Positions 1 through 64,000 of a stretch of 64,000 bases of DNA are shown piece by piece. Position 1 is the first letter of the stretch; the number at the start of each line of letters is the position of its first letter. The stretch comes from Bacillota bacterium. GTDB lineage: Bacteria; Bacillota; Clostridia; Peptostreptococcales; Anaerovoracaceae. Location: the NCBI GenBank assembly GCA_017522185.1, contig JAFWZZ010000029.1, positions 62,001-126,000 on the forward strand, in the 5' to 3' direction. The notes beneath the pieces were generated by a model. That model ran no database searches. It had not been told where the DNA came from and worked only from the letters and a program-made list of their open reading frames with translations. Both the position numbers and the translations under genes were made by a program.

Positions 1-1
1 A

Positions 2-184
2 ATTGGCCTGGTGGACGAGAAGGATGTGCTGAAGACGGAGCTGGGACTGATGGAATGCATCCCGGAAGAACGCTGGTCCAGAACTCATCACTCCCTGATT
101 TTTCACGGTCGAAACTGCTGTGCGGCAAGAAAACCAGACTGCGAGAACTGCAGCATCAAAGAGTGGTGTGAGAAACATCTGTAA
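2..184 (+). CDS. nth: endonuclease III (C-terminal end, partial)
   Basis: This is the last 60 codons of a base-excision-repair DNA glycosylase/AP lyase, cut by the window edge. The reading frame ends in four cysteines spaced C-X6-C-X2-C-X5-C (CAARKPDC, ENC, SIKEWC). That is the [4Fe-4S] loop that closes Nth/MutY-type glycosylases. The preceding stretch with RTHHSLIFHGR matches the helix before the cluster in Nth. The catalytic Lys/Asp region lies outside the window. MutY has the same cluster but continues into a NUDIX-like domain; here the stop follows the last Cys by five residues, so Nth is favoured. A bidirectional hairpin terminator follows directly. Confidence 0.88.
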   Translation: MGLVDEKDVLKTELGLMECIPEERWSRTHHSLIFHGRNCCAARKPDCENCSIKEWCEKHL

Positions 185-190
185 GAATAA

Positions 191-217
191 AAAAAAGACC
201 ATGAATGGTCTTTTTTT
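191..217. terminator. bidirectional rho-independent terminator
   Basis: The A-run plus GACC, a six-base loop ATGAAT, then GGTC and a run of seven T form a symmetrical hairpin. It sits between the + strand nth stop and the - strand stop of the next gene, so it can serve both. Confidence 0.8.
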
Positions 218-222
218 ATGTT

Positions 223-612
223 TTATTTAAAAATCCTTTGTAAGAGGTTTTGCTTTTGTTCAATATCAGAATCTGTGACAACAAATCCACAAGTTTCAAG
301 TTTTTTTACACATGATTTTGCAAAGTCACGATTTGCACCATAACTGTGGTTTAGAAGGCCAGCTCCACCTCCTGAAGCGACTATACATGCAGTTTGTTCT
401 TCACCATTCTCTGTAAGAACGACTGTAGCACTAGTGTAGCTACCTGTTCGCTCATAATACATTTCAAACACTGCAGTACAAATTTTCACATCATTGATTA
501 TTTGTTTTGTAGCTGAAACTTCTTCTATGCATTGTATTTTAAGAAGTTGTTCTCGGACTTCTTGTAAAGTTTTTTGCTTTATTGCTGTCATATGGACTGT
601 TGCACCTGCCAT
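223..612 (-). CDS. small conserved protein, probably DUF6054 family
   Basis: A 129-residue protein of unknown function without a signal peptide or membrane segment. It has a central glycine-rich segment (VASGGGAGLLNHSYGANRDF) after a beta-rich first half. This pattern reminds me of the DUF6054 family; that assignment is from memory and is tentative. The start at 612 is supported by an AGGAGGT ribosome site 5 bases upstream. It stands alone between two terminators, so it is probably monocistronic. The region is AT-rich and its lysine codons are mostly AAA/AAG without bias, unlike the glycolytic genes nearby. Confidence 0.6.
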   Translation of the reverse strand: MAGATVHMTAIKQKTLQEVREQLLKIQCIEEVSATKQIINDVKICTAVFEMYYERTGSYTSATVVLTENGEEQTACIVASGGGAGLLNHSYGANRDFAKSCVKKLETCGFVVTDSDIEQKQNLLQRIFK

Positions 613-748
613 AATATACCTCCTAGAATGAAGCTTTGTTTGCGAAACAATTCAGGTTAGTTATATTTTACTCCTTGCAGTAGAATCTGTAAATATGTTC
701 TGATCGTAGAGAAACCGCAATATTTGAAGGTTTTGTAAAGGATTTGCG

Positions 749-778
749 AAAAAAAGGAAGCTTTTAAAGCTTCCTTTT
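749..778 (-). terminator. rho-independent terminator of the hom/SEC-C operon
   Basis: On the minus strand AAGGAAGCTT, a short loop and AAGCTTCCTT are followed by a run of seven T. It lies 13 bases past the stop of the SEC-C gene. Confidence 0.85.
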
Positions 779-790
779 GTGAATGTTTTC

Positions 791-1285
791 TTATTTTCCG
801 CAACACTTCTTGTACTTCTTACCGGAGCCGCATGGGCAAGGGTCGTTTCTGCCTGGTTTCTTTTCTACGTGTACAGTCTTGGACTTCTTGTATTCCTTGA
901 TGATTTCAATCAGCTTTTCTTCCGGTAATACGTCAGCCCATTCTTCCAGTCCGTACAGGTAGTCAGCTTCGGCTTTCAGCATGTTGAAGAATAGCTTTTC
1001 GAAGTCGATGTCTAAATCGATTGCTGTGTCGGATGCTAAAGCTTCTAATTCGTTTGGATTGTTTAAGCTTGTGTTGATACCATCCAGGAAACCAACAAAG
1101 ATTACTTCTCTGCATTCGAATTTTTCGGCTAATTCAGCAACGGTACCTGTCAAGTGTTCAGTATGGTTTGCTAAGATGTGCTTGTAGATTCTTGTTTCAG
1201 CTCCAGAATATTCGTTCCAGAATGCTTCCAGCGTTTCATCGGTCTGGTTTTCTAATAAATCTGTCCATTCAGCATATAAGCTCAT
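791..1285 (-). CDS. SEC-C motif protein
   Basis: A 164-residue soluble acidic protein. The last 20 residues form a SEC-C zinc finger ([16 protein letters not shown]), the metal-binding motif also found at the SecA C-terminus and in many stand-alone proteins. Residues 1-130 are helical and acidic and I do not recognise a domain there. The start at 1285 has a TAGGAGG site upstream on the minus strand. The gene lies 27 bases downstream of hom in the same direction and shares its terminator, so the two are probably cotranscribed. No reaction can be inferred. SEC-C proteins bind zinc and often contact ribosomes or SecB-like partners, but that is family knowledge, not visible here. Confidence 0.75.
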
Positions 1286-1312
1286 GTCTTGTCCTCCTAA
1301 ATATATGTTTGA

Positions 1313-2278
1313 TTATAAAGTCTTTGCGATGGCTAAAATGTCTCCTACGATGGCACTGCCTGTTGGAAGGGCACCTGCGCCTTTGCCGTAGAACATTAAT
1401 TCATCAACTGCGTTACCTGTTACGTAGATAGCGTTGAATTCATTGGAAACGCCGGCCAGTGGGTGGGCGTTATCGATTTCCATTGGCTTTACGCTGTAGG
1501 TAATCTGGTCACCGTCACGCTTTGCGCGAGCGATTAACTTGATCTTGCAGTTCTTTTCACGTGCAGCTTCGATGTCATCCATTGTAATCTTGCTGATACC
1601 TACAGTTGGGATTTCTGTTGGTGGTACATAGTGATCGAAAGCAAGAGCCATCAGGATAGATAACTTGTTTGCAACGTCGATACCTTCTACATCAGCAGTC
1701 GGATCAGCTTCTGCGAAACCCTTTTCCTGGGCGTCTTTCAGTACATCGTTATAGTCTAAACCTAGATCTGTCATCTTTGTTAAGATGTAGTTTGTAGTAC
1801 CGTTCAAGATACCCATTACTTCGGAGAAGTCATTACCGGCCAGGGCTTCCTGGATTGCTGTCAGGGCAGGGATGCCGCCACCAACGCTGGCTTCGAATCT
1901 GAATTCCACATGATTTGCCTTTGCAGTTTCCTGCAGTTTCGCAAAGCCTGCAGCTACGGCTGCTTTGTTTGGTGTAACAACGCCTTTGCCGTGTTCCATC
2001 GCTGTCAGCATGAAGCTTGTGGAAGGTTCGATACCGCCTAAGGATTCAACCACGATATCGATTTCAGGGTTCTTTAAAATATCGTCAGGATTCTGCGTTA
2101 CCTGGTCTTCTGTCAGACCCATGGATTTTGCTCTTTCCAGATTTCTTTCTAATACTTTTACGACTTTTACGGATTTTCCGATTCTTTTTTCGATTAATTC
2201 TCTGTTCATGTCCAGAATTTTGTAAGTGCCGCCGCCTACTGTTCCCAGACCTAAGATTCCAACGTTTACTGTCTTCAT
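1313..2278 (-). CDS. hom: homoserine dehydrogenase, short form lacking the ACT domain
   Basis: Reduces aspartate semialdehyde to homoserine with NAD(P)H, the branch step to threonine and methionine. The N-terminus shows the Rossmann motif GILGLGTVGGGTYK. The middle carries the family segments ASVGGGIPALTAIQ, GILNGTTNYILTKM and EADPTADVEGIDVANKL, which include the catalytic lysine/aspartate region. I place the start at 2278, because AAGGAGG lies 7 bases upstream and the frame above it is not conserved. That gives 321 residues. The usual bacterial enzyme is 400-440 residues with a C-terminal ACT domain for threonine feedback. Here the protein stops after the catalytic core (GAGALPTGSAIVGDI), so feedback by threonine through ACT is absent. 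Confidence 0.93.
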   Translation of the reverse strand: MKTVNVGILGLGTVGGGTYKILDMNRELIEKRIGKSVKVVKVLERNLERAKSMGLTEDQVTQNPDDILKNPEIDIVVESLGGIEPSTSFMLTAMEHGKGVVTPNKAAVAAGFAKLQETAKANHVEFRFEASVGGGIPALTAIQEALAGNDFSEVMGILNGTTNYILTKMTDLGLDYNDVLKDAQEKGFAEADPTADVEGIDVANKLSILMALAFDHYVPPTEIPTVGISKITMDDIEAAREKNCKIKLIARAKRDGDQITYSVKPMEIDNAHPLAGVSNEFNAIYVTGNAVDELMFYGKGAGALPTGSAIVGDILAIAKTL

Positions 2279-2314
2279 CACAGCCTCCTTATAGAAATTT
2301 TTACATGTCAGATA

Positions 2315-2343
2315 ATTATATAACAAAATTCTAATTTTGTCTT
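2315..2343 (-). promoter_or_regulatory. predicted sigma-A promoter for hom
   Basis: On the minus strand AAGACA, a 17-base spacer and TATAAT lie 37 bases upstream of the hom start codon. The -10 box is perfect and the -35 box matches four of six positions. Confidence 0.55.
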
Positions 2344-2399
2344 TATCTTTTCTCAAAAAACCTTTATCATAGAAGAGTAAATTACAGGAGGAAAGAAGC

Positions 2400-2870
2400 A
2401 TGGCATTACATATCGTATTAGTTGAACCTGAAATCCCGCCTAATACAGGCAATATCGCGAGAACCTGCGCAGCGACAAACACGGTGCTGCATCTGGTAGA
2501 GCCGCTGGGATTCTCAATAGATGAAAAAGCAGTCAAGAGGGCAGGACTGGATTACTGGCCTTTTGTAAAACTGGAAGTCCACGAAAGTCTGGATGCGTTC
2601 ATGGAAAAGTATGGAGACCGTAACCTGTATCTGGCAACGACAAAAGGCGGCCACGTGTATACGGAGGTGCAGTTCCAGGACGAGGATATGATTCTTTTCG
2701 GCAAAGAAACAGCAGGCCTTCCAAAGGATTTCATCGCGGCCCACGAGGATTGTGCAATCCGCATCCCAATGAGTGCGGATACCAGACTTCGTTCTTTAAA
2801 TCTGTCTAATTGTGCTAACATTATTATATTTGAGGCACTGCGGCAATTGGACTTTCCAGGGTTGAAATAA
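2400..2870 (+). CDS. trmL: tRNA (cytidine(34)-2'-O)-methyltransferase
   Basis: A 156-residue SPOUT-fold methyltransferase that 2'-O-methylates the wobble nucleotide of tRNA-Leu isoacceptors using S-adenosylmethionine. Family motifs are present in order: EPEIPPNTGNIARTC near the N-terminus, FGKETAGLP in the middle, and IPMSADTRLRSLNLSNCANI near the end, which forms the knotted SAM site. Length matches TrmL/CspR. The start is preceded by GGAGGAAAG at good spacing. It is divergent from hom and lies 43 bases before rpoN. Two of its likely substrates, tRNA-Leu species, are encoded near 59.8-60.1 kb, but that proximity is not functional evidence. Confidence 0.95.
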   Translation: MALHIVLVEPEIPPNTGNIARTCAATNTVLHLVEPLGFSIDEKAVKRAGLDYWPFVKLEVHESLDAFMEKYGDRNLYLATTKGGHVYTEVQFQDEDMILFGKETAGLPKDFIAAHEDCAIRIPMSADTRLRSLNLSNCANIIIFEALRQLDFPGLK

Positions 2871-2913
2871 GTCGTTTTTCTGTGGTATACTTACTAGGTA
2901 GGAGAATGCAATT

Positions 2914-4272
2914 ATGAGACTAGGCTATGAACTGACAATTGAACAGTCCCAGAAGCTATCGATGACACCGGAACTGATTCAGGCAATTCAGATTTTGCAG
3001 CTGAATCAGCAGGAACTGACAGAGTATGTGGAAAACGCATTGTTAGAAAACCCGGTCTTGGAAATGGAGAAATCAGAAGACTCTAATGAGGTGGATCTGC
3101 AGGCTGTTGTCATGCAGTCTGCGGCAGATGAGTGGAGATACTCCCAATGGGAAGCGGCAGCAGATGATGACGATGCGGTTACTTTTGAACAGTTTGTTTC
3201 GGAAGAAAGCTCGTTGACAGATTATCTCATGGGGCAACTGCATCTCTCCGGTTTGAACGATAGAAAGATGGAAATCGGCCGTTATATTATCGAAGCAATC
3301 GATGATAACGGTTATTTGACTGCGTCTATAGACGAAATCGCTGAAGCCTGTCATACTACCCCGGAGAAGGCCGAGGCAGTATTGACCTTTGTTCAGGGCT
3401 TTGATCCGCCAGGGGTGGCGGCCAGAAACCTGCGGGAATGTATGCTGATTCAGCTGGAAGAAAAGGGGCTTTTGACGGAAGAGATTGAGTATCTGATTGT
3501 TCATTTGCTGGAGGACCTGGCGGAACATCATTATGCGCAGATTGGAAAGAAACTGGGCGTCACGGTAAAGCATGTACAGCATGTGGCTGATCTGCTGAAG
3601 ACGCTGGAACCGAAACCGGGACGGGCCTTTGCCTCTGGCGGTGGGACAAGATATATCATACCTGATGTACTGGTGGAGCATATGGATGGAGAGTATATTG
3701 CTGTCAGCAATGACGGTTCCATTCCGCATCTGATGATTAGTTCCTATTATCACCACCTTAACGAAGAATACAAAGACGAAGAACTGCAGAAGTATCTGAA
3801 CGAACGCATGAATGCGGCTTTGTGGCTGATGAAGAGCATCGAACAGAGAAAGCAGACCATACATAATGTGACAAACGCTATCGTCCGCTACCAGCAGGAT
3901 TTTTTCGAAAAAGGCGAACAGTATCTGAAGCCTTTGACGCTGCGTCAGATTGCGGAAGAAGTGGGGGTACACGAGTCTACGGTGAGCAGAACCATCAATG
4001 GTAAATACCTGCAGGGCAGCCGCGGCATCTTTGAACTGAAATACTTTTTCACCAGCGGGGTGGAAGGAGAGGACGGCAATGGCATTTCGTCCAACAGTGT
4101 CAAAGCCATCATCCGTGAGCTGATTACCGGGGAAAACCCGCAGAAACCGTACAGCGATCAGGAGCTGACGGCTTACCTGGCATCCAGGGGCATTGCAGTA
4201 TCCCGACGGACGGTTGCAAAATACAGAGAGAGTATGCACATTCTCTCGTCATCAAAACGGAGACGTTTTTAA
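2914..4272 (+). CDS. rpoN: RNA polymerase sigma-54 factor
   Basis: A 452-residue sigma-54. It directs RNA polymerase to -24/-12 promoters and needs an AAA+ activator. Region I is visible at residues 5-50 (glutamine/leucine-rich: TIEQSQKLSMTPELIQAIQI), followed by the acidic region II, the core-binding domain, the helix-turn-helix (EVGVHESTVSRTINGKYLQG) and the RpoN box near residue 430 (SRRTVAKYRESM, the A-R-R-T-V-A-K-Y-R-E signature). All functional parts are intact. It sits 73 bases upstream of gap. In many Firmicutes rpoN/sigL or cggR occupies this place; here no cggR-like repressor lies between. No sigma-54 activator gene is present in the window. Confidence 0.95.
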   Translation: MRLGYELTIEQSQKLSMTPELIQAIQILQLNQQELTEYVENALLENPVLEMEKSEDSNEVDLQAVVMQSAADEWRYSQWEAAADDDDAVTFEQFVSEESSLTDYLMGQLHLSGLNDRKMEIGRYIIEAIDDNGYLTASIDEIAEACHTTPEKAEAVLTFVQGFDPPGVAARNLRECMLIQLEEKGLLTEEIEYLIVHLLEDLAEHHYAQIGKKLGVTVKHVQHVADLLKTLEPKPGRAFASGGGTRYIIPDVLVEHMDGEYIAVSNDGSIPHLMISSYYHHLNEEYKDEELQKYLNERMNAALWLMKSIEQRKQTIHNVTNAIVRYQQDFFEKGEQYLKPLTLRQIAEEVGVHESTVSRTINGKYLQGSRGIFELKYFFTSGVEGEDGNGISSNSVKAIIRELITGENPQKPYSDQELTAYLASRGIAVSRRTVAKYRESMHILSSSKRRRF

Positions 4273-4345
4273 CTCGATATTAATGAATATTAATATATAT
4301 TACGTAAAGCTTTAATTCAGATAAAAGAGAATATGGAGGTAAATT

Positions 4346-5368
4346 ATGGCAATTAAAGTTGGTGTAAGTGGATTCGGTAGAATCGCAAGAGTAGTTATCA
4401 GAGCGGCAATGGACATGCCTGAAATCGAAATCGCAGGTATCAACGTGCGTAACGCAGATTACGAATACCTGGTGTATCAGTTAAAGTATGATACAACTTT
4501 CGGACGTTTCCCTAAGCCATTAGGTGTTTACGAAGAAGGTATCGTTATCGATGGCAAGAAGGTTCCTGTTTACAGCGAATCTGAAGCGAAGAACATTCCA
4601 TGGAGCAAGTGCGGCGCTGAATACATAGTAGAAGCAACAGGTGCTTATACTACTACTGAAAAAGCTATGGATCATATCACTTATGGCGGAGCTAAGAAGG
4701 TTATCATTTCTGCTCCTGCAAAGGATAAGACAACACCTACTTTCGTTTATGGCGTAAACAGTGATGAATACACAAAGGACATGCAGGTTGTTTCCAATGC
4801 ATCCTGTACAACAAACTGTCTGGCACCACTGTGTAAGGTATTAGAAGACAACTTCGGTATCGAACAGGGCTTAATGTCCACAATTCACTCTGCAACTGCA
4901 AAGCAGAAGGTTGTTGACGCTCGTTCCATGAAGGACTGGAGAACAGGCAGATCTGTATTCGGTAATGTAATTCCATCCACTACAGGTGCAGCAAAGGCTG
5001 TAGGTCTGGTTATCCCTTCCCTGGCTGGAAAGATGACAGGTATCTCTTACAGAGTTCCTACTGCTGACGTTTCCGTAATCGACTTAAACGTTGTACTGAA
5101 GAAGTCTGCTTCTTACGATGCAATCTGCAGAGCTGTTAAGAAGGCTTCCGAAACTTATTTACACGGCGTTATCGAATATGTTGATGACGAAGTTGTATCC
5201 GGCGACTTTGTTGGCGATCCACATACTTCCATCTTCGACGCAAGAGAAGGTATCGAATTAAACGATAAGTTCTTCAAGCTGATTGCGTTCTATGATAATG
5301 AATATGGATATTCCAGCAAGATTTTAGACCTGATTAAGCACATGAGCGAAGTAGACAACGCAAAATAA
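4346..5368 (+). CDS. gap: glyceraldehyde-3-phosphate dehydrogenase, type I
   Basis: Oxidises and phosphorylates glyceraldehyde-3-phosphate to 1,3-bisphosphoglycerate. The catalytic cysteine is C154 in SNASCTTNCLAP and the catalytic histidine lies in STIHSATAKQ. The dinucleotide motif reads GVSGFGRIAR, where most type I enzymes have GINGFGRIGR. After strand beta-2 the sequence reads GINVRNAD (N33-V34-R35): the aspartate that normally selects NAD (IND) is replaced by valine followed by arginine. This could relax or change cofactor preference. The codon set is narrow (gaa, aag, ggt), typical of high expression. It leads a gap-pgk-tpiA operon with a GGAGGT ribosome site. Confidence 0.97.
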   Translation: MAIKVGVSGFGRIARVVIRAAMDMPEIEIAGINVRNADYEYLVYQLKYDTTFGRFPKPLGVYEEGIVIDGKKVPVYSESEAKNIPWSKCGAEYIVEATGAYTTTEKAMDHITYGGAKKVIISAPAKDKTTPTFVYGVNSDEYTKDMQVVSNASCTTNCLAPLCKVLEDNFGIEQGLMSTIHSATAKQKVVDARSMKDWRTGRSVFGNVIPSTTGAAKAVGLVIPSLAGKMTGISYRVPTADVSVIDLNVVLKKSASYDAICRAVKKASETYLHGVIEYVDDEVVSGDFVGDPHTSIFDAREGIELNDKFFKLIAFYDNEYGYSSKILDLIKHMSEVDNAK

Positions 5369-5392
5369 CAGTTATTAAGAGGTTTAAAAAAG

Positions 5393-6577
5393 ATGAAAAA
5401 GACAATTAGAGATATTGATGTTAAAGGCAAGAAGGTACTGGTCAGATGTGACTTCAACGTACCGATGCAGGACGGCGTGATTACAGACGATAACCGTATT
5501 ACAGCGGCTATGCCGACCATTTCTTATCTGAAAGAACATGGTGCAAAGGTCATCCTGATGTCCCACATGGGCAGACCAAAGGGACAGCCAAAGATGGAAT
5601 ACACACTGCAGCCTGTTGCGGACAGACTGTCCCAACTGTTAGGTCAGGATGTGAAGTTCGTATCCAGCCCGGTAGTTGTTGACGATGCAGTACGTGCTGC
5701 TGCAGCAGAACTTGCTGAAGGCGATATCATGTTATTAGAAAACGTTCGTTTCAGAAAAGAAGAAACAGACAACGATGCCGGTTTTGCAAAAGATCTGGCT
5801 GACTTAGCTGAAATCTTTGTGCAGGAAGCTTTCGGTACAGCACACAGAGCACACGCGTCTACAGCAGGTGTTGCAGACTATCTGCCGGCAGTATCCGGTT
5901 TCCTGATCGAAAAGGAAGTGAAGTTCTTAGGCGGTGCTGTTGACGAACCGGAAAGACCTTTCGTTGCCATCATGGGCGGCGCAAAAGTTGGCGACAAGAT
6001 TCCGGTCATCGAAAATCTGCTGAAGAAAGTTGACGCGCTGATTATCGGCGGCGGCATGGCTTACACATTCTACAAAGCCATGGGCTTCGAAATCGGTAAG
6101 TCCATTCTGGATGCTGACAATATCGACTTTGCGAAGGAACTTCTGGAAAAGGCAGAAGCTGCCGGTGTAAAGATGCTGTTGCCTATCGACGTTGTTTGCG
6201 CAGATGCATTCAGCAATGATGCAAACACTGTTATCGTTGACAGAGACCAGATGCCTGCGGACATGGAAGGCCTGGATATCGGCCCTAAAACTGTGGAACT
6301 GTATAGAGAAACACTGCTGGCTGCAAAGACAGTAGTTTGGAATGGTCCTATGGGCGTATTTGAAATGCCGAACTTTGCAGTTGGCACAAAGGCAATTGCA
6401 GAAGTTTTAGCAGAAGCAGATGCTGTAACCATTATCGGTGGCGGCGACTCTGCAGCAGCGGTTGAACAATTCGGTTTAGCTGACAAAATGACACATATTT
6501 CTACCGGTGGCGGTGCATCCCTGGAATTCCTGGAAGGCAAGGTGCTTCCTGGCATCGCAGTCATCGAAGAAATGTAA
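5393..6577 (+). CDS. pgk: phosphoglycerate kinase
   Basis: Transfers the phosphate of 1,3-bisphosphoglycerate to ADP. At 394 residues it is standard length. The N-terminal substrate site is seen in [20 protein letters not shown] and the basic patch [10 protein letters not shown]. The nucleotide-domain motifs are [29 protein letters not shown] and the P-loop-like [13 protein letters not shown], with [14 protein letters not shown] at the end. It begins 24 bases after gap and is cotranscribed with it; an AAGAGG site lies upstream. The glycolytic order gap-pgk-tpiA is that of most Firmicutes. Confidence 0.98.
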
Positions 6578-6592
6578 ATAAAGGAGAAGAAC

Positions 6593-7342
6593 ATGAGAAT
6601 TCCATTTATTGCTGGAAACTGGAAGATGTTCAAAACAAAAAAAGAAGCACTGGAATTTGCAGAGAGTTTCAAGGCGCTGTATCAGGGAACGGATGTAAAG
6701 GCTGCCATTTGTGCACCGTATACCCAGCTGGAATGCTTAGTTGAAGCTTTTCAGGGCACCGGAATCGGTGTAGGTGCGCAGAATGTGCACTTCGCTGAGG
6801 AAGGCGCTTATACCGGTGAAGTTTCCCTGGCTATGCTGAAGGAAATCGGTGTAGATTACTGCATCATCGGTCATTCTGAAAGAAGAGAGTATTTTGGAGA
6901 AACTGATGAAACTGTAAACCTGAAGCTGAAGAAGATTTTCGCGGAAAGCGAAATCACGCCAATCCTGTGTGTAGGTGAAAACCTGGAACAGCGAGAAGCA
7001 GGAAGCGAACAGGACGTTGTTCGCAGACAGCTGGAACTGGATTTAGCTGCGTTATCTGCAGAACAGGCAGCAGGCCTTGTGATTGCATATGAGCCAATCT
7101 GGGCCATCGGTACCGGCAAAACTGCGACACCGCAGCAGGCAGGCGAAATGTGTGCTTTCATCCGTGAGACAATCTGTCAGATGTACGACGAAGATACCTG
7201 TGATCAGGTTATCATCCAGTACGGCGGCAGCGTGAAACCGGAAAATGCCACCGAGATCATGAACATGGAAGAAATCGATGGCGCGTTGGTTGGCGGGGCA
7301 AGTCTGATCCCTGACAAATTTATGGATATCATTAACTTTTAG
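6593..7342 (+). CDS. tpiA: triosephosphate isomerase
   Basis: Interconverts dihydroxyacetone phosphate and glyceraldehyde-3-phosphate. It is a 249-residue TIM barrel. The N-terminus is GNWKMFKTK with the substrate lysine, where the usual motif is GNWKMN. The catalytic histidine is in CIIGHSERRE, the catalytic glutamate in AYEPIWAIGTGKTA, and the phosphate loop is YGGSVKPENA and GALVGGASL. It follows pgk by 15 bases with an AAAGGAG site and is the last gene of the glycolytic block. The phosphoglycerate mutase and enolase genes that often continue this operon are not here. Confidence 0.98.
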   Translation: MRIPFIAGNWKMFKTKKEALEFAESFKALYQGTDVKAAICAPYTQLECLVEAFQGTGIGVGAQNVHFAEEGAYTGEVSLAMLKEIGVDYCIIGHSERREYFGETDETVNLKLKKIFAESEITPILCVGENLEQREAGSEQDVVRRQLELDLAALSAEQAAGLVIAYEPIWAIGTGKTATPQQAGEMCAFIRETICQMYDEDTCDQVIIQYGGSVKPENATEIMNMEEIDGALVGGASLIPDKFMDIINF

Positions 7343-7416
7343 TCGTAAAAATGCTTGATTTATCAGCATTCTTATGGTAAAATTCAATGGTTAGATTTGA
7401 AGAATGAGTCTTATCG

Positions 7417-7444
7417 ATAGGGTAGCCGTAAACGGCTACCCTAT
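7417..7444 (+). other. perfect 13-bp hairpin between tpiA and secG
   Basis: ATAGGGTAGCCGT, two bases, then ACGGCTACCCTAT form a perfect inverted repeat. No T-run follows directly; the next T-run is 11 bases later after TGGTGGGC. It may be a weak terminator, an RNA-processing site or a stability element for the glycolytic mRNA. Confidence 0.6.
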
Positions 7445-7480
7445 TGGTGGGCTTTTTGAACATTTTATAAGGAGGGTAAA

Positions 7481-7711
7481 ATGCAGACTGTATTAATGGT
7501 TTTATTAGCAATCGCCAGCATTATTCTGATCGCTGCTGTTCTGTTACAGCCAAGCCACAGTGACGGTTTATCCGGTTCCATCGCAGGTGGTGCTGAACAG
7601 TTATTCGGTAAGAAGAAGAGCAGAGGTTACGAAGCATTATTAAGCAAGATCACAGTTGTTGCGGCTGTTCTGTTTATCGTGCTGTCCCTGGCATTAGTTG
7701 CTCTGGTATAA
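7481..7711 (+). CDS. secG: preprotein translocase subunit SecG
   Basis: A 76-residue membrane subunit of the SecYEG channel. It has an N-terminal membrane helix (about residues 3-22), the conserved cytoplasmic loop with QPSHSDGLSGSIAGGAEQLFGKKK, and a second helix near the C-terminus (about 53-75). This matches SecG in length and topology. A GGAGGG site precedes the start. It stands between the glycolytic operon and hppA; in many Firmicutes secG lies close to the end of the glycolytic operon (near eno), so the position is conventional apart from the missing gpmI/eno. Confidence 0.93.
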   Translation: MQTVLMVLLAIASIILIAAVLLQPSHSDGLSGSIAGGAEQLFGKKKSRGYEALLSKITVVAAVLFIVLSLALVALV

Positions 7712-7773
7712 TTGATTTGTTAATTTTTTAAATTTTTATATTATTTATAGCTAAATTTTAGGAGGTTTTAATT

Positions 7774-9783
7774 ATGAACTTTATTGCTCCTATCGCTGCT
7801 GCAATCGCTCTGGTCGTGGCTTTCTGCCTGTCCAGCTGGATTTCCAAAGCAGACGAAGGTAATGACAGAATGAAAGAAATTTCCGGCTACATCAGAGAAG
7901 GTGCTATGGCATTCTTAAAGAGAGAATACAAGTCCATGGCTATCGTAATTGTAATCCTGTTCGTACTGATCGGTTTAGGTCTGAAGAGCTGGACAACTGC
8001 TATCCTGTATGTAATCGGTGCCCTGTTATCCGTATTAGCTGGTTACTTCGGCATGAACGTTGCGACTAAGGGTAACGTTAGAACTGCTGCAGCTGCTATG
8101 GATCACGGTATGCCTAAGGCTCTGAAGATTGCTTTCAGATCCGGTGCGGTAATGGGTCTGTGCGTAACAGGTTTAGGCCTGTTAGGTTTAGGCGTTGTAT
8201 TTGTTGTATTAGACTTAGCTACAGTTGTTGAATGTATCACAGGTTTTGGTCTGGGTGCTTCCTCCATGGCTCTGTTCGGCAGAGTAGGCGGCGGTATCTA
8301 CACAAAGGCTGCTGACGTTGGCGCTGACTTAGTAGGTAAGGTTGAAGCTGGTATTCCGGAAGACGACCCAAGAAACCCTGCTGTAATCGCTGACAACGTA
8401 GGTGACAACGTAGGTGACGTTGCAGGTATGGGTTCCGACTTATTCGAATCTTATGTTGGTTCCATCATTTCTGCAATCACATTATCCGCTGTAGCTGTAT
8501 CCACAGCTGCTGAAACTGCAACATTCTCCCAGACAACTGCTGCTGTATTCCCATTGATTTTATCTGCTATCGGTCTGATTGCTTCCGTAATCGGTATTAT
8601 GATGGTAAAGGGTAACGACAATACAAACCCTGCTAAGGCATTAAACATGGGTACTTACATCTCCGGCGTAATCGTAATTATCGCTGCTGTATTATTATCC
8701 AAGAACTTAATGGGTGACTACAGCTACGCTTTAGCTATCATCGCTGGTCTGGCTGCTGGTATCGCTATCGGTAAGATCACAGAAGTTTACACTTCCGGTG
8801 ACTTCAAGCATGTTCAGGAAATCGCTGATCAGTCTCAGACTGGTGCTGCTACTACTATCATCTCCGGTTTAGGTGTTGGTATGATGTCCACATTATGGCC
8901 AATCCTGTTCATCTGTGTTGCTACTTATGTTGCATACATCTGTGCAGGCGTATATGGTATCGCATTAGCTGCTGTTGGTATGTTATCCACTGGTGGTATG
9001 ACTATCGCTGTTGACGCTTACGGTCCAGTATCCGATAATGCTGGTGGTATTGCAGAAATGTCCGAATTACCACACGAAGTTAGAGAAATCACTGACAAGT
9101 TAGACGCTGTTGGTAACACAACTGCTGCTATCGGTAAGGGTTTCGCGATCGGTTCCGCTGCATTAACTGCTCTGGCTCTGTTCGTATCCTATGCAGAAGT
9201 TGCTAAGATTGAAACAATCAACTTATTAAACCCAATCGTAATCATCGGTCTGTTCATCGGTGCTATGCTGCCATTCCTGTTCTCTGCTATGACAATGAAC
9301 TCCGTAGGTAAGGCTGCTAACCAGATGATCGAAGAAGTTAGAAGACAGTTCAGAGAAAAACCAGGTATCATGGCTGGTACAGAAAAGCCAGACCACGCTA
9401 GATGTGTAGACATCTCCACTGGTGCTGCTCTGAAGGAAATGATCACTCCAGGTGTAATGGCTATCGCTGCTCCTCTGGCTGTTGGTTTCTTATTAGGTGC
9501 TGAAGCATTAGCTGGTCTGTTAGGCGGTGCATTAGCTGCAGGTGTTCTGTTAGCTATCATGATGTCCAACGCTGGTGGTGCTTGGGATAACGCTAAGAAG
9601 AACATCGAAGAAGGTCACTTCGGCGGCAAGGGTTCCGAACCTCACAAGGCTGCTGTTGTAGGTGATACTGTAGGTGACCCATTCAAGGATACTTCCGGTC
9701 CATCCATCAACATCTTAATCAAGCTGATGACTATCGTTTCCGTAGTATTTGCTCCAATGTTTGGTGCAGGTCTGTTAGGCTAA
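7774..9783 (+). CDS. hppA: membrane-bound ion-translocating pyrophosphatase (K+-dependent type)
   Basis: Couples PPi hydrolysis to ion export across the cell membrane. It is 669 residues with about 16 membrane helices. The PPi-binding motif is [19 protein letters not shown], followed by paired acidic segments [14 protein letters not shown] and the C-terminal [11 protein letters not shown] and [13 protein letters not shown]. The segment [10 protein letters not shown] near residue 450 has alanine and glycine at the two positions that mark K+-stimulated enzymes; K+-independent ones have K and T. The ion gate reads SDLFESY, with glutamate three residues after aspartate, as in Na+-pumping enzymes. 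Codon use is very narrow, so expression is probably high. A GGAGGT site precedes it; a weak promoter (TTGTTA-16-TATTAT) may lie at 7717-7744. Confidence 0.96.
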
Positions 9784-9808
9784 TTGATCATCAATAAATA
9801 ATGACTTT

Positions 9809-9855
9809 AAAGGATTTGGAGAGTCTCATTAGAGACATCCAAATCCTTTTTTGTT
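9809..9855 (+). terminator. rho-independent terminator of hppA
   Basis: AAAGGATTTGGA pairs perfectly with TCCAAATCCTTT, with an inner GTCTC/GAGAC stem, followed by TTTTGTT. It is one of the strongest hairpins in the window. Confidence 0.9.
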
Positions 9856-9920
9856 ATATGTGGAAATATTAGAGAGGGTCCTGTATAATAAAAGAAAGAT
9901 TGATACATGGAGCTGATTTT

Positions 9921-10415
9921 ATGGCAAAGAAGGATAAAACGAAAGAGATAAAAACCAATGCTGTCCGAATGGTAGAGGCAGCAGGTATTGACTATACACT
10001 TCACACCTACGATGCGCCGGAAGGCTTCCTGGATGGTGTTTCTGTGGCAGCACAGACGGGAAAGAATCAGGAACAGGTTTTTAAGACCCTGGTTACGGTG
10101 GGGCACAGCAAAGAGCACTATGTCTGCGTCATCCCTGTGGCTGAAGAACTTGACTTTAAGAAAGCTGCGAAGCATTTCGGAGAGAAAAACATCGAGATGA
10201 TTCACGCCAGGGACATTACAGCAATTACGGGCTATATCAAAGGCGGCTGCTCTCCTGTAGGCATGAAAAAACCGTTCAAAACAGCCATAGACTGGACTGC
10301 AGAGCTGCAGGATACTATTTGTGTCAGCGGGGGAAAAGTCGGCTTACAGATGGAATTGGAGCCCAATAAGCTGGCTGCATTAGTTGGAGCGGAGTTTACA
10401 GATCTAACGAAATAG
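9921..10415 (+). CDS. ybaK: Cys-tRNA(Pro)/Cys-tRNA(Cys) deacylase, YbaK type
   Basis: A trans-editing enzyme that hydrolyses mischarged aminoacyl-tRNA. It is 164 residues from the ATG at 9921, which has TGGAG eight bases upstream; an in-frame TTG at 9900 is a less likely start. The fold motifs are visible: TLHTYDAPEG near the N-terminus, GKNQEQVFKTLVTVG with the catalytic lysine, the HARDITAITGYIKGGCSPVGMKK substrate loop, and ICVSGGKVGLQMEL at the end. The GCSPVGMKK segment is characteristic of YbaK/EbsC as opposed to ProX or the INS domain. It is monocistronic, bounded by terminators on both sides. Confidence 0.9.
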   Translation: MAKKDKTKEIKTNAVRMVEAAGIDYTLHTYDAPEGFLDGVSVAAQTGKNQEQVFKTLVTVGHSKEHYVCVIPVAEELDFKKAAKHFGEKNIEMIHARDITAITGYIKGGCSPVGMKKPFKTAIDWTAELQDTICVSGGKVGLQMELEPNKLAALVGAEFTDLTK

Positions 10416-10422
10416 GACAAAG

Positions 10423-10462
10423 AAAAGACGATTTCATTGGATATCATGAAATCGTCTTTTTT
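10423..10462. terminator. bidirectional terminator between ybaK and azlD
   Basis: AAAAGACGATTTCAT, an 8-base loop and ATGAAATCGTCTTTT form a perfect 15-bp stem with T-runs on both strands. It separates convergent genes. Confidence 0.9.
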
Positions 10463-10467
10463 GATAA

Positions 10468-10776
10468 TTATATTAATAATTCTGTTATATAAACGGCGAT
10501 GCAGGATGCTAATGCTACCTTAAACAGATTGCCATCTTTGTATGCTACGATAACAGCGACAACAAATGCGGCAATTCCGGATATCAGGTTGCTGGTAGCT
10601 GTAATAATGGCCGGGAAAGCCATGACAGATAAAGTCACATAGGGAACATAATACAAAAATGAATAAATAAACGTATTCGTAATCTCACCCTTGATGAATG
10701 TCAGCGGCAGTGCTCTGATTGCGTAGAGTGTCAAAGATGCCACCAGTAAATAGATGTAAATATTATTGTCTAACAT
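10468..10776 (-). CDS. azlD: branched-chain amino acid exporter, small subunit AzlD
   Basis: A 102-residue membrane protein with about three to four helices, and the partner of AzlC. The sequence has the AzlD-like layout (LTLYAIRALPLTFI, YVPYVTLSVMAFPAII, then an alanine/valine-rich helix and AYKDGNLFKVALASCIAVYI). I choose the ATG at 10776, which has GGAGG nine bases upstream; the GTG at 10782 is too close to that site. It overlaps the 3' end of azlC by 14 bases, so the two are translationally coupled. The pair exports branched-chain amino acids or analogues; the exact substrate is not visible. Confidence 0.88.
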   Translation of the reverse strand: MLDNNIYIYLLVASLTLYAIRALPLTFIKGEITNTFIYSFLYYVPYVTLSVMAFPAIITATSNLISGIAAFVVAVIVAYKDGNLFKVALASCIAVYITELLI

Positions 10777-11503
10777 CTTCACAGGCCTCCTTGCTTAACA
10801 GACTTTCCGGCTGTACCGGTCTAATGATTGCTGCGGCTGATGCGATAATTAAAGTTAAAATGATAATCTTTGTGCCTGAAGACATTGTGTTAAGTACAGG
10901 CAGTACTGTAGAAAGTGCACTTGCCGCCATGGAAACTAACACAACGATTGCGATGGTTTTACTTTCCCTGGATGGAGGAATGACAACGGCGATAAACATG
11001 CCATAGAGAGCAACTCCAAAAGCACTGGAAAGGCTTAACGGCAGGATATTACCGACTGCAGCACCCAGCATAGTACCGATGAGCCAGGCAGGGGAGCCAA
11101 CAGACATAGCACCCAAAGGGTAAAATGGGTTTAGCTCACCTTTGACTGAAACGGAAATACCGAAGATTTCATCAGTGACAAAGTATGACATGAGCATTCT
11201 CTGCCATAACGGTGTGTTTGGATTCAGCTTCTGTGAAAGTGCGCAGGACATCAAAAAATACCGGATATTGATGACAAACATGGCACCAATCATGGCGATG
11301 TATCCGGCTTGTTCGGCGATGACTGTCATAGCAGCAAACTGACCTGCTGATGCGTGTAACATAAATGACATCAGTCCCGACTGTGCAATGGTCATGCCCA
11401 TATTTTTTGCCGCAATGCCAAGGGTAAAGGCTACGGCAAAGTATCCCATAGCAATGGGGATACCGTCTTTGATTCCCTGTAAGTAATTCTTGTTCTTGTC
11501 CAT
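10763..11503 (-). CDS. azlC: branched-chain amino acid permease, large subunit AzlC
   Basis: A 246-residue multi-pass membrane protein. Its start (GIKDGIPIAMGYFAVAFTLGIAAKNMG) and the segments SGLMSFMLHASAGQFAA and NIRYFLMSCALSQKL match the AzlC family well. About seven to eight helices are predicted. It works with AzlD as an exporter of branched-chain amino acids, known in Bacillus from azaleucine resistance. No lrp/azlB regulator is next to it. The ribosome site before the start at 11503 is weak. Confidence 0.92.
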   Translation of the reverse strand: MDKNKNYLQGIKDGIPIAMGYFAVAFTLGIAAKNMGMTIAQSGLMSFMLHASAGQFAAMTVIAEQAGYIAMIGAMFVINIRYFLMSCALSQKLNPNTPLWQRMLMSYFVTDEIFGISVSVKGELNPFYPLGAMSVGSPAWLIGTMLGAAVGNILPLSLSSAFGVALYGMFIAVVIPPSRESKTIAIVVLVSMAASALSTVLPVLNTMSSGTKIIILTLIIASAAAIIRPVQPESLLSKEACEDVRQ

Positions 11504-11539
11504 ATGAATATTCTAATATATTGTTTTCGTGAAAGCAAT

Positions 11540-11572
11540 AGAAAACCCGCCTGGCATTACGCTAAGCGGGTT
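11540..11572 (-). terminator. rho-independent terminator of the crotonase gene
   Basis: On the minus strand AACCCGC, a 15-base loop and GCGGGTT are followed by TTCTATTG. It lies 35 bases past the crotonase stop. Confidence 0.75.
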
Positions 11573-11606
11573 GTTCGTTTTGTTGACAAAAATTACAGTT
11601 ATGTAA

Positions 11607-12395
11607 TTACTTGTTCTGGAATGGTTCCTTAACCTTTTCCTTGTTCTTATCTAAGAAGAATGCCATACCGTACTTCTGGTCTTCTGTTTCGAAGCAGGAG
11701 CCGAATAATTTTTCTTCGATTACGATTGCTTCGTCCATGTCAACCTGCAGACCATCGTTGATAGCTTTCTTGGAAGCTCTTACTGCGATAGGAGCCTGCT
11801 TTGCGATACCTGCAGCCATCTTTTCTGCAGCTGGCATTAATTCTTCTAATGGATATACAGCGTTTACTAAGCCGATTCTGTAAGCTTCTGCAGCCTTGAT
11901 GTTCTTAGCAGTGTAGATTAACTGCTTTGCCATACCTGGGGAAACCAGACGAGCTAATCTCTGTGTACCGCCAAAACCTGGAGTGATGCCCAGGCCAACT
12001 TCAGGCTGACCGAATACTGCGTTTTCTGCACAGATTCTGATGTCACAGCTCATAGCGATTTCGCAGCCGCCGCCCAGTGCGAATCCGTTAACTGCAGCGA
12101 TAACAGGAATAGGGAATGTTTCCAGCTTTCTGAAAACGTCGTTACCTTTCTTACCGAAAGCTTCGCCTTCTTCCTTAGTTAAAGTGCTCATTTCACCGAT
12201 GTCAGCACCTGCAACGAAAGATTTTTCGCCAGCACCTGTCACGATCAGACATCTAACTGCTTCTAAATCAACAGCATCTAAAACTGCATCCAGTTCCTGT
12301 AAAACAGCACTGTTTAATGCGTTCAGAGCCTTAGGTCTGTTAATTGTGATATAGCCAACCTGGCCTTTTACTTCGTATAAAACATTTTCGAACAT
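11607..12395 (-). CDS. crt: enoyl-CoA hydratase / 3-hydroxybutyryl-CoA dehydratase (crotonase)
   Basis: Hydrates or dehydrates short 3-hydroxyacyl-CoA, as in butyrate formation. It is 262 residues from the ATG at 12395, which has AAAGGAAG seven bases upstream; an upstream in-frame start is not conserved. The oxyanion-hole and catalytic segments are present: VAGADIGEM, NGFALGGGCEIAMSCDIRI with a catalytic Glu, FGQPEVGLGITPGFGGTQRL with the second catalytic Glu, and the CoA-binding end. These match clostridial Crt. The usual neighbours (bcd, etfAB, hbd, thl) are absent, so the gene is isolated from any butyrate operon. The residues alone do not separate Crt from other short-chain enoyl-CoA hydratases. 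Confidence 0.88.
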   Translation of the reverse strand: MFENVLYEVKGQVGYITINRPKALNALNSAVLQELDAVLDAVDLEAVRCLIVTGAGEKSFVAGADIGEMSTLTKEEGEAFGKKGNDVFRKLETFPIPVIAAVNGFALGGGCEIAMSCDIRICAENAVFGQPEVGLGITPGFGGTQRLARLVSPGMAKQLIYTAKNIKAAEAYRIGLVNAVYPLEELMPAAEKMAAGIAKQAPIAVRASKKAINDGLQVDMDEAIVIEEKLFGSCFETEDQKYGMAFFLDKNKEKVKEPFQNK

Positions 12396-12449
12396 TTCAA
12401 TTCTTCCTTTCTTGTTGAAAAAATTATCCATTGTTAATAATATAACATT

Positions 12450-13091
12450 TTATAACTGCTTTTTCAACCCTTCCAGTGCTTTCTTTACCGGCGGAAGAGA
12501 AATAATTACGACGGTCAGGACGCCTTCTGCGGCCAGATATGTGAAGTTATAGAACAAAGACCAGGTCACGGCGTTAAATCCCTCTGGCGCATAGGCACCG
12601 AAGAAGACGATACCGGAGATTACGGCACATACATAGCGGGCGAAGAGGCCCAGGGTATATCCCTTTACCAGCCCGTTATTCTGGTGACGGCAAAGGCCGG
12701 AAAGTCCCAGTGCACCGAAGGCAAAGGGATAGTCAACCAGAAGCTGAACCGGGTGGATGATATACGGACCGAAAATCAAATTCAGAAGACCTACACACAT
12801 GCCTGCCATCACGCCGCGTCTTGTACCAAGGAAATAGCCGCAAAGTGCAATCGGCAGCATGGAAAACACGGTAACGGTACCGCCGTAAGGCATTTCAAAC
12901 AGCTTTAACATGCCCAGTCCGGTGGCAAGTGCCACGAGAAGGGCAGAGAGTGTAACCGCTTTCGTGTCAGCTCTCTGATTCTTTTCTTCTTTGCTTGGGA
13001 TTAAAATAAACAGAAACATGATGGCGATGACGCCGATGGTCACAATCTGACCGGAAGTGGATTCGAAGAATCCCTGTAAGTTTTCAAACAT
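12450..13091 (-). CDS. thiT: thiamine ECF transporter substrate-binding subunit ThiT
   Basis: A 213-residue membrane S-component that binds thiamine and works with a shared ECF AAT module encoded elsewhere. After an N-terminal helix (about residues 15-32) come six further hydrophobic helices. The loop between them has LFEMPYGGTVTVFSMLPI, and later GPYIIHPVQLLVDYPFAFG, FARYVCAVISGIVFFGAYAPEG and WSLFYNFTYLAAE, which are the thiamine-contact regions of ThiT/YuaJ. A TPP riboswitch lies 80 bases upstream on the same strand, in agreement. The extra N-terminal helix before the S-component core is longer than in the Lactococcus protein. Confidence 0.93.
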   Translation of the reverse strand: MFENLQGFFESTSGQIVTIGVIAIMFLFILIPSKEEKNQRADTKAVTLSALLVALATGLGMLKLFEMPYGGTVTVFSMLPIALCGYFLGTRRGVMAGMCVGLLNLIFGPYIIHPVQLLVDYPFAFGALGLSGLCRHQNNGLVKGYTLGLFARYVCAVISGIVFFGAYAPEGFNAVTWSLFYNFTYLAAEGVLTVVIISLPPVKKALEGLKKQL

Positions 13092-13097
13092 AAAAAT

Positions 13098-13127
13098 ACC
13101 TCCAATATGAATATATGGAGGGGAACT
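13098..13127 (-). promoter_or_regulatory. Shine-Dalgarno-sequestering hairpin of thiT
   Basis: On the minus strand the thiT ribosome site TGGAGGT is preceded by its near-perfect complement CCTCCATAT, with a four-base loop and one bulged T. The upstream arm is contiguous with AGTTCCCCT, which can instead pair with AGGGGAG at the 5' edge of the TPP aptamer. This arrangement suits control of translation initiation by the riboswitch. Confidence 0.55.
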
Positions 13128-13170
13128 GAATGTACAGACACGAGTGTCTGCACTACATATGCAAAATATC

Positions 13171-13253
13171 CGCTTCCCTACGGCAGTACTAACTGCATCA
13201 GGTGTTGAGGGTCTGGGCTCCTAGGCACCCATTCTCAGCGAAAGCTCCCCTAG
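13171..13253 (-). ncRNA. TPP riboswitch (thi-box aptamer)
   Basis: On the minus strand the order is AGGGGAGC, then GCTGAGA, a P3-like stem (GGGTGCC and GGAGCCCAGACCC), then ACACCTGATGCAGTTAGTACTG, then CCGTAGGGAAGCGG. These are the conserved blocks of the thi-box: GGGG-GC, CTGAGA, the ACCTGAT core and GTAGGGAA. Both the pyrimidine-sensing CTGAGA and the diphosphate-sensing loop are intact. It lies between thiN and thiT, downstream of thiN in the direction of transcription, so it should control thiT but not thiN. Confidence 0.95.
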
Positions 13254-13280
13254 CTAGAATATAAAATACGCGTTATTCGA

Positions 13281-13907
13281 TTATTTGTCAATATCTTTTG
13301 ATAAAATGACCAAAAGTTTTCCACTTGAAAATGATATTTCAGCTGCATCTGCAGTGATTTCGTTGCTAACGCCCAGACTGGTTTCGTGGGTCAGAAAATG
13401 ATCTTCCAATGGGTATTTTACACCGCGCAGCGTCACGTTTTCTGCAAAATCCCCATAGGAAATCACGCCCAGATATTTGTATGGATTTTTTGCAATTTCA
13501 TATCGTCCGGCGCAGACCATACGCACGTAGTTCTGACCGTCAACAAAAGCAAGATGATTCATTTTACCGCAGTATTTGGCCATTACGCCCAGGTTTCCCA
13601 TGGTGTGGTCGAATCGTCCGCCCAGACCACCCAGAACCGTAATATGGTCAAATCCCAGTCCGACTGCCATGTCGACGGCGGCTTCCGTATCTGTCATATC
13701 CTTTTCCATAGGAAGTCTGATGATACCAGGGGCATCCGGCATTTCCACGGAATCGTAGTCTCCAATGAGATGGGTAGGGTACAAGCCGAGTTTTCCGGCA
13801 ATCAAAAGTCCGCCGTCGGCGCAGATGACTGCATCAAAACCGGCAAAGTCCAAATCTATATGTTCTAAATGCTCCACGTGAGCTGTAACAATCAATGCTT
13901 TCTTCAT
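13281..13907 (-). CDS. thiN: thiamine pyrophosphokinase
   Basis: Converts thiamine to thiamine pyrophosphate with ATP. It is 208 residues from the ATG at 13907 (GGAGAG upstream); the frame also has a TTG four codons earlier. Motifs: ICADGGLLIAGKLGLYPTHLIGDYDS near the N-terminus with the metal-binding aspartates, EKDMTDTEAAVDMA, and ILGG-type VLGGLGGRFDHTMGN in the middle. These are diagnostic of ThiN/TPK. It shares strand and region with thiT, so uptake and activation of thiamine are encoded together, with the riboswitch between the two genes. Confidence 0.95.
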   Translation of the reverse strand: MKKALIVTAHVEHLEHIDLDFAGFDAVICADGGLLIAGKLGLYPTHLIGDYDSVEMPDAPGIIRLPMEKDMTDTEAAVDMAVGLGFDHITVLGGLGGRFDHTMGNLGVMAKYCGKMNHLAFVDGQNYVRMVCAGRYEIAKNPYKYLGVISYGDFAENVTLRGVKYPLEDHFLTHETSLGVSNEITADAAEISFSSGKLLVILSKDIDK

Positions 13908-13997
13908 AGCTCTCTCCAATTATCTTGAGTTCTTCCGCATGATATTATATAATAATTCTAAGTCATTGAAAAGATAATTTCAATAGGAGGGACGTTT

Positions 13998-14783
13998 ATG
14001 GATTTTATCGTAAGAGAAAAATGCTCGGAGATGAAGGCACTTGCCAGAATGGCTCTGAGAAACAATTGGGGGAAGATTGTCTTAGCCATGGCAATCTATT
14101 ATCTTCTGCTGATTACCATTCCATTGGCAATCGATGAGCTGATACCGGGAGCGACCATTTCACAGTATGACCCGCTGCTGGAGGAAACCATGGAGTATCC
14201 GCTGGTATCTACGCTGTATACTGCGCTGCTGGCAGGGGTATTTGAAGTTGGACTCTACAGTTTCCTGATCTATTTTGTAAGAAGAAGGGAAATCAATGCA
14301 TCCCATCTCTTTGACGGGTTTGAACATATTGTGAAGGCGTTGTGGCTGTCTATCCGCATCGGATTCTTTGTATTCCTGTGGTCACTGCTGTTTATCATTC
14401 CCGGCATTATTGCGGCACTTCGGTATTCCCAGTCTTTTGCCGTGCTGGCAGATCATCCGGAATACTCTGCAGGACAGTGTATGGGCGTGTCCAAACAGTA
14501 CATGAAACAGAACAAAGGTAAGTATTTCTGCCTGATTCTCAGCCTCTTTGGCTGGGCACTACTGGCTGCTGTTCCGAGCGCATTGACACTTCTGCTGCCG
14601 GAAGTATTACTTGACGGAGTTGTATACGTTCTCATCGATTACGTACTGAGCATTCCGCATTTCTTCTTTTTGGCATACTTCAACACCAGCATGATTGTTT
14701 TCTATGAACTGGTATCCAGAAACCTGGTAGCAGCACCGAGAGAAGAGGCTGCAGAAGAAGTCAAAGATGAGTTTAATTTCTAA
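13998..14783 (+). CDS. DUF975 family membrane protein
   Basis: A 261-residue integral membrane protein of unknown function. About six helices are predicted. The family signature is visible in the middle: LSIRIGFFVFLWSLLFIIPG then ALRYSQSFAVLADHPEYSAG with QCMGVSKQYMKQNKGKYF, which I associate with DUF975 (YciC-like) proteins. The N-terminal 30 residues are a cytoplasmic amphipathic segment (MKALARMALRNNWGK), also typical. The C-terminus is acidic. A GGAGGG site precedes the start. It has its own terminator and no operon partner. Confidence 0.75.
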   Translation: MDFIVREKCSEMKALARMALRNNWGKIVLAMAIYYLLLITIPLAIDELIPGATISQYDPLLEETMEYPLVSTLYTALLAGVFEVGLYSFLIYFVRRREINASHLFDGFEHIVKALWLSIRIGFFVFLWSLLFIIPGIIAALRYSQSFAVLADHPEYSAGQCMGVSKQYMKQNKGKYFCLILSLFGWALLAAVPSALTLLLPEVLLDGVVYVLIDYVLSIPHFFFLAYFNTSMIVFYELVSRNLVAAPREEAAEEVKDEFNF

Positions 14784-14794
14784 TATGTATAGAG

Positions 14795-14824
14795 AAAACG
14801 CCTGGCTGACCGGGCGTTTTTTTC
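14795..14824 (+). terminator. rho-independent terminator of the DUF975 gene
   Basis: AAAACGCC with TGG, a short loop, CCG and GGCGTTTT are followed by further T. It lies 12 bases past the stop. Confidence 0.85.
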
Positions 14825-14893
14825 TTGCAGTTTTCACAGGGGAATGGCCGCACGAATAGTATAAAGAAGCAAATTATGATTGGAGGAATGAAC

Positions 14894-16006
14894 TTGGCTT
14901 TGACGCGTCACTATTTCCCCGGCAATAACACGCCGTTAGGGTTCTTTTCCTATTACGGATACATCTTAGGACAAAGAGAAGCAAACCGGATCATCTGCCT
15001 CAAAGGCGGCCCTGGAACAGGAAAATCCACATTTATGAAAAACATCGGAAAAAGACTGGAGCAGGAGGGGATAGCCGTCGATTATCTGCATTGTTCTGCC
15101 GATGAAAACTCACTGGACGGCATCCTGGTACCGGATAAGAATATTGCCATCGTCGACGGCACCAGCCCTCACGTTATCGATCCCAAGACACCTGGCGCAG
15201 TAGATTTTATCTTGAATTTTGGAGATTACTGGAATGAGAAACAAATTGGAGTCGAAAAGGAACGTATCATAGAACACAGTGAGGCCGGCTCCAGATGGTT
15301 TCATATAGGTTACGGGTATCTGCAGGCGGCGGGAGCCATTGGAAACAACATGTCCATGATACAGGAAGAGGGGATTGAGACTTCGGAACTATATGGATTT
15401 GCTTCCGATGTGATTCACAGGGAGTTACGCGGTTGTGAAATTTCCATGAAGCCGGGCCGTATCAAAAAATTCTTTGCTACGGCAATTACGCCTTATGGTT
15501 TCTACAACGGCATCAAAGATATTCTCACAGGAATCAGGAAAATCTATCTCATCAATGTGCCAGAAGGATACCGCAACCAGAGCTTTCTGCAGATGATTCT
15601 GGAGGGAGCGAAATACAGGGGACTTGATGTCTGGTGTTACTACTGCCCGATGGGACCGGAAGATAAGATTGAACATATCGTCATTCCACAGCTTTCACTG
15701 GCCTTTGTGACTACCAACTGCTGGCATGACGTGGAGCCTTGGGAACTGACAGAAACAGAAGGAGAGGAAAAGGAAATCACCTACTTGGATGTTTGTGATT
15801 ACCAGAGTTATTACTTTACGGAAATGAATAAGGAACTGCTGCTCACGCTGTCATCTCATTACGAGGATATGTTGCACGGCGCCGTATATGCTTTTTCAAA
15901 GGCAAAAGAAAACCATGATGCGGTAGAAGGATTCTACACTGGCACCATGGATTTTGAAGCTGTGAACCGGAAAGCCGTAGAGATACTGGATGAAATCCTA
16001 GGTTAA
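14894..16006 (+). CDS. P-loop ATPase of unknown function (PRK06851-like)
   Basis: A soluble protein of about 370 residues with a Walker A motif near its N-terminus (CLKGGPGTGKSTFM) and no membrane segment. Following blocks HCSADENSLDGILVPDKNIAIVDGTSPH and a second-half segment LINVPEGYRNQSFLQMI remind me of a Firmicutes family of uncharacterised ATPases. The protein seems to consist of a first P-loop domain and a second, related half that has lost its Walker A. The start is uncertain: a TTG at 14894 has GGAGG seven bases upstream, while the ATG at 14888 is too close to that site and the ATG at 14876 has a weak one. It overlaps the convergent mntP stop by 9 bases. Confidence 0.65.
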   Translation: MALTRHYFPGNNTPLGFFSYYGYILGQREANRIICLKGGPGTGKSTFMKNIGKRLEQEGIAVDYLHCSADENSLDGILVPDKNIAIVDGTSPHVIDPKTPGAVDFILNFGDYWNEKQIGVEKERIIEHSEAGSRWFHIGYGYLQAAGAIGNNMSMIQEEGIETSELYGFASDVIHRELRGCEISMKPGRIKKFFATAITPYGFYNGIKDILTGIRKIYLINVPEGYRNQSFLQMILEGAKYRGLDVWCYYCPMGPEDKIEHIVIPQLSLAFVTTNCWHDVEPWELTETEGEEKEITYLDVCDYQSYYFTEMNKELLLTLSSHYEDMLHGAVYAFSKAKENHDAVEGFYTGTMDFEAVNRKAVEILDEILG

Positions 16007-16576
16007 CAGCGTATGTTCTAACAGAATTTTAATACCGAGGCCGATAAGGATCAGTCCGCCTGCAAATTCGGCCTTGGATTTGAATTTCGCACCGAAGATG
16101 CTGCCGATTTTGATACCGACAGCGGAGAAGCAGAAGGTGGTGATACCGATAAAGGTAACGGCCCAAAGAATGTCGACGCGTAGAAACGCAAAGGTTACAC
16201 CTACTGCCAGGGCATCGATGCTGGTCGCAACGGCCATGAGAAACATGGTTCTGATGCCGAATGGATTGGATTCTTTCTCACTGCAGTATTCACAGTCATC
16301 ATCGTCGTCTAAGGCTTCTTTAATCATGTTACCGCCGATGAGGCCCAGCAGGATGAAAGCAATCCAATGATCGACAGCGATGATATATTCAGTGAAGGCG
16401 CTTCCCAAAGTATAGCCGATAAAGGGCATCAGCGCCTGAAATCCGCCAAACCAAAGTCCTGCGATACACATATGTCTGATTGTTGTCTTCGGTACCGACA
16501 GTCCTTTGCATATGGATACCGCGAAAGCGTCCATGGAAAGACCGACGGCCAATAAAAATAACTCAAATATTCCCAT
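15998..16576 (-). CDS. mntP: manganese efflux pump MntP
   Basis: A 192-residue membrane protein that exports Mn2+. It has six helices in two related halves. The metal-site motifs are GLSMDAFAVSICKG in the first half and VATSIDALAVGVTFAF in the second, matching the paired D-A-(F/L)-A-V of MntP. The cytoplasmic loop between the halves is acidic and contains a Cys pair (DDDDDCEYCSEKE). An AGGAG site precedes the start. It lies four bases downstream of the pseudouridine synthase gene and is probably in one operon with it, nadK and pepF. No yybP-ykoY Mn2+ riboswitch is seen upstream. Confidence 0.94.
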   Translation of the reverse strand: MGIFELFLLAVGLSMDAFAVSICKGLSVPKTTIRHMCIAGLWFGGFQALMPFIGYTLGSAFTEYIIAVDHWIAFILLGLIGGNMIKEALDDDDDCEYCSEKESNPFGIRTMFLMAVATSIDALAVGVTFAFLRVDILWAVTFIGITTFCFSAVGIKIGSIFGAKFKSKAEFAGGLILIGLGIKILLEHTLLT

Positions 16577-16579
16577 ATA

Positions 16580-17482
16580 TTACTCCTGATTTGTGATATT
16601 GCTGATTAATGTCTGTATGTCCTCTGGGAGGCCGGCATCCAGGGTCAATCTCTCCTTTGTAATCGGATGATCGATTTTCAGCTGATAGGAATGAAGCGCC
16701 TGCCTGTGAAACAGGGTTTCATCTCCGCCATAGAGCTGGTCACCGACCAGCGGATGTCCAAGGTGGGACATGTGAACGCGGATCTGATGGGTACGTCCGG
16801 TCTCAAGCAGCAGTTCCACCATGGTGAAATCACCATACCGTTCCAGAACTTTCACGTGGGTAACGGAATCGTAGCCGCCGTCTTCCACCGGAAGGACACA
16901 TCTGGCGATGCTTTCCGGGTCCGGACGTCCGATAGGAAGATTGATAGTAAAGGCATCTTCGGACACATTGCCGTGAACGATGGCCTTGTAACGCTTCTCT
17001 GTAGTGTTGGCCTTCATCTGCTTTGTGATTTCTTCCTGAGCGTGGGCGTTTTTTGCCACGATGAGAAGACCGCTGGTATCCATATCCAGACGGTTTACGA
17101 AGCGGATTTTGAAGGACTGGCCGGTATCATTCATATACTTCATCAGGCCGTTAGCCAGGGTATGTTCCGGATGGCCTTTGGTCGGGTGTACCGTTACGCC
17201 CGGCTGCTTATTCAGAATGAGAATATCGTCGTCCTCATAAACCGGATAAACCGGAATGTCTTCGGCAGGGAAGTCGCTTTTTTCTTCCGGCAGGCTGATG
17301 GTAATCACATCACCGACACTGGGTGTAATCCAGCCGGCAACTTCCTCACCGTTGAGGCGGACCAGGTTCTGGTATTTTAGTTTTGTTCTCATACGGGAAG
17401 AGAAGGTAAAACGCTGGCGAAGCAGGCCCTTTACAGGAATACCTTTGTCTTCTTCCGTAACTACATAGCGGAATTTTGTCAT
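16580..17482 (-). CDS. RluA/RluD family ribosomal pseudouridine synthase
   Basis: Isomerises uridine to pseudouridine in rRNA or tRNA. It is 300 residues. An N-terminal S4-like RNA-binding segment (KGLLRQRFTFSSRMRTKLKYQ) precedes the catalytic domain. The catalytic aspartate sits in FVNRLDMDTSGLLIVAKN; most family members have HRLD, here NRLD. The later motifs RYKAIVHG and LLETGRTHQIRVHMSHLGHPLVGDQLYG are intact. Family resemblance is to RluD/YhcT/YjbO, and the exact target site cannot be told. It lies 19 bases downstream of nadK, the order nadK-rlu being common in Firmicutes. Confidence 0.9.
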   Translation of the reverse strand: MTKFRYVVTEEDKGIPVKGLLRQRFTFSSRMRTKLKYQNLVRLNGEEVAGWITPSVGDVITISLPEEKSDFPAEDIPVYPVYEDDDILILNKQPGVTVHPTKGHPEHTLANGLMKYMNDTGQSFKIRFVNRLDMDTSGLLIVAKNAHAQEEITKQMKANTTEKRYKAIVHGNVSEDAFTINLPIGRPDPESIARCVLPVEDGGYDSVTHVKVLERYGDFTMVELLLETGRTHQIRVHMSHLGHPLVGDQLYGGDETLFHRQALHSYQLKIDHPITKERLTLDAGLPEDIQTLISNITNQE

Positions 17483-17501
17483 AAATATCTTTCTAACTCT
17501 T

Positions 17502-18305
17502 TTACAGGAATTTGCTTTTTACTTTTGTCCAGAAGTCGTAATTCTCGAAACGAAGCAGATTGACTACAATGTCGGAGAAGGAGACTTCGATTTCTTCTAT
17601 TTCAGTATATTCTATAGAAACGCCGTCATATACAATACAGAGTTTACATGGGTCATCTGCATGGTCAGGCACGATGCCAAGGGACAGATCCGAAGGCAGC
17701 AGAATGCTGGAAGTAAAGGAACGGTATGCGGTCGTATTCATCGGTGCAATCGGCGTAACCTGCAGGATTTTCAGTCTCGGATCGACGATGCTGCCTCCCA
17801 AGGAGTAGTTATATGCAGTACTGCCGGCAGGAGTCGCAATGAGAATGCCGTCTCCACTGAAACGCTCGATAAAGCTTCCACCGATGGAGATGTTCAGGTG
17901 GATGGAGCGTGTAGAGTCTCCTGTAACCAGAACCTCGTTGAGACCAACGTGTTCATGGGTTCCATTCTTTGTGCGGACGGTGACTTTAACCGTTGACAAA
18001 GGCTGCAGTGCATACTTTCCCTGACTGTAATTGAAGATAAAATCATCCAGCATGGAAGGCATGATTTCCTGGAAGAAGCCGAGATGCCCTGTATTGATGC
18101 CGATAATCGGCATAGAAGGGAAGTCGTAACGGTGGATGGCCTCAAGGAAGGTGCCGTCACCACCGATGCAGACCAGGAGATCGGCATTTTCATCATAATG
18201 ATTCAGCACGATGTATCCGGATTTATCCAGTTTCTGACGCAGTTTCTTTTCTGTTTTCTTTGATGTTTCACTCTCGTTGGAGTAGATAAAAATTCTCTTA
18301 TTCAT
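17502..18305 (-). CDS. nadK: NAD kinase
   Basis: Phosphorylates NAD to NADP. It is 267 residues. The catalytic GGDGTFLEAIHRY motif, the NTGHLGFFQE block and the later ATPAGSTAYNYSLGGSIVDP glycine-rich signature are all present. The C-terminal half is the usual beta-sandwich. It starts 12 bases after pepF on the minus strand and is followed by the pseudouridine synthase. An N-terminal stretch RIFIYSNESETSKKTEKKL is typical of the clostridial enzyme. Confidence 0.96.
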   Translation of the reverse strand: MNKRIFIYSNESETSKKTEKKLRQKLDKSGYIVLNHYDENADLLVCIGGDGTFLEAIHRYDFPSMPIIGINTGHLGFFQEIMPSMLDDFIFNYSQGKYALQPLSTVKVTVRTKNGTHEHVGLNEVLVTGDSTRSIHLNISIGGSFIERFSGDGILIATPAGSTAYNYSLGGSIVDPRLKILQVTPIAPMNTTAYRSFTSSILLPSDLSLGIVPDHADDPCKLCIVYDGVSIEYTEIEEIEVSFSDIVVNLLRFENYDFWTKVKSKFL

Positions 18306-18317
18306 AACCTCAACATT

Positions 18318-20117
18318 TTACAATAATTCTTCTAACTCTTCAACTAAGTTTTTAAAGGTCTCCATGGCTAAGATAATTGGCTCTGTGGTGCTCATGTCGA
18401 CGCCTGCAATCTTCAGAAGTTCAACAGGGTGGTCGCTGTCACCGGTGGTCAGAAACTTTCTGTAGGCCAGTCTTGCAGGGTTTCCTTCTGTGAGGATCTT
18501 CCTGGAGATTGCAGTCGCAGCGGAGTAGCCTGTTGCATACTGATATACGTAGAATGCGCGGTAAAAATGCGGTATTCTTGCCCATTCATACTTGATATAA
18601 TCGTCATCATCCATTGCCGAACCGAAGTACAGTTTGTTCAGCTTTTCATATTCATCGCAAAGCCATTCGGATGTCAGGCTGCCGCCTTCTTCCACATACT
18701 TGTGTGCTTTGTGCTCGAATTCGGCGAACATGGTCTGACGGAAGAGGGTGGTTCTGAATTCTTCGATGTGCAGGTTGATCAGGTACTTTCTCATCTGCGG
18801 ATCGGTTTCCTTAGCCAGCAGATGCTCAATCAACAGGGATTCGTTGACGGTAGAAGCGACTTCTGCGGTAAAGATGGAGTGGCTTCCATAAACGAAAGGC
18901 TGTGTTTCTCTGGTGTAGCTGGAGTGCATGGAATGGCCCATTTCGTGAACCAATGTGAAAACGTCCTGCAGTGTATCCGTATAGTTCATCAGGATATAAG
19001 GGAAGCTGTCATAGGAGCCGAAGCTGTAAGCGCCACTGCTCTTGCCTTCGTTTTCGTAAACGTCAATCCAGCCGGCATTCACGCCCTCCATGACACGACT
19101 GATGTAGTCTTCTCCGAGAGGGGCAAGGCCTTCCTGCATGATTTTCAGTGCTTCGCTGTATGGAATTTCCGTGTCAGGCAGTTCCACGAGAGGCACGTAT
19201 ACATCGTGCATTTTCAAGGCATCCACGCCCAGAACTTTCTTGCGGAGAGCAACATATTTGTGAAGAACAGGCAGATATTCGTGAACGACGGTAATTAAGT
19301 TATCGTAAACTTCTTCCGGAATGTTTCCACCGGACAGGGCCGCAGCTCTTGCACTCGGATATTTCCTGATTCTAGCACCGACAACGTCGTTTTTTACATT
19401 AAAACTGTATGCAGCGGAGATGGTGTTCAGCAGACTTTTGTATGTTTGGTACATTCTTTCAAAGGCAGCCTGTCTCACGCTGCGGTTGTGGGATTTCATG
19501 AACTTAATGTAGTTTCCATGGGTCAGTTCCACTTCGTCGCCGTCTTCGTCAATGATGGTTCCAAACTTCATGTCTGCATCACTGAGCATGGTGTAGATGG
19601 CATCGGGTGCATCGGTCACTTCGCTGAGCTGGGCCAGGATGTTCTCCTCTTCCTTTGAGAGGATATGCTGTTTCTCTCGCAGAAGATCGCGGAGCAGGAA
19701 TTCGTATTTTGCCAGTTTCGGTTCTGTGGACAGATATCCGAGCAAGGTGTCTTCTGATACTGACAGCAGTTCCGGCGTGAAGAAGCTCATGGCTGCCGAT
19801 ACCTTTGCGATAATCATGTTTGCTTTGTCCAGCATCGCCTGCTGCTTGGTATTACGGTTATCTTCGTCCTGTTTCATGCGGGCGTATACAAAGGCTTTCT
19901 CCAGCTTCTGCCAGATGGCATCTTTGGCTTCCAGTGCTTCTGCCAGTGTAGCGGCATCTGTGGTAAGTCTGCCCTGGTATGCGGTAAAGCCCTCAACGGC
20001 ATCCAGCACATCCTGAATGTCCTGCTCCCATGCAGCATCATCGGCATACATGGCTTCGATGTTCCATTTATATTTCTGAGGAATTTCCTCTCTGTTTCTC
20101 AATTTCTTGTTTCCCAT
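18318..20117 (-). CDS. pepF: oligoendopeptidase F
   Basis: A zinc metallopeptidase of family M3 that cleaves oligopeptides of about 7-17 residues. It is 599 residues, the usual length. The zinc motif is HEMGHSMHSSY near residue 390, and the third ligand lies in HSIFTAEVASTVNESLL. The N-terminal helical lid (residues 1-180) and the segment GAYSFGSYDSFPYILMNY are typical. No signal peptide is present, so it acts in the cytosol. The start has an AGGAGG site. It heads a probable operon pepF-nadK-rlu-mntP. Confidence 0.96.
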   Translation of the reverse strand: MGNKKLRNREEIPQKYKWNIEAMYADDAAWEQDIQDVLDAVEGFTAYQGRLTTDAATLAEALEAKDAIWQKLEKAFVYARMKQDEDNRNTKQQAMLDKANMIIAKVSAAMSFFTPELLSVSEDTLLGYLSTEPKLAKYEFLLRDLLREKQHILSKEEENILAQLSEVTDAPDAIYTMLSDADMKFGTIIDEDGDEVELTHGNYIKFMKSHNRSVRQAAFERMYQTYKSLLNTISAAYSFNVKNDVVGARIRKYPSARAAALSGGNIPEEVYDNLITVVHEYLPVLHKYVALRKKVLGVDALKMHDVYVPLVELPDTEIPYSEALKIMQEGLAPLGEDYISRVMEGVNAGWIDVYENEGKSSGAYSFGSYDSFPYILMNYTDTLQDVFTLVHEMGHSMHSSYTRETQPFVYGSHSIFTAEVASTVNESLLIEHLLAKETDPQMRKYLINLHIEEFRTTLFRQTMFAEFEHKAHKYVEEGGSLTSEWLCDEYEKLNKLYFGSAMDDDDYIKYEWARIPHFYRAFYVYQYATGYSAATAISRKILTEGNPARLAYRKFLTTGDSDHPVELLKIAGVDMSTTEPIILAMETFKNLVEELEELL

Positions 20118-20182
20118 TTGAACCTCCTGTAGTATAATCTAATCTATGATAGTATATCACAAATTTGAAAGGATTGACATAA

Positions 20183-20995
20183 ATGGATAACAGACCGATT
20201 GGTTTTTTTGACTCCGGACTCGGAGGACTGACCAGTATTCCATATATTATGAAGATGCTGCCCGATGAACAGATTATTTTCTTTGGTGACACAGCCAGAA
20301 CGCCTTATGGTTCCAAAGCAGTATCCACCATCAAACAGTTTACCATGCAGATTGGCGAATTCCTGGTGAAAAACGATGTGAAGATGATTGTCATCGCCTG
20401 CAACACGGTAAGCGCAACCTGCCTGGAAGACCTGCGAAAGGCATTTCCGGACATTCCGGTTATCGGCGTGATATCACCGACAGCAAAGGTTGTCCGTGAC
20501 ACCTGCACGGAAGCAGACAGAATCGGTATTATTGCTACGAAAGTAACCATCAATACAAACGCATACGAAGAGAAGATTCTCCAGAAGGCACCGGAACTAC
20601 ACCTGTATTCCAAAGCATGTCCTGCATTCGTACCGCTGATCGAGGAGGGAATCATCGACAATGAGATCATGGACCTGACCATCCGGTATTATCTGGATGA
20701 TTTCATCAAAGAAAACGATATTAACACGCTGGTGCTGGGCTGTACCCATTATCCGCTTTTGACGGAGAATATTCGCAGACTTTATCCTGAAATGAAGGTT
20801 ATTAATTCTTCCAGGGAAGCTGCCGTTGCGGTGCAGATTGAATTGGAAAAGAGGGGGATGCTGGCAGGACCGAATATCCACGAAAACGTGTTCTACGCCA
20901 GTGACTTATCTGAGAACTTTGTAAATATGATTCAGACCATTCTTGGAAAAGAGAAGGAAGAACTCAATATCCAGTTTAAGAATTTAGACATTTAA
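20183..20995 (+). CDS. murI: glutamate racemase
   Basis: Supplies D-glutamate for peptidoglycan. It is 270 residues. The N-terminus is PIGFFDSGLGGLTSIPYI with the conserved serine, then FFGDTARTPYGSK. The two catalytic cysteines are in VIACNTVSAT and VLGCTHYPLL. All positions are intact. It is divergent from pepF with a 65-base gap and is followed by an unknown acidic protein 30 bases downstream, probably cotranscribed. Confidence 0.97.
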   Translation: MDNRPIGFFDSGLGGLTSIPYIMKMLPDEQIIFFGDTARTPYGSKAVSTIKQFTMQIGEFLVKNDVKMIVIACNTVSATCLEDLRKAFPDIPVIGVISPTAKVVRDTCTEADRIGIIATKVTINTNAYEEKILQKAPELHLYSKACPAFVPLIEEGIIDNEIMDLTIRYYLDDFIKENDINTLVLGCTHYPLLTENIRRLYPEMKVINSSREAAVAVQIELEKRGMLAGPNIHENVFYASDLSENFVNMIQTILGKEKEELNIQFKNLDI

Positions 20996-21025
20996 CGAAG
21001 AACGAGACAACTGAGGAGAAAAGCT

Positions 21026-21568
21026 ATGGACAGAGAAGAATTATTTGCATTTTTAGACATTGAAAGCGGCGCTGATTTCCAGTATTTTGAGAATTTTGCG
21101 GACCTTGCAGAATGTGAAGAAGAAATCGAGAGTGATGTCATCTATGACATGCTGGAAGATGTGGATCTAAAGACTTTTGCGGAAATCTGTGAAAGTTTCT
21201 TCTACGAAACCCTGGAAAGCGTTCCCGGAGATCAGATTGATTTATACAACCTGATTGAGAACATCAAAAGGGCACTAATCGGCCTCGCAGAGGCGGCAAG
21301 AGGAGAAGAAGATAACGCACTCCTGCAGCTGGCTGATGAACTCAATCGTTTCAGAATCTGGTATTCTGTTGAGAAGTTTGCAGAATGCAAGGATTTATCC
21401 AACGATAAAGTTTCCTATCTTTCCATCCGTGATGCACTGGTCAATGCCAGACTGGAGAAACTGGGAACAGACGAATACACCTATGACTTCTCAGAAGCAC
21501 TGGAATATGAACTGGAAGAGTTTATCATGACTTATGCTGATCTGGCAGGAGCAGAAGACGACGAGTAA
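21026..21568 (+). CDS. acidic helical protein of unknown function
   Basis: A 180-residue soluble protein that I do not recognise. It is strongly acidic, with about one quarter Asp/Glu, and has almost no glycine or proline in the first two thirds, so it should be mostly helical. There is no signal peptide, membrane segment or metal motif. The start has a GAGGAG site. It follows murI by 30 bases and ends before a hairpin terminator, so murI and this gene probably form one transcript. A link with cell-wall precursor supply is only a neighbourhood guess. Confidence 0.6.
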   Translation: MDREELFAFLDIESGADFQYFENFADLAECEEEIESDVIYDMLEDVDLKTFAEICESFFYETLESVPGDQIDLYNLIENIKRALIGLAEAARGEEDNALLQLADELNRFRIWYSVEKFAECKDLSNDKVSYLSIRDALVNARLEKLGTDEYTYDFSEALEYELEEFIMTYADLAGAEDDE

Positions 21569-21575
21569 CGAAATC

Positions 21576-21624
21576 AAAAGACCTCGCATAGTATGATGTA
21601 GAATCTGCTATGGGAGGTTTTTTT
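21576..21624 (+). terminator. terminator or attenuator overlapping a ribosome site
   Basis: AAAAGACCTCGCATAG and CTATGGGAGGTTTTTT form a long stem with one mismatch and a 16-base loop, followed by seven T. The 3' arm contains GGGAGGT, which is also the Shine-Dalgarno site of the mini-protein starting at 21625. The structure can end the murI transcript and also hide the ribosome site. Confidence 0.75.
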
Positions 21625-21810
21625 ATGGGTGATTACAGAAACGACTGTTGTGAACCGAAGGACTGCTGCCACAGCCCGCAGCAATGCTGTTGCCATGACA
21701 GCTGCGGAAACAGCGACAACGGAATCGGTATGCTGATTCTGATTCTGGTGCTTTTGTTCCTGTTCTGTGGGGATAATAACCGGGGCGGTCTGTTCGGCGG
21801 ACTGTTCTAG
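21625..21810 (+). CDS. Cys-rich mini membrane protein
   Basis: A 61-residue protein. The first 30 residues hold nine cysteines, mostly in pairs or triplets (DCCEP, DCCHS, QCCCHDSC). A single hydrophobic helix follows (about residues 36-49, LILVLLFLF), and the tail ends in glycine-phenylalanine repeats (GGLFGGLF). The start is fixed by GGGAGGT seven bases upstream; the T-run fills the spacer. I do not recognise a family. Small proteins of this shape with one helix and a glycine-rich tail occur among spore-associated proteins of Firmicutes (YjcZ type), but that is only a resemblance. The ribosome site lies inside a terminator stem. Confidence 0.5.
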   Translation: MGDYRNDCCEPKDCCHSPQQCCCHDSCGNSDNGIGMLILILVLLFLFCGDNNRGGLFGGLF

Positions 21811-21827
21811 AAATGACGGAACATATG

Positions 21828-21862
21828 GACTCTCCTGCAAGGGGGAGTCTTGCTATTTTTTG
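21828..21862 (+). terminator. rho-independent terminator of the mini-protein gene
   Basis: GACTCTCC, loop TGCAAG, GGGGGAGTC, then TTGCTATTTTTTG. The stem includes one G-T pair. Confidence 0.75.
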
Positions 21863-21915
21863 ATGCAAATGGTAAGATATCATATTGGAAAAGTATTGAA
21901 ATTGAGGTGACAATT

Positions 21916-22827
21916 ATGGACAACAAGAATTATAAGAACGGAATGATTTATGCACTTTCCTGTGCCATCATCTGGGGCTTTCTTCCCATCTATTGGGATG
22001 CACTGAATCCAATCAGTTCTCTTGTAGTTATTTTTTATCGTGTGACTCTGATGACACTGACTTGCTTTGTGATTCAGTATTATCAGACAAGAAATTTCAA
22101 AGCCTTGTTTGCACCCATGTTTGAAGACAGAAAAAAGATGTGGACTTATATCATCGCGGGCATTCTGATTACTGCAAACTGGAGCATCTATATTTGGGCG
22201 GTGCAGGCCGGATACGTTATCCAGTCCAGCATGGGATATTTCCTGGAACCTTTAATCGTATGCCTCTTCGGTATGATTATTTATAAAGAAAAAGCAAATA
22301 AGTGGAAACTGATTTCTCTTGGATTTGCATTCGCAGGTCTGATGGTAATGGTTATCGGATATAAAGAACTGCCACTGATTGCAATCGGACTTGCATCTAC
22401 CTTTGCTGTTTATGCGGCTATCAAAAAGAGCGTTGATTTACCACCGTTTCAGTCTCTGCTTTATGAAACTGTCTTTATTGCACCGGTTGCACTACTGGTG
22501 GTATTCTGGCTGGAAGGAAGCGGTATTGGTGCATTGGAAACCGGCGGAAGCGGAAAATTCATTCTATTGCTCTTTGCCGGAATTGCAACGGCGGTGCCGA
22601 TGGCCTTATTTTCGGCGGCTGCCAGAAACCTGCCGCTGCTGACGCTTGGCCTGACGGAATACATTTCACCGTCCATCGCATTGATACTGGGGATTTTCCT
22701 CTTCAGGGAACCTTTTGATATGATCCAGTTTAGCGCTTTTGTAATCATATGGATTGGATTGTGTTTCTTTACCTACGGAGAAGTTGTTGATATAAGAAAG
22801 ACGAAGGAGACAGAGAAGAATGACTGA
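21916..22827 (+). CDS. rarD: RarD-type EamA family permease
   Basis: A 303-residue protein with about ten membrane helices, of the drug/metabolite transporter superfamily. The N-terminal AIIWGFLPIYWDAL and the segments ILITANWSIYIWAVQAGYVIQ and SSMGYFLEPLI are characteristic of RarD. The substrate is unknown; in other bacteria the family is annotated for chloramphenicol sensitivity. I choose the ATG at 21916, which has GAGGTGAC upstream. It overlaps the next gene by 8 bases and forms an operon with it and the MBL hydrolase. Confidence 0.88.
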   Translation: MDNKNYKNGMIYALSCAIIWGFLPIYWDALNPISSLVVIFYRVTLMTLTCFVIQYYQTRNFKALFAPMFEDRKKMWTYIIAGILITANWSIYIWAVQAGYVIQSSMGYFLEPLIVCLFGMIIYKEKANKWKLISLGFAFAGLMVMVIGYKELPLIAIGLASTFAVYAAIKKSVDLPPFQSLLYETVFIAPVALLVVFWLEGSGIGALETGGSGKFILLLFAGIATAVPMALFSAAARNLPLLTLGLTEYISPSIALILGIFLFREPFDMIQFSAFVIIWIGLCFFTYGEVVDIRKTKETEKND

Positions 22828-23911
22828 GAAGAAAACATTGACAAAACCGCTGACCTTCTTTAACGTGGCGGCTCTTTATGTTGGGACACTGATGGGTGCC
22901 GGTTTCGCTTCCGGAAGGGAAGGCTGGCAGTTTTTCGGTGTGTTCGGCCTGAAAGGCTATATGGGGCTTGCCATTTCCGGTGCACTGTTTATGATTGTCG
23001 GCATGATGGTCAGCTATATTGCGAGAAAGAAAAACACCCAGGATATGGGCAGAATCATTGACTTTACCGATTCTCCGAAGGTATCTGCAGCGATTGGATA
23101 TCTGATGGCGGGGATTCTTTATACGATTATTATCTCTATGTCTGCGGCTGGCGGCTCTTTCCTGAAGCAGCAGTTCGGACTTCCGCAACCTGTTGGCGGA
23201 CTGATCATTGTGGTTTTAGTAATTATCACTGTGCTGGGAGACTTTGAACGTATTTCAAAGATCTTTAAGATGATCACACCCGCACTCTTTGCCATCGATG
23301 TATTGCTTTGTATCATTGTGATGAATATGGATATCGAACAGAGCGGAGCAACAAGCGGATTTCCTGTCAGCGGTATGGCAAGTACCTGGCATTGGGCGGC
23401 TGTTCTCTTTGTATGCTACAACATGCTGGGGATGATTCCGATTGTGGGAGAAGCATCCGTCAAGGCGAAATCCCAGAGACACGGCATTGTTGGTGCTGCA
23501 GTTGGCGGATTCATGCTGTTTCTGCTGACACTGTTATTGATTACAGCATTGCGCAAGGATATGGCGTTTACCAATGATATGGATCTGCCGATGCTTGCTT
23601 ATGCGGCGAAGATCTCACCGGTAGCAAATATTGCCTTCGGCACCGTGCTGTTTGCGGCCATTTATTCTGCGGCAACCAGCACATACTACGGCTTTTCGAC
23701 GAAAATCAAAGAAGGACCGAAGAAAAAGTATATCCTTATCGCAGGAGCCTTTGTTGGATTCCTCTGCGGACTGGCAGGGTTTAACACCATCGTGGCCTAT
23801 CTGTATCCGGCAGAAGGATATATCGGTATTCTGATTCTTCTGTCCATCTTTGTGAATTTTATCAAGACCTGGAGAGAAAACAGGGGGAACACCGAACATG
23901 ATGACAAATGA
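22820..23911 (+). CDS. YkvI-type membrane transporter
   Basis: A 363-residue membrane protein with about ten to eleven helices. The first helix begins with FNVAALYVGTLMGAGFASGREGWQFF, a pattern I associate with the YkvI family, distantly related to amino acid/Na+ symporters of the LeuT/APC fold. Broken-helix glycines GAGFASG are visible. The C-terminus is short and polar. It overlaps rarD upstream and the MBL gene downstream by 8 and 14 bases, so the three are translationally linked. Substrate unknown. Confidence 0.75.
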   Translation: MTEKKTLTKPLTFFNVAALYVGTLMGAGFASGREGWQFFGVFGLKGYMGLAISGALFMIVGMMVSYIARKKNTQDMGRIIDFTDSPKVSAAIGYLMAGILYTIIISMSAAGGSFLKQQFGLPQPVGGLIIVVLVIITVLGDFERISKIFKMITPALFAIDVLLCIIVMNMDIEQSGATSGFPVSGMASTWHWAAVLFVCYNMLGMIPIVGEASVKAKSQRHGIVGAAVGGFMLFLLTLLLITALRKDMAFTNDMDLPMLAYAAKISPVANIAFGTVLFAAIYSAATSTYYGFSTKIKEGPKKKYILIAGAFVGFLCGLAGFNTIVAYLYPAEGYIGILILLSIFVNFIKTWRENRGNTEHDDK

Positions 23912-24833
23912 TTTAGTGAAAAAGACTTTAAAAGGCTATGATGCCTTTGATCTACCGGATTATCTGCAGCGTGTTACGGCAGGGACCGGCGGCGAAGCGT
24001 TTCTGTTCTTTGCCAAAGAAGTAACAGTGCTTCACGACTGCGGCATGGCATACTGTTACAAAGGACTCATTGAGAATATTGAGAAGGCACTGGCAGATCA
24101 CGGCCGTGACCATCTGGATTACATTCTGCTTTCTCACACACATTATGATCATGTGGGCGCATTGCCATATGTACTGCAGAGATTCCCGAATGCGACGGTT
24201 ATCGGTGCATATAAGGCAGAAAAGGTATTCCAAAGCGAAGGTGCCAGACGAACCATGAGGCGACTTGGTGAAGCCGCAAGAGACCAGTACAGCGATTCTG
24301 AAGAAGAAGTGCTGACAGACGGTCTTCGCGTGGACTATATCGCAAAAGATGGCGATATGATAGAACTGGGAAACGGAGAGCACATCAAAGTCATTGAGTC
24401 GACTGGTCATACGGACTGCTCTCTGGCGTATCTGCTTTTACCGCACAGTCTCATGTTTACTTCTGAAAGTACAGGTATTCCGAGACCTTTTGGCGACCTG
24501 CACACGTCTATTCTGAAAAACTATCATCAGACGATTGAGGCGGCAAAGAAGTGTAAGGCAGAAGGGGCGAAACACCTGCTGGTTCCGCATTACGGACTGC
24601 TGCCGGAGGAGCTTGTGGAAGAATACTTTGATATCTATATAGACTTTGCCGAATCTGAAAAGAATTTTATTATCGGAAAGCATGATGAGGGAATGGACTA
24701 CGATCAGATTATGAAAGCCTATGAAGGACGTTATTGGTCTGACAAACGCAGTGAAAACCAGCCGAAAGAAGCTTTCCTGGAAAATGCACAGCATATCGTA
24801 AGACATATACTTCAGCTGTTTCGAAATGAATAG
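23898..24833 (+). CDS. MBL-fold metallo-hydrolase
   Basis: A 311-residue metallo-beta-lactamase-fold protein. The metal motif is LSHTHYDHVGALP (HxHxDH), with a later histidine in STGHTDCSLAYLL and another in HLLVPHYGLL. This layout fits hydrolases of the glyoxalase II/ribonuclease Z-like wider family; the substrate is not visible. It lacks a signal peptide. The gene overlaps the YkvI-type transporter. The C-terminal 60 residues are helical and could be a dimerisation or substrate lid. Confidence 0.8.
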   Translation: MMTNDLVKKTLKGYDAFDLPDYLQRVTAGTGGEAFLFFAKEVTVLHDCGMAYCYKGLIENIEKALADHGRDHLDYILLSHTHYDHVGALPYVLQRFPNATVIGAYKAEKVFQSEGARRTMRRLGEAARDQYSDSEEEVLTDGLRVDYIAKDGDMIELGNGEHIKVIESTGHTDCSLAYLLLPHSLMFTSESTGIPRPFGDLHTSILKNYHQTIEAAKKCKAEGAKHLLVPHYGLLPEELVEEYFDIYIDFAESEKNFIIGKHDEGMDYDQIMKAYEGRYWSDKRSENQPKEAFLENAQHIVRHILQLFRNE

Positions 24834-24847
24834 CCAATAACATTTAA

Positions 24848-24884
24848 CACCCTAATCTGTAAAACAGATTGGGGTGTTTTTATG
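24848..24884 (+). terminator. rho-independent terminator of the rarD operon
   Basis: ACACCCTAATCTGT, loop AAA, ACAGATTGGGGTGT, then TTTTATG. It lies 15 bases past the MBL stop and just before the insertion element. Confidence 0.88.
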
Positions 24885-24939
24885 CCTTGGATGAATTTTC
24901 TGAAAAACAGAAAATAAATCTTTGCTTCTTCTCCCCAAT

Positions 24940-26223
24940 TGGAGTGCGATGAAAAAGCGAGACACGAATTTTGAAAAAATGTGCTAGCATATGCATAGAA
25001 AAGGAGAAAAAAATATGCCTAGCAACAATTCAAAATATACAGATGAATTCAGAGAACAAATTGCATTACGTATCCTGAATACCGGTCAGCCAGCAACAAG
25101 AATGGCGGAAGAAATGGGAATAGACACAAATACAGTGTGCCGTTGGGTAAGAGATTACAGAAGAAAGCATAGTATGCCGTCTTATGCTGAAGAAAAAGGA
25201 ATTAGAACATTACCACCAAAGGATAGTATGGAATTGAAACAGCGAATTAAAGAATTTGAAAGACAGCTAAAGGAAAAAGAAAAGGAGAAAGAGCGGTTGA
25301 TAAAACAACTGGCAGATGAAAGGGAGAAGATCGAAATTCTAAAAAAACCTGCACATCTTCATGCAACCACAAGAATGAAATTTGAGTCCATCCTCGAATT
25401 CAGCACCCGGTTCGAGGTGAAGAAGATGTGCGAAGTTCTGGGTGTGAACGGAAGGCGCAGAGTGTTGAAATCAGTGAATATAGAGTACGCCGTTTAATGA
25501 AGGAAAATGGATTTTATCCTGAACTTGCAGTAAAACTCAAGCCTGTCCGGAATGGAAAAAGTGACGGAAGATACTGTGAAAACAAGGTGAAACAGGAGTT
25601 TAAGACGGACAGCTGTAATACCTTATGGGCGGGAGACATCACATATATTAAGACCAGTGTGGGATGGGTGTATCTTGCAGTGGTCATGGATCTGTACAAC
25701 AGGGAAATCATAGGATATTCCCTTGGTAAGAAAATAGATACGGAACTTGTAAAAGCAGCATTGGTAAATGCGATAGGAAGGAGCGGCGTGAAAGATGATT
25801 TAGTATTTCACAGTGACAGAGGCTGCCAGTATTCCAGTAAGGGATACCAGAATCTGCTGGAAGAGAAGGGTATAACGGGAAGTATGAGCAGACATGGATG
25901 TCCGTATGATAATGCCTGCGTTGAGAGCTTTTTTACCTCACTAAAGAAGGAGAAAATATACAGAAAAAGATACGAGACCATGGAAGAAGTGAAAAAAGAT
26001 ATTTTCTGGTATATCGAAATGTTTTATAATAGAAAGAAACGACATTCCGCGTTGGAATATATGACACCAGTAGAATACCGTCTTAAATACGATGAAAAAA
26101 GAATAGCTTAAAGTCAACGTTTGTGTATGCATATGGAAGCGCGGCCATGTCTCAAAAACTCGCTGCACTCCATATGTGGATAGCACTACATTTCGCACCC
26201 CAAAATCAACAATTCGCACTCCA
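24940..26223 (+). mobile_element. decayed IS3-family insertion element
   Basis: An orfA/orfB-type transposase region lies between ends that both read TGGAGTGCGA pointing inward (24940-24949 and 26214-26223). The right side has a second candidate end at 26172 (GCACTCCA), and the block from there inward (TGGAGTGC, GAGACA, CATATGCATA) matches the left end best. So the true right end may be 26172 with another repeat unit outside it. A subterminal pair CATATGCATA/TATGCATATG lies at 24988-24997 and 26126-26135. I see no target duplication. A third copy of the end-type repeat lies at 35760. Confidence 0.8.
25015..26111 (+). pseudogene. IS3-family transposase, orfA fused to disrupted orfB
   Basis: The first part (from the ATG at 25015, AAGGAG upstream) is an OrfA with a helix-turn-helix (MAEEMGIDTNTVCRWVRDY) and a leucine/lysine coiled coil. 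In IS3 elements OrfA ends near an A-run and OrfB follows by -1 frameshift. Here the run of seven A at 25341-25347 leads straight into the OrfB start (MKFESI, then KKMCEVLGV) in the same frame; the old OrfA end (LHIFMQPQE, stop) is visible in the +1 frame. About 60 OrfB residues after LGV appear deleted and the frame shifts near 25440. The rest (RRLMKENGF onward) holds the DDE domain: GDITYIKT, FHSDRGCQYSS and DNACVESFF. The enzyme is probably dead. Confidence 0.75.
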
Positions 26224-26227
26224 GGTG

Positions 26228-26256
26228 TTGCATGCATAACATAATTATGGTAAGAT
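26228..26256 (+). promoter_or_regulatory. predicted promoter of the SipW/TasA-like cluster
   Basis: TTGCAT, a 17-base spacer and TAAGAT begin five bases outside the right repeat of the IS element and 61 bases before the first signal peptidase start. Its closeness to the element suggests transcription starts just inside the cluster. Confidence 0.5.
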
Positions 26257-26288
26257 TTTGAAAAATTGTAGACAATGAGAGGTAATTC

Positions 26289-26927
26289 ATGAAAACAAAA
26301 AGAGATGAGAAGACAACAGTAGCACATAAGACTCTGACCGTTATTGGTGCGATTCTGTGTGCTATTTTAATTCCGATTTTAGCAATTAATGTGACTTTGA
26401 TTGTGAAGAGTTACACAAATGCGGAAGAAGTTCCAAGCATTGGAGGAGTTTTTCCTCTAATTGTGCTGACAGATTCCATGCAGCCGGAGATTGACGGCGG
26501 CGATTTAATTATCTGTCACACCGTAGAACCAAAGGATGTGAAAGATGGCGATATCATTGCATTCTTCGATCCTGCAGGGAATGGTACAAGTATTGTAACC
26601 CACCGTGTTGTGGATGTAACTAAGGAAGATGGCGACATCGCATTTAAGACAAAAGGCGATGCCAATAATGCGGAAGACCGTATGTTGGTAGGCGCTGATG
26701 ATTTGGTAGGGGTTTACCAGGGCCGTATCAAAGGAGCAGGCAACATTGCAATGTTCATGCAGTCCACAACGGGTTTGATTATCTGCGTTGTACTGCCGAT
26801 AATTTTATTGATTGGCTACGACGTGATTCGTCGCCGCAGCTACGAAAAGAAAAGCGCTGTTGATAACGCAGCTCTACTTGCAGAACTGGAAGCGCTGAGA
26901 GCAGAAAAAGCGCAGAAGGATAAATAG
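26289..26927 (+). CDS. sipW: SipW-type signal peptidase I (first copy)
   Basis: A membrane-bound peptidase that removes signal peptides from exported proteins, 212 residues. One helix lies near residues 15-40 and a second at about 161-180. The catalytic serine is S63 in VLTDSMQPEIDGGD and the second catalytic residue is H105 in VTHRVVDV. The Ser/His pair in place of Ser/Lys marks the ER/SipW class, which in Bacillus processes TasA and TapA. The KTKGDANNAED block and the second helix also fit SipW. The C-terminal 30 residues are charged and helical. It is the first gene of the cluster, and the next gene encodes a probable substrate. Confidence 0.88.
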   Translation: MKTKRDEKTTVAHKTLTVIGAILCAILIPILAINVTLIVKSYTNAEEVPSIGGVFPLIVLTDSMQPEIDGGDLIICHTVEPKDVKDGDIIAFFDPAGNGTSIVTHRVVDVTKEDGDIAFKTKGDANNAEDRMLVGADDLVGVYQGRIKGAGNIAMFMQSTTGLIICVVLPIILLIGYDVIRRRSYEKKSAVDNAALLAELEALRAEKAQKDK

Positions 26928-26988
26928 CAAGTAGACGGCGATCAAAATATTACATTCGATTCTAGGTATTCTTTCTTCGGAAGCCACG

Positions 26989-27016
26989 TCCGGGGATGAT
27001 ATATAGAAACCCCGGA
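26989..27016 (+). other. hairpin upstream of the first TasA-like gene
   Basis: TCCGGGG, a 14-base loop and CCCCGGA form a 7-bp GC-rich stem with no T-run. It sits in the leader between sipW and the first fibre-like gene. It might stabilise the mRNA of an abundant product or mark a processing point. Confidence 0.45.
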
Positions 27017-27066
27017 AGAGGGGGAGAATGAAAGAAAAATTAAGACTAATCGAAAGGAGTTCTATC

Positions 27067-27756
27067 ATGAAAAAGAATAAGATGATGAGATTAGCATCAT
27101 GCTTATTAGTAGCAGTACTGTTAACTACAAGCATGATCAGTGGTACATTCGCGAAGTATACTACAACTGTATCCAGCGAAGACGCTGCAAGAGTTGCATA
27201 CTGGGGATTCCAGGCAAGCAATAGCATGGATATTAAGGCGTTATTCACTGACAAATATACCAATGTAGACTCTGTGGACGATAAAGATGTTATCGCTCCA
27301 GGCACATCCGGTTCTAAGACATTTGCTTTTGCATGGGATGAAGAAGTAAGTGCTTATGGTGCCCAAGTTGCGGTTACAGGTCCAGAAGTTGCATATAACT
27401 TTACTGTTGCTGTAGAAGACACATGTGACCCACTGATCAAGGATAACAAAAATATCCAGTGGAAACTGGACGACGGTGCGTGGGGTACTTGGGATCAGTT
27501 AGTAGCATCTATTAAGGCTCTGTCTGGTGAAGAAGATGGTTCTAAAGATTATGACCCAAACACATTACCAGTAGCATTTACAAAAAATGATGATACACAC
27601 ACAATTGCTTGGCAGTGGAACTTTGGAGGTACTGAAAATTACACAGTAGATGGCAAGCCTCTGACTCAGGATGAGTATGATACTTACATGGGTAATGCAG
27701 CAGAATTAGACGACTGCTCTATTAAGATTACAATCACTGCAACTCAGGTTGACTAA
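27067..27756 (+). CDS. TasA/camelysin-like exported protein 1
   Basis: A 229-residue exported protein. The N-terminus is a SipW-type signal segment: basic MKKNKMMR, a hydrophobic stretch, then SGTFAKYTTTVSSED. The A-K-Y triplet at residues 29-31 follows the expected cut site. The mature part is beta-rich and acidic, with an early APGTSGSKTFAFAWDEE strand pair. The C-terminus has W-Q-W, then DEYDTYMGNAAELDD, and ends ITATQVD. I assign it to the TasA/camelysin (CalY) type by signal motif and fold pattern, not by overall identity. AAAGGAG precedes the ATG at 27067. It follows sipW by 140 bases and has its own terminator, which suggests a separately tuned, abundant product. Confidence 0.7.
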   Translation: MKKNKMMRLASCLLVAVLLTTSMISGTFAKYTTTVSSEDAARVAYWGFQASNSMDIKALFTDKYTNVDSVDDKDVIAPGTSGSKTFAFAWDEEVSAYGAQVAVTGPEVAYNFTVAVEDTCDPLIKDNKNIQWKLDDGAWGTWDQLVASIKALSGEEDGSKDYDPNTLPVAFTKNDDTHTIAWQWNFGGTENYTVDGKPLTQDEYDTYMGNAAELDDCSIKITITATQVD

Positions 27757-27797
27757 TTACAGCAAATCGTTTTTAGCCAAAACATAATTGATTTTAC

Positions 27798-27842
27798 ATA
27801 TCCCTCGGGCTCATCGTGGCTGGGCCCGAGTGGATATTTTTC
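27798..27842 (+). terminator. terminator inside the SipW/TasA-like cluster
   Basis: ATATCCCTCGGGC, a 13-base loop and GCCCGAGTGGATAT with one mismatch are followed by TTTTTCC. It splits the cluster into an upstream pair (sipW copy 1 plus TasA-like 1) and a downstream five-gene block. Confidence 0.85.
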
Positions 27843-27930
27843 CTATTTATCTATTCTGTATTTTTCAAAGGGTGAAAGTGCTTGTCTTTTGAAAAGGACA
27901 GAACCAAAAGGTCTATTGGAGGAACTGCGA

Positions 27931-28839
27931 ATGAAGAACGAAGGAACAACAGAGAAAAAATGGATATGGCTATGGGCGCTGGTTCTTATGGTAGGCGTTG
28001 CAGCAACTGTAATCTGTTTGGTAGACCGTTATTCCGATTACATGATGGACGATTCCGGGGCATTACCATTGGTACCGCAAGCTGATGCAGATGCTGGATT
28101 TGATGATGAGGATTCTGGCTCTGGTGATGCAGACGCTGTCTTTGTGAGAATCCCAAAGTCCGGGTTTGAGATTAGCGATGGAGGAAATGTATGGACAGCA
28201 TCTACAGATGTCGAAATTTTCAATGTTTCTTATGAAGATAATCAGTGTAACGTTACTGTAAATGGAGGAAATGGTGAGAAGGTCATTGCACCGGGAACTA
28301 CCAATGCTTTTGTGTTTAAAGTAAAGAATACCGGGGAAACAGCGTTGGACTATGAGGTAGATTTGGAAGCCTTCTTTACGCCGAAAGATACTATCATTCC
28401 AATTCAGGCAAAGATTTCCCGTTATGATGGGGAATGGGTTGCTGGTGACACTTCCAATTTTATTGATATTACTAATGTGGAAGACATTCATGACAAAGGA
28501 ACATTGGGTGCAGGCAGATATACGTATTACGCACTGGAATGGGTATGGCCGTTTGAACAGGGTCTGGATGAACTTGATACTTCTTTGGGAAATGCAAGTT
28601 TAAGAGATGACATTACATTTACCCTTCGCGTGAAGACGACGGCATATATGAGCACAGACCCTAATGCTGATGCTGGCATTCGGGCACCATCTACAGGAGA
28701 TTCTGCTAAGACATTGACATGGATTCTGCTGGCAGGTTGTGCAATTGCAGCTTTCATCCTGTTACTGTTCTGGAGAAGAAAAGAGGACGATGAAAAGGCT
28801 TCTGAAATGGAGGCAGAAAAGCTTGAACAAGAAGAATAA
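27931..28839 (+). CDS. membrane-anchored TasA-like protein with a degenerate LPxTG-like tail
   Basis: A 302-residue exported protein with an N-terminal membrane helix (about residues 9-30) and a C-terminal one. After the first helix comes an acidic spacer rich in Asp, Ser and Gly, then a beta-rich domain with IAPGTTNAFVFKVKNTGETAL. The motif W-V-W-P-F followed by DELDTSLGNAS and DDITFTLRV recalls the end of the first TasA-like protein. The C-terminus reads RAPSTGDSAK, a hydrophobic helix and RRKED, which is the layout of a sortase signal with APSTG in place of LPxTG. No sortase gene is in the window. GGAGGA lies before the ATG at 27931. It may be the anchor or assembly base for the small proteins. 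Confidence 0.65.
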   Translation: MKNEGTTEKKWIWLWALVLMVGVAATVICLVDRYSDYMMDDSGALPLVPQADADAGFDDEDSGSGDADAVFVRIPKSGFEISDGGNVWTASTDVEIFNVSYEDNQCNVTVNGGNGEKVIAPGTTNAFVFKVKNTGETALDYEVDLEAFFTPKDTIIPIQAKISRYDGEWVAGDTSNFIDITNVEDIHDKGTLGAGRYTYYALEWVWPFEQGLDELDTSLGNASLRDDITFTLRVKTTAYMSTDPNADAGIRAPSTGDSAKTLTWILLAGCAIAAFILLLFWRRKEDDEKASEMEAEKLEQEE

Positions 28840-29374
28840 AGGGAAAGAGACTATACGAGTACTGCTGTTAATTCTTTGTGGTTTCATGATTGGATTGCAG
28901 GTATACATGGCAAATGCAAACGCTCTTGTTGGCGAGAAACTGCCAATGCCTTTTGGCTATGGCGCAGCGGTGGTACTTTCAGGAAGCATGGAGCCGGAGC
29001 TATCCAAAGGTGATCTGATTTTTGTAAAGGAAGATACTTTTGATGTAGGTGATGTGGTTGTGTACCAGGACGTGAATTATTTGGTAGTTCACAGAGTCAT
29101 CTCCATCAACGAAGATACTGTGGTTACAAAAGGGGATGCCAATAACACGGATGATGGGGAAATTCCGATGAGCGTCGTAAAAGGCAAAGTTACCTTTTGG
29201 ATACCAGCTTTAGGCTATTTTGTTAATTTCATGAAAACTGGCGTTGGCACGGCGCTGACGTTGATTGCAGCTTTTCTTTTGATTGAGATTCCAAGAAGAA
29301 GAGAAGCGAAGAAAGATGAGCAAGAGAGAGAAAAGATTATCGCAGAGATTGAACGTTTGCGTAAGGAAATATAG
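28790..29374 (+). CDS. sipW: SipW-type signal peptidase I (second copy)
   Basis: A second ER/SipW-class signal peptidase of 194 residues. The catalytic serine is S66 in VVLSGSMEPELSKGD and the histidine is H101 in VVHRVISI. The block VVTKGDANNTDDGEI follows. One helix lies near residues 22-42 and one at about 150-167, with a charged coiled-coil-like C-terminus. It is diverged from the first copy. The start is uncertain: the ATG at 28790 lies within the previous gene and has AGAGGA very close; a TTG at 28823 has GGAGG nine bases upstream. Either way it overlaps the anchor gene, so the two are translationally coupled. Two small TasA-like genes follow. Confidence 0.85.
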   Translation: MKRLLKWRQKSLNKKNKGKETIRVLLLILCGFMIGLQVYMANANALVGEKLPMPFGYGAAVVLSGSMEPELSKGDLIFVKEDTFDVGDVVVYQDVNYLVVHRVISINEDTVVTKGDANNTDDGEIPMSVVKGKVTFWIPALGYFVNFMKTGVGTALTLIAAFLLIEIPRRREAKKDEQEREKIIAEIERLRKEI

Positions 29375-29395
29375 GAGAGGAAGGAGGACCATGCG

Positions 29396-29914
29396 ATGGG
29401 AAAAGCAAGACATAAGAAAACAACTGGTGTGAACATTCCGATGTGCGTCGCATGTGTTTTGTTCTGCCTGACTTTGATTTCCATTCATATGACAAGCGGC
29501 TTTTATGCGAAGTATACAGTAGGAGCTGAAGGTAACGATGGTGCCAGAGTAGCAATCATGGCTACAGATGCGGAAATCAACTTGGAAGATTTTTGTCTTG
29601 CGCCAGGCGAAGAAAAGGAGTTTACTGTTACACTAACAAATCAAGAGAATGAACGCGTTTGTGAAGTGGCACAGTCTTACACTTTGAAGGTTGAGAATTT
29701 AACGAATAATCTCGACTTTGCATATGAATATTATCTGATGGATACAGGAACAATGACAATAGTCGATGAAGCTACAGGAATTTTTGAAGCGGGAACTGCG
29801 GAGACTGCAACTTATAAGGTAAAGGTACTTTGGCCTGATGTTCCGCAGCCGGCAAATCATGCTTTTGAGATGGATGCTTTGAGAATTGTTGTTCATGCAG
29901 AGCAGATTGATTAA
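29396..29914 (+). CDS. TasA/camelysin-like exported protein 2
   Basis: A 172-residue exported protein. After a basic N-terminus and hydrophobic helix the sequence reads TSGFYAKYTVGAEGNDGARVAI, the same A-K-Y arrangement as in protein 1. The mature domain has an APGEEKEFTVTLTNQ strand pair, a short helix and an end ADALRIV-like segment, actually MDALRIVVHAEQID, close to the ITATQVD end of protein 1. It has no C-terminal anchor. The ATG at 29396 has GGAGG eight bases upstream; an ATG at 29391 is in another frame. It lies 21 bases after the second signal peptidase and is a likely substrate of it. Confidence 0.65.
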   Translation: MGKARHKKTTGVNIPMCVACVLFCLTLISIHMTSGFYAKYTVGAEGNDGARVAIMATDAEINLEDFCLAPGEEKEFTVTLTNQENERVCEVAQSYTLKVENLTNNLDFAYEYYLMDTGTMTIVDEATGIFEAGTAETATYKVKVLWPDVPQPANHAFEMDALRIVVHAEQID

Positions 29915-29926
29915 GGAGGGCATTTT

Positions 29927-30664
29927 ATGGATAAGAAGAAAAAAAGATTTTCTAGATCTTGTCAAGCTGGTGCGCTTCTTTTGATCTTTGTGTTGCTACT
30001 GTCGTTAAGTGTTGGGCTTCATGCAAAATATATAGATACGGAAGATAAGGATGTTGCAGCCATTGCCAAGAACTTCTATTTCGAAAGCGATTTGTTAACG
30101 GCATCTACAGGTGCAATGCCACAATATACTTTAGAAGCGGGCGTAGATGATATTACTTTTGTTCTGCGAAATTATCCCGATGAATTGCGAGAATCAGAAG
30201 TAGATATCCACTATGAAGTTACTTTAGAAAAAGAGGGCGTAACCAAGGAGAAAAAGACAGGCGAACTGAAAATAAATCAGAAAGTAGAAAATATTACGTT
30301 TTCTGATTTGGAACCAGGCGTTTATGAGGTAAAGGCGAAGGCGACAAAACCGTATGTATCGTTATTACATGGAAGATTCACGCTGATTGGCATAGACGAA
30401 GAGCTATATTATAGCGTTAGCGATGCGCCGGGAAGCCCGAACATAAAAGTTACCATTACAACAACTGACTATGCCGGAACGGTAAAGATTAGTTGGCCTG
30501 ATGGTGTGCTACCAGACAATACAGAAGAGATGCTAGAGACTGCAAAGGGAAAAAATTGCGAAATTACTGTAAAGGCACAGTCTGAATATGTTCTACAATT
30601 CTTCAAAGAAATGCCAAGCAAGGATTATACAACAAAGATTACAGTTACGAAAGATATCGTCTAG
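29927..30664 (+). CDS. TasA/camelysin-like exported protein 3
   Basis: A 245-residue exported protein. The N-terminus is very basic (MDKKKKRFSR), followed by a hydrophobic helix and VGLHAKYIDTEDKD, again with A-K-Y. The mature part differs from the other two: it has repeated two-strand units (VDIHYEVTLEKEGV, GVYEVKAKATK) that look like immunoglobulin-like beta-sandwiches, and ends TKITVTKDIV. Similarity to proteins 1 and 2 is limited to the signal segment and general beta content. It starts 12 bases after protein 2 and ends 20 bases before the giant gene, so it is within the same transcript. Confidence 0.6.
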   Translation: MDKKKKRFSRSCQAGALLLIFVLLLSLSVGLHAKYIDTEDKDVAAIAKNFYFESDLLTASTGAMPQYTLEAGVDDITFVLRNYPDELRESEVDIHYEVTLEKEGVTKEKKTGELKINQKVENITFSDLEPGVYEVKAKATKPYVSLLHGRFTLIGIDEELYYSVSDAPGSPNIKVTITTTDYAGTVKISWPDGVLPDNTEEMLETAKGKNCEITVKAQSEYVLQFFKEMPSKDYTTKITVTKDIV

Positions 30665-30684
30665 AAAGAAAGGAGGAATCAGCG

Positions 30685-33600
30685 ATGGAAAAACAAAGAT
30701 ACAAGAAGATTTTAGCTCTATTCCTGGCTCTTTCGATGGTTCTTTCTACGAGTGGAATTCCAGGAGTCTATGGAGATACATCTAGCCAGGATCCATTGAC
30801 GCCAAGGGATGGCGGTGTTGTTTTTTCTGCGGGGATGTATACTGATGCGGACCGTACAAATTTAGATACGATGTTAACCAAGGAAGGTGCAACCCTAGAG
30901 GATTGGGTGTACCAAAGTAGCAGTGCCAGCTCTGAAGATAGATATTTAGGGATTACGCTGGCTGGATTGGATATGTACAATACCCAATACAGAGTTGTTG
31001 TGGAAATGGATCCTATTTTATATGTAAATATGAATAGTGAGCCGACGTTGACTGACGCAACGGTTAGCTATGAAAAGAATGCAGACTTTACGGTAAGTAC
31101 AACGGGCCTATATCCTGTACATAAATACAGCTTTTCCAATTTGACATATTTGATTGATCCGGGCGTATCCGGATTGACAATTGGTTTGCCAATTCGTTTC
31201 GACCAGCGTTTATGGAATAAGCAGAATGGCGGTTTGTTAGGTAATGGCGAAAGGCCATTATTGCGTGTATATTTGGAAGGGAAACAGGGTACAGGAGAGT
31301 TTGATAAAGTTGAAGATTATGATGTAGCTTTACAGAATGCAACAGTTAAAGGTAGTCTGAAATTCAGTCCGACTTTCAATTCATATGTGAATGGTAACCA
31401 AACCTCAATCATGGGTGTAGATGACAAAGTGCGAGGGGTATTTGCGCAGTTTGGAGCAAATAATGCTGCTAATGGACATTATGCGAAGGATGTTCAAGTT
31501 AAAATCAAACTGCCGACCTGCGTAATAAATGAAACGAAGTATGATTTGGTATACGAAGGTTTTAATTTCGTAACATCTAATGGCGAGCCTGCAGTACAGA
31601 CAACCGTGGAAACGGACAGTTCCGGTAATGTAGTTTATACTTTTTCAGGTTCAGAAATATATTTTACCGGTAGCAGCATGTTCCAAATCTATTTTGCAGC
31701 ACCGGAAGCATTGAAAAATGTAGATGGTACCCATGATTTTAAGGGGAGCATTGCAGTCACAGAAGATGGAGTGACAGTTTGTTCTGCAATGCAGATTGCA
31801 ATCAGGGTAGAAGTCGGGGGTGCTCCGATTTTGGTAGCAGGCTCCGCGTCTGGACTTGCGAATACTGTTGATACCGACACTGTGCAATTCTTGGGGACTC
31901 TTTCCATGAGAAATGATTCTGCAAAGAATGACAGCGGTCCTCTTATGGTGAAACTAGCTTTTGACACAAACAACACCAACGCAGTAGGGATATCTACCAT
32001 CAATATCATGAAGGCGACCGCCGTTACGAGTATTAAGGTAGACTATACATTGGTTGATGAAAATGGTGAGCCGGCGTTTCTTGACGAGGCGACTGGAGAA
32101 AATAAAATCCATTCAGTAGTGATTACTGCAGCGAGAGGCTCATATCGAATTTTTTCAAGAGGTGACTTACCAGCTGAACACCAAAAGTACTACTTTAAAA
32201 CAGTTTCTTATGTATTAGATAATTTGCCTGCAAATACCTATGCATATAACAAAAGTGCGGTGCGTTCTCCTTCTAGCGGAGGTACCTTCTGGGGATATGT
32301 GAAGACGACAGTAGTTCCATCTATAAAACCAAAGCATACTATAGAAGTTTACCGTGTTGGGGAAGAAAGTCCAGCAATAACAGGGTCTACAGTAACAGAC
32401 ATCAATAATGGTACATCATCATCTTATGGTTTAACGTCTGCGACTGTTTCTAAAACTTATGTGCAGGCAGGGGATTCTGTGACAATTGGGGGAACCATTG
32501 ACATGGCAACTTACCCTTACTCCAGCAATAACTGCTTGGATGATATTCGTATCGGACTAATCCTCCCGGAAGGCGTGACACCAAATGCTGCCGGAATCAA
32601 AGCGACCGGCACAGGAGGCACATTGGCAGCTAAATCTGTGCAATTACGATCTGACATTAACGTAGGCGTAAATAAGAATTACTACGTGATCGAATTTGCA
32701 TCAGATTATAAAATCGGTCTTTGGAATGAAAAACTGAAGCCACTACCGGGTGGCGCTACATTGAAAGTGCAAATTCAATTAAATAGTGAAAAAACCGTAT
32801 CGAGTCAGACAATCTTGCTAAGGGAGTGTATGTTTGTTGCAGGTTATCAGCGTGCTAATGCAGCAGGGGGCTCTTATAGTGAGTATGCTGTTGCTGACAT
32901 CTATGACTTAAACGGAAATGGTAAAACTACTGACAAAATTGGTAAATTTAGAACGAGTGTAACTGCATCAGTTACTTTTGATGCTGTACCTGCAGAATTA
33001 GCAATTACAGATGAACTGATAAATGCAAAGGATGAGAGCGGTCAGAATATGACCACAGAAACTTTTGCGGACGTTCTGGATTATAACCTTAGAATTGCTT
33101 GTACAGAAGGCGGAACGGCTTCTGACTTCTACTATATCATTCCGATTCCGAAGACAACCATGACGATGGAAACGGATTTTGTTCAGAAATGTGATGTAGA
33201 TTTGTTCCTAAAGGATAAGCCAACCTTTACAACAACAGACGGGACGCCATTAAAACTGGTTTACACAACTACGCCAGTGAAAAATTACGCAGAAGCTCTA
33301 GGTGTTACAGATTGGTCAGAGACACTTCCAGATGGTAAAACATGGGATGATGTAACGTTGATCAAAGTTGTTGCAAGTGATGCAAATACGGTCATTGCAA
33401 ATGGTTCAGTTACAAACGTATCTGTTCCCCTGGGATTTTCCAAAGACTTAGAACTGGATTATATCCATATGGCAGGATATCAGATTCAGTGGAGCAGTAG
33501 AGGTTATTACTGTTATGAGGTTGGTCACAACAATAATAGTGGTATCAAATCTACTGACGGGGTGCTCATGACACTGACCTATTCAGCAAAGGACCCAATC

Positions 33601-35250
33601 CGCTTTACGTTAACTGCTGCAAAGGGTGGAACACCAACTGGTGCTGATGCCAGTGCAACTGCTTCTTTCTATTTACATGAATTTTATTTGGCCCAGACGT
33701 ATTCCGTAAGAGAGATCACGCCATATAATGTAAATCTAATGAATCAGGAGTATGACTTTACGAAGGCGAATAGCGCGGAGGCGAATACGAATTTCCGTAT
33801 TAAGGTTTCTGTAAAGAAGAGAGCTTCTGAAACAGCATCGACACCAATTGCATTACAGAAGAATAATGATATCATCGGGTCTTTAGCTGGGAATTCTGCA
33901 CCAGAATTTACATTTTCTATTGAAAATGCGGATGCGTTAAGTGATATTGTTACAGATCGAAAAGTTACACTTACCTTAATAGGAAGCAACGGTATTATTA
34001 TTCCGGTTGAGATTACAATCAAGAGAGAATTGGCAACTGCTGAGCCTACCAAATCAGCGATTGTACAAGGCGAAATTTACGCACCATTTGATGAAGGTAC
34101 AAATACGACAGTGAGTAGAGACTCTGCATTTACTGCCCAGTTCGTAACGGAATATATCCCAGCCAACTATAAGGATCGTATTATTCACTTTGAGAAAGCA
34201 CCAATTGCAGGAACTAAGATTACACTGGTAGACTATACAAAGCCTGCTGAATTGGGATTTTACCATTATACACTTAATGGTTCAGAGAAAGATATTGAGC
34301 TAATAAACTTTACCAAAATGGGAAGCACCCAAAAGTATAAGGACCCGTCTATAACGGACATTGTAACTGAGCGTTTGCTATTCGTTGTCGCTTACCCGAA
34401 AGAGGGTGAGTCTCTGATGAAGAATAAAATGACGTTGACCAAGGTGATCCGAACAGGAACGGACTCTTTGGAACCATCTACATTGACATTCGAAACATTA
34501 AATGAGAGAGCATTTACAATGAATGCTTCAAAAAATAATGTATTGGTTGGGAAAAGTTTTTCTGTGGATTATACTTCCCAATGTAGCGTATCTGATTCAA
34601 GATATGACGGACGGACAATGTCTTTGGTTATTAAGCCGAAGGATGGAACTAAATTCCCATCAGACGCTAAAATCATGGCTAATGGTGTTGGATACTCTTT
34701 AACTTCTCAAGGTATATTTTTGTTACCATTGCGAGCTGCGCAAATGGGTGATGGTAGTATCACATTATCCTATCAAACAAGAGCTGAGACACCGTCTGTA
34801 TTAGAAATCTCTTTATGGGCTTCAGCAACTGCTAATGGATTGAAGCCACTCATGGGAGATCAAGTTCTACAGGCAACAGAAGAAGTTCAGGTTTCTCCGT
34901 TGACAAAGCCTTCTTTCAAGGTTACAAATATCACAAAGAGGCTCTTAAAGGAAGAAGACCTACAACGTATTTTTACGGTAGAGTTTGATAAACGCCAGGC
35001 GGAAAAAGTTACCGTTGAATTGCAAGAAAAAATTTCTGCTGACTATGTAACACAAACCACAGCAATTGAAGCTGTCAATGGCAAGACAGAGGCCGATGAA
35101 GGACAGGGGGTTTTCGAAGTCACTGGAAACAAGGCGGACTTTGAACTCAATGATAGAATGCGAGAAGGTACCTATAGATTCCTGTTTAAGGTTTATAGCG
35201 AAGATACAATGAAAGAAATTCCATATAACTTCATTATCTTGAGGCAATAA
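30685..35250 (+). CDS. giant secreted protein of unknown function (1521 residues)
   Basis: The largest gene of the cluster. Residues 1-30 form an ordinary Sec signal peptide (basic start, hydrophobic core, short polar end), without the A-K-Y motif. The rest is beta-rich, with many Thr, Ser, Val, Asn and Gly, few cysteines and no membrane helix. No LPxTG, S-layer homology, choline-binding or dockerin segment is visible at the C-terminus, which ends YNFIILRQ. I see no strict tandem repeat, though strand-rich units of roughly 100-150 residues seem to follow each other. It could be a large adhesin or a fibre tip protein held by the smaller proteins; this is inference from position. AGGAGG precedes the start and a strong terminator follows. 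Base composition is more AT-rich than the flanking housekeeping genes. Confidence 0.7.
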   Translation: MEKQRYKKILALFLALSMVLSTSGIPGVYGDTSSQDPLTPRDGGVVFSAGMYTDADRTNLDTMLTKEGATLEDWVYQSSSASSEDRYLGITLAGLDMYNTQYRVVVEMDPILYVNMNSEPTLTDATVSYEKNADFTVSTTGLYPVHKYSFSNLTYLIDPGVSGLTIGLPIRFDQRLWNKQNGGLLGNGERPLLRVYLEGKQGTGEFDKVEDYDVALQNATVKGSLKFSPTFNSYVNGNQTSIMGVDDKVRGVFAQFGANNAANGHYAKDVQVKIKLPTCVINETKYDLVYEGFNFVTSNGEPAVQTTVETDSSGNVVYTFSGSEIYFTGSSMFQIYFAAPEALKNVDGTHDFKGSIAVTEDGVTVCSAMQIAIRVEVGGAPILVAGSASGLANTVDTDTVQFLGTLSMRNDSAKNDSGPLMVKLAFDTNNTNAVGISTINIMKATAVTSIKVDYTLVDENGEPAFLDEATGENKIHSVVITAARGSYRIFSRGDLPAEHQKYYFKTVSYVLDNLPANTYAYNKSAVRSPSSGGTFWGYVKTTVVPSIKPKHTIEVYRVGEESPAITGSTVTDINNGTSSSYGLTSATVSKTYVQAGDSVTIGGTIDMATYPYSSNNCLDDIRIGLILPEGVTPNAAGIKATGTGGTLAAKSVQLRSDINVGVNKNYYVIEFASDYKIGLWNEKLKPLPGGATLKVQIQLNSEKTVSSQTILLRECMFVAGYQRANAAGGSYSEYAVADIYDLNGNGKTTDKIGKFRTSVTASVTFDAVPAELAITDELINAKDESGQNMTTETFADVLDYNLRIACTEGGTASDFYYIIPIPKTTMTMETDFVQKCDVDLFLKDKPTFTTTDGTPLKLVYTTTPVKNYAEALGVTDWSETLPDGKTWDDVTLIKVVASDANTVIANGSVTNVSVPLGFSKDLELDYIHMAGYQIQWSSRGYYCYEVGHNNNSGIKSTDGVLMTLTYSAKDPIRFTLTAAKGGTPTGADASATASFYLHEFYLAQTYSVREITPYNVNLMNQEYDFTKANSAEANTNFRIKVSVKKRASETASTPIALQKNNDIIGSLAGNSAPEFTFSIENADALSDIVTDRKVTLTLIGSNGIIIPVEITIKRELATAEPTKSAIVQGEIYAPFDEGTNTTVSRDSAFTAQFVTEYIPANYKDRIIHFEKAPIAGTKITLVDYTKPAELGFYHYTLNGSEKDIELINFTKMGSTQKYKDPSITDIVTERLLFVVAYPKEGESLMKNKMTLTKVIRTGTDSLEPSTLTFETLNERAFTMNASKNNVLVGKSFSVDYTSQCSVSDSRYDGRTMSLVIKPKDGTKFPSDAKIMANGVGYSLTSQGIFLLPLRAAQMGDGSITLSYQTRAETPSVLEISLWASATANGLKPLMGDQVLQATEEVQVSPLTKPSFKVTNITKRLLKEEDLQRIFTVEFDKRQAEKVTVELQEKISADYVTQTTAIEAVNGKTEADEGQGVFEVTGNKADFELNDRMREGTYRFLFKVYSEDTMKEIPYNFIILRQ

Positions 35251-35329
35251 AAAAGGGAACTTTAACTTTTTCGGTGGTTGACTACTAAATGGTGGTTTAC
35301 CGTTAGTGGTGGTCATAGAGAAAGAGCAG

Positions 35330-35372
35330 AACAGGAATAGTAACGTTATTTTCGATACTATTCCTGTTTTTT
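35330..35372 (+). terminator. terminator of the SipW/TasA-like cluster
   Basis: AACAGGAATAGTA, a 13-base loop and TACTATTCCTGTT form a perfect 13-bp stem followed by TTTT. It ends the five-gene block 79 bases past the giant gene. Confidence 0.88.
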
Positions 35373-35373
35373 A

Positions 35374-35759
35374 ATGGGATAAAACATCAACTATGAGCGA
35401 TTAGAATTTAATGGATGAGGTGTCATTTAAGGAATACAGGATGTGTTTTTTTCTTTATCTTTTCAGCAAAAGCATTTTAGATTATGGAAGTGGCATGAAG
35501 AAATGTATGATTTAAAGTTTATTTGTTCTGTTGAGCGGGGAAAAGAATATGAAAGTAATTTTTTGTATTTTGGAGTTGCAGAGTATGTGATAAAAAATCT
35601 CGATACAGTTCTTTACATAGTTGAAAAAGATTATATGAATTCGTTCTATTCTCAAAAAAACAACAGAGTTTATTAACATGTTTTAAACTCAGGTTGGAGA
35701 CTAGTATTAAATGGTCTAATAATGATTCTATTGTAGCAAATTCTTGTTATCAGTTAAGG
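35374..35759. other. AT-rich gap without a convincing gene
   Basis: This stretch has no clear gene. A 77-codon frame at 35443-35676 (+) has no ribosome site and no recognisable content; it may be a remnant or chance. The whole segment is AT-rich and looks like debris between the cluster terminator and the repeat at 35760. Confidence 0.5.
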
Positions 35760-35823
35760 TGGAGTGCGGTGAAAAGCGAGACGCGGATTTTGGAGTGCGG
35801 CGAAAATGTGAGATACGAAAATG
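35760..35823 (+). repeat. solo copy of the IS-end repeat
   Basis: The sequence begins TGGAGTGCGGTGAAAAGCGA and continues GACGCGGATTTTGGAGTGCG, with a second unit at 35791. The left end of the IS at 24940 reads TGGAGTGCGATGAAAAAGCG and then AGACACGAATTTTGAAAAAA. The two align over about 50 bases, apart from a nine-base stretch (GAGTGCGGC) absent from the IS copy. No transposase is attached. It may be a remnant of a second element or a small repeat family that the IS uses as a target. Confidence 0.75.
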
Positions 35824-35881
35824 GAATGTTTTATAACCTCAATTCCTGACAAAAAACGTACATCTATCCAAACATGAACCA

Positions 35882-35911
35882 AGGGAGTTCCCTCACGGTG
35901 TGGAACTCCCT
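35882..35911 (-). other. hairpin downstream of the Cys-rich gene
   Basis: AGGGAGTTCC, a 10-base loop and GGAACTCCCT form a perfect 10-bp stem 18 bases past the stop of the minus-strand gene. The following minus-strand bases are not T-rich, so it may stop or protect the transcript only weakly. Confidence 0.5.
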
Positions 35912-35929
35912 ATTAAAATGGCAGAATAT

Positions 35930-36940
35930 TTATCTCTTCGGTTGTGGTCTGTGAGGCGGCTTGTGAGATGGTTCTTCACATGGCTCACAGTTGTCATCAT
36001 CGCAGTTATCATGGGGTTCGATGTGATGTGGTGTATCGCAGCTTGTTGCATCGCATCCTCCAATTCGCTGCGGGAACAGGCTAGGGAAGGTTGTGCAGAC
36101 AGCATTTCTTTGCAGGGGAGCATCTGCATAGCCTGTGGTTAAAACACAAAGCTGAACCGGTACCACGATTTTCTTCTCGCAGGTCAGGCAGATTGCCACA
36201 ATCAGGTTTCCAGAAATGATACCATTACAGTCTACGTTCAGGTCACGGCCACAGTTGTTAGTTGCCAGTCTGGCTTCGCATGCTGAATTGGAGAATTCAG
36301 TGAAGCGTGGAAGAAAGGCAGTGTCAATGGTAGATGGCATACAGATTTCAAAGAAATTGGTCAGCACCATCGGCTGATCCGGGGTTGCCAGATTCACACT
36401 GGTGCATACAGTGAATACTGTCTCATGGTTGCAGGCATCGCACACCAGTAAATCCAGTTCGATGATCACATTGCCTGAAATGGACACGTTATGTGTCCCA
36501 AAGACTGGAGTCCCTTTGCAGTTTTCGTCACAATCTGTGGTGTCAGCATACATGATTCGTTCTGAATAAGTTCCGTCTGCACCAACGACTTTTAAGTAAT
36601 GACCTTTGGCATCGGTTAAAAAAGATGCACCAGAAATGCTCGTATCGGACTTCAGTGTCAGATTGCATGGGTCGTCAATGTTGGATGGATTGAATGCTTT
36701 CTTGCATCGGATATCGATGACTCTTTTGATACGGCTGCCCTGAGGCAGGCAAGGGGAAAACGCCTGGTCGTTAAATGTTTTCATGCCCTGCAGATTGAAT
36801 TTCACGGCATCAAATACCTGCTGTACATAGATAGGTGCCGTCATGACGCAGTCCAGATTACCGTCAAAGGTGCACAGGCATGTGCCGCTGCAGCAGTTTT
36901 CATATAGGTTCGAGGCAGCGCCATTGCTAAAGCAGCTCAT
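35930..36940 (-). CDS. Cys-rich protein, possibly spore-surface associated
   Basis: A 336-residue protein with about 30 cysteines and no signal peptide or membrane helix. The N-terminus has clustered cysteines (ENCCSGTCLCTFDGNLDC), followed by APIYVQQVFDAVKFNLQGMK and SRIKRVIDIRCKKAFNPSN. The C-terminal tail is a His, Asp and Pro-rich low-complexity stretch (HIEPHDNCDDDNCEPCEEP). I recall close relatives annotated only as hypothetical proteins in spore-forming Clostridia. A role in the spore coat or exosporium fits the cysteine-rich, leaderless character, but this is not proven. An AAGGAGG site precedes the start. It is monocistronic. Confidence 0.6.
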   Translation of the reverse strand: MSCFSNGAASNLYENCCSGTCLCTFDGNLDCVMTAPIYVQQVFDAVKFNLQGMKTFNDQAFSPCLPQGSRIKRVIDIRCKKAFNPSNIDDPCNLTLKSDTSISGASFLTDAKGHYLKVVGADGTYSERIMYADTTDCDENCKGTPVFGTHNVSISGNVIIELDLLVCDACNHETVFTVCTSVNLATPDQPMVLTNFFEICMPSTIDTAFLPRFTEFSNSACEARLATNNCGRDLNVDCNGIISGNLIVAICLTCEKKIVVPVQLCVLTTGYADAPLQRNAVCTTFPSLFPQRIGGCDATSCDTPHHIEPHDNCDDDNCEPCEEPSHKPPHRPQPKR

Positions 36941-37041
36941 AAAATTACCTCCTTGTAAATTACATGTTCTTTCCTGATTAATATATGTTTTTTTGCGATT
37001 TTGTGTTACAATAGATTAGTTATCGTAGAGGAGGGTACAAT

Positions 37042-37209
37042 TTGAAAAATTATTTGATTTTATTTGCGGCGGTGATTCTGATATTCGCCGGAATCGTTTT
37101 GTTTACCGGTTTTCTGGGTAACCAATTTGGGAAGACAGTAGAACTGATTGTCCTCGGCATTGTTGCAGTCGTTCTGCTTGTATTATATATCAAGTCAAAA
37201 AGGAGTTAA
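37042..37209 (+). CDS. 55-residue two-helix membrane protein
   Basis: A short frame starting with TTG at 37042, seven bases after GAGGAGGG. It encodes a hydrophobic helix (about residues 4-22), a short polar loop GFLGNQFGKTVE, a second helix (about 30-48) and a basic tail YIKSKRS. It ends five bases before the M16 peptidase start, so the two are likely cotranscribed. The strong ribosome site, the tight spacing and the basic end make it a real gene despite its size. Function unknown. Confidence 0.65.
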   Translation: MKNYLILFAAVILIFAGIVLFTGFLGNQFGKTVELIVLGIVAVVLLVLYIKSKRS

Positions 37210-37214
37210 CATAG

Positions 37215-38465
37215 ATGGTAATTACAAGAACACTGAACTCCGGCATACGTATGGTTATGGAACAGACTTCTTACGTACAGTCTGTTGCCATCGGCATCTG
37301 GGTTAAGGCAGGTGCTGTTGATGAAAATCCGAAATATGCCGGCATTTCACATTACATAGAACACATGATGTTCAAGGGAACAGAGAACAGAACCGCACGG
37401 GAAATCGCAGCGGACATCGATCGAATCGGTGGTCAGATTAATGCATTTACGGGAAAAGAAGCCACCTGCTACTATGTGAAGGCTATTTACAGCAACTACA
37501 AACAGGCGGCCGATGTCATTTGTGACATGCTCTCCAATTCTCTCTTTGACAGAGAGGAAATGAAGAAGGAGAGACTGGTGATCTGTGAGGAAATTAAGAT
37601 GACGCAGGATGCACCGGATGAATTGTCCCACGAGACGGTGACATCACTGGTATTTAAGGGCGAAACTTTAGGAAAATCCATTATTGGTACACCGACTTCC
37701 TTAAATCGTATCAGCAGAAACGTAATGAAAGATTATGTAAACCGTGAATATACGAGAGATAATATCGTGATTTCCGTTGCAGGGAACTTTGATATGGACG
37801 AAATCTGCGCATACTTTGAAGAAAAGCTGGGAAATCTGGAGCCAACGAAGGCAGAGAAGCCACAGGAGACTGTGGTTTATACGCCTTCATACAAGACGAT
37901 CGTCAAGGATATTGAACAGAGCCATCTCTGCATGGCTGTCAAGGGTCTTTCTATCGATGATGACAGACTTTATGCTTTCGGCATCCTGAACAATGTGATG
38001 GGCGGAAGCATGAGTTCCCGTTTCTTCCAGAATATCAGGGAGCAGAAGGGACTGGCTTATTCCGTTTATTCCATGCAGGGCAATTTCAGCCGTGACGGCT
38101 ATTTCAACATCTATGCTGGTATCAGCCATGACCGCGTGAAAGATGCGGTTTTCGGCATCAAAGATGAGCTGGATACTTTGGCGAAGACAGGCATCACGTC
38201 TGAAGAACTGGAGTCTTCCAGAGAACAGCTAAAAGCTGCCTACATCTTCGGGCAGGAAAACGTTGCCGGAAGAATGTTCAAAAACGGCAAGAACGTACTG
38301 CTGACCGGTCGTGTGAAGGAAGCCGAAGCGGTTATTTCCGGATACGATGCGGTAACTATGGAAGATGTCGAGAACGTGAAATCCCTGATCTGCGACATTG
38401 AACAGTATTCTGCTGCACTGGTAACAAACCGGAAAATGGATTTGAAACGATTCATGAGAGGATAG
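37215..38465 (+). CDS. M16 family zinc metallopeptidase
   Basis: A 416-residue peptidase of the pitrilysin/processing-peptidase family. The inverted zinc motif HxxEH is seen at residues 46-50 (SHYIEHMMFKG), and the distal glutamate lies in the ERLVICEEIKM region. The C-terminal half has the substrate-groove segment GLAYSVYSMQGNF. One such copy of about 410 residues is typical of the Bacillus MlpA/YmxG type, which often lies next to dut or polynucleotide phosphorylase. No signal peptide is seen, so it is cytosolic. The 4-base gap to dut suggests one operon. Confidence 0.93.
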   Translation: MVITRTLNSGIRMVMEQTSYVQSVAIGIWVKAGAVDENPKYAGISHYIEHMMFKGTENRTAREIAADIDRIGGQINAFTGKEATCYYVKAIYSNYKQAADVICDMLSNSLFDREEMKKERLVICEEIKMTQDAPDELSHETVTSLVFKGETLGKSIIGTPTSLNRISRNVMKDYVNREYTRDNIVISVAGNFDMDEICAYFEEKLGNLEPTKAEKPQETVVYTPSYKTIVKDIEQSHLCMAVKGLSIDDDRLYAFGILNNVMGGSMSSRFFQNIREQKGLAYSVYSMQGNFSRDGYFNIYAGISHDRVKDAVFGIKDELDTLAKTGITSEELESSREQLKAAYIFGQENVAGRMFKNGKNVLLTGRVKEAEAVISGYDAVTMEDVENVKSLICDIEQYSAALVTNRKMDLKRFMRG

Positions 38466-38469
38466 AGTT

Positions 38470-38898
38470 ATGAAACTGAAAATCATCAGCAAAAGCGGCG
38501 TTGTGCCGAAATACGAAACACCGGGATCTGCAGGTTTTGATATCAGAGCGTATATAGAAGAGCCTGTCACACTGGCGCCGGGCGAAAGAAGACTGATTCC
38601 AACAGGACTGTTCTTTCAGCTGGAACCGGGTTACGAGGCCCAGGTCAGAGCCAGAAGCGGCCTGGCCATCAAGAAAGGCATCGGACTGGTTAACGGTATC
38701 GGCACCATCGATTCCGACTACCGTGGAGAAGTCTGCGTGGCCTTGATCAACTGGGGGCAGGAAGATTTTGTCATTGAAAACGGCGACCGCATCGCGCAGG
38801 TGGTCGTTGCAAAATATGAACAGGTAGACTTTGAGCTGACCGACTGTCTGGATGAAACCCAGCGCGGTGCAGGCGGTTTTGGTCATACAGGAGTATAG
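38470..38898 (+). CDS. dut: dUTP diphosphatase
   Basis: Hydrolyses dUTP to dUMP and PPi, keeping uracil out of DNA. It is a 142-residue trimeric-type dUTPase. The five family motifs are present: GSAGFDIRAY, VRARSGLAIKKGIGL, NGIGTIDSDYRGEV, RIAQVVV, and a C-terminal AGGFGHTG arm that closes the site. It follows the M16 peptidase by four bases and is followed by dgt, giving a small nucleotide-pool module. Confidence 0.97.
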   Translation: MKLKIISKSGVVPKYETPGSAGFDIRAYIEEPVTLAPGERRLIPTGLFFQLEPGYEAQVRARSGLAIKKGIGLVNGIGTIDSDYRGEVCVALINWGQEDFVIENGDRIAQVVVAKYEQVDFELTDCLDETQRGAGGFGHTGV

Positions 38899-38902
38899 AG
38901 AA

Positions 38903-39910
38903 ATGTTAAAACGCGAGGATATAGAGAGAAGAGAGGAATTGCTTGCACCGGGTGCATGCCGTTCCGTCATGAGCAAAGGCCGTGTAAACTACGAGGAGCC
39001 CTGTACTTATCGTACCGAGTTTCAACGTGACAGAGACAGAATCATACATTCCAAGGCCTTTAGACGTCTGATGCATAAGACCCAGGTTTTCCTGGCGCCG
39101 GAAGGAGACCACTACCGCACCAGACTGACGCATACGCTGGAAGTGACCCAGATTGCCAGAACCATCGCCAGAAACCTGAATCTGAATGAGGACCTGACAG
39201 AGGCCATCGCAATGGGCCATGACCTGGGGCATACGCCGTTTGGTCATAATGGGGAGAGCGTTCTGAATGATATTCATCCCGGTGGCTTCAGACACAACGT
39301 GCAGAGCCTGCGTGTAGCCGAAGTTCTGGAATCCACGCCTAACCGGAAAGGCATGAACCTGACATTTGAGGTAAAGGATGGAATCCTGAACCACAGCGGC
39401 AGCCTGCCTGCCGCAACGCTGGAAGGTCAGATTGTAAAAATCAGTGACCGCATCGCCTATATCAACCACGATATCGACGACGCCATCCGAAGCGGTGTCA
39501 TCGCATTGGAAGATCTGCCGAAGTCGGCAATTGCGCTCTTTGGGCAGGGACACAGGGAACGAATCGACTGTATGGTTGGAAACGTGGTTTCCTTCAGCGA
39601 CGGAAAAGATTTTGTTACCATGGATCCGGAGCATAAGAAAGAGCTGGATCTTCTACGCGGATATATGTTTGAAAACGTCTACCGCAGCCAGAGAGTCAAA
39701 AAAGAGGAGGATCTGGCAAAGGTGGAGGTTGTCATCAGCTCGCTGTATGCATATTTTCTGAAACATCCGGAAAAACTGCCGGCAGATATTTATGCACTTG
39801 CAGACGTTGACGGCATTCATGTGGCTGTAAAAGACTATATTGCCGGTATGACCGACAGATTTGCACTGAGCTTATATGGCGATCTGTTCGTGCCAAAGGC
39901 ATGGCGTTAA
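38903..39910 (+). CDS. dgt: dGTPase-like HD phosphohydrolase
   Basis: A 335-residue HD-domain enzyme of the deoxyguanosine triphosphate triphosphohydrolase family. The HD site is visible in RTRLTHTLEVTQIARTIA and AMGHDLGHTPFGHNGE, with a later histidine/aspartate in RIAYINHDIDDA. The N-terminal TEFQRDRDRIIHSKAFRRL is typical of the family. The ATG at 38903 has AGGAG nine bases upstream and lies four bases after dut. Position before dnaG is common in Clostridia. Confidence 0.95.
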   Translation: MLKREDIERREELLAPGACRSVMSKGRVNYEEPCTYRTEFQRDRDRIIHSKAFRRLMHKTQVFLAPEGDHYRTRLTHTLEVTQIARTIARNLNLNEDLTEAIAMGHDLGHTPFGHNGESVLNDIHPGGFRHNVQSLRVAEVLESTPNRKGMNLTFEVKDGILNHSGSLPAATLEGQIVKISDRIAYINHDIDDAIRSGVIALEDLPKSAIALFGQGHRERIDCMVGNVVSFSDGKDFVTMDPEHKKELDLLRGYMFENVYRSQRVKKEEDLAKVEVVISSLYAYFLKHPEKLPADIYALADVDGIHVAVKDYIAGMTDRFALSLYGDLFVPKAWR

Positions 39911-40002
39911 TCACAAAAAATGTGAAATTTTTTAAATTCAATAAAGGAAAAGTTGTTTTTTGTTGAATATATTATATAGAGAGTAGTATTAGGGAGACAT
40001 TG

Positions 40003-41742
40003 ATGAGCTTTTCTTTTTCAAATCACACAATTGAAAATCTAAAGAATCAAATCAATATCGTTGATGTGGTCGGCAGATGTGTTCCTTTGAAGCGTGCCGG
40101 CAGCAATTACAAAGGTGTTTGCCCATTCCATAACGAGAAAACACCTTCTTTTGTTGTTTCTGAAACGAAGCAGATTTTTACCTGTTTCGGGTGCGGTGCA
40201 ACAGGGGATGTCATCGAGTTTGTGAAACGGTTCTATAATCTCGAGTTTTCCGAGGCCGTCGAGAAACTGACTGGTGAATACGGGATTACACTGGAAAAGA
40301 AAGCGTCAAACGATAACCGTGATGTGTACTATCAGGTAAACCGCATGGCGGCCAACTTCTTTTATAAGGCTTTTACGGAAACGGCCAACAAAGGCTATCC
40401 GTACATGAAACGCCGCGGTATATCCCCGGCAATCCTGAAGAAGTTCGGTATTGGATACGCGGATGAAAAATGGGACAGCCTGTACCAATATCTTTTGTCA
40501 CAGGGTGTAGATCCGAAAATTATGCTGGAACTGGGTTTGGTTTCCGAGAGTAAGGGGAAATATTATGATAAGTTTCGAAACCGTGTCATATTCCCGATCA
40601 TCAACACCAGCGGTAAAGTCATCGGTTTTGGCGGACGAGCCATCGATCCTGATGATAACCCGAAGTATCTGAATTCGGCAGAAAGCAGAATCTTCCAGAA
40701 GAAAAATAACCTTTATGGTCTGAATATCAGCAGACAGAGCGTCGGCAAGGACGGTTACATTATCCTGGTAGAAGGATACATGGACACCATTGCCCTGTAT
40801 CAGGCAGGTGTGACCAATGTAGCCGCATCCCTGGGAACGGCTTTGACGGAAAATCAGGCCAGACTGATTAAGAGATATACGAAGAATGTAGTCCTTTCCT
40901 ATGATGCTGACGGCGCCGGACGTGCAGCCGCACTTCGTGGACTGGACATTCTGAAGGCAGAAGACTGCAAGGTCAGAGTGCTTCACGTTACAGACGGGAA
41001 GGACCCTGATGAATATATAAAAAAGAACGGTAGGGACGCCTTTTTGAAACTGATTGACGGAGCACTCCCATACGGCGACTATAAACTGGAAGCCGCCAAG
41101 ATCGGTTTTGATTTATCAAAGGATGAGGACCGCATCGACTATATCAAAGCGGCCACAGAAATTATCCGCAGTCTGAGTCCTGTGGAACAGGAAATCTATA
41201 TCGAGAAGACGGCCAAGTCTCTCAAAATTTCCGAGAGCGCTATCCGAATGGAACTGATGGGTCAGACACCGCAGGAATTACCGAAGTTCAGGCATGCGAA
41301 AGAAGAGGACGAGGACTTCAGCGTCGAAATCCAGCCGCTTGAGAAGACGCTCCTGAAAGTTCTGTTTACAAACGAATCGTTCATTCCAAAGGTTAAGTCC
41401 TGGGACAGCGTATTCCAAAGCGATTTTGCTGCAAGAATATATGAGATTCTCGAAAGAGAATATGGGGAAAACGATTCTGTCGACATAAAGAAAATCATGG
41501 ATATGCTTCCAACAGAAGGATCAAAGAAAGTTTCGGAGATTTTGGATCAGATTGTCCTTGGCGGCAATGAAGAACAGGTCTTTGAAGAGTGCAGACAGAC
41601 CTGGCAGGATCATCAGCTGGAAGAAGAAGAAAAGCGTTTAATCACACTGCTGTCCATGGCAGATGAAGAAGACAATCTGGAAAAAATCAGAGAACTAACA
41701 GATCAACTCATGAAAGTACAAAAAGATCGAAAAAATATATAG
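40003..41742 (+). CDS. dnaG: DNA primase
   Basis: Synthesises RNA primers for replication. It is 579 residues from the ATG at 40003 (AGGGAG upstream); a TTG three bases earlier is in frame. The CHC2 zinc finger is at about residues 40-66 ([11 protein letters not shown] and [11 protein letters not shown]). The TOPRIM domain has [15 protein letters not shown] and [12 protein letters not shown]. The C-terminal domain, which contacts DnaB helicase, is present and divergent. It is the first gene of the classic dnaG-rpoD operon. Confidence 0.97.
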
Positions 41743-41756
41743 TAGGGGGATTTAGC

Positions 41757-42956
41757 ATGAGCGCAGATGAAAAGACAACTGTAACAAACACAAACGAAGC
41801 ATTTCAGGGTATGACACCGGATCAGATTAAGAAAGAACTGATTTCTCAGCTTGCAAAGAAGGCAAAGGGTAAGAAGAATACCCTGACTTATTCCGATATG
41901 GCTGAACATCTGGATGCTTTCGATCTGGACAAGAATGTCATCGATGAAATTTACGATGCATTGCTGACGAAAGATATCGAAATCACCAGTGAACATGAAC
42001 CAGAAGACTTCGGCATGATGATGGATCGTGAAGACGATCTGGATATTGAAAACGTAGAAGAAGATGACGGCATCGTGGTAAACGAAGCGGGTGAAATCGA
42101 CATCGAAGCGACACTGCCTAAGGGCATTGCTGTGGATGACCCTGTCAGAATGTATCTGAAGGAAATCGGTAAAGTTCCTCTGCTAAGTGCTGACGAAGAA
42201 ATTGAACTGGCACAGAGAATGGAAGCCGGAGACGAAGAAGCAAAGAGAAAGCTTTGTGAAGCGAACCTGAGACTGATTGTAAGTATCGCAAAGAGATACG
42301 TAGGCAGGGGTATGCTGTTCCTGGACCTGATTCAGGAAGGTAACCTGGGCCTGATTAAGGCAGTTGACAAGTTCGACTACAGAAAGGGCTATAAGTTCTC
42401 CACTTATGCGACATGGTGGATCAGACAGGCCATCACCAGATCCATTGCGGACCAGGCCAGAACCATCAGAATCCCTGTACACATGGTTGAAACCATCAAT
42501 AAGCTGATCAGAGTCTCCAGACAGTTGCTGCAGACTTATGGAAGAGAACCATTACCGGAAGAAATCGCAAAGGAAATGGGTATTTCCGTAGAAAAGGTAA
42601 GAGAAATCCAGAAGATTGCACAGGAACCGGTTTCTCTGGAAACACCAATCGGTGAAGAAGAAGACAGCCATCTGGGCGATTTCATTCCAGATGACGATGT
42701 ACCTGCTCCAGCTGAAGCTGCAGCATTCTCCATGCTGAAGGAACAGCTGGTGGAAGTGCTGGATACTTTGACAGAAAGAGAACAGAAGGTACTGAAGCTG
42801 AGATTCGGTCTGGAAGACGGACGTTCCCGTACGCTGGAAGAAGTGGGTAAGGAGTTCGATGTTACCCGTGAAAGAATCAGACAGATCGAAGCAAAGGCAC
42901 TGAGAAAGCTGAGACATCCAAGCAGAAGCAAGAAGCTGAAGGACTATTTAGAATAA
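41757..42956 (+). CDS. rpoD: primary sigma factor SigA
   Basis: The housekeeping sigma factor, 399 residues. Region 1.2 is in [21 protein letters not shown], region 2 has [37 protein letters not shown] and the -10-reading [15 protein letters not shown], region 3 follows, and region 4 ends with [20 protein letters not shown]. The acidic N-terminal region 1.1 is about 120 residues. It follows dnaG by 14 bases with a GGGGG-type ribosome site. Most predicted promoters in this window would be served by this factor. Confidence 0.98.
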
Positions 42957-42970
42957 TTCGGAGTGCAGAA

Positions 42971-43684
42971 ATGAAGTTAAGCGATAGATTACAACTGATT
43001 GCTAACGAAATACACTGTGGAGAAACCATGGCCGATATCGGAACCGACCATGGTTTTTTACCATTATATCTTCTGGAGACGAAGAAGTGTCCCAAGGTCA
43101 TCATGGCAGACATCAGTCCTGGATCCCTGGCAAAGGCGGAAGAAAACTGTAAGATGGCAAAACCGCAAGGCGATTATGAGCTGAGACTGGGAAACGGCAT
43201 CGATATTTTGGAAGACGGTGAAGTTGACGTTGTTGCAATCGCCGGCATGGGAGGCAATCTCATAGCCGATATATTAGAATGGAACCTGGCGAAGAGCCGC
43301 TCCATCAAAAGATACATCCTGCAGCCCAGAAGGCATGTGGGAAAGCTGAGACACTGGCTGTATTGCAATGGTTTTAGAATTGTAAAGGAAAGCCTGGTGG
43401 AAGAAGGTAAGTTTATATGCGAAATTCTGACCGTAGAAAGCGGTCCTGCTGAAGACAGTAGAGCAGCAGAATACGGCGCGGAATTCGATTATCCGGACAG
43501 CCTTCTGGATCATGTGAATCCGATGACAGGCGCTTATCTGGCGCGTAAGCTGGAACTGGAAAATATGATTTTGGATAATATTAACGAAAACAGCCAGAAT
43601 GCAAGCGGAGAAGGGGCTCTTTGCAAGGCGAGAATTGCCCGCATTCAAAGCCTGATTTCCAGACTGGAGGAAGCAGATGCGTAA
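42971..43684 (+). CDS. trmK: tRNA (adenine(22)-N1)-methyltransferase
   Basis: Methylates A22 in tRNA. It is 237 residues with a Rossmann methyltransferase site: ETMADIGTDHGFLPLYLL near the N-terminus, MADISPGSLAKAEEN, and AIAGMGGNLIADIL. The N-terminal KLSDRLQLIANEI is the family signature of TrmK/YqfN. It lies 14 bases after rpoD and overlaps nif3 by 8 bases, the order rpoD-trmK-yqfO being conserved in Firmicutes. Confidence 0.95.
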   Translation: MKLSDRLQLIANEIHCGETMADIGTDHGFLPLYLLETKKCPKVIMADISPGSLAKAEENCKMAKPQGDYELRLGNGIDILEDGEVDVVAIAGMGGNLIADILEWNLAKSRSIKRYILQPRRHVGKLRHWLYCNGFRIVKESLVEEGKFICEILTVESGPAEDSRAAEYGAEFDYPDSLLDHVNPMTGAYLARKLELENMILDNINENSQNASGEGALCKARIARIQSLISRLEEADA

Positions 43685-44453
43685 AGAATATTTAATCGAG
43701 AAACTGGAAGGATTCTGTCCGTTGGATCTGGCGGAAGACTGGGACAACTGTGGTTTCCAGGTGGATACAGGAAAACAGGATATCTCCCGTGTCCTGGTAG
43801 CTTTGGAAGTGACAGGAGAAGTCATCGATGAGGCTGTGGAGCTGGGTGCAGACCTGATTGTAACCCATCATCCTATGTTGTTTTCTCCATTGAGAAAAGT
43901 CAAGGCGGATGATGTTATCGGTGGTTATGTCTGCAGACTGATTCGAAATGATATTTCCGTTTATGCCTGTCATACCAACTTTGATAAGTTGGACGGGGGA
44001 AATAATGATTACATCGGAGGACTTCTGGAACTGGAAGATATCAGACCTTTCGATGTGGACAACGGATTCTGCAGGAAGGGCAATACGCCTTTCGAGGTGA
44101 CGTTCCTGGAAGTGGTACATAAGGCTGCGGAGGCCTTTGACATTGAAGAGAAATTCTTCAAAACCGTCGGAGACCTTTCAAAAACCATAGAAACCATCGG
44201 CTGGTGTAGCGGTGCCGGCACGGAGTTTCTCGAAGCAGCAAAGAGAGAAGGCTGTGATCTCTACATCACAGGAGACCTGAAGTATCACGAAGCGCAGATG
44301 GCGAAGGAACTCGGTCTCTGTGTACTGGATGCCGGTCACTATGGCAGTGAGAAAATCTTTGTGGAAAACATGGCAGACATGCTGAGACTGGAATTGAGAA
44401 TGGCTGACCTTGAAGTTCTGGAGTCCGCTGTCGACATTAATCCGTTCAAATAA
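43677..44453 (+). CDS. Nif3-like dinuclear metal protein (YqfO)
   Basis: A 258-residue member of the Nif3/DUF34 family, which forms hexamers with a two-metal centre. Metal-binding residues are in LIVTHHPMLFSPL and the C-terminal DAGHYGSEK and ITGDLKYHEA. The function of the family is unsettled; a GTP cyclohydrolase-like activity has been suggested for some members. The start overlaps trmK by 8 bases with GGAGG upstream. It is the last gene of the dnaG operon. Confidence 0.93.
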   Translation: MRKEYLIEKLEGFCPLDLAEDWDNCGFQVDTGKQDISRVLVALEVTGEVIDEAVELGADLIVTHHPMLFSPLRKVKADDVIGGYVCRLIRNDISVYACHTNFDKLDGGNNDYIGGLLELEDIRPFDVDNGFCRKGNTPFEVTFLEVVHKAAEAFDIEEKFFKTVGDLSKTIETIGWCSGAGTEFLEAAKREGCDLYITGDLKYHEAQMAKELGLCVLDAGHYGSEKIFVENMADMLRLELRMADLEVLESAVDINPFK

Positions 44454-44486
44454 TATTCTGAAAATAAAAAATATATAAATATATGT

Positions 44487-44515
44487 AGAAAAAATAGAAT
44501 TTCCGTGTTAAAATA
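44487..44515 (+). promoter_or_regulatory. predicted promoter of rnpB
   Basis: TAGAAA, a 17-base spacer and TAAAAT lie just upstream of the RNase P RNA start. The -35 box is weak. Confidence 0.4.
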
Positions 44516-44520
44516 AAGTG

Positions 44521-44869
44521 TTGTGGGTAAACCAGACAGTCGCGTGCCGCAAGGTATGAGGAAAGTCCGGGCTCCATAGGGCGAGGATGCCAGATAACGT
44601 CTGGCGTAGGTAACTATAGGGAAAGTGCAACAGAAACATTCCGCCGAAACGGGTAATGCCGTGGTAAGGTTGAAATGGTGAGGTAAGAGCTCACCGGCGT
44701 CATGGAGACATGGCGGCCGTGTAAACCCCATCCGGAGCAAGACCAAAGAGGGCACAAAAGGCAGCGGCCCGTTGCCGCCCGGTAGGTAGGTCGCTAGAGC
44801 CAGTCAGCGATGGCTGGTCGAGATAGATGATTGTCTAATACAGAACCCGGCTTATAGGTTTGCCCATAA
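44521..44869 (+). ncRNA. rnpB: RNase P RNA
   Basis: The catalytic RNA that trims tRNA 5' ends. The conserved blocks are in order: GAGGAAAGTCCGGGCTCC near the 5' end, AGTGCAACAGAAACA, GGTGAGGTAAGAGCTCACC, the CCGTGTAAACCCC and GGAGCAAGACC region, and AGAACCCGGCTTATAGG near the 3' end. The ends pair as P1 (TGGGTAAACC at 44524 with GGTTTGCCCA at 44857, one G-T pair). Length of about 349 and the layout suit bacterial type A. It lies between nif3 and the MATE gene. Confidence 0.96.
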
Positions 44870-44896
44870 CATTTATTGATACAGAAAGGAGATTCT

Positions 44897-46279
44897 ATGG
44901 AAAACGAAATTCGTATTACAGATAACAAGAAAGAAGTAAGAAACGATAGAATGGGTACAGAGCCTGTCGGCAAGCTGCTTGCATCCATGGCATGGCCTGC
45001 GATTCTATCGATGACTATAAACGCTCTATACAACGTCGTTGACAGTATTTTCGTAGCCAGATACAGTGCAGATGCAATGACGGCAATCTCACTGGTCAAT
45101 CCGGTGCAGATGCTGATGATCTCTGTCGGTATCGGGAGTGCTGTAGGCGTCAACTCTTTAATCGCCAGAAGACTGGGTGCAAGAAGACAGGAAGAAGCGG
45201 ACAAAGCCGCCAGCACCAGTATTCGTATCGGCTTCTTTAATTATTTACTCTTTGCCTTTATCGGCATCTTTTTCGCAAAACCTTTTATGCATTTATATAC
45301 AGATAATCCTGTTATTTTTGAGGGTGGTACGGCCTATTTACAGATTATTACAATCTTTTGCTTTTTCAGTATGATTCAGTTTCAACTGGAAAAAGTACTG
45401 CAGTCCACGGGTAACATGATCGCGCCAATGATTATCAGCTTGTGCGGTGCGATTACCAATATCGTTCTGGATCCGATTCTGATCTTCGGACTCTTTGGTG
45501 CACCAGAGCTTGGTATTGCAGGCGCAGCCATTGCAACCGTCATTGGACAGACAGTGTCCTTTACCGTTGCAATCTATATTGTTCACACGAAAGAACATCT
45601 GGTTCACATCCAGCTTCGTGGTTTTAAAATTGACTGGGCTGTGGTAAAAGACATCTATGCTGTTGGTCTGCCTTCTATTTTCATGCAGTCCATCGGCTCC
45701 ATCATGCTCTTTGGATACAACGCCATTCTGGCAGCATCCAAGACAGCCGTTGCTGTGCTTGGCATCTATTTCAGACTGCAGTCCTTCATTTTCATGCCGG
45801 TATTCGGCCTGAACCAGGGCGCGATGCCAATCATGGGATATAACTACGGCGCAAGAAACAGAGCGCGTCTGATGAAGACCTATAAGCTGTCTTTACTGGT
45901 AGCAGGAACAATTATGGCCTGCGGTTTTGTATTGTTCCAGACATGTCCTGAACTGTTGCTGAATTTGTTCGGTGCCAATGCAGAAATGATGGCAATGGGT
46001 GTTCCGGCCCTTCGCCTGATCAGCATCTGTTTCATCCCGGCGGCATTCGGTATCATGACTGGTACGCTGTTCCAGGGAACTGGCCACGGTGTTTACAGTC
46101 TGCTGGTTTCCATGATCAGACAGCTGGCGGGTATTCTGCCGATTGCATACTTCCTGTATCATGCTTTTGGCATTACAGCATCCTGGGCGTCTTTCCCGCT
46201 TGCGGAAGTGTTAGGACTGGCTGTATCAGTGATTATGCTCATCAGACTTTACAAAAAAGAAATAAAGACTTTGGGTTAA
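44897..46279 (+). CDS. MATE family efflux transporter
   Basis: A 460-residue protein with about twelve membrane helices in two halves, of the multidrug and toxic compound extrusion family. The family start is SMAWPAILSMTINALYNVVD, with FVARYSADAMTAISLVNP, and the second half begins after NQGAMPIMGYNYGARNRAR. It exports organic cations or drugs in exchange for Na+ or H+. I choose the ATG at 44897, preceded by AAAGGAG. The convergent YkgJ-type gene overlaps its stop by four bases. Substrate unknown. Confidence 0.92.
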   Translation: MENEIRITDNKKEVRNDRMGTEPVGKLLASMAWPAILSMTINALYNVVDSIFVARYSADAMTAISLVNPVQMLMISVGIGSAVGVNSLIARRLGARRQEEADKAASTSIRIGFFNYLLFAFIGIFFAKPFMHLYTDNPVIFEGGTAYLQIITIFCFFSMIQFQLEKVLQSTGNMIAPMIISLCGAITNIVLDPILIFGLFGAPELGIAGAAIATVIGQTVSFTVAIYIVHTKEHLVHIQLRGFKIDWAVVKDIYAVGLPSIFMQSIGSIMLFGYNAILAASKTAVAVLGIYFRLQSFIFMPVFGLNQGAMPIMGYNYGARNRARLMKTYKLSLLVAGTIMACGFVLFQTCPELLLNLFGANAEMMAMGVPALRLISICFIPAAFGIMTGTLFQGTGHGVYSLLVSMIRQLAGILPIAYFLYHAFGITASWASFPLAEVLGLAVSVIMLIRLYKKEIKTLG

Positions 46280-46809
46280 TACCCAAAGTCTCTATATTCG
46301 GAATCCTCCTTGACTAAATCGTAGATCAAAGGATCTCGGATAAGATGTTTCCAGACAGTGTGTGTGGCTTTGATGAATTCCGGCGTCAGCTCCATCTGTT
46401 CGTCGATTAACGGACAGGAGTATGGAAGCTCGGTGTCGTTTAAAATCATGGTCAGATCACCGTCTTCGTCAATATGCGGCGTGAGAGGAAATGTCCGGCA
46501 TTGAATCGGACGCTTTTCTCTTGGACAGACTGGCGGCGTTTTACATCTGACAAAGTAAACTTTGCCGGTCCAGCTTTCCGGAAAATCATAGTCTTCTGCC
46601 AGTTCGGCGCTCCATGTGAGCCAGTCGGAATCACGCGGATGGACTTTGTCTTCGCCCGGAAGCAGGTAGATTCCCAAATCTTCGTCATCGTTGCCGCAGT
46701 TACAGCAGATTGCGTTGCATAGTGTGCCGCAGTCGTAAGGGACAGGAGAAACCCTGTCCAGCAGGCGGTAAATCGCCCGATAAGTTCTTTTTTTAATCGT
46801 ACTTTTCAT
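46276..46809 (-). CDS. YkgJ-type cysteine cluster protein
   Basis: A 177-residue protein with an Fe-S or zinc-type cysteine set: YDCGTLCNAICCNCG near residue 27, KTPPVCPREKRPIQCRTFPLTPH in the middle and YSCPLIDE after it. The PIQCRTFPL block is the recognisable signature of the YkgJ/CxxCxxCC family. Function unknown. No signal peptide. Convergent with the MATE gene and divergent from the large activase gene. Confidence 0.8.
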   Translation of the reverse strand: MKSTIKKRTYRAIYRLLDRVSPVPYDCGTLCNAICCNCGNDDEDLGIYLLPGEDKVHPRDSDWLTWSAELAEDYDFPESWTGKVYFVRCKTPPVCPREKRPIQCRTFPLTPHIDEDGDLTMILNDTELPYSCPLIDEQMELTPEFIKATHTVWKHLIRDPLIYDLVKEDSEYRDFGY

Positions 46810-46885
46810 AACATGAACAGTATACTACAAAAAGCAATGTGATAGTGATATTTTTTCAAGAATTTGTTATTAACGAGGTATTCAA

Positions 46886-49800
46886 ATGAAGTTAGGAATT
46901 GATATTGGTTCCACGACCGTCAAGTTGGTACTTTTGGACGATCTAGGAAAAATTGTATATTCTAAATACGAAAGACATATGTCCAACGTCTTCGAAAAGG
47001 TGCAGGAACTCTTAGAAGAGATGCATCGCGTGATGGGAGATGTGGAACTGAGACCGGTCATCACAGGATCCGGCGGTCTTTCTTTATCTAAATTAATCGG
47101 CGTACATTTCGAACAGGAAGTTATCTCCTGTAGTAAGGCTGTAGAAACCCTGATTCCGGAAACGGAAGTTGCCATCGAACTTGGTGGGGAAGATGCCAAG
47201 ATTACATTCTATGGATCCACCATCGAACAGAGAATGAACGGTACCTGTGCCGGTGGTACGGGGGCATTCATCGACCAGATGGCAGTACTGCTGAACACAG
47301 ATGCAGGCGGACTCAACGAAGCTGCAAAGAATGTAAAGATGATTTATCCGATTGCTGCACGTTGCGGCGTATTCGCAAAGACGGATATTCAGCCGTTAAT
47401 CAACGAAGGTGCAAAGATGGAAGACCTGGCTGCATCCATCTTTCAGGCTGTCGTAAACCAGACCATTAGCGGACTGGCATGCGGCCATACCATCAAAGGT
47501 AAGGTTGCGTTCCTTGGGGGTCCACTGACGTTCCTGTCTGAACTGCGTAAGCGCTTTATTGAGACCCTGGACCTGCCGGAAGAAGACGTAATCTTCCCGG
47601 AAGACTCCAAGTTCTTCGTAGCCATCGGTGCGGCTATGATGGCAGATGAGAAGGAAAGCGTGATGCTTTCTACCATCGTCGAAAGGATGCACAGCTGCGA
47701 TCAGGCGGAACTTTCTGAAACGAAACATATCGAACCGCTCTTTGCAAGCAAAGCGGAATTCGATGCTTTCATGAGCCGTCATGACAAGAACAAAATCAAG
47801 CGCAGAGATATCCGAAAGGCCAAGGATGAATGCTTCCTCGGTATCGACGCAGGCTCAACTACAACAAAAGCGACATTAATCGATTCCCGCGGGAATCTGC
47901 TATACAGCTTCTATCGAAGCAACGAGGGCAACCCAATCGAGGCTGTTAAATCCATGCTGAAGGAACTGTACCGTCAGCTGCCGAAGGACGCATACATTGC
48001 CAATACCTGTGTGACAGGATACGGCGAAGGCCTGATTAAGGCCGCGTTTAAGGCCGATATGGGTGAAATCGAAACCATGGCACATTACAAGGGCGCAGAG
48101 GCATTCCTGCCCGGTGTAGAGTTCATCCTGGACATCGGTGGTCAGGACATGAAGTGCATGAAGATCAAGGACAACGCCATCTATAACATCATGTTAAACG
48201 AGGCCTGTTCCTCCGGCTGCGGTTCTTTCCTGGAAACCTATGCGAAATCTGTAAACCTGGATACTAACGCCTTTGCGGAAGAAGCACTGTTTGCAGAGAA
48301 CCCGGTAGACCTGGGAACCAGATGTACCGTATTCATGAACTCCAAGGTGAAACAGGCCCAGAAGGAAGGGGCAACCATCGGTGATATTTCCGCAGGTTTA
48401 TCCTATTCCGTTATCAAAAACGCGTTGTACAAGGTAATCAAACTGAGAAATCCGGAAGAGGCCGGCGAGAAAATCGTCGTACAGGGCGGTACGTTTATGA
48501 ACAATGCCGTACTGAGAAGTATTGAGAAGGTCATCGGCAAAGAAGTTGTCAGACCGGACATTGCAGGGCTGATGGGTGCTTACGGCTGTGCGCTGATTGC
48601 AAAAAACAACTGGATGGAAGACACGGAATCCTCCATTCTGTCCATGGACCAGTTGGATGATTTCGAAGTGCATCATGCCAACGGCAGATGTAACGGCTGC
48701 GAAAACCGCTGTATTCTGACTATCAACCGTTTTGCAGACGGCTCCAAGTTTATCACCGGTAACCGCTGTGAAAAGGGTGCAGGCGGCAGCGAAAAAGCAA
48801 ATCAGCTGCCAAACTTATATGACTATAAATTTAAGCGACTGTTTGGCTATAAGCCGCTGTCTGAAGAACGTGCAGAACGAGGAACCGTTGGGATTCCAAG
48901 AGTTCTGAACATGTATGAGAACTATCCGTTCTGGCATACGCTGTTTACGGAGCTGAAGTTCCATGTAACCCTTTCACCGGCTTCTACGAAGAACATCTAC
49001 GAAAAGGGGATGGAAACCATCTCTTCCGATACAGCGTGTTACCCGGCTAAGCTGGTTCACGGTCATATCAAATGGCTGGTAGAACAGGATGTAAAATATA
49101 TCTTCTATCCGGCACTGAACTATGAAAGAAAAGAAGACGAAAGTGCGCCGAACCACTATAATTGTCCGATTGTAGCGACTTATCCTGAGGTTATCGCCAA
49201 CAATATGGATGAGATTTTGCTGGATAACGATGTGCACTTTGCTCATCCGTTCCTGCCGTACGATAACGACCTGCGTCTGGCGGACGCTTTGGTTAAGGAA
49301 TTCGAACGATTCCACATCAACAAGGATGAAATTATTCAGGCGGTTGCTGCTGCCAGAAGAGAGCAGATCCGTTTTAAGAACGACGTGATGAAGCAGGGTG
49401 AATATGCGCTGAAATATGCAAGAGAAAACGGAAAGAAAGCCATCGTGCTTTCCGGAAGACCATATCATCTGGACCCTGAAATCAATCATGGTATCGACAA
49501 GATGATTGCTTCCTTTGATTTCGTGGTGCTTTCCGAGGACTCCGTTGCACACATGGTGGATCTGGCGAGACCGCTTCGTGTATTAGACCAGTGGACTTAC
49601 CACTCCAGACTCTATAAGGCAGCTGCCTTTGTGGGAACCTGCGATGACGTGGAGCTGATTCAGCTGAATTCCTTCGGATGCGGACTGGATGTGGTTACCA
49701 CAGACCAGGTGGAAGAAATCTGCAGAGAAAACAATAAGCTGTATACTGTTTTGAAAATCGACGAAGGCGCCAACCTGGGTGCGGCAAAAATCAGAATCCG

Positions 49801-51118
49801 TTCCCTGAAGGCGGCAATGGAAGAACGTGAAAAGAACGAAGTGACGGCCTCTGCATCCCAGAAACCGTACGAAAGACTCCTGTTTACGGAAGAAATGCGT
49901 AAGGACTACACGATTCTGGTTCCACAGATGTCACCGGTTCACTTTACATACATGGAAGAAGCCATGAAGGCATGTGGATACAACGCTGTTCTGCTTCCTC
50001 CGGTAGATAAGAACGCGGTAGAAGAAGGCCTGCGTTACATCAATAACGACGCATGTTATCCTACCATCGTAACACTAGGTCAGATTATCTCTGCTCTGAA
50101 GTCTGGAGAATACGACCTGAACAAGACAGCAGTATTCATGTCCCAGACAGGCGGACAGTGCAGAGCAAGTAACTACGTTGCATTACTTCGTAAGGCACTG
50201 AAAGACCTGGGCATGGAACAGGTACCTGTCGTTTCCTTCAACATGGCAGGACTGGAAACCAATCCGGGCTTTAAAATTACGCCGAAGATGGGGATCCGTC
50301 TGGTTGTGGCATGTTTCTACGGTGACCTGATTATGCGTGTGCTCTATGCGACACGACCATATGAAAAGGTACCGGGTACCTGTCAGGCAATTCTGGATAA
50401 ATGGCACGACAAGATTGTACATAACTGCCTGCATTTCAACCCTGTTACATACAAGAAGAACATGCAGGGTATTGTTGCAGACTTTGATGCGGTAGAAAGA
50501 ACAGGAGAAAAGAAGCCGAAAGTTGGCGTCGTAGGCGAAATCCTGGTAAAATACCATCCGAATGCCAACAACGACATCGTAGGCATCATCGAATCGGAAG
50601 GCGGGGAGGCTGTTGTTCTGGATATGATCGACTTCTTCCTGTACGGTATGTATAACAAGAAGTTTAACTACGAACAGCTGTCCGGCTCTTATAAGGCGAT
50701 GTTCATCAACAACGCAGCCATCAAAGCCATTGAAGTGCTGCGTAAGCCGATGAGAGCAGCACTGCGTGCAAGCGAGCACTTTACAGAGCCTGCTTATATC
50801 GAAGAAACGGCACGTGCAGCAGAACAGGTGACTTCTATCGGTAACCAGTGCGGTGAAGGTTGGCTGTTAACCGGTGAAATGATCGAACTGGTGCATAACG
50901 GCTGCGAAAACGTAGTCTGTCTGCAGCCATTCGCATGTCTGCCAAACCACGTAACCGGTAAGGGCATGATGAAGGCGGTTCGTAAGCTGAATCCAAAGGC
51001 CAATATCGTAGCTATCGACTACGACCCTGGTGCCAGCGATGTAAACCAGCTGAACCGTATCAAGCTGATGATGGCGACGGCCCACAAAAATATGGTTGAA
51101 AGCAGAGAAAGCTTATAG
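46886..51118 (+). CDS. large acyl-CoA dehydratase activase-type protein (two ASKHA domains plus HgdB-like part)
   Basis: A 1410-residue protein related to the activators of 2-hydroxyacyl-CoA dehydratases and benzoyl-CoA reductases. Residues 1-255 form the first ASKHA ATPase ([15 protein letters not shown]), residues 316-580 the second ([15 protein letters not shown] and LDIGGQDMK). Cysteines C-X2-C-X3-C around residue 598 ([10 protein letters not shown]) and the ACSSGCGS block resemble the [4Fe-4S] ligands of HgdC. From about residue 667 comes a DUF2229-type part, and from about 1008 an HgdB-like part ([13 protein letters not shown]). Radical dehydratases are known from amino acid-fermenting Clostridia, but no dehydratase subunit pair is adjacent, so its own reaction is open. 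Confidence 0.9.
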
Positions 51119-51179
51119 TATACTAATAAAGTTGAAAAAACTTATGTAAAAATTTTGATAAAGATAAGGAGGTGTCTCC

Positions 51180-51908
51180 ATGGGTAGACACGGTACAATT
51201 GCCGGTAGAAAAGCGGCACAGGACTCCAAGAGAGCAGCAATGTTCACAAAATACGCAAAGGCTATTACAGTAGCAGCAAAAGACGGTGGAGATCCGGAAT
51301 ACAATGCAGGATTAAGAGTTGCAATCGAAAAGGCAAAGGCAATCTCCATGCCTAACGACAACATCCAGAGAGCGATTAAGAAAGGTACAGGCGAACTGGG
51401 CGGTGCAGCTTATGAAGAATTAACTTTTGAAGGATACGGTGTTGGTGGCGTAGCTGTTATCGTTGACTGTCTGACAGATAACAACAACAGAACTGCTGCA
51501 GCAGTAAGATCTACTTTTGATAAGTACGGCGGTAACCTGGGTACTCCGGGCTGTGTATCCTACATGTTCTCCAGAAAGGGTGTTTTCGTAATCGAAAAGA
51601 CTGACGAAATCGACGAAGACGAACTGATGGAAGCTATGTTAGAAGCCGGTGCTGATGATATGGTGACAGAAGAAGATTGTTTCACAATCTATTCTGAACC
51701 GGACGTATACACAGAAGTATACCAGGCACTGCAGGAAGCAGGCTACGAATTCGTTGAATCTGATATCGAAAAGGTTCCTTCCATGGAATCCGCTCCTAAG
51801 AATGAACACGACATCAAGAAGCTGAAGAAAATGATCGAAGTTCTGGAAGATAACGACGACGTGCAGAAAGTTCACACTAACTGCAGCATCGACCTGTATG
51901 AAGAATAG
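51180..51908 (+). CDS. yebC: YebC/PmpR family DNA-binding regulator
   Basis: A 242-residue three-domain protein with the family N-terminus GRHGTIAGRKAAQDSKRA and the block GYGVGGVAVIVDCLTDNNNRT. YebC proteins bind DNA as regulators or, in some species, act on stalled ribosomes; which applies here is not visible. AAGGAGGTGT precedes the start. It lies 61 bases after the activase gene. Its stop is followed at once by a promoter for the next gene. Confidence 0.96.
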   Translation: MGRHGTIAGRKAAQDSKRAAMFTKYAKAITVAAKDGGDPEYNAGLRVAIEKAKAISMPNDNIQRAIKKGTGELGGAAYEELTFEGYGVGGVAVIVDCLTDNNNRTAAAVRSTFDKYGGNLGTPGCVSYMFSRKGVFVIEKTDEIDEDELMEAMLEAGADDMVTEEDCFTIYSEPDVYTEVYQALQEAGYEFVESDIEKVPSMESAPKNEHDIKKLKKMIEVLEDNDDVQKVHTNCSIDLYEE

Positions 51909-51910
51909 TT

Positions 51911-51970
51911 TGCAAAAAAAATATATGGTTGTATAATGAAGGCAGAGGGAATATCCTCTGCCTTTAATTG
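51911..51970 (+). promoter_or_regulatory. promoter and leader hairpin before the transglutaminase gene
   Basis: TTGCAA, a 16-base spacer and TATAAT (51911-51938) start three bases after the yebC stop. Directly behind it AAGGCAGAGG, loop GAATAT and CCTCTGCCTT form a 10-bp stem at 51940-51965, followed by TAATTG. The hairpin could end the yebC transcript or sit at the 5' end of the new mRNA. Confidence 0.6.
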
Positions 51971-51993
51971 TTGTATGGAAAGGGATGAGTATA

Positions 51994-53529
51994 ATGAAGA
52001 GAAAACTGTTTGCGATTATTTGTTGTATTTCTTTGATTGTAACAACGGTTACACCGGCTTTTGCCGGAACGACGCAGTATGCGCACAGGGGGGATCAGCT
52101 GTTAGCTGTCAGTGTTACAGACAGATATCTGGAAACTTTGGAGGAAGCAGCTGCAAGTCTGCGTCAAAGCATGACTGAAAGGGACGTTGCACCGGTCATT
52201 AAATACCATGTGGCATCGAAAAGCCTACCCGATGTAAATCTTATCATGGAAGAAATCTTTGATAAGGCATGTGAGCATACCGGAAAATCCAATGAAGGTG
52301 ATGCATTGAAATGGGATTGGAAGACATGGGATTGCAATGTCAGCTATAAATCCATTGGAAATGACTACTACTTCGATATGCATTTCGTCATCGATTATTA
52401 TTCCAATGCGGAACAGGAAAGAGCAGTAAAACAGGCGATTTCCGAATTAAAAAAGGAACTGAACATCGATGGAAAGTCAGATGTCGAAAAGATAGACGCA
52501 ATCTATCACTACATCTTAAGTAATGTAAGTTATGATTACACAAATCTACATAACCCTTCCTATGATTTGAAGTATACAGCCTATGCGGCATTAGTGAACA
52601 AGACCAGCGTTTGTCAGGGATATGCCACGCTGTTTTATCGTCTTGCACTGGAATATGGAATTGACGCGAGAGTGATTGCAGGTTCTTCTTTTGGACAGGC
52701 ACATGGTTGGAACATCGTGAAGCTTGGAACAAAGTATTACTATGTGGATGCAACATGGGATTCTCAACGCAGTGAACGTGAATACTATCTGAAGGGCATC
52801 GGTTTTCTGAAAGAAGATCATAGTTGTAGTGAGGAATATATAACACCGGCATTTTTGGCAGCTTATCCGATTGCAGACAGCGATTTTACCGGTTTTGATT
52901 CCAATCCGGTTCCGACACCTGATCCGTCACCGTTACCAACACCTGACCAGCCGGCTGTACCAGCCCCTGAACCTGATCCGGCACCAGTTCCGAACCCGGA
53001 AGCTGTTGCTCCAGTGGGAAAGGTAAAGCTGTCGACGTATACGTACGTGTATAATCAGAAAGTAAAATCGCCAAAGATCATTGTACAAGATGTGAATGGA
53101 AACGTTTTAAAGAAGAACGTCGATTACAAAGTCACTGTTCCAAAGGGAAGAAAGAACGTTGGGAAATATACTTACACCATTCAATTCACAGGCAGATACG
53201 ATGGTCTCAAGCGTAAAAAACTTACTTTGATTATCAAGCCGTCAAAACCAGCTATCACAGCACCAAAGTCTGGTAAAAAAGCGCTGGTAGCAAAGTGGAA
53301 ACAGGTAAAGAAACAGACCGATGGTTATCAGATTATGGTGTCCACGGATAAATCTTTCCACAAGAACGTAAAGCGTGCCTTTGTAAAAAAGAACAAAACG
53401 ACCTCCAAGAAGATCGTAAAGCTTAAGGCAAAGAAAATGTATTATGTAAAAGTCAGAAGTTATAAGATAGTCAAAGGTTCGAAGATTTATTCCGATTGGT
53501 CAAAGGTAAGGTCTGTAAAAGTAAAATAG
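51994..53529 (+). CDS. secreted transglutaminase-like protein with a Pro-rich linker
   Basis: A 511-residue exported protein. Residues 1-24 are a signal peptide ending TPAFA. The transglutaminase-like domain (about residues 160-300) has the triad C207 (TSVCQGYATLF), H237 (AHGWNIV) and D252 (YVDATWD), all intact. A linker rich in Pro, Asp and Ala (residues 306-340, PTPDPSPLPTPDQP) follows. The last 170 residues are very lysine-rich; they hold an Ig-like part and then a fibronectin type III-like part (GYQIMVSTDKSFHKNVK). The ATG at 51994 has AAAGGGA nine bases upstream; the ATG at 51985 is too close to it. It may crosslink or bind cell-wall or matrix material. The basic tail could hold it on the acidic cell wall. 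Confidence 0.82.
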   Translation: MKRKLFAIICCISLIVTTVTPAFAGTTQYAHRGDQLLAVSVTDRYLETLEEAAASLRQSMTERDVAPVIKYHVASKSLPDVNLIMEEIFDKACEHTGKSNEGDALKWDWKTWDCNVSYKSIGNDYYFDMHFVIDYYSNAEQERAVKQAISELKKELNIDGKSDVEKIDAIYHYILSNVSYDYTNLHNPSYDLKYTAYAALVNKTSVCQGYATLFYRLALEYGIDARVIAGSSFGQAHGWNIVKLGTKYYYVDATWDSQRSEREYYLKGIGFLKEDHSCSEEYITPAFLAAYPIADSDFTGFDSNPVPTPDPSPLPTPDQPAVPAPEPDPAPVPNPEAVAPVGKVKLSTYTYVYNQKVKSPKIIVQDVNGNVLKKNVDYKVTVPKGRKNVGKYTYTIQFTGRYDGLKRKKLTLIIKPSKPAITAPKSGKKALVAKWKQVKKQTDGYQIMVSTDKSFHKNVKRAFVKKNKTTSKKIVKLKAKKMYYVKVRSYKIVKGSKIYSDWSKVRSVKVK

Positions 53530-53558
53530 AATAGATTAGCTTAGATTAGATCGGTAAA

Positions 53559-53589
53559 ACGGGGCAGATGCAGACTGCTCCGTTTTTTT
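53559..53589 (+). terminator. terminator of the transglutaminase gene
   Basis: ACGGGGCAG, a 7-base loop and CTGCTCCGT (one G-T pair) are followed by seven T. Confidence 0.85.
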
Positions 53590-53595
53590 GCATAG

Positions 53596-53770
53596 AAAAA
53601 CCCGGATGCTCCGTCAGGATATAATTGACGCCCTATCTTCCGATAGGTGGGTGCGCTGCCTGCGTTTCTGTCTTCCACTCGATGGAGGCCTGACATAGAC
53701 GGCAATGGACTCGTGCTCCCGAAATATAAGTGTAGGTTCAATTATGAGTCCTAAACGTGAGTTCCAGGTT
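53596..53770 (-). ncRNA. ssrS: candidate 6S RNA
   Basis: A structured minus-strand RNA of about 175 bases. Its two ends pair in several blocks: CCTGGA with TCCGGG, AGGA with TCCT, and ATAATTGA with TCAATTAT. These enclose a large internal bubble, a second inner stem region (GCC, GTC, CCA against TGG, GAC, GGC) and a small hairpin CCTATCGGAAGATAGG on the 3' side after GCGCACCCA. A long closed hairpin with a central bubble and a short 3'-side hairpin is the 6S RNA plan, and the CACCCACCT-type block recalls known 6S RNAs. A promoter with TATAAT lies directly upstream and five T end the molecule. I know no exact clostridial sequence to compare, so the assignment rests on structure and size. Confidence 0.65.
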
Positions 53771-53776
53771 AGTAAT

Positions 53777-53805
53777 ATTATACCTCATTTCCCAGGCAAT
53801 ATCAC
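53777..53805 (-). promoter_or_regulatory. predicted promoter of the 6S RNA candidate
   Basis: On the minus strand GTGATA, a 17-base spacer and TATAAT. The expected start lies near 53770, where the paired 5' end of the RNA begins. Confidence 0.65.
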
Positions 53806-53848
53806 TAGAAAAAGTTTCTAAAAACTAACTTTATCTTGCACCAAATAA

Positions 53849-53876
53849 TTGACTATTTTTGATTACATGATATACT
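53849..53876 (+). promoter_or_regulatory. predicted promoter of the FNT channel gene
   Basis: TTGACT, a 16-base spacer and TATACT, 43 bases before the start codon. It is divergent from the promoter of the RNA candidate. Confidence 0.65.
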
Positions 53877-53918
53877 AAAACAGTATGAGAAAAATTTAAC
53901 AGAACACGGAGATTCTAT

Positions 53919-54713
53919 ATGAAACAGTTAAAACCAAGTGAAATTTTAGACGCAACGATTGCGACCGCAGAGGTCAAAGCAGGCGGCAGCTTTTTAAGAT
54001 TATTCATGCTTGGCATTATGGCCGGTATGTTTATCGCAATGGGCGGTGCTGCTGCAAATATGGGTAGCTATTTCTTTGCATTATCACCTGAAACCGCAGG
54101 GATTGCCAAGTTTGTATCCGGTTTAATCTTCCCGGCTGGTCTGATGATGGTAGTTTTAGGCGGCGGAGAACTGTTTACAGGAAATAACCTGATGTTTGTC
54201 GGTGTGTTGGACAAGAGAATCAGCATCGGCGCGATGTTGAGAAACTGGGTTATCGTATACATATCCAACTTCGTTGGATCCATGATTGTAGTATTCATCG
54301 TGGTGTATGGCGGTCAGCTGACAACAGGCGGCGGCTTATTGGAACAGGTAACCATCAGCATTGCTGCGGGCAAGGCGAACATTGAATTCTGGCCGGCATT
54401 ACTGAAAGGTATCCTGTGTAATGTACTGGTATGTATTGCAGTATGGATGGGTACCGGTGCTGACAGTACAGTAGGCAAGATTTTCGGTATGTTCTTCCCA
54501 ATCTGGGCATTCGTAACAGGCGGATATGAACACTGTATTGCAAACATGTATTTTGTACCAGCAGGCATCCTGGCAGACGGCGGTGCAACAGCAGGTCTGA
54601 CATGGGCAAACTTCTGGATCAATAACATGATTCCGGTTACTATCGGTAACATTTTAGGTGGAAGCATCTTTACAGGTGCAATCTATTATTTAGCTTTCAA
54701 GAAAGGCAAATAA
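53919..54713 (+). CDS. formate/nitrite transporter family channel
   Basis: A 264-residue membrane protein of the FocA/NirC family, with six helices. Family segments are GIMAGMFIAMGGAAANMG in the first helices, LIFPAGLMMVVLGGGELFTGNNLMF with the conserved loop, and GILCNVLVCIAVWM and ITNN-like FWINNMIPVTIGNILGGSIF. The channel passes formate, nitrite or hydrosulphide; the sequence does not separate them. No pfl or nitrite reductase gene is adjacent. The GGAG ribosome site lies 10 bases upstream. Confidence 0.93.
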   Translation: MKQLKPSEILDATIATAEVKAGGSFLRLFMLGIMAGMFIAMGGAAANMGSYFFALSPETAGIAKFVSGLIFPAGLMMVVLGGGELFTGNNLMFVGVLDKRISIGAMLRNWVIVYISNFVGSMIVVFIVVYGGQLTTGGGLLEQVTISIAAGKANIEFWPALLKGILCNVLVCIAVWMGTGADSTVGKIFGMFFPIWAFVTGGYEHCIANMYFVPAGILADGGATAGLTWANFWINNMIPVTIGNILGGSIFTGAIYYLAFKKGK

Positions 54714-54733
54714 CATATTAGGATGAAGAAAGG

Positions 54734-54777
54734 CACAGTGCATCCGGGAGAATTTCCTGGAAGCCTGTGACTTTTTT
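54734..54777 (+). terminator. terminator of the FNT channel gene
   Basis: CACAG pairs with CTGTG, enclosing an inner CCGGGA/TTCCTGG stem, followed by ACTTTTTT. Confidence 0.75.
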
Positions 54778-54831
54778 GTAAAGTGTGTAAAATATATAAA
54801 GATATATAGTATAAGGGTAAGGAAACAGAGT

Positions 54832-57501
54832 ATGAGCAATCGAATTGTCATTATTGACGGGAATAGTTTAATCAACAGGGCATATTATGCCATGCAGAGG
54901 CCGATGATTACCAAAGAGGGCATTTATACCCAGGGTATTTACGGCTTCTTAAACATGCTGCAGAAAATCAGGGACGACTATGAACCCGGATATATGGCTG
55001 TGGCATGGGACAGAAAAGCGCCTACTTTCAGACATGAGGCATATGATGCCTACAAGGCGGGTCGCAAGAAGATGCCGCCGGAACTTGCCATGGAGCTTCC
55101 GATTATGAAGGATATCTTAAGTGCAATGAAGATCGCCAATCTGGAAATCGATGGATTTGAAGCAGATGATATTATCGGCACCGTCGCAAGACTTAGTGAG
55201 GAAGCAGGTCTGGAGCCACTGATTATCACCGGTGATCGGGATGCGCTGCAGCTGGCTACAGATATCACGAAAGTACTTTTGACAAAGAAAGGCGTATCTA
55301 GTTTTGAGATTTACGACAAAGATGCCATGATCGAGCGTTACCAGCTGACACCGGAACAGTTTATCGACCTGAAAGGCCTCATGGGCGACCAGTCCGATAA
55401 TATTCCCGGGATTCCCGGCGTAGGGGAGAAGACCGGTATCAAACTGTTGACACAGTTTGGCAGTGTGGCGAATCTGCTTGCGAATACAGACCAGATTGCC
55501 AACGAGAAACTGCGTCTGAAGGTGGAAGAGCATGCACAGCTTGCGGCTATGAGCCGCAGACTTGCAACCATTCATAAGTTTGTTCCTCTGGACATCAATT
55601 TGGACAGTTTCCAGGTAGAGGAACCGGATTATGATGCACTGATTGCGCTCTATGTAAAACTGGAATTTAACAGTTTCCTGAAGAAACTTCATATTACAGA
55701 GAAGAAACAGAATGCTGAGCCGGAGCATTTATCTGAAATGCATGACCTGCATGTTCATAACATTTCCAGTCAGCTAGATCTTGAACTGCTGAAAAGGGAA
55801 GATAAAGGCGCTGAAGCAGTCCTGAAGGTTTTCACCGATGATGCACATACGGAAATCCCAATGCTGTTCGGCGCAGTGGTTGGAGTTGGCTATAATTATT
55901 ATTATGTAAACTTATCCAACGAGGCTTTGAAGAATGATTTTGTGTCATTATTGAACGACAAAGGTTTCAAATATGTGGGACATGACCTGAAACCGTCCTA
56001 TTACGCATTGATACACCATGGTCTGAAGCGTGCGGTTACGGCATTTGATACTGCGGTTGCGCAGTATGTCCTGGATCCTGCCAAGTCAGGCTATGACTTG
56101 AAAACGCTTGTATTTGAGAACTTTCATTACGAACTGCAGGACGAAAAGACAGTTATGGAAGAAAGCGGACAGATGGATCTTTTGGGCAATGCGGATCAGC
56201 AGTATCAGGAATATGGTCTGGCATGGGTGAAAGCCGTAATGCAGCTTCGCAGTATGCAGGAGAAACTTGTAAAACAGTATGAACTTGAAAAACTTCTGCA
56301 TGAAGTTGAACTGCCGCTTGTTGAAGTACTCGCTGCCATGGAAGTCAATGGTTTTGCTGTCCACAAGGAAACACTAGAGAAGCAGGGATCCCTGCTGAAG
56401 AACGAAATAGAAACAATAGAAAGCAAGATATATGGACTGGCTGACACGGCGTTTAACATCAACTCACCAGTACAGTTGGGTGAGATTCTCTTTGATAAGC
56501 TGGGATTACCGGCAGGAAAGAAGACAAAGCGCGGCTACAGCACCAGTGCAGATGTGCTCGAGAAAATCAAAGATGTACATCCTATTGTTGATCTGGTACT
56601 GCAGTACAGGGCATTGACCAAGCTGAACAGCACTTATGTGGAAGGGCTGAAGCCTTTGATTGGCAGGGATGGACGCATTCGTGCCCACTTCCAGCAGACG
56701 GTTACGGCAACAGGAAGACTCAGTTGTACAGAGCCGAACCTTCAGAATATTCCAATCAGACAGGAGATGGGCAGACAGCTTAGAAAGGCCTTCATTCCAT
56801 CAGAAGGATGTACGTTGGTGGGCGCTGACTATTCTCAAATTGAATTGCGCATTCTGGCACATCTTTCGGGAGATGAGAACCTGATCAGTGCATTCAACAA
56901 CGGAGATGATATCCACAGGAATACGGCGGCAAGAGTGTTTAATCTGTCATACGATGCGGTTACACCACTGGACAGAAGCAGGGCAAAGGCTGTCAATTTC
57001 GGTGTCATTTACGGTATGAGCGGGTTTGGACTTTCCGAAAACCTGCATATTACCAGGAAGGAAGCTGAAAACTATATCAAAGACTACTTCGATAAGCATC
57101 AGGCAGTCAAGGCCTACATGGATGGCGAGGTTGCCGGATGTAAAGAAAAGGGATATACGACGACACTGATGGGCAGAAAGCGTTTTATTCACGAAATTAA
57201 CGCTTCAAATTTCATGACAAGACAGCTTGGAGAAAGACTTGCCATGAACAGCCCGATCCAGGGAACTGCGGCTGATATTATGAAGCTGGCCATGATTAAG
57301 GTTTATCACAGTCTTAAGGATGGTGGATACCGATCCAAGCTGATTCTACAGGTTCACGATGAGCTGATTATCGATACGGCAGAAGAAGAACGGGAAGCAG
57401 TGAAGAAGCTTCTGATAGATAATATGGAAAGCGCGATGAAACTGCAGGTAAAACTGGAATGTGACCTGAACGAAGGCGCTGACTGGTATGAATTAAAATA
57501 A
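54832..57501 (+). CDS. polA: DNA polymerase I
   Basis: An 889-residue polymerase. The 5'-3' exonuclease domain (residues 1-300) has IDGNSLINRAYYAM, FEADDIIGTVAR, ITGDRDALQL and LMGDQSDNIPGIPGVGEKTG. The central 3'-5' exonuclease-like domain (about 310-480) lacks the DxE metal site expected at its start, so proofreading is probably absent, as in many Firmicutes. The polymerase domain has motif A VGADYSQIELRILAHLSGD, the O-helix RSRAKAVNFGVIYGMSGFGL and motif C LQVHDELII. It starts an operon with coaE and a solute-binding protein; the usual mutM gene is not next to it. Confidence 0.98.
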   Translation: MSNRIVIIDGNSLINRAYYAMQRPMITKEGIYTQGIYGFLNMLQKIRDDYEPGYMAVAWDRKAPTFRHEAYDAYKAGRKKMPPELAMELPIMKDILSAMKIANLEIDGFEADDIIGTVARLSEEAGLEPLIITGDRDALQLATDITKVLLTKKGVSSFEIYDKDAMIERYQLTPEQFIDLKGLMGDQSDNIPGIPGVGEKTGIKLLTQFGSVANLLANTDQIANEKLRLKVEEHAQLAAMSRRLATIHKFVPLDINLDSFQVEEPDYDALIALYVKLEFNSFLKKLHITEKKQNAEPEHLSEMHDLHVHNISSQLDLELLKREDKGAEAVLKVFTDDAHTEIPMLFGAVVGVGYNYYYVNLSNEALKNDFVSLLNDKGFKYVGHDLKPSYYALIHHGLKRAVTAFDTAVAQYVLDPAKSGYDLKTLVFENFHYELQDEKTVMEESGQMDLLGNADQQYQEYGLAWVKAVMQLRSMQEKLVKQYELEKLLHEVELPLVEVLAAMEVNGFAVHKETLEKQGSLLKNEIETIESKIYGLADTAFNINSPVQLGEILFDKLGLPAGKKTKRGYSTSADVLEKIKDVHPIVDLVLQYRALTKLNSTYVEGLKPLIGRDGRIRAHFQQTVTATGRLSCTEPNLQNIPIRQEMGRQLRKAFIPSEGCTLVGADYSQIELRILAHLSGDENLISAFNNGDDIHRNTAARVFNLSYDAVTPLDRSRAKAVNFGVIYGMSGFGLSENLHITRKEAENYIKDYFDKHQAVKAYMDGEVAGCKEKGYTTTLMGRKRFIHEINASNFMTRQLGERLAMNSPIQGTAADIMKLAMIKVYHSLKDGGYRSKLILQVHDELIIDTAEEEREAVKKLLIDNMESAMKLQVKLECDLNEGADWYELK

Positions 57502-57520
57502 TAGATTAAGCAGGTATATC

Positions 57521-58114
57521 ATGAAAGTAATTGGTTTAACTGGCGGGATTGGGTCCGGAAAATCCACAGTCTCCGCGCATTTGAGAGAAAAAGGATATCT
57601 GATTTTAGATGCGGATCAGATTGCACACGATATTACGAAACAGGGTAGTCCTGTATTGAAACAGATTGCGGAGGCTTTTGGGGCAGACATGCTGGATGCA
57701 GAAGGAAACCTGCAGAGAAAGAAGCTGGCAGCTGTTGCGTTTGCTAACGCGGAAAATAAGGCTTTGCTGGAATCTTTGACGACGGCAGAGGTGGTTCGCA
57801 TCATCTCGGAACAAGTTGAAGAATTGCGTAATAGTACAGAATATGATATAATTTTCATTGATGCACCGCTTCTTTTTGAAGCAGGCGTCGATGCATTGAC
57901 AGATTTTGTGTGGATGGTTTCTGCGGAGGAAGCAATCCGCATTGCACGTGTCATGGAAAGGGACCAGGTCTCCAGAGAAGATGTTCTGCAGCGTATTGCA
58001 AATCAGATGGACAATGATGAAAAAATCCGCAGGTCCCAGGAAGTCATCGATAATTCAAAAGGAAAGGAAGAGCTGTACCGGCAGGTAGAGGCTTTGTTGA
58101 AAAAATATGCGTAG
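57521..58114 (+). CDS. coaE: dephospho-CoA kinase
   Basis: The last step of coenzyme A synthesis. It is 197 residues. The P-loop is GLTGGIGSGKSTVSAHL, then LDADQIAHDI, and the nucleotide lid region with DQVSREDVLQRIANQM. It follows polA by 19 bases and overlaps the next gene by 8 bases. The polA-coaE order is common in Firmicutes. Confidence 0.97.
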   Translation: MKVIGLTGGIGSGKSTVSAHLREKGYLILDADQIAHDITKQGSPVLKQIAEAFGADMLDAEGNLQRKKLAAVAFANAENKALLESLTTAEVVRIISEQVEELRNSTEYDIIFIDAPLLFEAGVDALTDFVWMVSAEEAIRIARVMERDQVSREDVLQRIANQMDNDEKIRRSQEVIDNSKGKEELYRQVEALLKKYA

Positions 58115-59729
58115 AATCTTTGATTATTTACATGAGCATATCGTAAAAGTAATTGTCATCGTGGCGATTCTGACTGCTGTTGTATCCATGATCTTTATTT
58201 TCAGAAATGACGGATATCAGACACCGGAAGGTGGAGAAATCAGGGAATATCAGAGTATGAAGACTGTGTATTTTGCCATGGATAAGGTAAAATCCCTGAA
58301 TCCGCTGTCCTCTCAGGAGGAAGATACCTATTACATCTCCAAACTGGTATTCAGCAGCCTGTTCCGTTTCGACGAAAACATGAATCTGCAGAAGGATCTG
58401 GTAAAATCCTATGAAACCGATGCGAAAGAAGGCAAAGTAGAGATAAAGATGCGTGCAGATGCAGAATTCAGCGATGGTACGGATCTGACTGCATACGACG
58501 TGCGTTATACAGTGGATCAGATTGGATACATTGGCGAAAAATGTCCATATTATGCTTATGCAGATAAGATTGACTATGTGGAGGTTGAAGGTGATACCTC
58601 TCTGACCGTGTATTTTGAAAATCCGGCAGATGCGGCACTGGACAATCTGACTTTCCCAATTGTATCAAGCTATTTGTACAGCACATCAGACGAGAAACCC
58701 GTTGGCAGCGGCTTGTACAAATACGGCAGCTATGCCAACCACAAAACACTGAAACTTAATCCAAACAAAGAGTACTACGGCGGTGTCGCAAAGAATAAAC
58801 TGGTATTCAAAGTGATTTCCGACAAGACAAAAGTACCGGGACTGATGACCATAGATTCCGTAACAGCTGCAGTTACTACTGATTCTGCGGTTGCCATTGA
58901 GGCAGAGGATAAGAAGCTTCAGGTTACACCGGTTCCTTCCAGCGAAATGGAATATATGGGATTCAATTTTAAGCATAAGTATTTGAAAGATGCGAGGGTT
59001 CGTAAGGCGATTGCAAAGACCATCGACTTAAATGCCATAATCAATGACAGCTATGGTGGTGCCGGTATGATTTCTGATACAGTTTACTTCCCGGGATTCC
59101 TTGGAACGGAGAATGGGGGAGATCCTTACGAACAGGATCAGGTTGGCGCATCCCGGCTGTTAAAAGAATGTGGATTCAAGGACAGTGATGAAAACGGCAT
59201 TCTGGAAGACAAAGATGATAAGGAATTTACCGTCGATATCCTTGTTAATGAAAATGCCGAAAGCCGTGTTGACGCGGCAGATACCATTGCTGCGGAATTA
59301 CAGAAGATCGGCATCAAAGCAAAGGTTATCAAAAAATCCTGGAAATCTTACCGTTCCGCACTGAGAAAAGGCAGATTTGACATCTATCTGGGCGGATATC
59401 GGTTTGATGATCAATATAATTTAAAAGAAATGTTTGCAAAAAACAATTTCCTGCGTTATAATAATCAAGACGTCCTCAAACTGGTAAAGAAAATGGAGAC
59501 TGCAATCAATACAGAAAAGCAGAAGGCGACTTATGAAGAACTGAAGCCAATGCTGATTGATGAGCTTCCATATTACTGTATCGCGTACAAGACGTACAGC
59601 TTCTTGTCCGTTGAACGTTTTACTGCCGATGTGATTCCGAGCTATCATCACAGATATGCCGGATGCGACAGCTGGCAGTGGGAAAAGGTTCTTACGACCA
59701 AGGTTGAAGATAAGAACGCAGATAAATAA
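58107..59729 (+). CDS. membrane-anchored extracellular solute-binding protein, family 5
   Basis: A 540-residue protein of the DppA/OppA-type binding protein family. It starts with an uncleaved membrane helix (about residues 13-33), not a lipoprotein Cys. The binding domain shows the family layout: SKLVFSSLFRFDENMNLQKDLVKSYE, the DYVEVEGDTSLTVYF strands and, in the second half, DARVRKAIAKTIDLNAII. No ABC permease or ATPase is adjacent, so it is either an orphan binding protein or a sensor or peptidoglycan-related partner. It overlaps coaE by 8 bases and is probably cotranscribed with it. Confidence 0.85.
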   Translation: MRRIFDYLHEHIVKVIVIVAILTAVVSMIFIFRNDGYQTPEGGEIREYQSMKTVYFAMDKVKSLNPLSSQEEDTYYISKLVFSSLFRFDENMNLQKDLVKSYETDAKEGKVEIKMRADAEFSDGTDLTAYDVRYTVDQIGYIGEKCPYYAYADKIDYVEVEGDTSLTVYFENPADAALDNLTFPIVSSYLYSTSDEKPVGSGLYKYGSYANHKTLKLNPNKEYYGGVAKNKLVFKVISDKTKVPGLMTIDSVTAAVTTDSAVAIEAEDKKLQVTPVPSSEMEYMGFNFKHKYLKDARVRKAIAKTIDLNAIINDSYGGAGMISDTVYFPGFLGTENGGDPYEQDQVGASRLLKECGFKDSDENGILEDKDDKEFTVDILVNENAESRVDAADTIAAELQKIGIKAKVIKKSWKSYRSALRKGRFDIYLGGYRFDDQYNLKEMFAKNNFLRYNNQDVLKLVKKMETAINTEKQKATYEELKPMLIDELPYYCIAYKTYSFLSVERFTADVIPSYHHRYAGCDSWQWEKVLTTKVEDKNADK

Positions 59730-59773
59730 ACTTTATAAACAACGGGCGATGAACATCACCGCCCGTCATATAT

Positions 59774-59855
59774 GCGGCAGTGGCGGAATGGCAGACGCGC
59801 ACGGTTGAGGGCCGTGTGGGAAACCGTATGGGTTCGAGTCCCATTTGCCGCACCA
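59774..59855 (+). tRNA. tRNA-Leu (anticodon GAG)
   Basis: The acceptor GCGGCAG pairs with TTGCCGC (one G-T pair) and the encoded CCA follows. The anticodon stem CACGG/CCGTG encloses the loop TTGAGGG, giving GAG, read for CUC/CUU leucine. The T arm is ATGGG-TTCGAGT-CCCAT. A GC-rich hairpin (ACGGGCG/CGCCCGT at 59742-59766) lies upstream, past the solute-binding protein gene. Confidence 0.95.
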
Positions 59856-59882
59856 AAAGACTAGCGAAAGCTAGTCTTTTTT
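59855..59882 (+). terminator. terminator of tRNA-Leu(GAG)
   Basis: AAAAGACTAGC, loop GAAA, GCTAGTCTTTT, then TT. It follows the tRNA CCA directly. Confidence 0.9.
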
Positions 59883-59949
59883 CGTGCGCATAGAATGGGA
59901 GGGACTCGAATCCGAAAGGGCGTGGCTGTGAAGTGAGCGCAAACAATGC

Positions 59950-59978
59950 TTGACTCGTATGTTTCACTGTGCTAAAAT
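59950..59978 (+). promoter_or_regulatory. predicted promoter of tRNA-Leu(CAA) and yajC
   Basis: TTGACT, a 17-base spacer and TAAAAT. The expected start is five to six bases before the tRNA. No terminator lies between the tRNA and yajC, so they may share the transcript. Confidence 0.7.
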
Positions 59979-59989
59979 ATTTATATTGC

Positions 59990-60076
59990 GCCGGCGTGAT
60001 GGAATTGGCAGACGTGCGGGATTCAAAATCCCGTGGTGGCAACACCGTATGGGTTCGACCCCCATCGCCGGCACCA
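59990..60076 (+). tRNA. tRNA-Leu (anticodon CAA)
   Basis: The acceptor GCCGGCG pairs with CGCCGGC and CCA is encoded. The anticodon stem CGGGA/TCCCG encloses TTCAAAA, giving CAA, which reads UUG leucine. A long variable arm (TGGTGGCAACACCGT) fits a class II tRNA. The T arm is ATGGG-TTCGACC-CCCAT. Confidence 0.96.
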
Positions 60077-60115
60077 TTCATATGTAAATTTATTTATTTT
60101 GTAGGAGGATATACA

Positions 60116-60490
60116 ATGAACGAAATGACAAGCAGCCTGATTGTAATGGTCGTATTTATCGCAGCAATGTACTTCTTATTAATCAGACCACAGAAGAAGA
60201 AGGATAAGCAGATCCAGGCTATGAGAAACAACTTACAGGTTGGAGATGAAATCATCACAATCGGCGGCATCAGAGGTAAGATTGTAAAGACTAAGGAAGA
60301 TTCTATCGTTATTCAGGTAGGTGCTGACAAGGTTAAGTTTGAAATGATGAGATGGTCTGTTTCTTCTGTTGAAAGCTCTGCAAAGGTAGCGAAGACATTC
60401 GTAGAAGAAGAACCAAAGAAGGCTATGCCAAAGAGATTAAAGAAGGCAGCAAAAGAAGAAGAAGAAATCATTCCAGAAGACGAAAAATAA
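60116..60490 (+). CDS. yajC: preprotein translocase subunit YajC
   Basis: A 124-residue auxiliary Sec subunit. It has one N-terminal helix (about residues 7-24) ending IRPQKKKDKQIQ, which is the YajC signature, and the cytoplasmic block LQVGDEIITIGGIRGKIV. The tail is Lys/Glu-rich. The ATG at 60116 has AGGAGGA upstream; a longer frame exists upstream within the tRNA but is not coding. It lies upstream of secDF, with a terminator and a promoter between them. Confidence 0.94.
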   Translation: MNEMTSSLIVMVVFIAAMYFLLIRPQKKKDKQIQAMRNNLQVGDEIITIGGIRGKIVKTKEDSIVIQVGADKVKFEMMRWSVSSVESSAKVAKTFVEEEPKKAMPKRLKKAAKEEEEIIPEDEK

Positions 60491-60508
60491 ATCAATCGGA
60501 AATGATAT

Positions 60509-60534
60509 AAACCCCTGAAATCAGGGGTTTTTTC
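60509..60534 (+). terminator. terminator of yajC
   Basis: AAACCCCTGA, loop AA, TCAGGGGTTT and a T-run. Confidence 0.9.
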
Positions 60535-60570
60535 TTTTGTATGAAACAGGAAAAAAAGTCTATAATTTCC

Positions 60571-60599
60571 TTGCCGTAAGCACAAAAAAGTAGTAGAAT
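60571..60599 (+). promoter_or_regulatory. predicted promoter of secDF
   Basis: TTGCCG, a 17-base spacer and TAGAAT, 67 bases before the secDF start. Confidence 0.6.
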
Positions 60600-60666
60600 A
60601 GAATGTAAAATAAAATGCCATTATTGTGGGCAATTATATATTTTTTTAGAAGGTGAGAGATTAAAA

Positions 60667-62901
60667 ATGAACAACAATTTGAGAAAAGTTTTAGTTGGAC
60701 TGATTATCATTGCGGTCATCTTTGGATGGTATGTATCGATCTTCGGGATGGGATCTTTTAACTCCATCAAGGACCTGATGAAATTCGGCCTGGACATCAA
60801 CGGCGGTGTATATGTTGTGTTAGAAGCTGACAGCGAAGACATCGCAGATATGTCTGACGAAGAACTGAAGCAGGTTATGGATCAGACGAGAGCTGTATTA
60901 GATAACCGTGTCAATGCAATGGGTATTTCCGAAGCTACGGTTTCTTTAGAGGGAGATCACAGACTGAGAGTGGAAATGCCTGGTGTAGAAGATGCACAGG
61001 AGGCAATTGAACAGATTGGTCGTACAGCACAGTTAAGCTTCGCACTGGCTGACGGAACCATTGTACTGACTGGTGAAGATGTTAAGGATGCCGGCGTAGA
61101 TACAGATACAACAAACGGCGGCTACAAAATTACCCTGGAATTCACCATGGACGGCAGCAACAAGTTTGAAGAAGCAACAAGAATGGCATCTACAGGACAG
61201 GTTCATGCTGACCACCAGCTGGAAGAAATGGGTATCGCAAGCAACTCCATCATGATCATGCTGGATGATGAAATCATCACAGCCCCTGTTGTAGAAGAAA
61301 CTATTAACAGTACAACCTGTGAAATTACCAGTGCAGGTGGCGGTTACGCAAAGGAAGAAGCCTCCACAACAGCAGCACTGATTCGTGGCGGTGCATTACC
61401 TATTTCGTTACATGAAATTACATCTTCCGTACAGACTGCAACCATCGGTGAAAACGCATTAGATAAGAGCATCGTTGCAGGCGCAATAGGTTTAGGCCTG
61501 GTATTCCTGCTGATGATTATCATGTATAACGTTCTCGGCATCTTTGCTGACCTGGCACTGGCACTATATGTATTACTGGTGCTGTGGTCCATGGTAGGAC
61601 TGGGCAGCGTACTGACATTACCTGGTATTGCGGGTATCATTCTGTCTATCGGTATGGCCGTAGACGCCAATGTCATCATCTTTGCAAGAATTAAAGAAGA
61701 GGTATCTTACGGCAAATCCATCAGAGTAGCAGTTGACCAGGGCTTTAGGCACGCATTGACAACCGTACTGGACGCGCAGATTACGACTTTGATTGCCTGT
61801 GTAATCCTGTATGAAATCGGTTCCACTTCTGTAAAAGGCTTTGCTTTAACATTGATGATTGGTATCGTTGTAAGTATTTTTACAGCCGTTGTGATTACAC
61901 AGCTGTTCGTAGGATTACTGGCAAGCAGTCCAAGATTTGCGAAGAACACATTCTTTGGCATCAAACCGGACGGCACACCAAAGAAACTCTTAAAGAAAGA
62001 ATTCAAATTCATTGAAAACAGAAAGATTTTCTACATGATTAGTGTGGCTGTCATCGTAGTAGGCCTGGTATTCTCTGTCGCAAGAGGATTCAACTACGGT
62101 ATTGACTTTACAGGCGGTACCATGATGCAGATTCATATGGGCAAGACCGTAGAAACAGAAGAAGTAAAAGACGTTCTGAAAGACTATGAATTAGAAGATT
62201 TATCCATCGTTCTTGCGGGGGATAACAACGATGAAATTATTATCAAGACAACAACTGCATTAAACAACGACGCGAGACATGAGCTTATTCATACGCTTGG
62301 AGAAAAGTATGGCATTTCAGATGACAGCGTGCTTGCTTCTGAAGAATTCGGACCAACTGTTGGTAACGAACTGAAGACGAATGCTGTTAAATCCGTATTA
62401 TTTGCTGCAGTAGGTATGCTGATTTACATCATTTTCAGATTTAAATCCTGGAAATATGGTGCCGCATCTATTGTAGGTGTTGCACATGACGTTCTGTTTG
62501 TACTTGCATTCTATGCAATCTTCAATGTGACCATTAATAACCCATTTATTGCCGGTATTTTAACGGTAGTTGGGTACTCTATTAATGATACTATCGTTAT
62601 CTTTGACAGAGTCAGAGAAAACAAGCGTATTTACAAAAAGGAAAACAACTTGACTGTTCTGAACCGAAGCATAAACCAGACATTAGACAGATCCGTTATG
62701 ACTTCCTTAACAACGTTAATCTGTATGGTACCATTATTCTTCATGGTATCCACTTCTATCAGAGAATTCGTGATTCCTCTGATGGTTGGCGTACTGGTTG
62801 GTACTTATTCCTCCATCTTTGTCTGCAGCCCGCTGTATTATGAAATGGCAAAGAGCGAAGATGAATCCAAGTATCTGACAGCACAGAAGAAAAAGAAGTA
62901 A
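60667..62901 (+). CDS. secDF: protein translocase subunit SecDF (fused)
   Basis: A 744-residue fusion of SecD and SecF, which use the proton or sodium gradient to pull proteins out of the Sec channel. It has twelve membrane helices in two sets of six. SecD hallmarks are KFGLDINGGVYVVLEA near residue 38, VGADKV-free P1 strands and LPGIAGIILSIGMAVDANVIIFARIKEE. SecF hallmarks are FNYGIDFTGGTMMQI at about residue 475 and NDTIVIFDRVRENKRIYKK near the end. The periplasmic P1 region of SecD is shorter than in proteobacteria. Together with yajC and secG it completes most of the accessory Sec genes in the window. Confidence 0.97.
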   Translation: MNNNLRKVLVGLIIIAVIFGWYVSIFGMGSFNSIKDLMKFGLDINGGVYVVLEADSEDIADMSDEELKQVMDQTRAVLDNRVNAMGISEATVSLEGDHRLRVEMPGVEDAQEAIEQIGRTAQLSFALADGTIVLTGEDVKDAGVDTDTTNGGYKITLEFTMDGSNKFEEATRMASTGQVHADHQLEEMGIASNSIMIMLDDEIITAPVVEETINSTTCEITSAGGGYAKEEASTTAALIRGGALPISLHEITSSVQTATIGENALDKSIVAGAIGLGLVFLLMIIMYNVLGIFADLALALYVLLVLWSMVGLGSVLTLPGIAGIILSIGMAVDANVIIFARIKEEVSYGKSIRVAVDQGFRHALTTVLDAQITTLIACVILYEIGSTSVKGFALTLMIGIVVSIFTAVVITQLFVGLLASSPRFAKNTFFGIKPDGTPKKLLKKEFKFIENRKIFYMISVAVIVVGLVFSVARGFNYGIDFTGGTMMQIHMGKTVETEEVKDVLKDYELEDLSIVLAGDNNDEIIIKTTTALNNDARHELIHTLGEKYGISDDSVLASEEFGPTVGNELKTNAVKSVLFAAVGMLIYIIFRFKSWKYGAASIVGVAHDVLFVLAFYAIFNVTINNPFIAGILTVVGYSINDTIVIFDRVRENKRIYKKENNLTVLNRSINQTLDRSVMTSLTTLICMVPLFFMVSTSIREFVIPLMVGVLVGTYSSIFVCSPLYYEMAKSEDESKYLTAQKKKK

Positions 62902-62930
62902 TTCACACTAATATTTAGGAGCTGGCATTT

Positions 62931-64000
62931 ATGGAGACTAGAAAAAAATATTTAGAAGAGATTGCCTCGATAAATGATAATTATAATATGGAGTTAATTG
63001 GCAAGGCTTTTGATACGGGCCGCAGCCTCCATGACGGACAGCTGCGTAAGAGCGGCGAACCATATTTTATCCATCCTGTTGCTGTGTCAAAAATTCTGGC
63101 CAGCCTGGGCATGGATGACGAAACCATTGTCGGCGGTCTGCTTCACGACGTAGTAGAAGACACTGAATATACGAGAGAACAGCTGGTCGAAGATTTTAGT
63201 GAAGATGTGGCTCTGTTAGTTGACGGGGTAACAAAACTGGGTTCTATCAAGTTTGACTCCAAGGAAGAGCAGCAGGCCGAAAACCTGCGCAAGATGTTCC
63301 TTGCCATGTCAAAAGATATCCGTGTTTTGATCATCAAACTGGCTGACCGGCTGCATAATATGAGAACTCTGGAGTTTATGCGTCCAGAGAAGAAAATTGA
63401 AAAATCCAGAGAAACTTTGGATATTTACGCTCCTTTAGCCAGCAGACTGGGGATTTATGCGGTGAAGTTCGAATTGGAAGACATCGCACTCATGTATCTT
63501 CAGCCGGAAGAATACGAAAAGCTAAAGAAGGATATTTCCGAAAAGAAAGAACAGCGCCTGGAATTCATTAATCAGGTAATTGATGAAATTAAAGAAGCCT
63601 TAGATGATATGAACATGAAGTATGAAATCTATGGCAGATCCAAGCATTTGTACAGCGTATACAAGAAGATGAAGCTGCAGAACAAGCAGTTAGATGAAAT
63701 CTTTGACCTGACGGCTGTACGTATTATCGTAGAAGACGTCAGAGACTGTTATGCTGTTTTGGGACAGGTTCACACTATGTGGAACCCGATTCCGGGCAGA
63801 TTCAAGGACTATATCGCAACACCAAAGCCGAACATGTACCAGTCCCTGCATACGACAGTACTGGGTGACAACGGGGAACCTTTCGAGATTCAGATCAGAA
63901 CTTACGAAATGCACCGCGTTGCTGAGTACGGTATCGCGGCTCACTGGAAATACAAGGAAGGAAATACAAAGGGCGAACAGAATAACGACGAGATGAAACT
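62931..64000 (+). CDS. relA: RelA/SpoT (p)ppGpp synthetase/hydrolase, N-terminal part (partial)
   Basis: The first 356 codons of a stringent-response enzyme, cut by the window edge with no stop. The N-terminal HD hydrolase domain is intact (IHPVAVSKILA, GGLLHDVVEDTEYT, LIIKLADRLHNMRTL, DIYAPLASRLGI). The synthetase domain begins at about residue 225 with YGRSKHLYSVYKKM, DLTAVRIIVEDVRDCYAVLG and the GRFKDYIATPKPNMYQSLHT motif. Both catalytic halves look active in this part. The TGS and ACT domains lie outside. The ATG at 62931 has TAGGAG upstream and follows secDF by 29 bases. Confidence 0.96.
   Translation, partial: METRKKYLEEIASINDNYNMELIGKAFDTGRSLHDGQLRKSGEPYFIHPVAVSKILASLGMDDETIVGGLLHDVVEDTEYTREQLVEDFSEDVALLVDGVTKLGSIKFDSKEEQQAENLRKMFLAMSKDIRVLIIKLADRLHNMRTLEFMRPEKKIEKSRETLDIYAPLASRLGIYAVKFELEDIALMYLQPEEYEKLKKDISEKKEQRLEFINQVIDEIKEALDDMNMKYEIYGRSKHLYSVYKKMKLQNKQLDEIFDLTAVRIIVEDVRDCYAVLGQVHTMWNPIPGRFKDYIATPKPNMYQSLHTTVLGDNGEPFEIQIRTYEMHRVAEYGIAAHWKYKEGNTKGEQNNDEMK

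Follow-up and report, generated by a model that had tools for sequence, protein, structure and literature searches.

Here we address what is made by a run of seven open reading frames, all on the + strand at positions 26289-35250 of the window (the whole 64,000-nt stretch of DNA analysed), that includes two SipW-type signal peptidases. We conclude that the seven genes constitute a recurring, unnamed unit that probably serves to build surface protein fibres in a gut bacterium, the operon being best read as an undescribed variation on the SipW-TasA type. An earlier note on this DNA had claimed a seven-gene cluster, and we found its genes, coordinates, catalytic residues and AKY signals all as described there. 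The features discussed below are as follows, the likely starts of A (27067), D (27931) and S2 (28790) having been taken from the sequence.

24983..26140, + strand: insertion element, which from its ORF layout we take to be IS3-like; two transposase ORFs that overlap, 24991-25497 and 25428-26111; inverted repeats of 20 nt, imperfect, at 24983-25002/26121-26140
26289..26927, + strand: S1, first SipW-type signal peptidase; Ser63/His105; cytosolic helix LLAELEALRAEK; 100.6 bits on TIGR02228
26967..27034, + strand: leader RNA of A, short form; GCCACG at 26983-26988
27067..27756, + strand: A, small exported protein, proposed main fibre subunit; signal ...GTFA with a putative cut before KY; AlphaFold2 pLDDT 86.2
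27804..27830, + strand: terminator-like hairpin 3′ of A; 7-nt loop UCGUGGC, CGTGGC at 27815-27820
27931..28839, + strand: D, double-TM paralogue of A, membrane-anchored; codons for APSTGD at 28684-28701
28790..29374, + strand: S2, second SipW-type signal peptidase; Ser66/His101; cytosolic helix IIAEIERLRKEI; 90.4 bits on TIGR02228
29396..29914, + strand: B, small AKY protein, distant paralogue of A and D; AlphaFold2 pLDDT 87.4
29927..30664, + strand: C, small AKY protein accompanying type I giants
30685..35250, + strand: G, exported giant of 1521 residues; type I C-terminus (...IPYNFIILRQ)

The insertion element ends ~150 nt before the start of S1, and the start of S2 overlaps the 3′ end of D. 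Since the same gene order recurs in other genomes, the cluster is more than a chance arrangement. The earlier note had regarded a doubled peptidase with a giant partner as unfamiliar and had counted a unique gene order among what would refute its reading. That refutation fails: among 80 related loci chosen by similarity of A, the order SipW1-A-D-SipW2-B was shared by 40 of the 51 with room for it, SipW1 lay upstream of A in 61/62 and S2 was present in 66/70. An ORF of at least 700 residues after A was absent from 10 of 57 loci with room, C was not found in 44/67, and four loci (L038, L078, L083 and L106) carry two or three A genes. These loci were retrieved with a pattern containing GT[FY]AKY[TVA][TS], so the presence of AKY in them is not independent evidence. 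Carriers of the operon are mostly animal-gut Clostridia, and no account of such a dual-SipW operon was found in a literature search that reached few subscription papers or preprints.

Both peptidases exceed the 51.85-bit cut-off of TIGR02228, the archaeal/ER-type signal peptidase model, and have their catalytic residues where the earlier note had placed them; on the Bacillus SipW equivalog NF046067 they score 97.5 (S1) and 80.6 bits (S2), under its 190-bit threshold. A first, quick SipW tree had weak support. In a second tree, which left out long branches and four Bacilli/Tenericutes loci, the S1 sequences form one clade (support 100/99) and the S2 sequences group together with one other SipW (99/89); judged by their sequences, S1 and S2 are thus separate old SipW lineages. 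The cytosolic tails of the peptidases, absent from the earlier reading, carry a helix motif in 55/75 S1, 44/73 S2 and 0/34 other SipWs, and a heptad score of at least 0.6, a less clear-cut measure than the motif count, is reached by 35/75, 46/73 and 5/34, respectively. Cleavage of the AKY signals by S1 and S2 would place Ala at P1 and an aromatic residue at P2′, where, according to one report (PMC10269814), E. coli LepB cleaves poorly.

In the three small proteins the signal segments end in GTFAKY, GFYAKY and GLHAKY, as first noted. When only mature parts were compared, A matched D with an E-value of 3.6e-25 and B with 9e-12, and B matched D with 4.8e-10, SipW controls giving nothing; the mature part of C showed no relation to that of A. 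This comparison makes D, which is membrane-anchored, a paralogue of A, and B a more distant one. The mature N-terminus of A, taken over residues 34-48 and so clear of those used in locus finding, is well conserved (mean frequency of the commonest residue 0.67, against 0.34-0.51 further downstream, except for APGT at 1.00), as is that of B (0.60 versus 0.34 for the remainder), whereas that of C shows no such excess over the remainder of the protein (0.48 versus 0.46).

The proposed kinship of the small proteins with TasA and camelysin survived only in part. A, B and C have no match at E≤1 to PF12389 (TasA/camelysin), nor to TIGR04088 (SipW-dependent signal) or TIGR04090 (BsaA); among four further SipW-linked proteins encoded in this genome and used as controls, three passed TIGR04088, and three other SipW substrates of the genome gave weak matches to PF12389 below its cut-off. 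What is left is a remote profile-profile link through B only, which aligns with canonical SipW substrates at 95.6% (E 1.1e-8, 150 columns, partly via the signal) and, with its mature part alone, at 58% (E 1e-4). Against giant N-termini B reached 12%, whereas the canonical substrates reached 78% there through the signal alone. Structure prediction, suggested earlier as a check, did not strengthen the link: neither AlphaFold2 model, of A or of B, has a Foldseek match in the PDB at E≤0.001, and TasA is not among the 50 matches listed for each. Of those listed for B, 19 are entries for chaperone-usher pili (best E 1.6e-3, TM-scores <0.5, below significance), whose subunits require a donor strand. 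A PDB sequence search with the profiles of A and D gave nothing usable, with one weak match of D at E 0.036. The broader suggestion of two SipW-type peptidases, dedicated-looking substrates and a surface system was supported.

The 1521-residue length of G was confirmed, and its signal is Sec-like by eye; it has no hydrophobic C-terminus. We rejected the idea of the giant as an orphan, as giants in the same place are related to it, that of L071 over 153-1518 and that of L089 over 1114-1519. A tblastn search with the giant gave nothing but the giant itself across 197 genomes of the family and, across 393 genomes of the order, just two additional matches, both weak; a C-terminal giant profile did not spread beyond G, L071 and L089. 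Two kinds of giant can be told apart by type, and either is accompanied by a particular small gene, which the earlier reading did not mention: type I occurs with C (14/14) and type II mostly without it (17/20), and a gene E lies 3′ of the giant in 19/20 of type II and 0/14 of type I.

A pair of RNA structures, likewise absent from the earlier reading, surrounds A, which is flanked on the 5′ side by a folded leader with GCCACG and on the 3′ side by the hairpin with CGTGGC in its loop; 52 of 78 representatives have both and 19 have neither. In L049, the locus of the named isolate Blautia glucerasea MSK.21.93, which has S1-A-D-S2-B-C and a giant extending past the end of the retrieved DNA, the two hexamers depart from the usual ones, being GCCACA and AGTGGC. 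The hairpin occurs in 42/77 gaps after A versus 13/73 S1-A gaps of similar length. In the leader, helix P1 forms 8-9 of 9 pairs in 43/43, which is weak evidence because shuffles reach 8 or 9 in 373/960. RNAalifold did not recover the helix from a MAFFT leader alignment, the 3′ arm being misaligned, and single folds were used instead. The short leader of the window has a weak fold of its own (z -1.7), and the leader pattern occurs once in its genome. Rfam gave one chance-level match on the window (E 0.28) and, at the gathering threshold in eight related loci, only a cobalamin riboswitch elsewhere in L059, leaving leader and hairpin unmatched. Judged by sequence, pairing between the leader loop and the hairpin loop is possible. 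Covariation cannot be used in support of GCCACG/CGTGGC pairing because the hexamers are nearly invariant, and extension beyond the hexamer is unsupported, the seventh base not being compensated; both points favour another reading of this part of the locus, in which the hexamers are inverted DNA sites of a regulator or recombinase round A. However, the hairpin that shows CGTGGC in its loop keeps its stem paired across 52 different arms, and the centroid folds of four long leaders leave the strand with GCCACG unpaired; we consider DNA sites a serious possibility but not the likelier one.

For the operon as a whole, the fibre could be dispensed with if A, B, C and D served as small proteins of the envelope, or as chaperones, to bear the giant and set its orientation, with nothing polymerising. 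The matching of giant types to companions, the membrane anchoring of D and the lack of a significant fold match for A all suit such a display complex, but it leaves unexplained why leader and hairpin single out A, as expected of a major subunit, why some loci have no long ORF after A and why others have several A genes; we consider it unlikely. We think it more improbable still that this is an ordinary sipW-bsaA/tasA operon that has diverged past the profile models and whose second peptidase has no special role. Although the alignment of B with canonical substrates and a terminator-like hairpin after the first substrate gene, resembling the terminator predicted in C. perfringens (PMC7395162), fit that explanation, the three models on which A, B and C score nothing are matched by other proteins of the same genome, and S2 occurs in nearly all the related loci and forms its own clade. 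Least probable by far is a sortase-type pilus or wall-anchored system, in which one of the three sortases of the genome would join D to the wall via APSTGD. D does have membrane helices at both ends and an APSTGD-helix-RRK tail, as originally reported, scoring 18.9 bits on LPXTG_anchor TIGR01167 (cut-off 15.9) and 12.3 bits on Gram_pos_anchor PF00746 of Pfam (under its cut-off of 20), and PxTG is found in 40/72 D proteins. In contrast, no sortase lies in the cluster (those of the genome are at C23, with two, and C19 only), 37 complete giants show no sorting-like motif within their last 60 residues, and nor, by eye, do A, B and C, 24 of the 72 D proteins lack a TG motif (at least two of these being cut by a contig end), and a ribosomal-L15-like domain follows the helix in three of six D proteins scanned.

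We therefore favour, with reasonable though far from full confidence, a previously undescribed dual-SipW fibre/adhesin operon, which makes a cell-surface protein fibre and its giant partner with two dedicated SipW-type peptidases. Polymerisation, adhesion and RNA pairing are what we infer for it. S1 and S2 would cut the AKY signals, perhaps as a pair held together by their cytosolic helices, and the new N-terminus of A would act as a donor strand joining A to A. D, with its A-like domain, no such N-terminus and two membrane helices, would form the fibre base, and B, which retains that N-terminus, would start or cap the fibre, the role ascribed to TapA with TasA. C would be the partner of G, itself an adhesin or cross-linker borne on the fibre, and leader and hairpin would raise A above the other products, perhaps through loop-loop pairing. 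A bolder version, which we offer tentatively and rather doubt in its entirety, is a new Gram-positive surface-fibre class: a helix-paired two-SipW membrane machine would deliver A, B and C to D, the anchored base resembling A, and would mount giant adhesins that are exchangeable and of two types, either type bringing a small adaptor of its own (C before, or E after, the giant gene), and a long-range loop-loop contact between the GCCACG leader and the CGUGGC hairpin would clamp the main-subunit transcript and set subunit ratios.

Most knowledge of SipW-type fibres comes from Bacillus and C. perfringens. The known systems compared here have one peptidase each, whereas in this operon two are conserved, alongside an anchored paralogue and an interchangeable giant. 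It would provide a testable model for how strict anaerobes might build sortase-free surface fibres and tie the fibre to the cell, and to set subunit ratios by complementary loops on either side of the main subunit gene would be unusual.

As far as the accessible parts of the published reports describe them, the closest parallels share only portions of this plan. In the C. perfringens sipW-bsaABCRSD operon, BsaA filaments form without srtB and a terminator with read-through is predicted after bsaA (PMC7395162). As here, a SipW adjoins a small substrate (filament-forming there, putatively so here), a terminator, likewise predicted, follows the substrate gene and further small secreted proteins are encoded; unlike here, there is one SipW, a two-component system lies within the operon and no anchored paralogue or giant is described (PMC7395162). 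NCBI also provides a model specific to BsaA, and A gives no match to it. The B. subtilis tapA-sipW-tasA operon likewise yields SipW-cut small proteins, a main subunit with an initiator, and an N-terminal strand, which is a donor strand in TasA and a proposal here, but it has one SipW and no anchored paralogue or giant (PMC9674648), and TasA drew no Foldseek match from A or B among those listed. The sipW-tasA/capP/calY system of B. cereus makes sortase-independent filaments of SipW-cut paralogous subunits with a helper, similar to what is proposed here; it has one SipW, and no giant or membrane-anchored paralogue is described (PMC13082335). Within the same genome, SipW clusters C33 (= L011) and C31 (= L012) also combine a SipW with small exported proteins, but each has one SipW, without the tail motifs of S1 and S2, and their substrates match TIGR04088/TIGR04090, unlike A, B and C. 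Cluster C33 further resembles this operon in having a TGD-tailed protein and a giant, the latter built, unlike G, of Listeria-Bacteroides repeats.

The earlier note's account of the cluster (window 26289-35250, plus strand) was borne out by the sequence: it contains the seven open reading frames in the stated order, with every motif quoted, and both SipW-type peptidases score above the TIGR02228 cut-off of 51.85 bits (100.6 and 90.4). We designate the genes S1-A-D-S2-B-C-G, where S1 and S2 are the peptidases, A, B and C the small proteins with AKY signals, D the APSTGD protein anchored at both ends and G the 1521-residue giant. That this operon is real, recurring and undescribed is near certain. 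Its gene order, which the note had proposed seeking in other Clostridia, is not unique, with S1-A-D-S2-B found in that order in 40 of 51 loci with room on the contig. The giant as sole tblastn query returned nothing useful from 197 genomes of the family and 393 of the order; with protein A, matches came from 12 of the 391 class genomes, its own included. Eleven stretches fetched around the class matches contain the following:

L034-L037: S1-A-D-S2-B-(C)-G in all four, with C missing from L037
L038: three A genes, giant absent
L039-L043: five smaller variants
L044: a short contig

A profile built on 51 A sequences matched 17 of the 391 class genomes (14 of 318 among those of good quality); six of the 17, the source genome among them, exceed 130 bits, and some others are marginal only. 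Scanning a named-genome collection of 84,980 species with A gave 204 relatives, the best 80 of which were kept. Most come from metagenome-derived genomes of ruminant and other guts and belong to Oscillospiraceae, Lachnospiraceae and other Clostridia; the minority comprises a few Bacilli, members of Erysipelotrichaceae, a single Tenericutes and a genome labelled Eggerthellaceae. One isolate with a species name, Blautia glucerasea MSK.21.93 (L049), is also among the 80. One locus, L064, appears to duplicate the contig of class genome G778, both having a length of 129,422. With loci chosen by similarity of A, genes labelled by HMMs seeded on five loci and grown for three rounds on the same loci they label, and counts restricted to contigs leaving room, S1 lies upstream of A in 61/62 loci and D downstream in 71/76, while S2 is present in 66/70, B in 60/67 and C in 23/67. 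A same-strand reading frame of at least 700 residues, related to the giant or not, starts within 5.5 kb after A in 47 of 57 loci. In the window, an element at 24983-26140, which we take from its reading-frame layout to be IS3-like, ends ∼150 nt upstream of S1 and may have displaced the operon's own promoter. Downstream of G and outside the operon lies a Cys-rich 336-residue protein (35930-36940, minus strand).

The proposal that the small proteins are TasA/camelysin-like failed at the profile level: A, B and C match neither TIGR04088 nor PF12389, a silence that is informative since three of four other SipW-linked proteins of the same genome pass TIGR04088 and three weakly match PF12389. No curated family exceeded its model cut-off for A, B, C or G; D passes the LPXTG_anchor model TIGR01167 and falls below the cut-off of the Pfam anchor model. 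The genome (2.12 Mb, 35 contigs) encodes four SipW-type peptidases above cut-off, with one further match below it:

Window cluster: two, S1 and S2
Contig C33 (L011): one, in a cluster at 3576-9787 with small canonical SipW substrates, a 382-residue VETGD-helix-RRK-tailed protein and an 1118-residue giant of Listeria-Bacteroides repeats
Contig C31 (L012): one

The own-genome search found three sortases, none in the seven-gene cluster and two in a pilus cluster on contig C23 (L010:4884-14356), which also encodes proteins with LPxTG, another of 1513 residues and one more signal peptidase.

In profile-profile comparison the full B profile reached 95.6% over 150 columns against 12 canonical SipW substrates, and its mature part alone 58%. 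We regard this relationship as suggestive only, since in controls against giant N-termini the canonical substrates reached 78% through the signal (B, 12%). Structures predicted for A (pLDDT 86.2, pTM 0.76) and B (pLDDT 87.4, pTM 0.64) gave no PDB match at E≤0.001, and TasA is absent among the 50 matches listed for either. The top matches of the B model are chaperone-usher pilus subunits (19 of 50 listed, going by the titles of the entries; best E 1.6e-3, TM-scores <0.5), whose Ig-like fold is incomplete until a donor strand fills it.

A, B and D are related to one another. With signals and mature N-termini cut away, A aligned with D (E 3.6e-25) and B (9e-12), and B with D (4.8e-10); B and C aligned weakly (1.8e-5), A and C not at all, and four control comparisons against SipW gave nothing. 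A and D share (I/V)APGT and W-x-W...D-x-x-D, and a C-terminal Q-x-D/N occurs in 72/89 A and 44/70 B proteins. D resembles an A domain that has a membrane anchor at either end and lacks A's mature N-terminus. Of 72 D proteins, 40 contain PxTG, 8 only a TG-acid motif and 24 neither, some of these cut by a contig end. Three of six D proteins scanned carry a ribosomal-L15-like domain (PF00828), presumably cytosolic, after the second helix:

L046:10782-12032
L119:10727-11875
L050:1415-2740

Wall sorting of D is therefore not general, given the proteins without a motif and the L15-like ends. Two A-type proteins of L038 (8018-9961 and 10623-12479) exceed 600 residues each; the former, the one scanned, carries a GDSL/SGNH hydrolase domain, as if an enzyme were carried by a fibre subunit.

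In a tree of 77 rows, from which long branches and four Bacilli/Tenericutes loci had been removed, the 28 S1 sequences form a single clade (support 100/99) and the 25 S2 sequences another (99/89) with one extra SipW. The latter is probably that of L167, a smaller variant already grouped with S2 in a quick tree; that tree, which included the long branches and the four loci, was weaker, and the S2 of these four split off. The separate clades make S1 and S2 an old, co-inherited pair that did not arise by recent duplication. The tail motif LLxELExL occurs in 55/75 S1, and IIxEIxRLK in 44/73 S2 as well as in 51 S1 tails; none of 34 other SipWs carries either motif. The tail helices may pair S1 with S2. 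A different SipW cluster type in Clostridia (L195, L196, L197, L200, L201, L204), several with two SipWs, has many AWF-signal proteins with a WLEG...C motif, and two large proteins (∼500 and ∼600 residues) adjoin the SipWs; L198 and L199, from two genomes of another family, have two adjacent SipW genes beside canonical-looking substrates.

With 8 truncated giants excluded, 37 are complete and reach 1000 residues or more. Of these, 14 are type I (...Y-x-F-I-I-E), the type of G, and all are accompanied by C; 20 are type II (...WLNGNS...), 17 of them without C, and three are neither. At 19/20 type II and 0/14 type I loci, a short gene with a signal, E (175-214 residues), begins -76 to +22 nt from the giant's end; one of the type I loci (L072) leaves only 270 nt. 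The E of L037 matches the BsaA model at E 4.8e-5 but stays under its cut-off. No sorting-like motif was found in the last 60 residues of the 37 giants, and two of four other giants scanned contain Listeria-Bacteroides repeats. Size, export and divergence are the only grounds on which G may be an adhesin.

The least expected part of our findings is a pair of RNA elements around A. A terminator-like hairpin occupies the A-D gap in 42/77 loci, against 13/73 for S1-A (of similar length), 0/49 for D-S2, 1/61 for S2-B and 1/29 for B-C. Across 82 loci (L035, L038, L057 and L064 excluded), GCCACG occurs in 59 leaders (4.0 in letter shuffles) and CGTGGC in 59 gaps after A (3.4), with both in 55 loci and neither in 19; among 78 representatives the counts are 52 with both, 19 with neither and 7 with one (Fisher p 1.7e-11, shared descent ignored). 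Between 26001 and 36000 of the window each hexamer has a single copy, GCCACG at 26983 and CGTGGC at 27815, on opposite sides of A. CGTGGC is unpaired at four or more of its six bases in 54/59 best local folds, and the stem has 83.6% standard pairs versus 56.4% (maximum 61.2%) with arms redealt among loci, 52 of the 59 5′ arms being distinct. Four long leaders have fold z of -4.3 to -5.4, with GCCACG unpaired in centroid folds and partly paired in minimum-energy folds of three; the window's short leader reaches only -1.7. The leader pattern occurs once in its own genome and in three of six genomes searched (≤2 mismatches), and Rfam matched neither leader nor hairpin. As the hexamers do not vary among loci, their pairing with each other is putative.

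We consider a surface-fibre system, a variation on the SipW-TasA kind, the most likely function, with moderate confidence. S1 and S2 would cleave the AKY signals, whose aromatic residue would fall at P2′ (compare PMC10269814). D would form the base of the fibre, B a starter or cap, and C or E would couple the giant. The conserved mature N-terminus may link the subunits, as its conservation and the pilin-like B model suggest, with TasA (PMC9674648) as a parallel for N-terminal joining. The hairpin would lead to A being made in excess, much as in the C. perfringens transcript with its predicted terminator after bsaA (PMC7395162).
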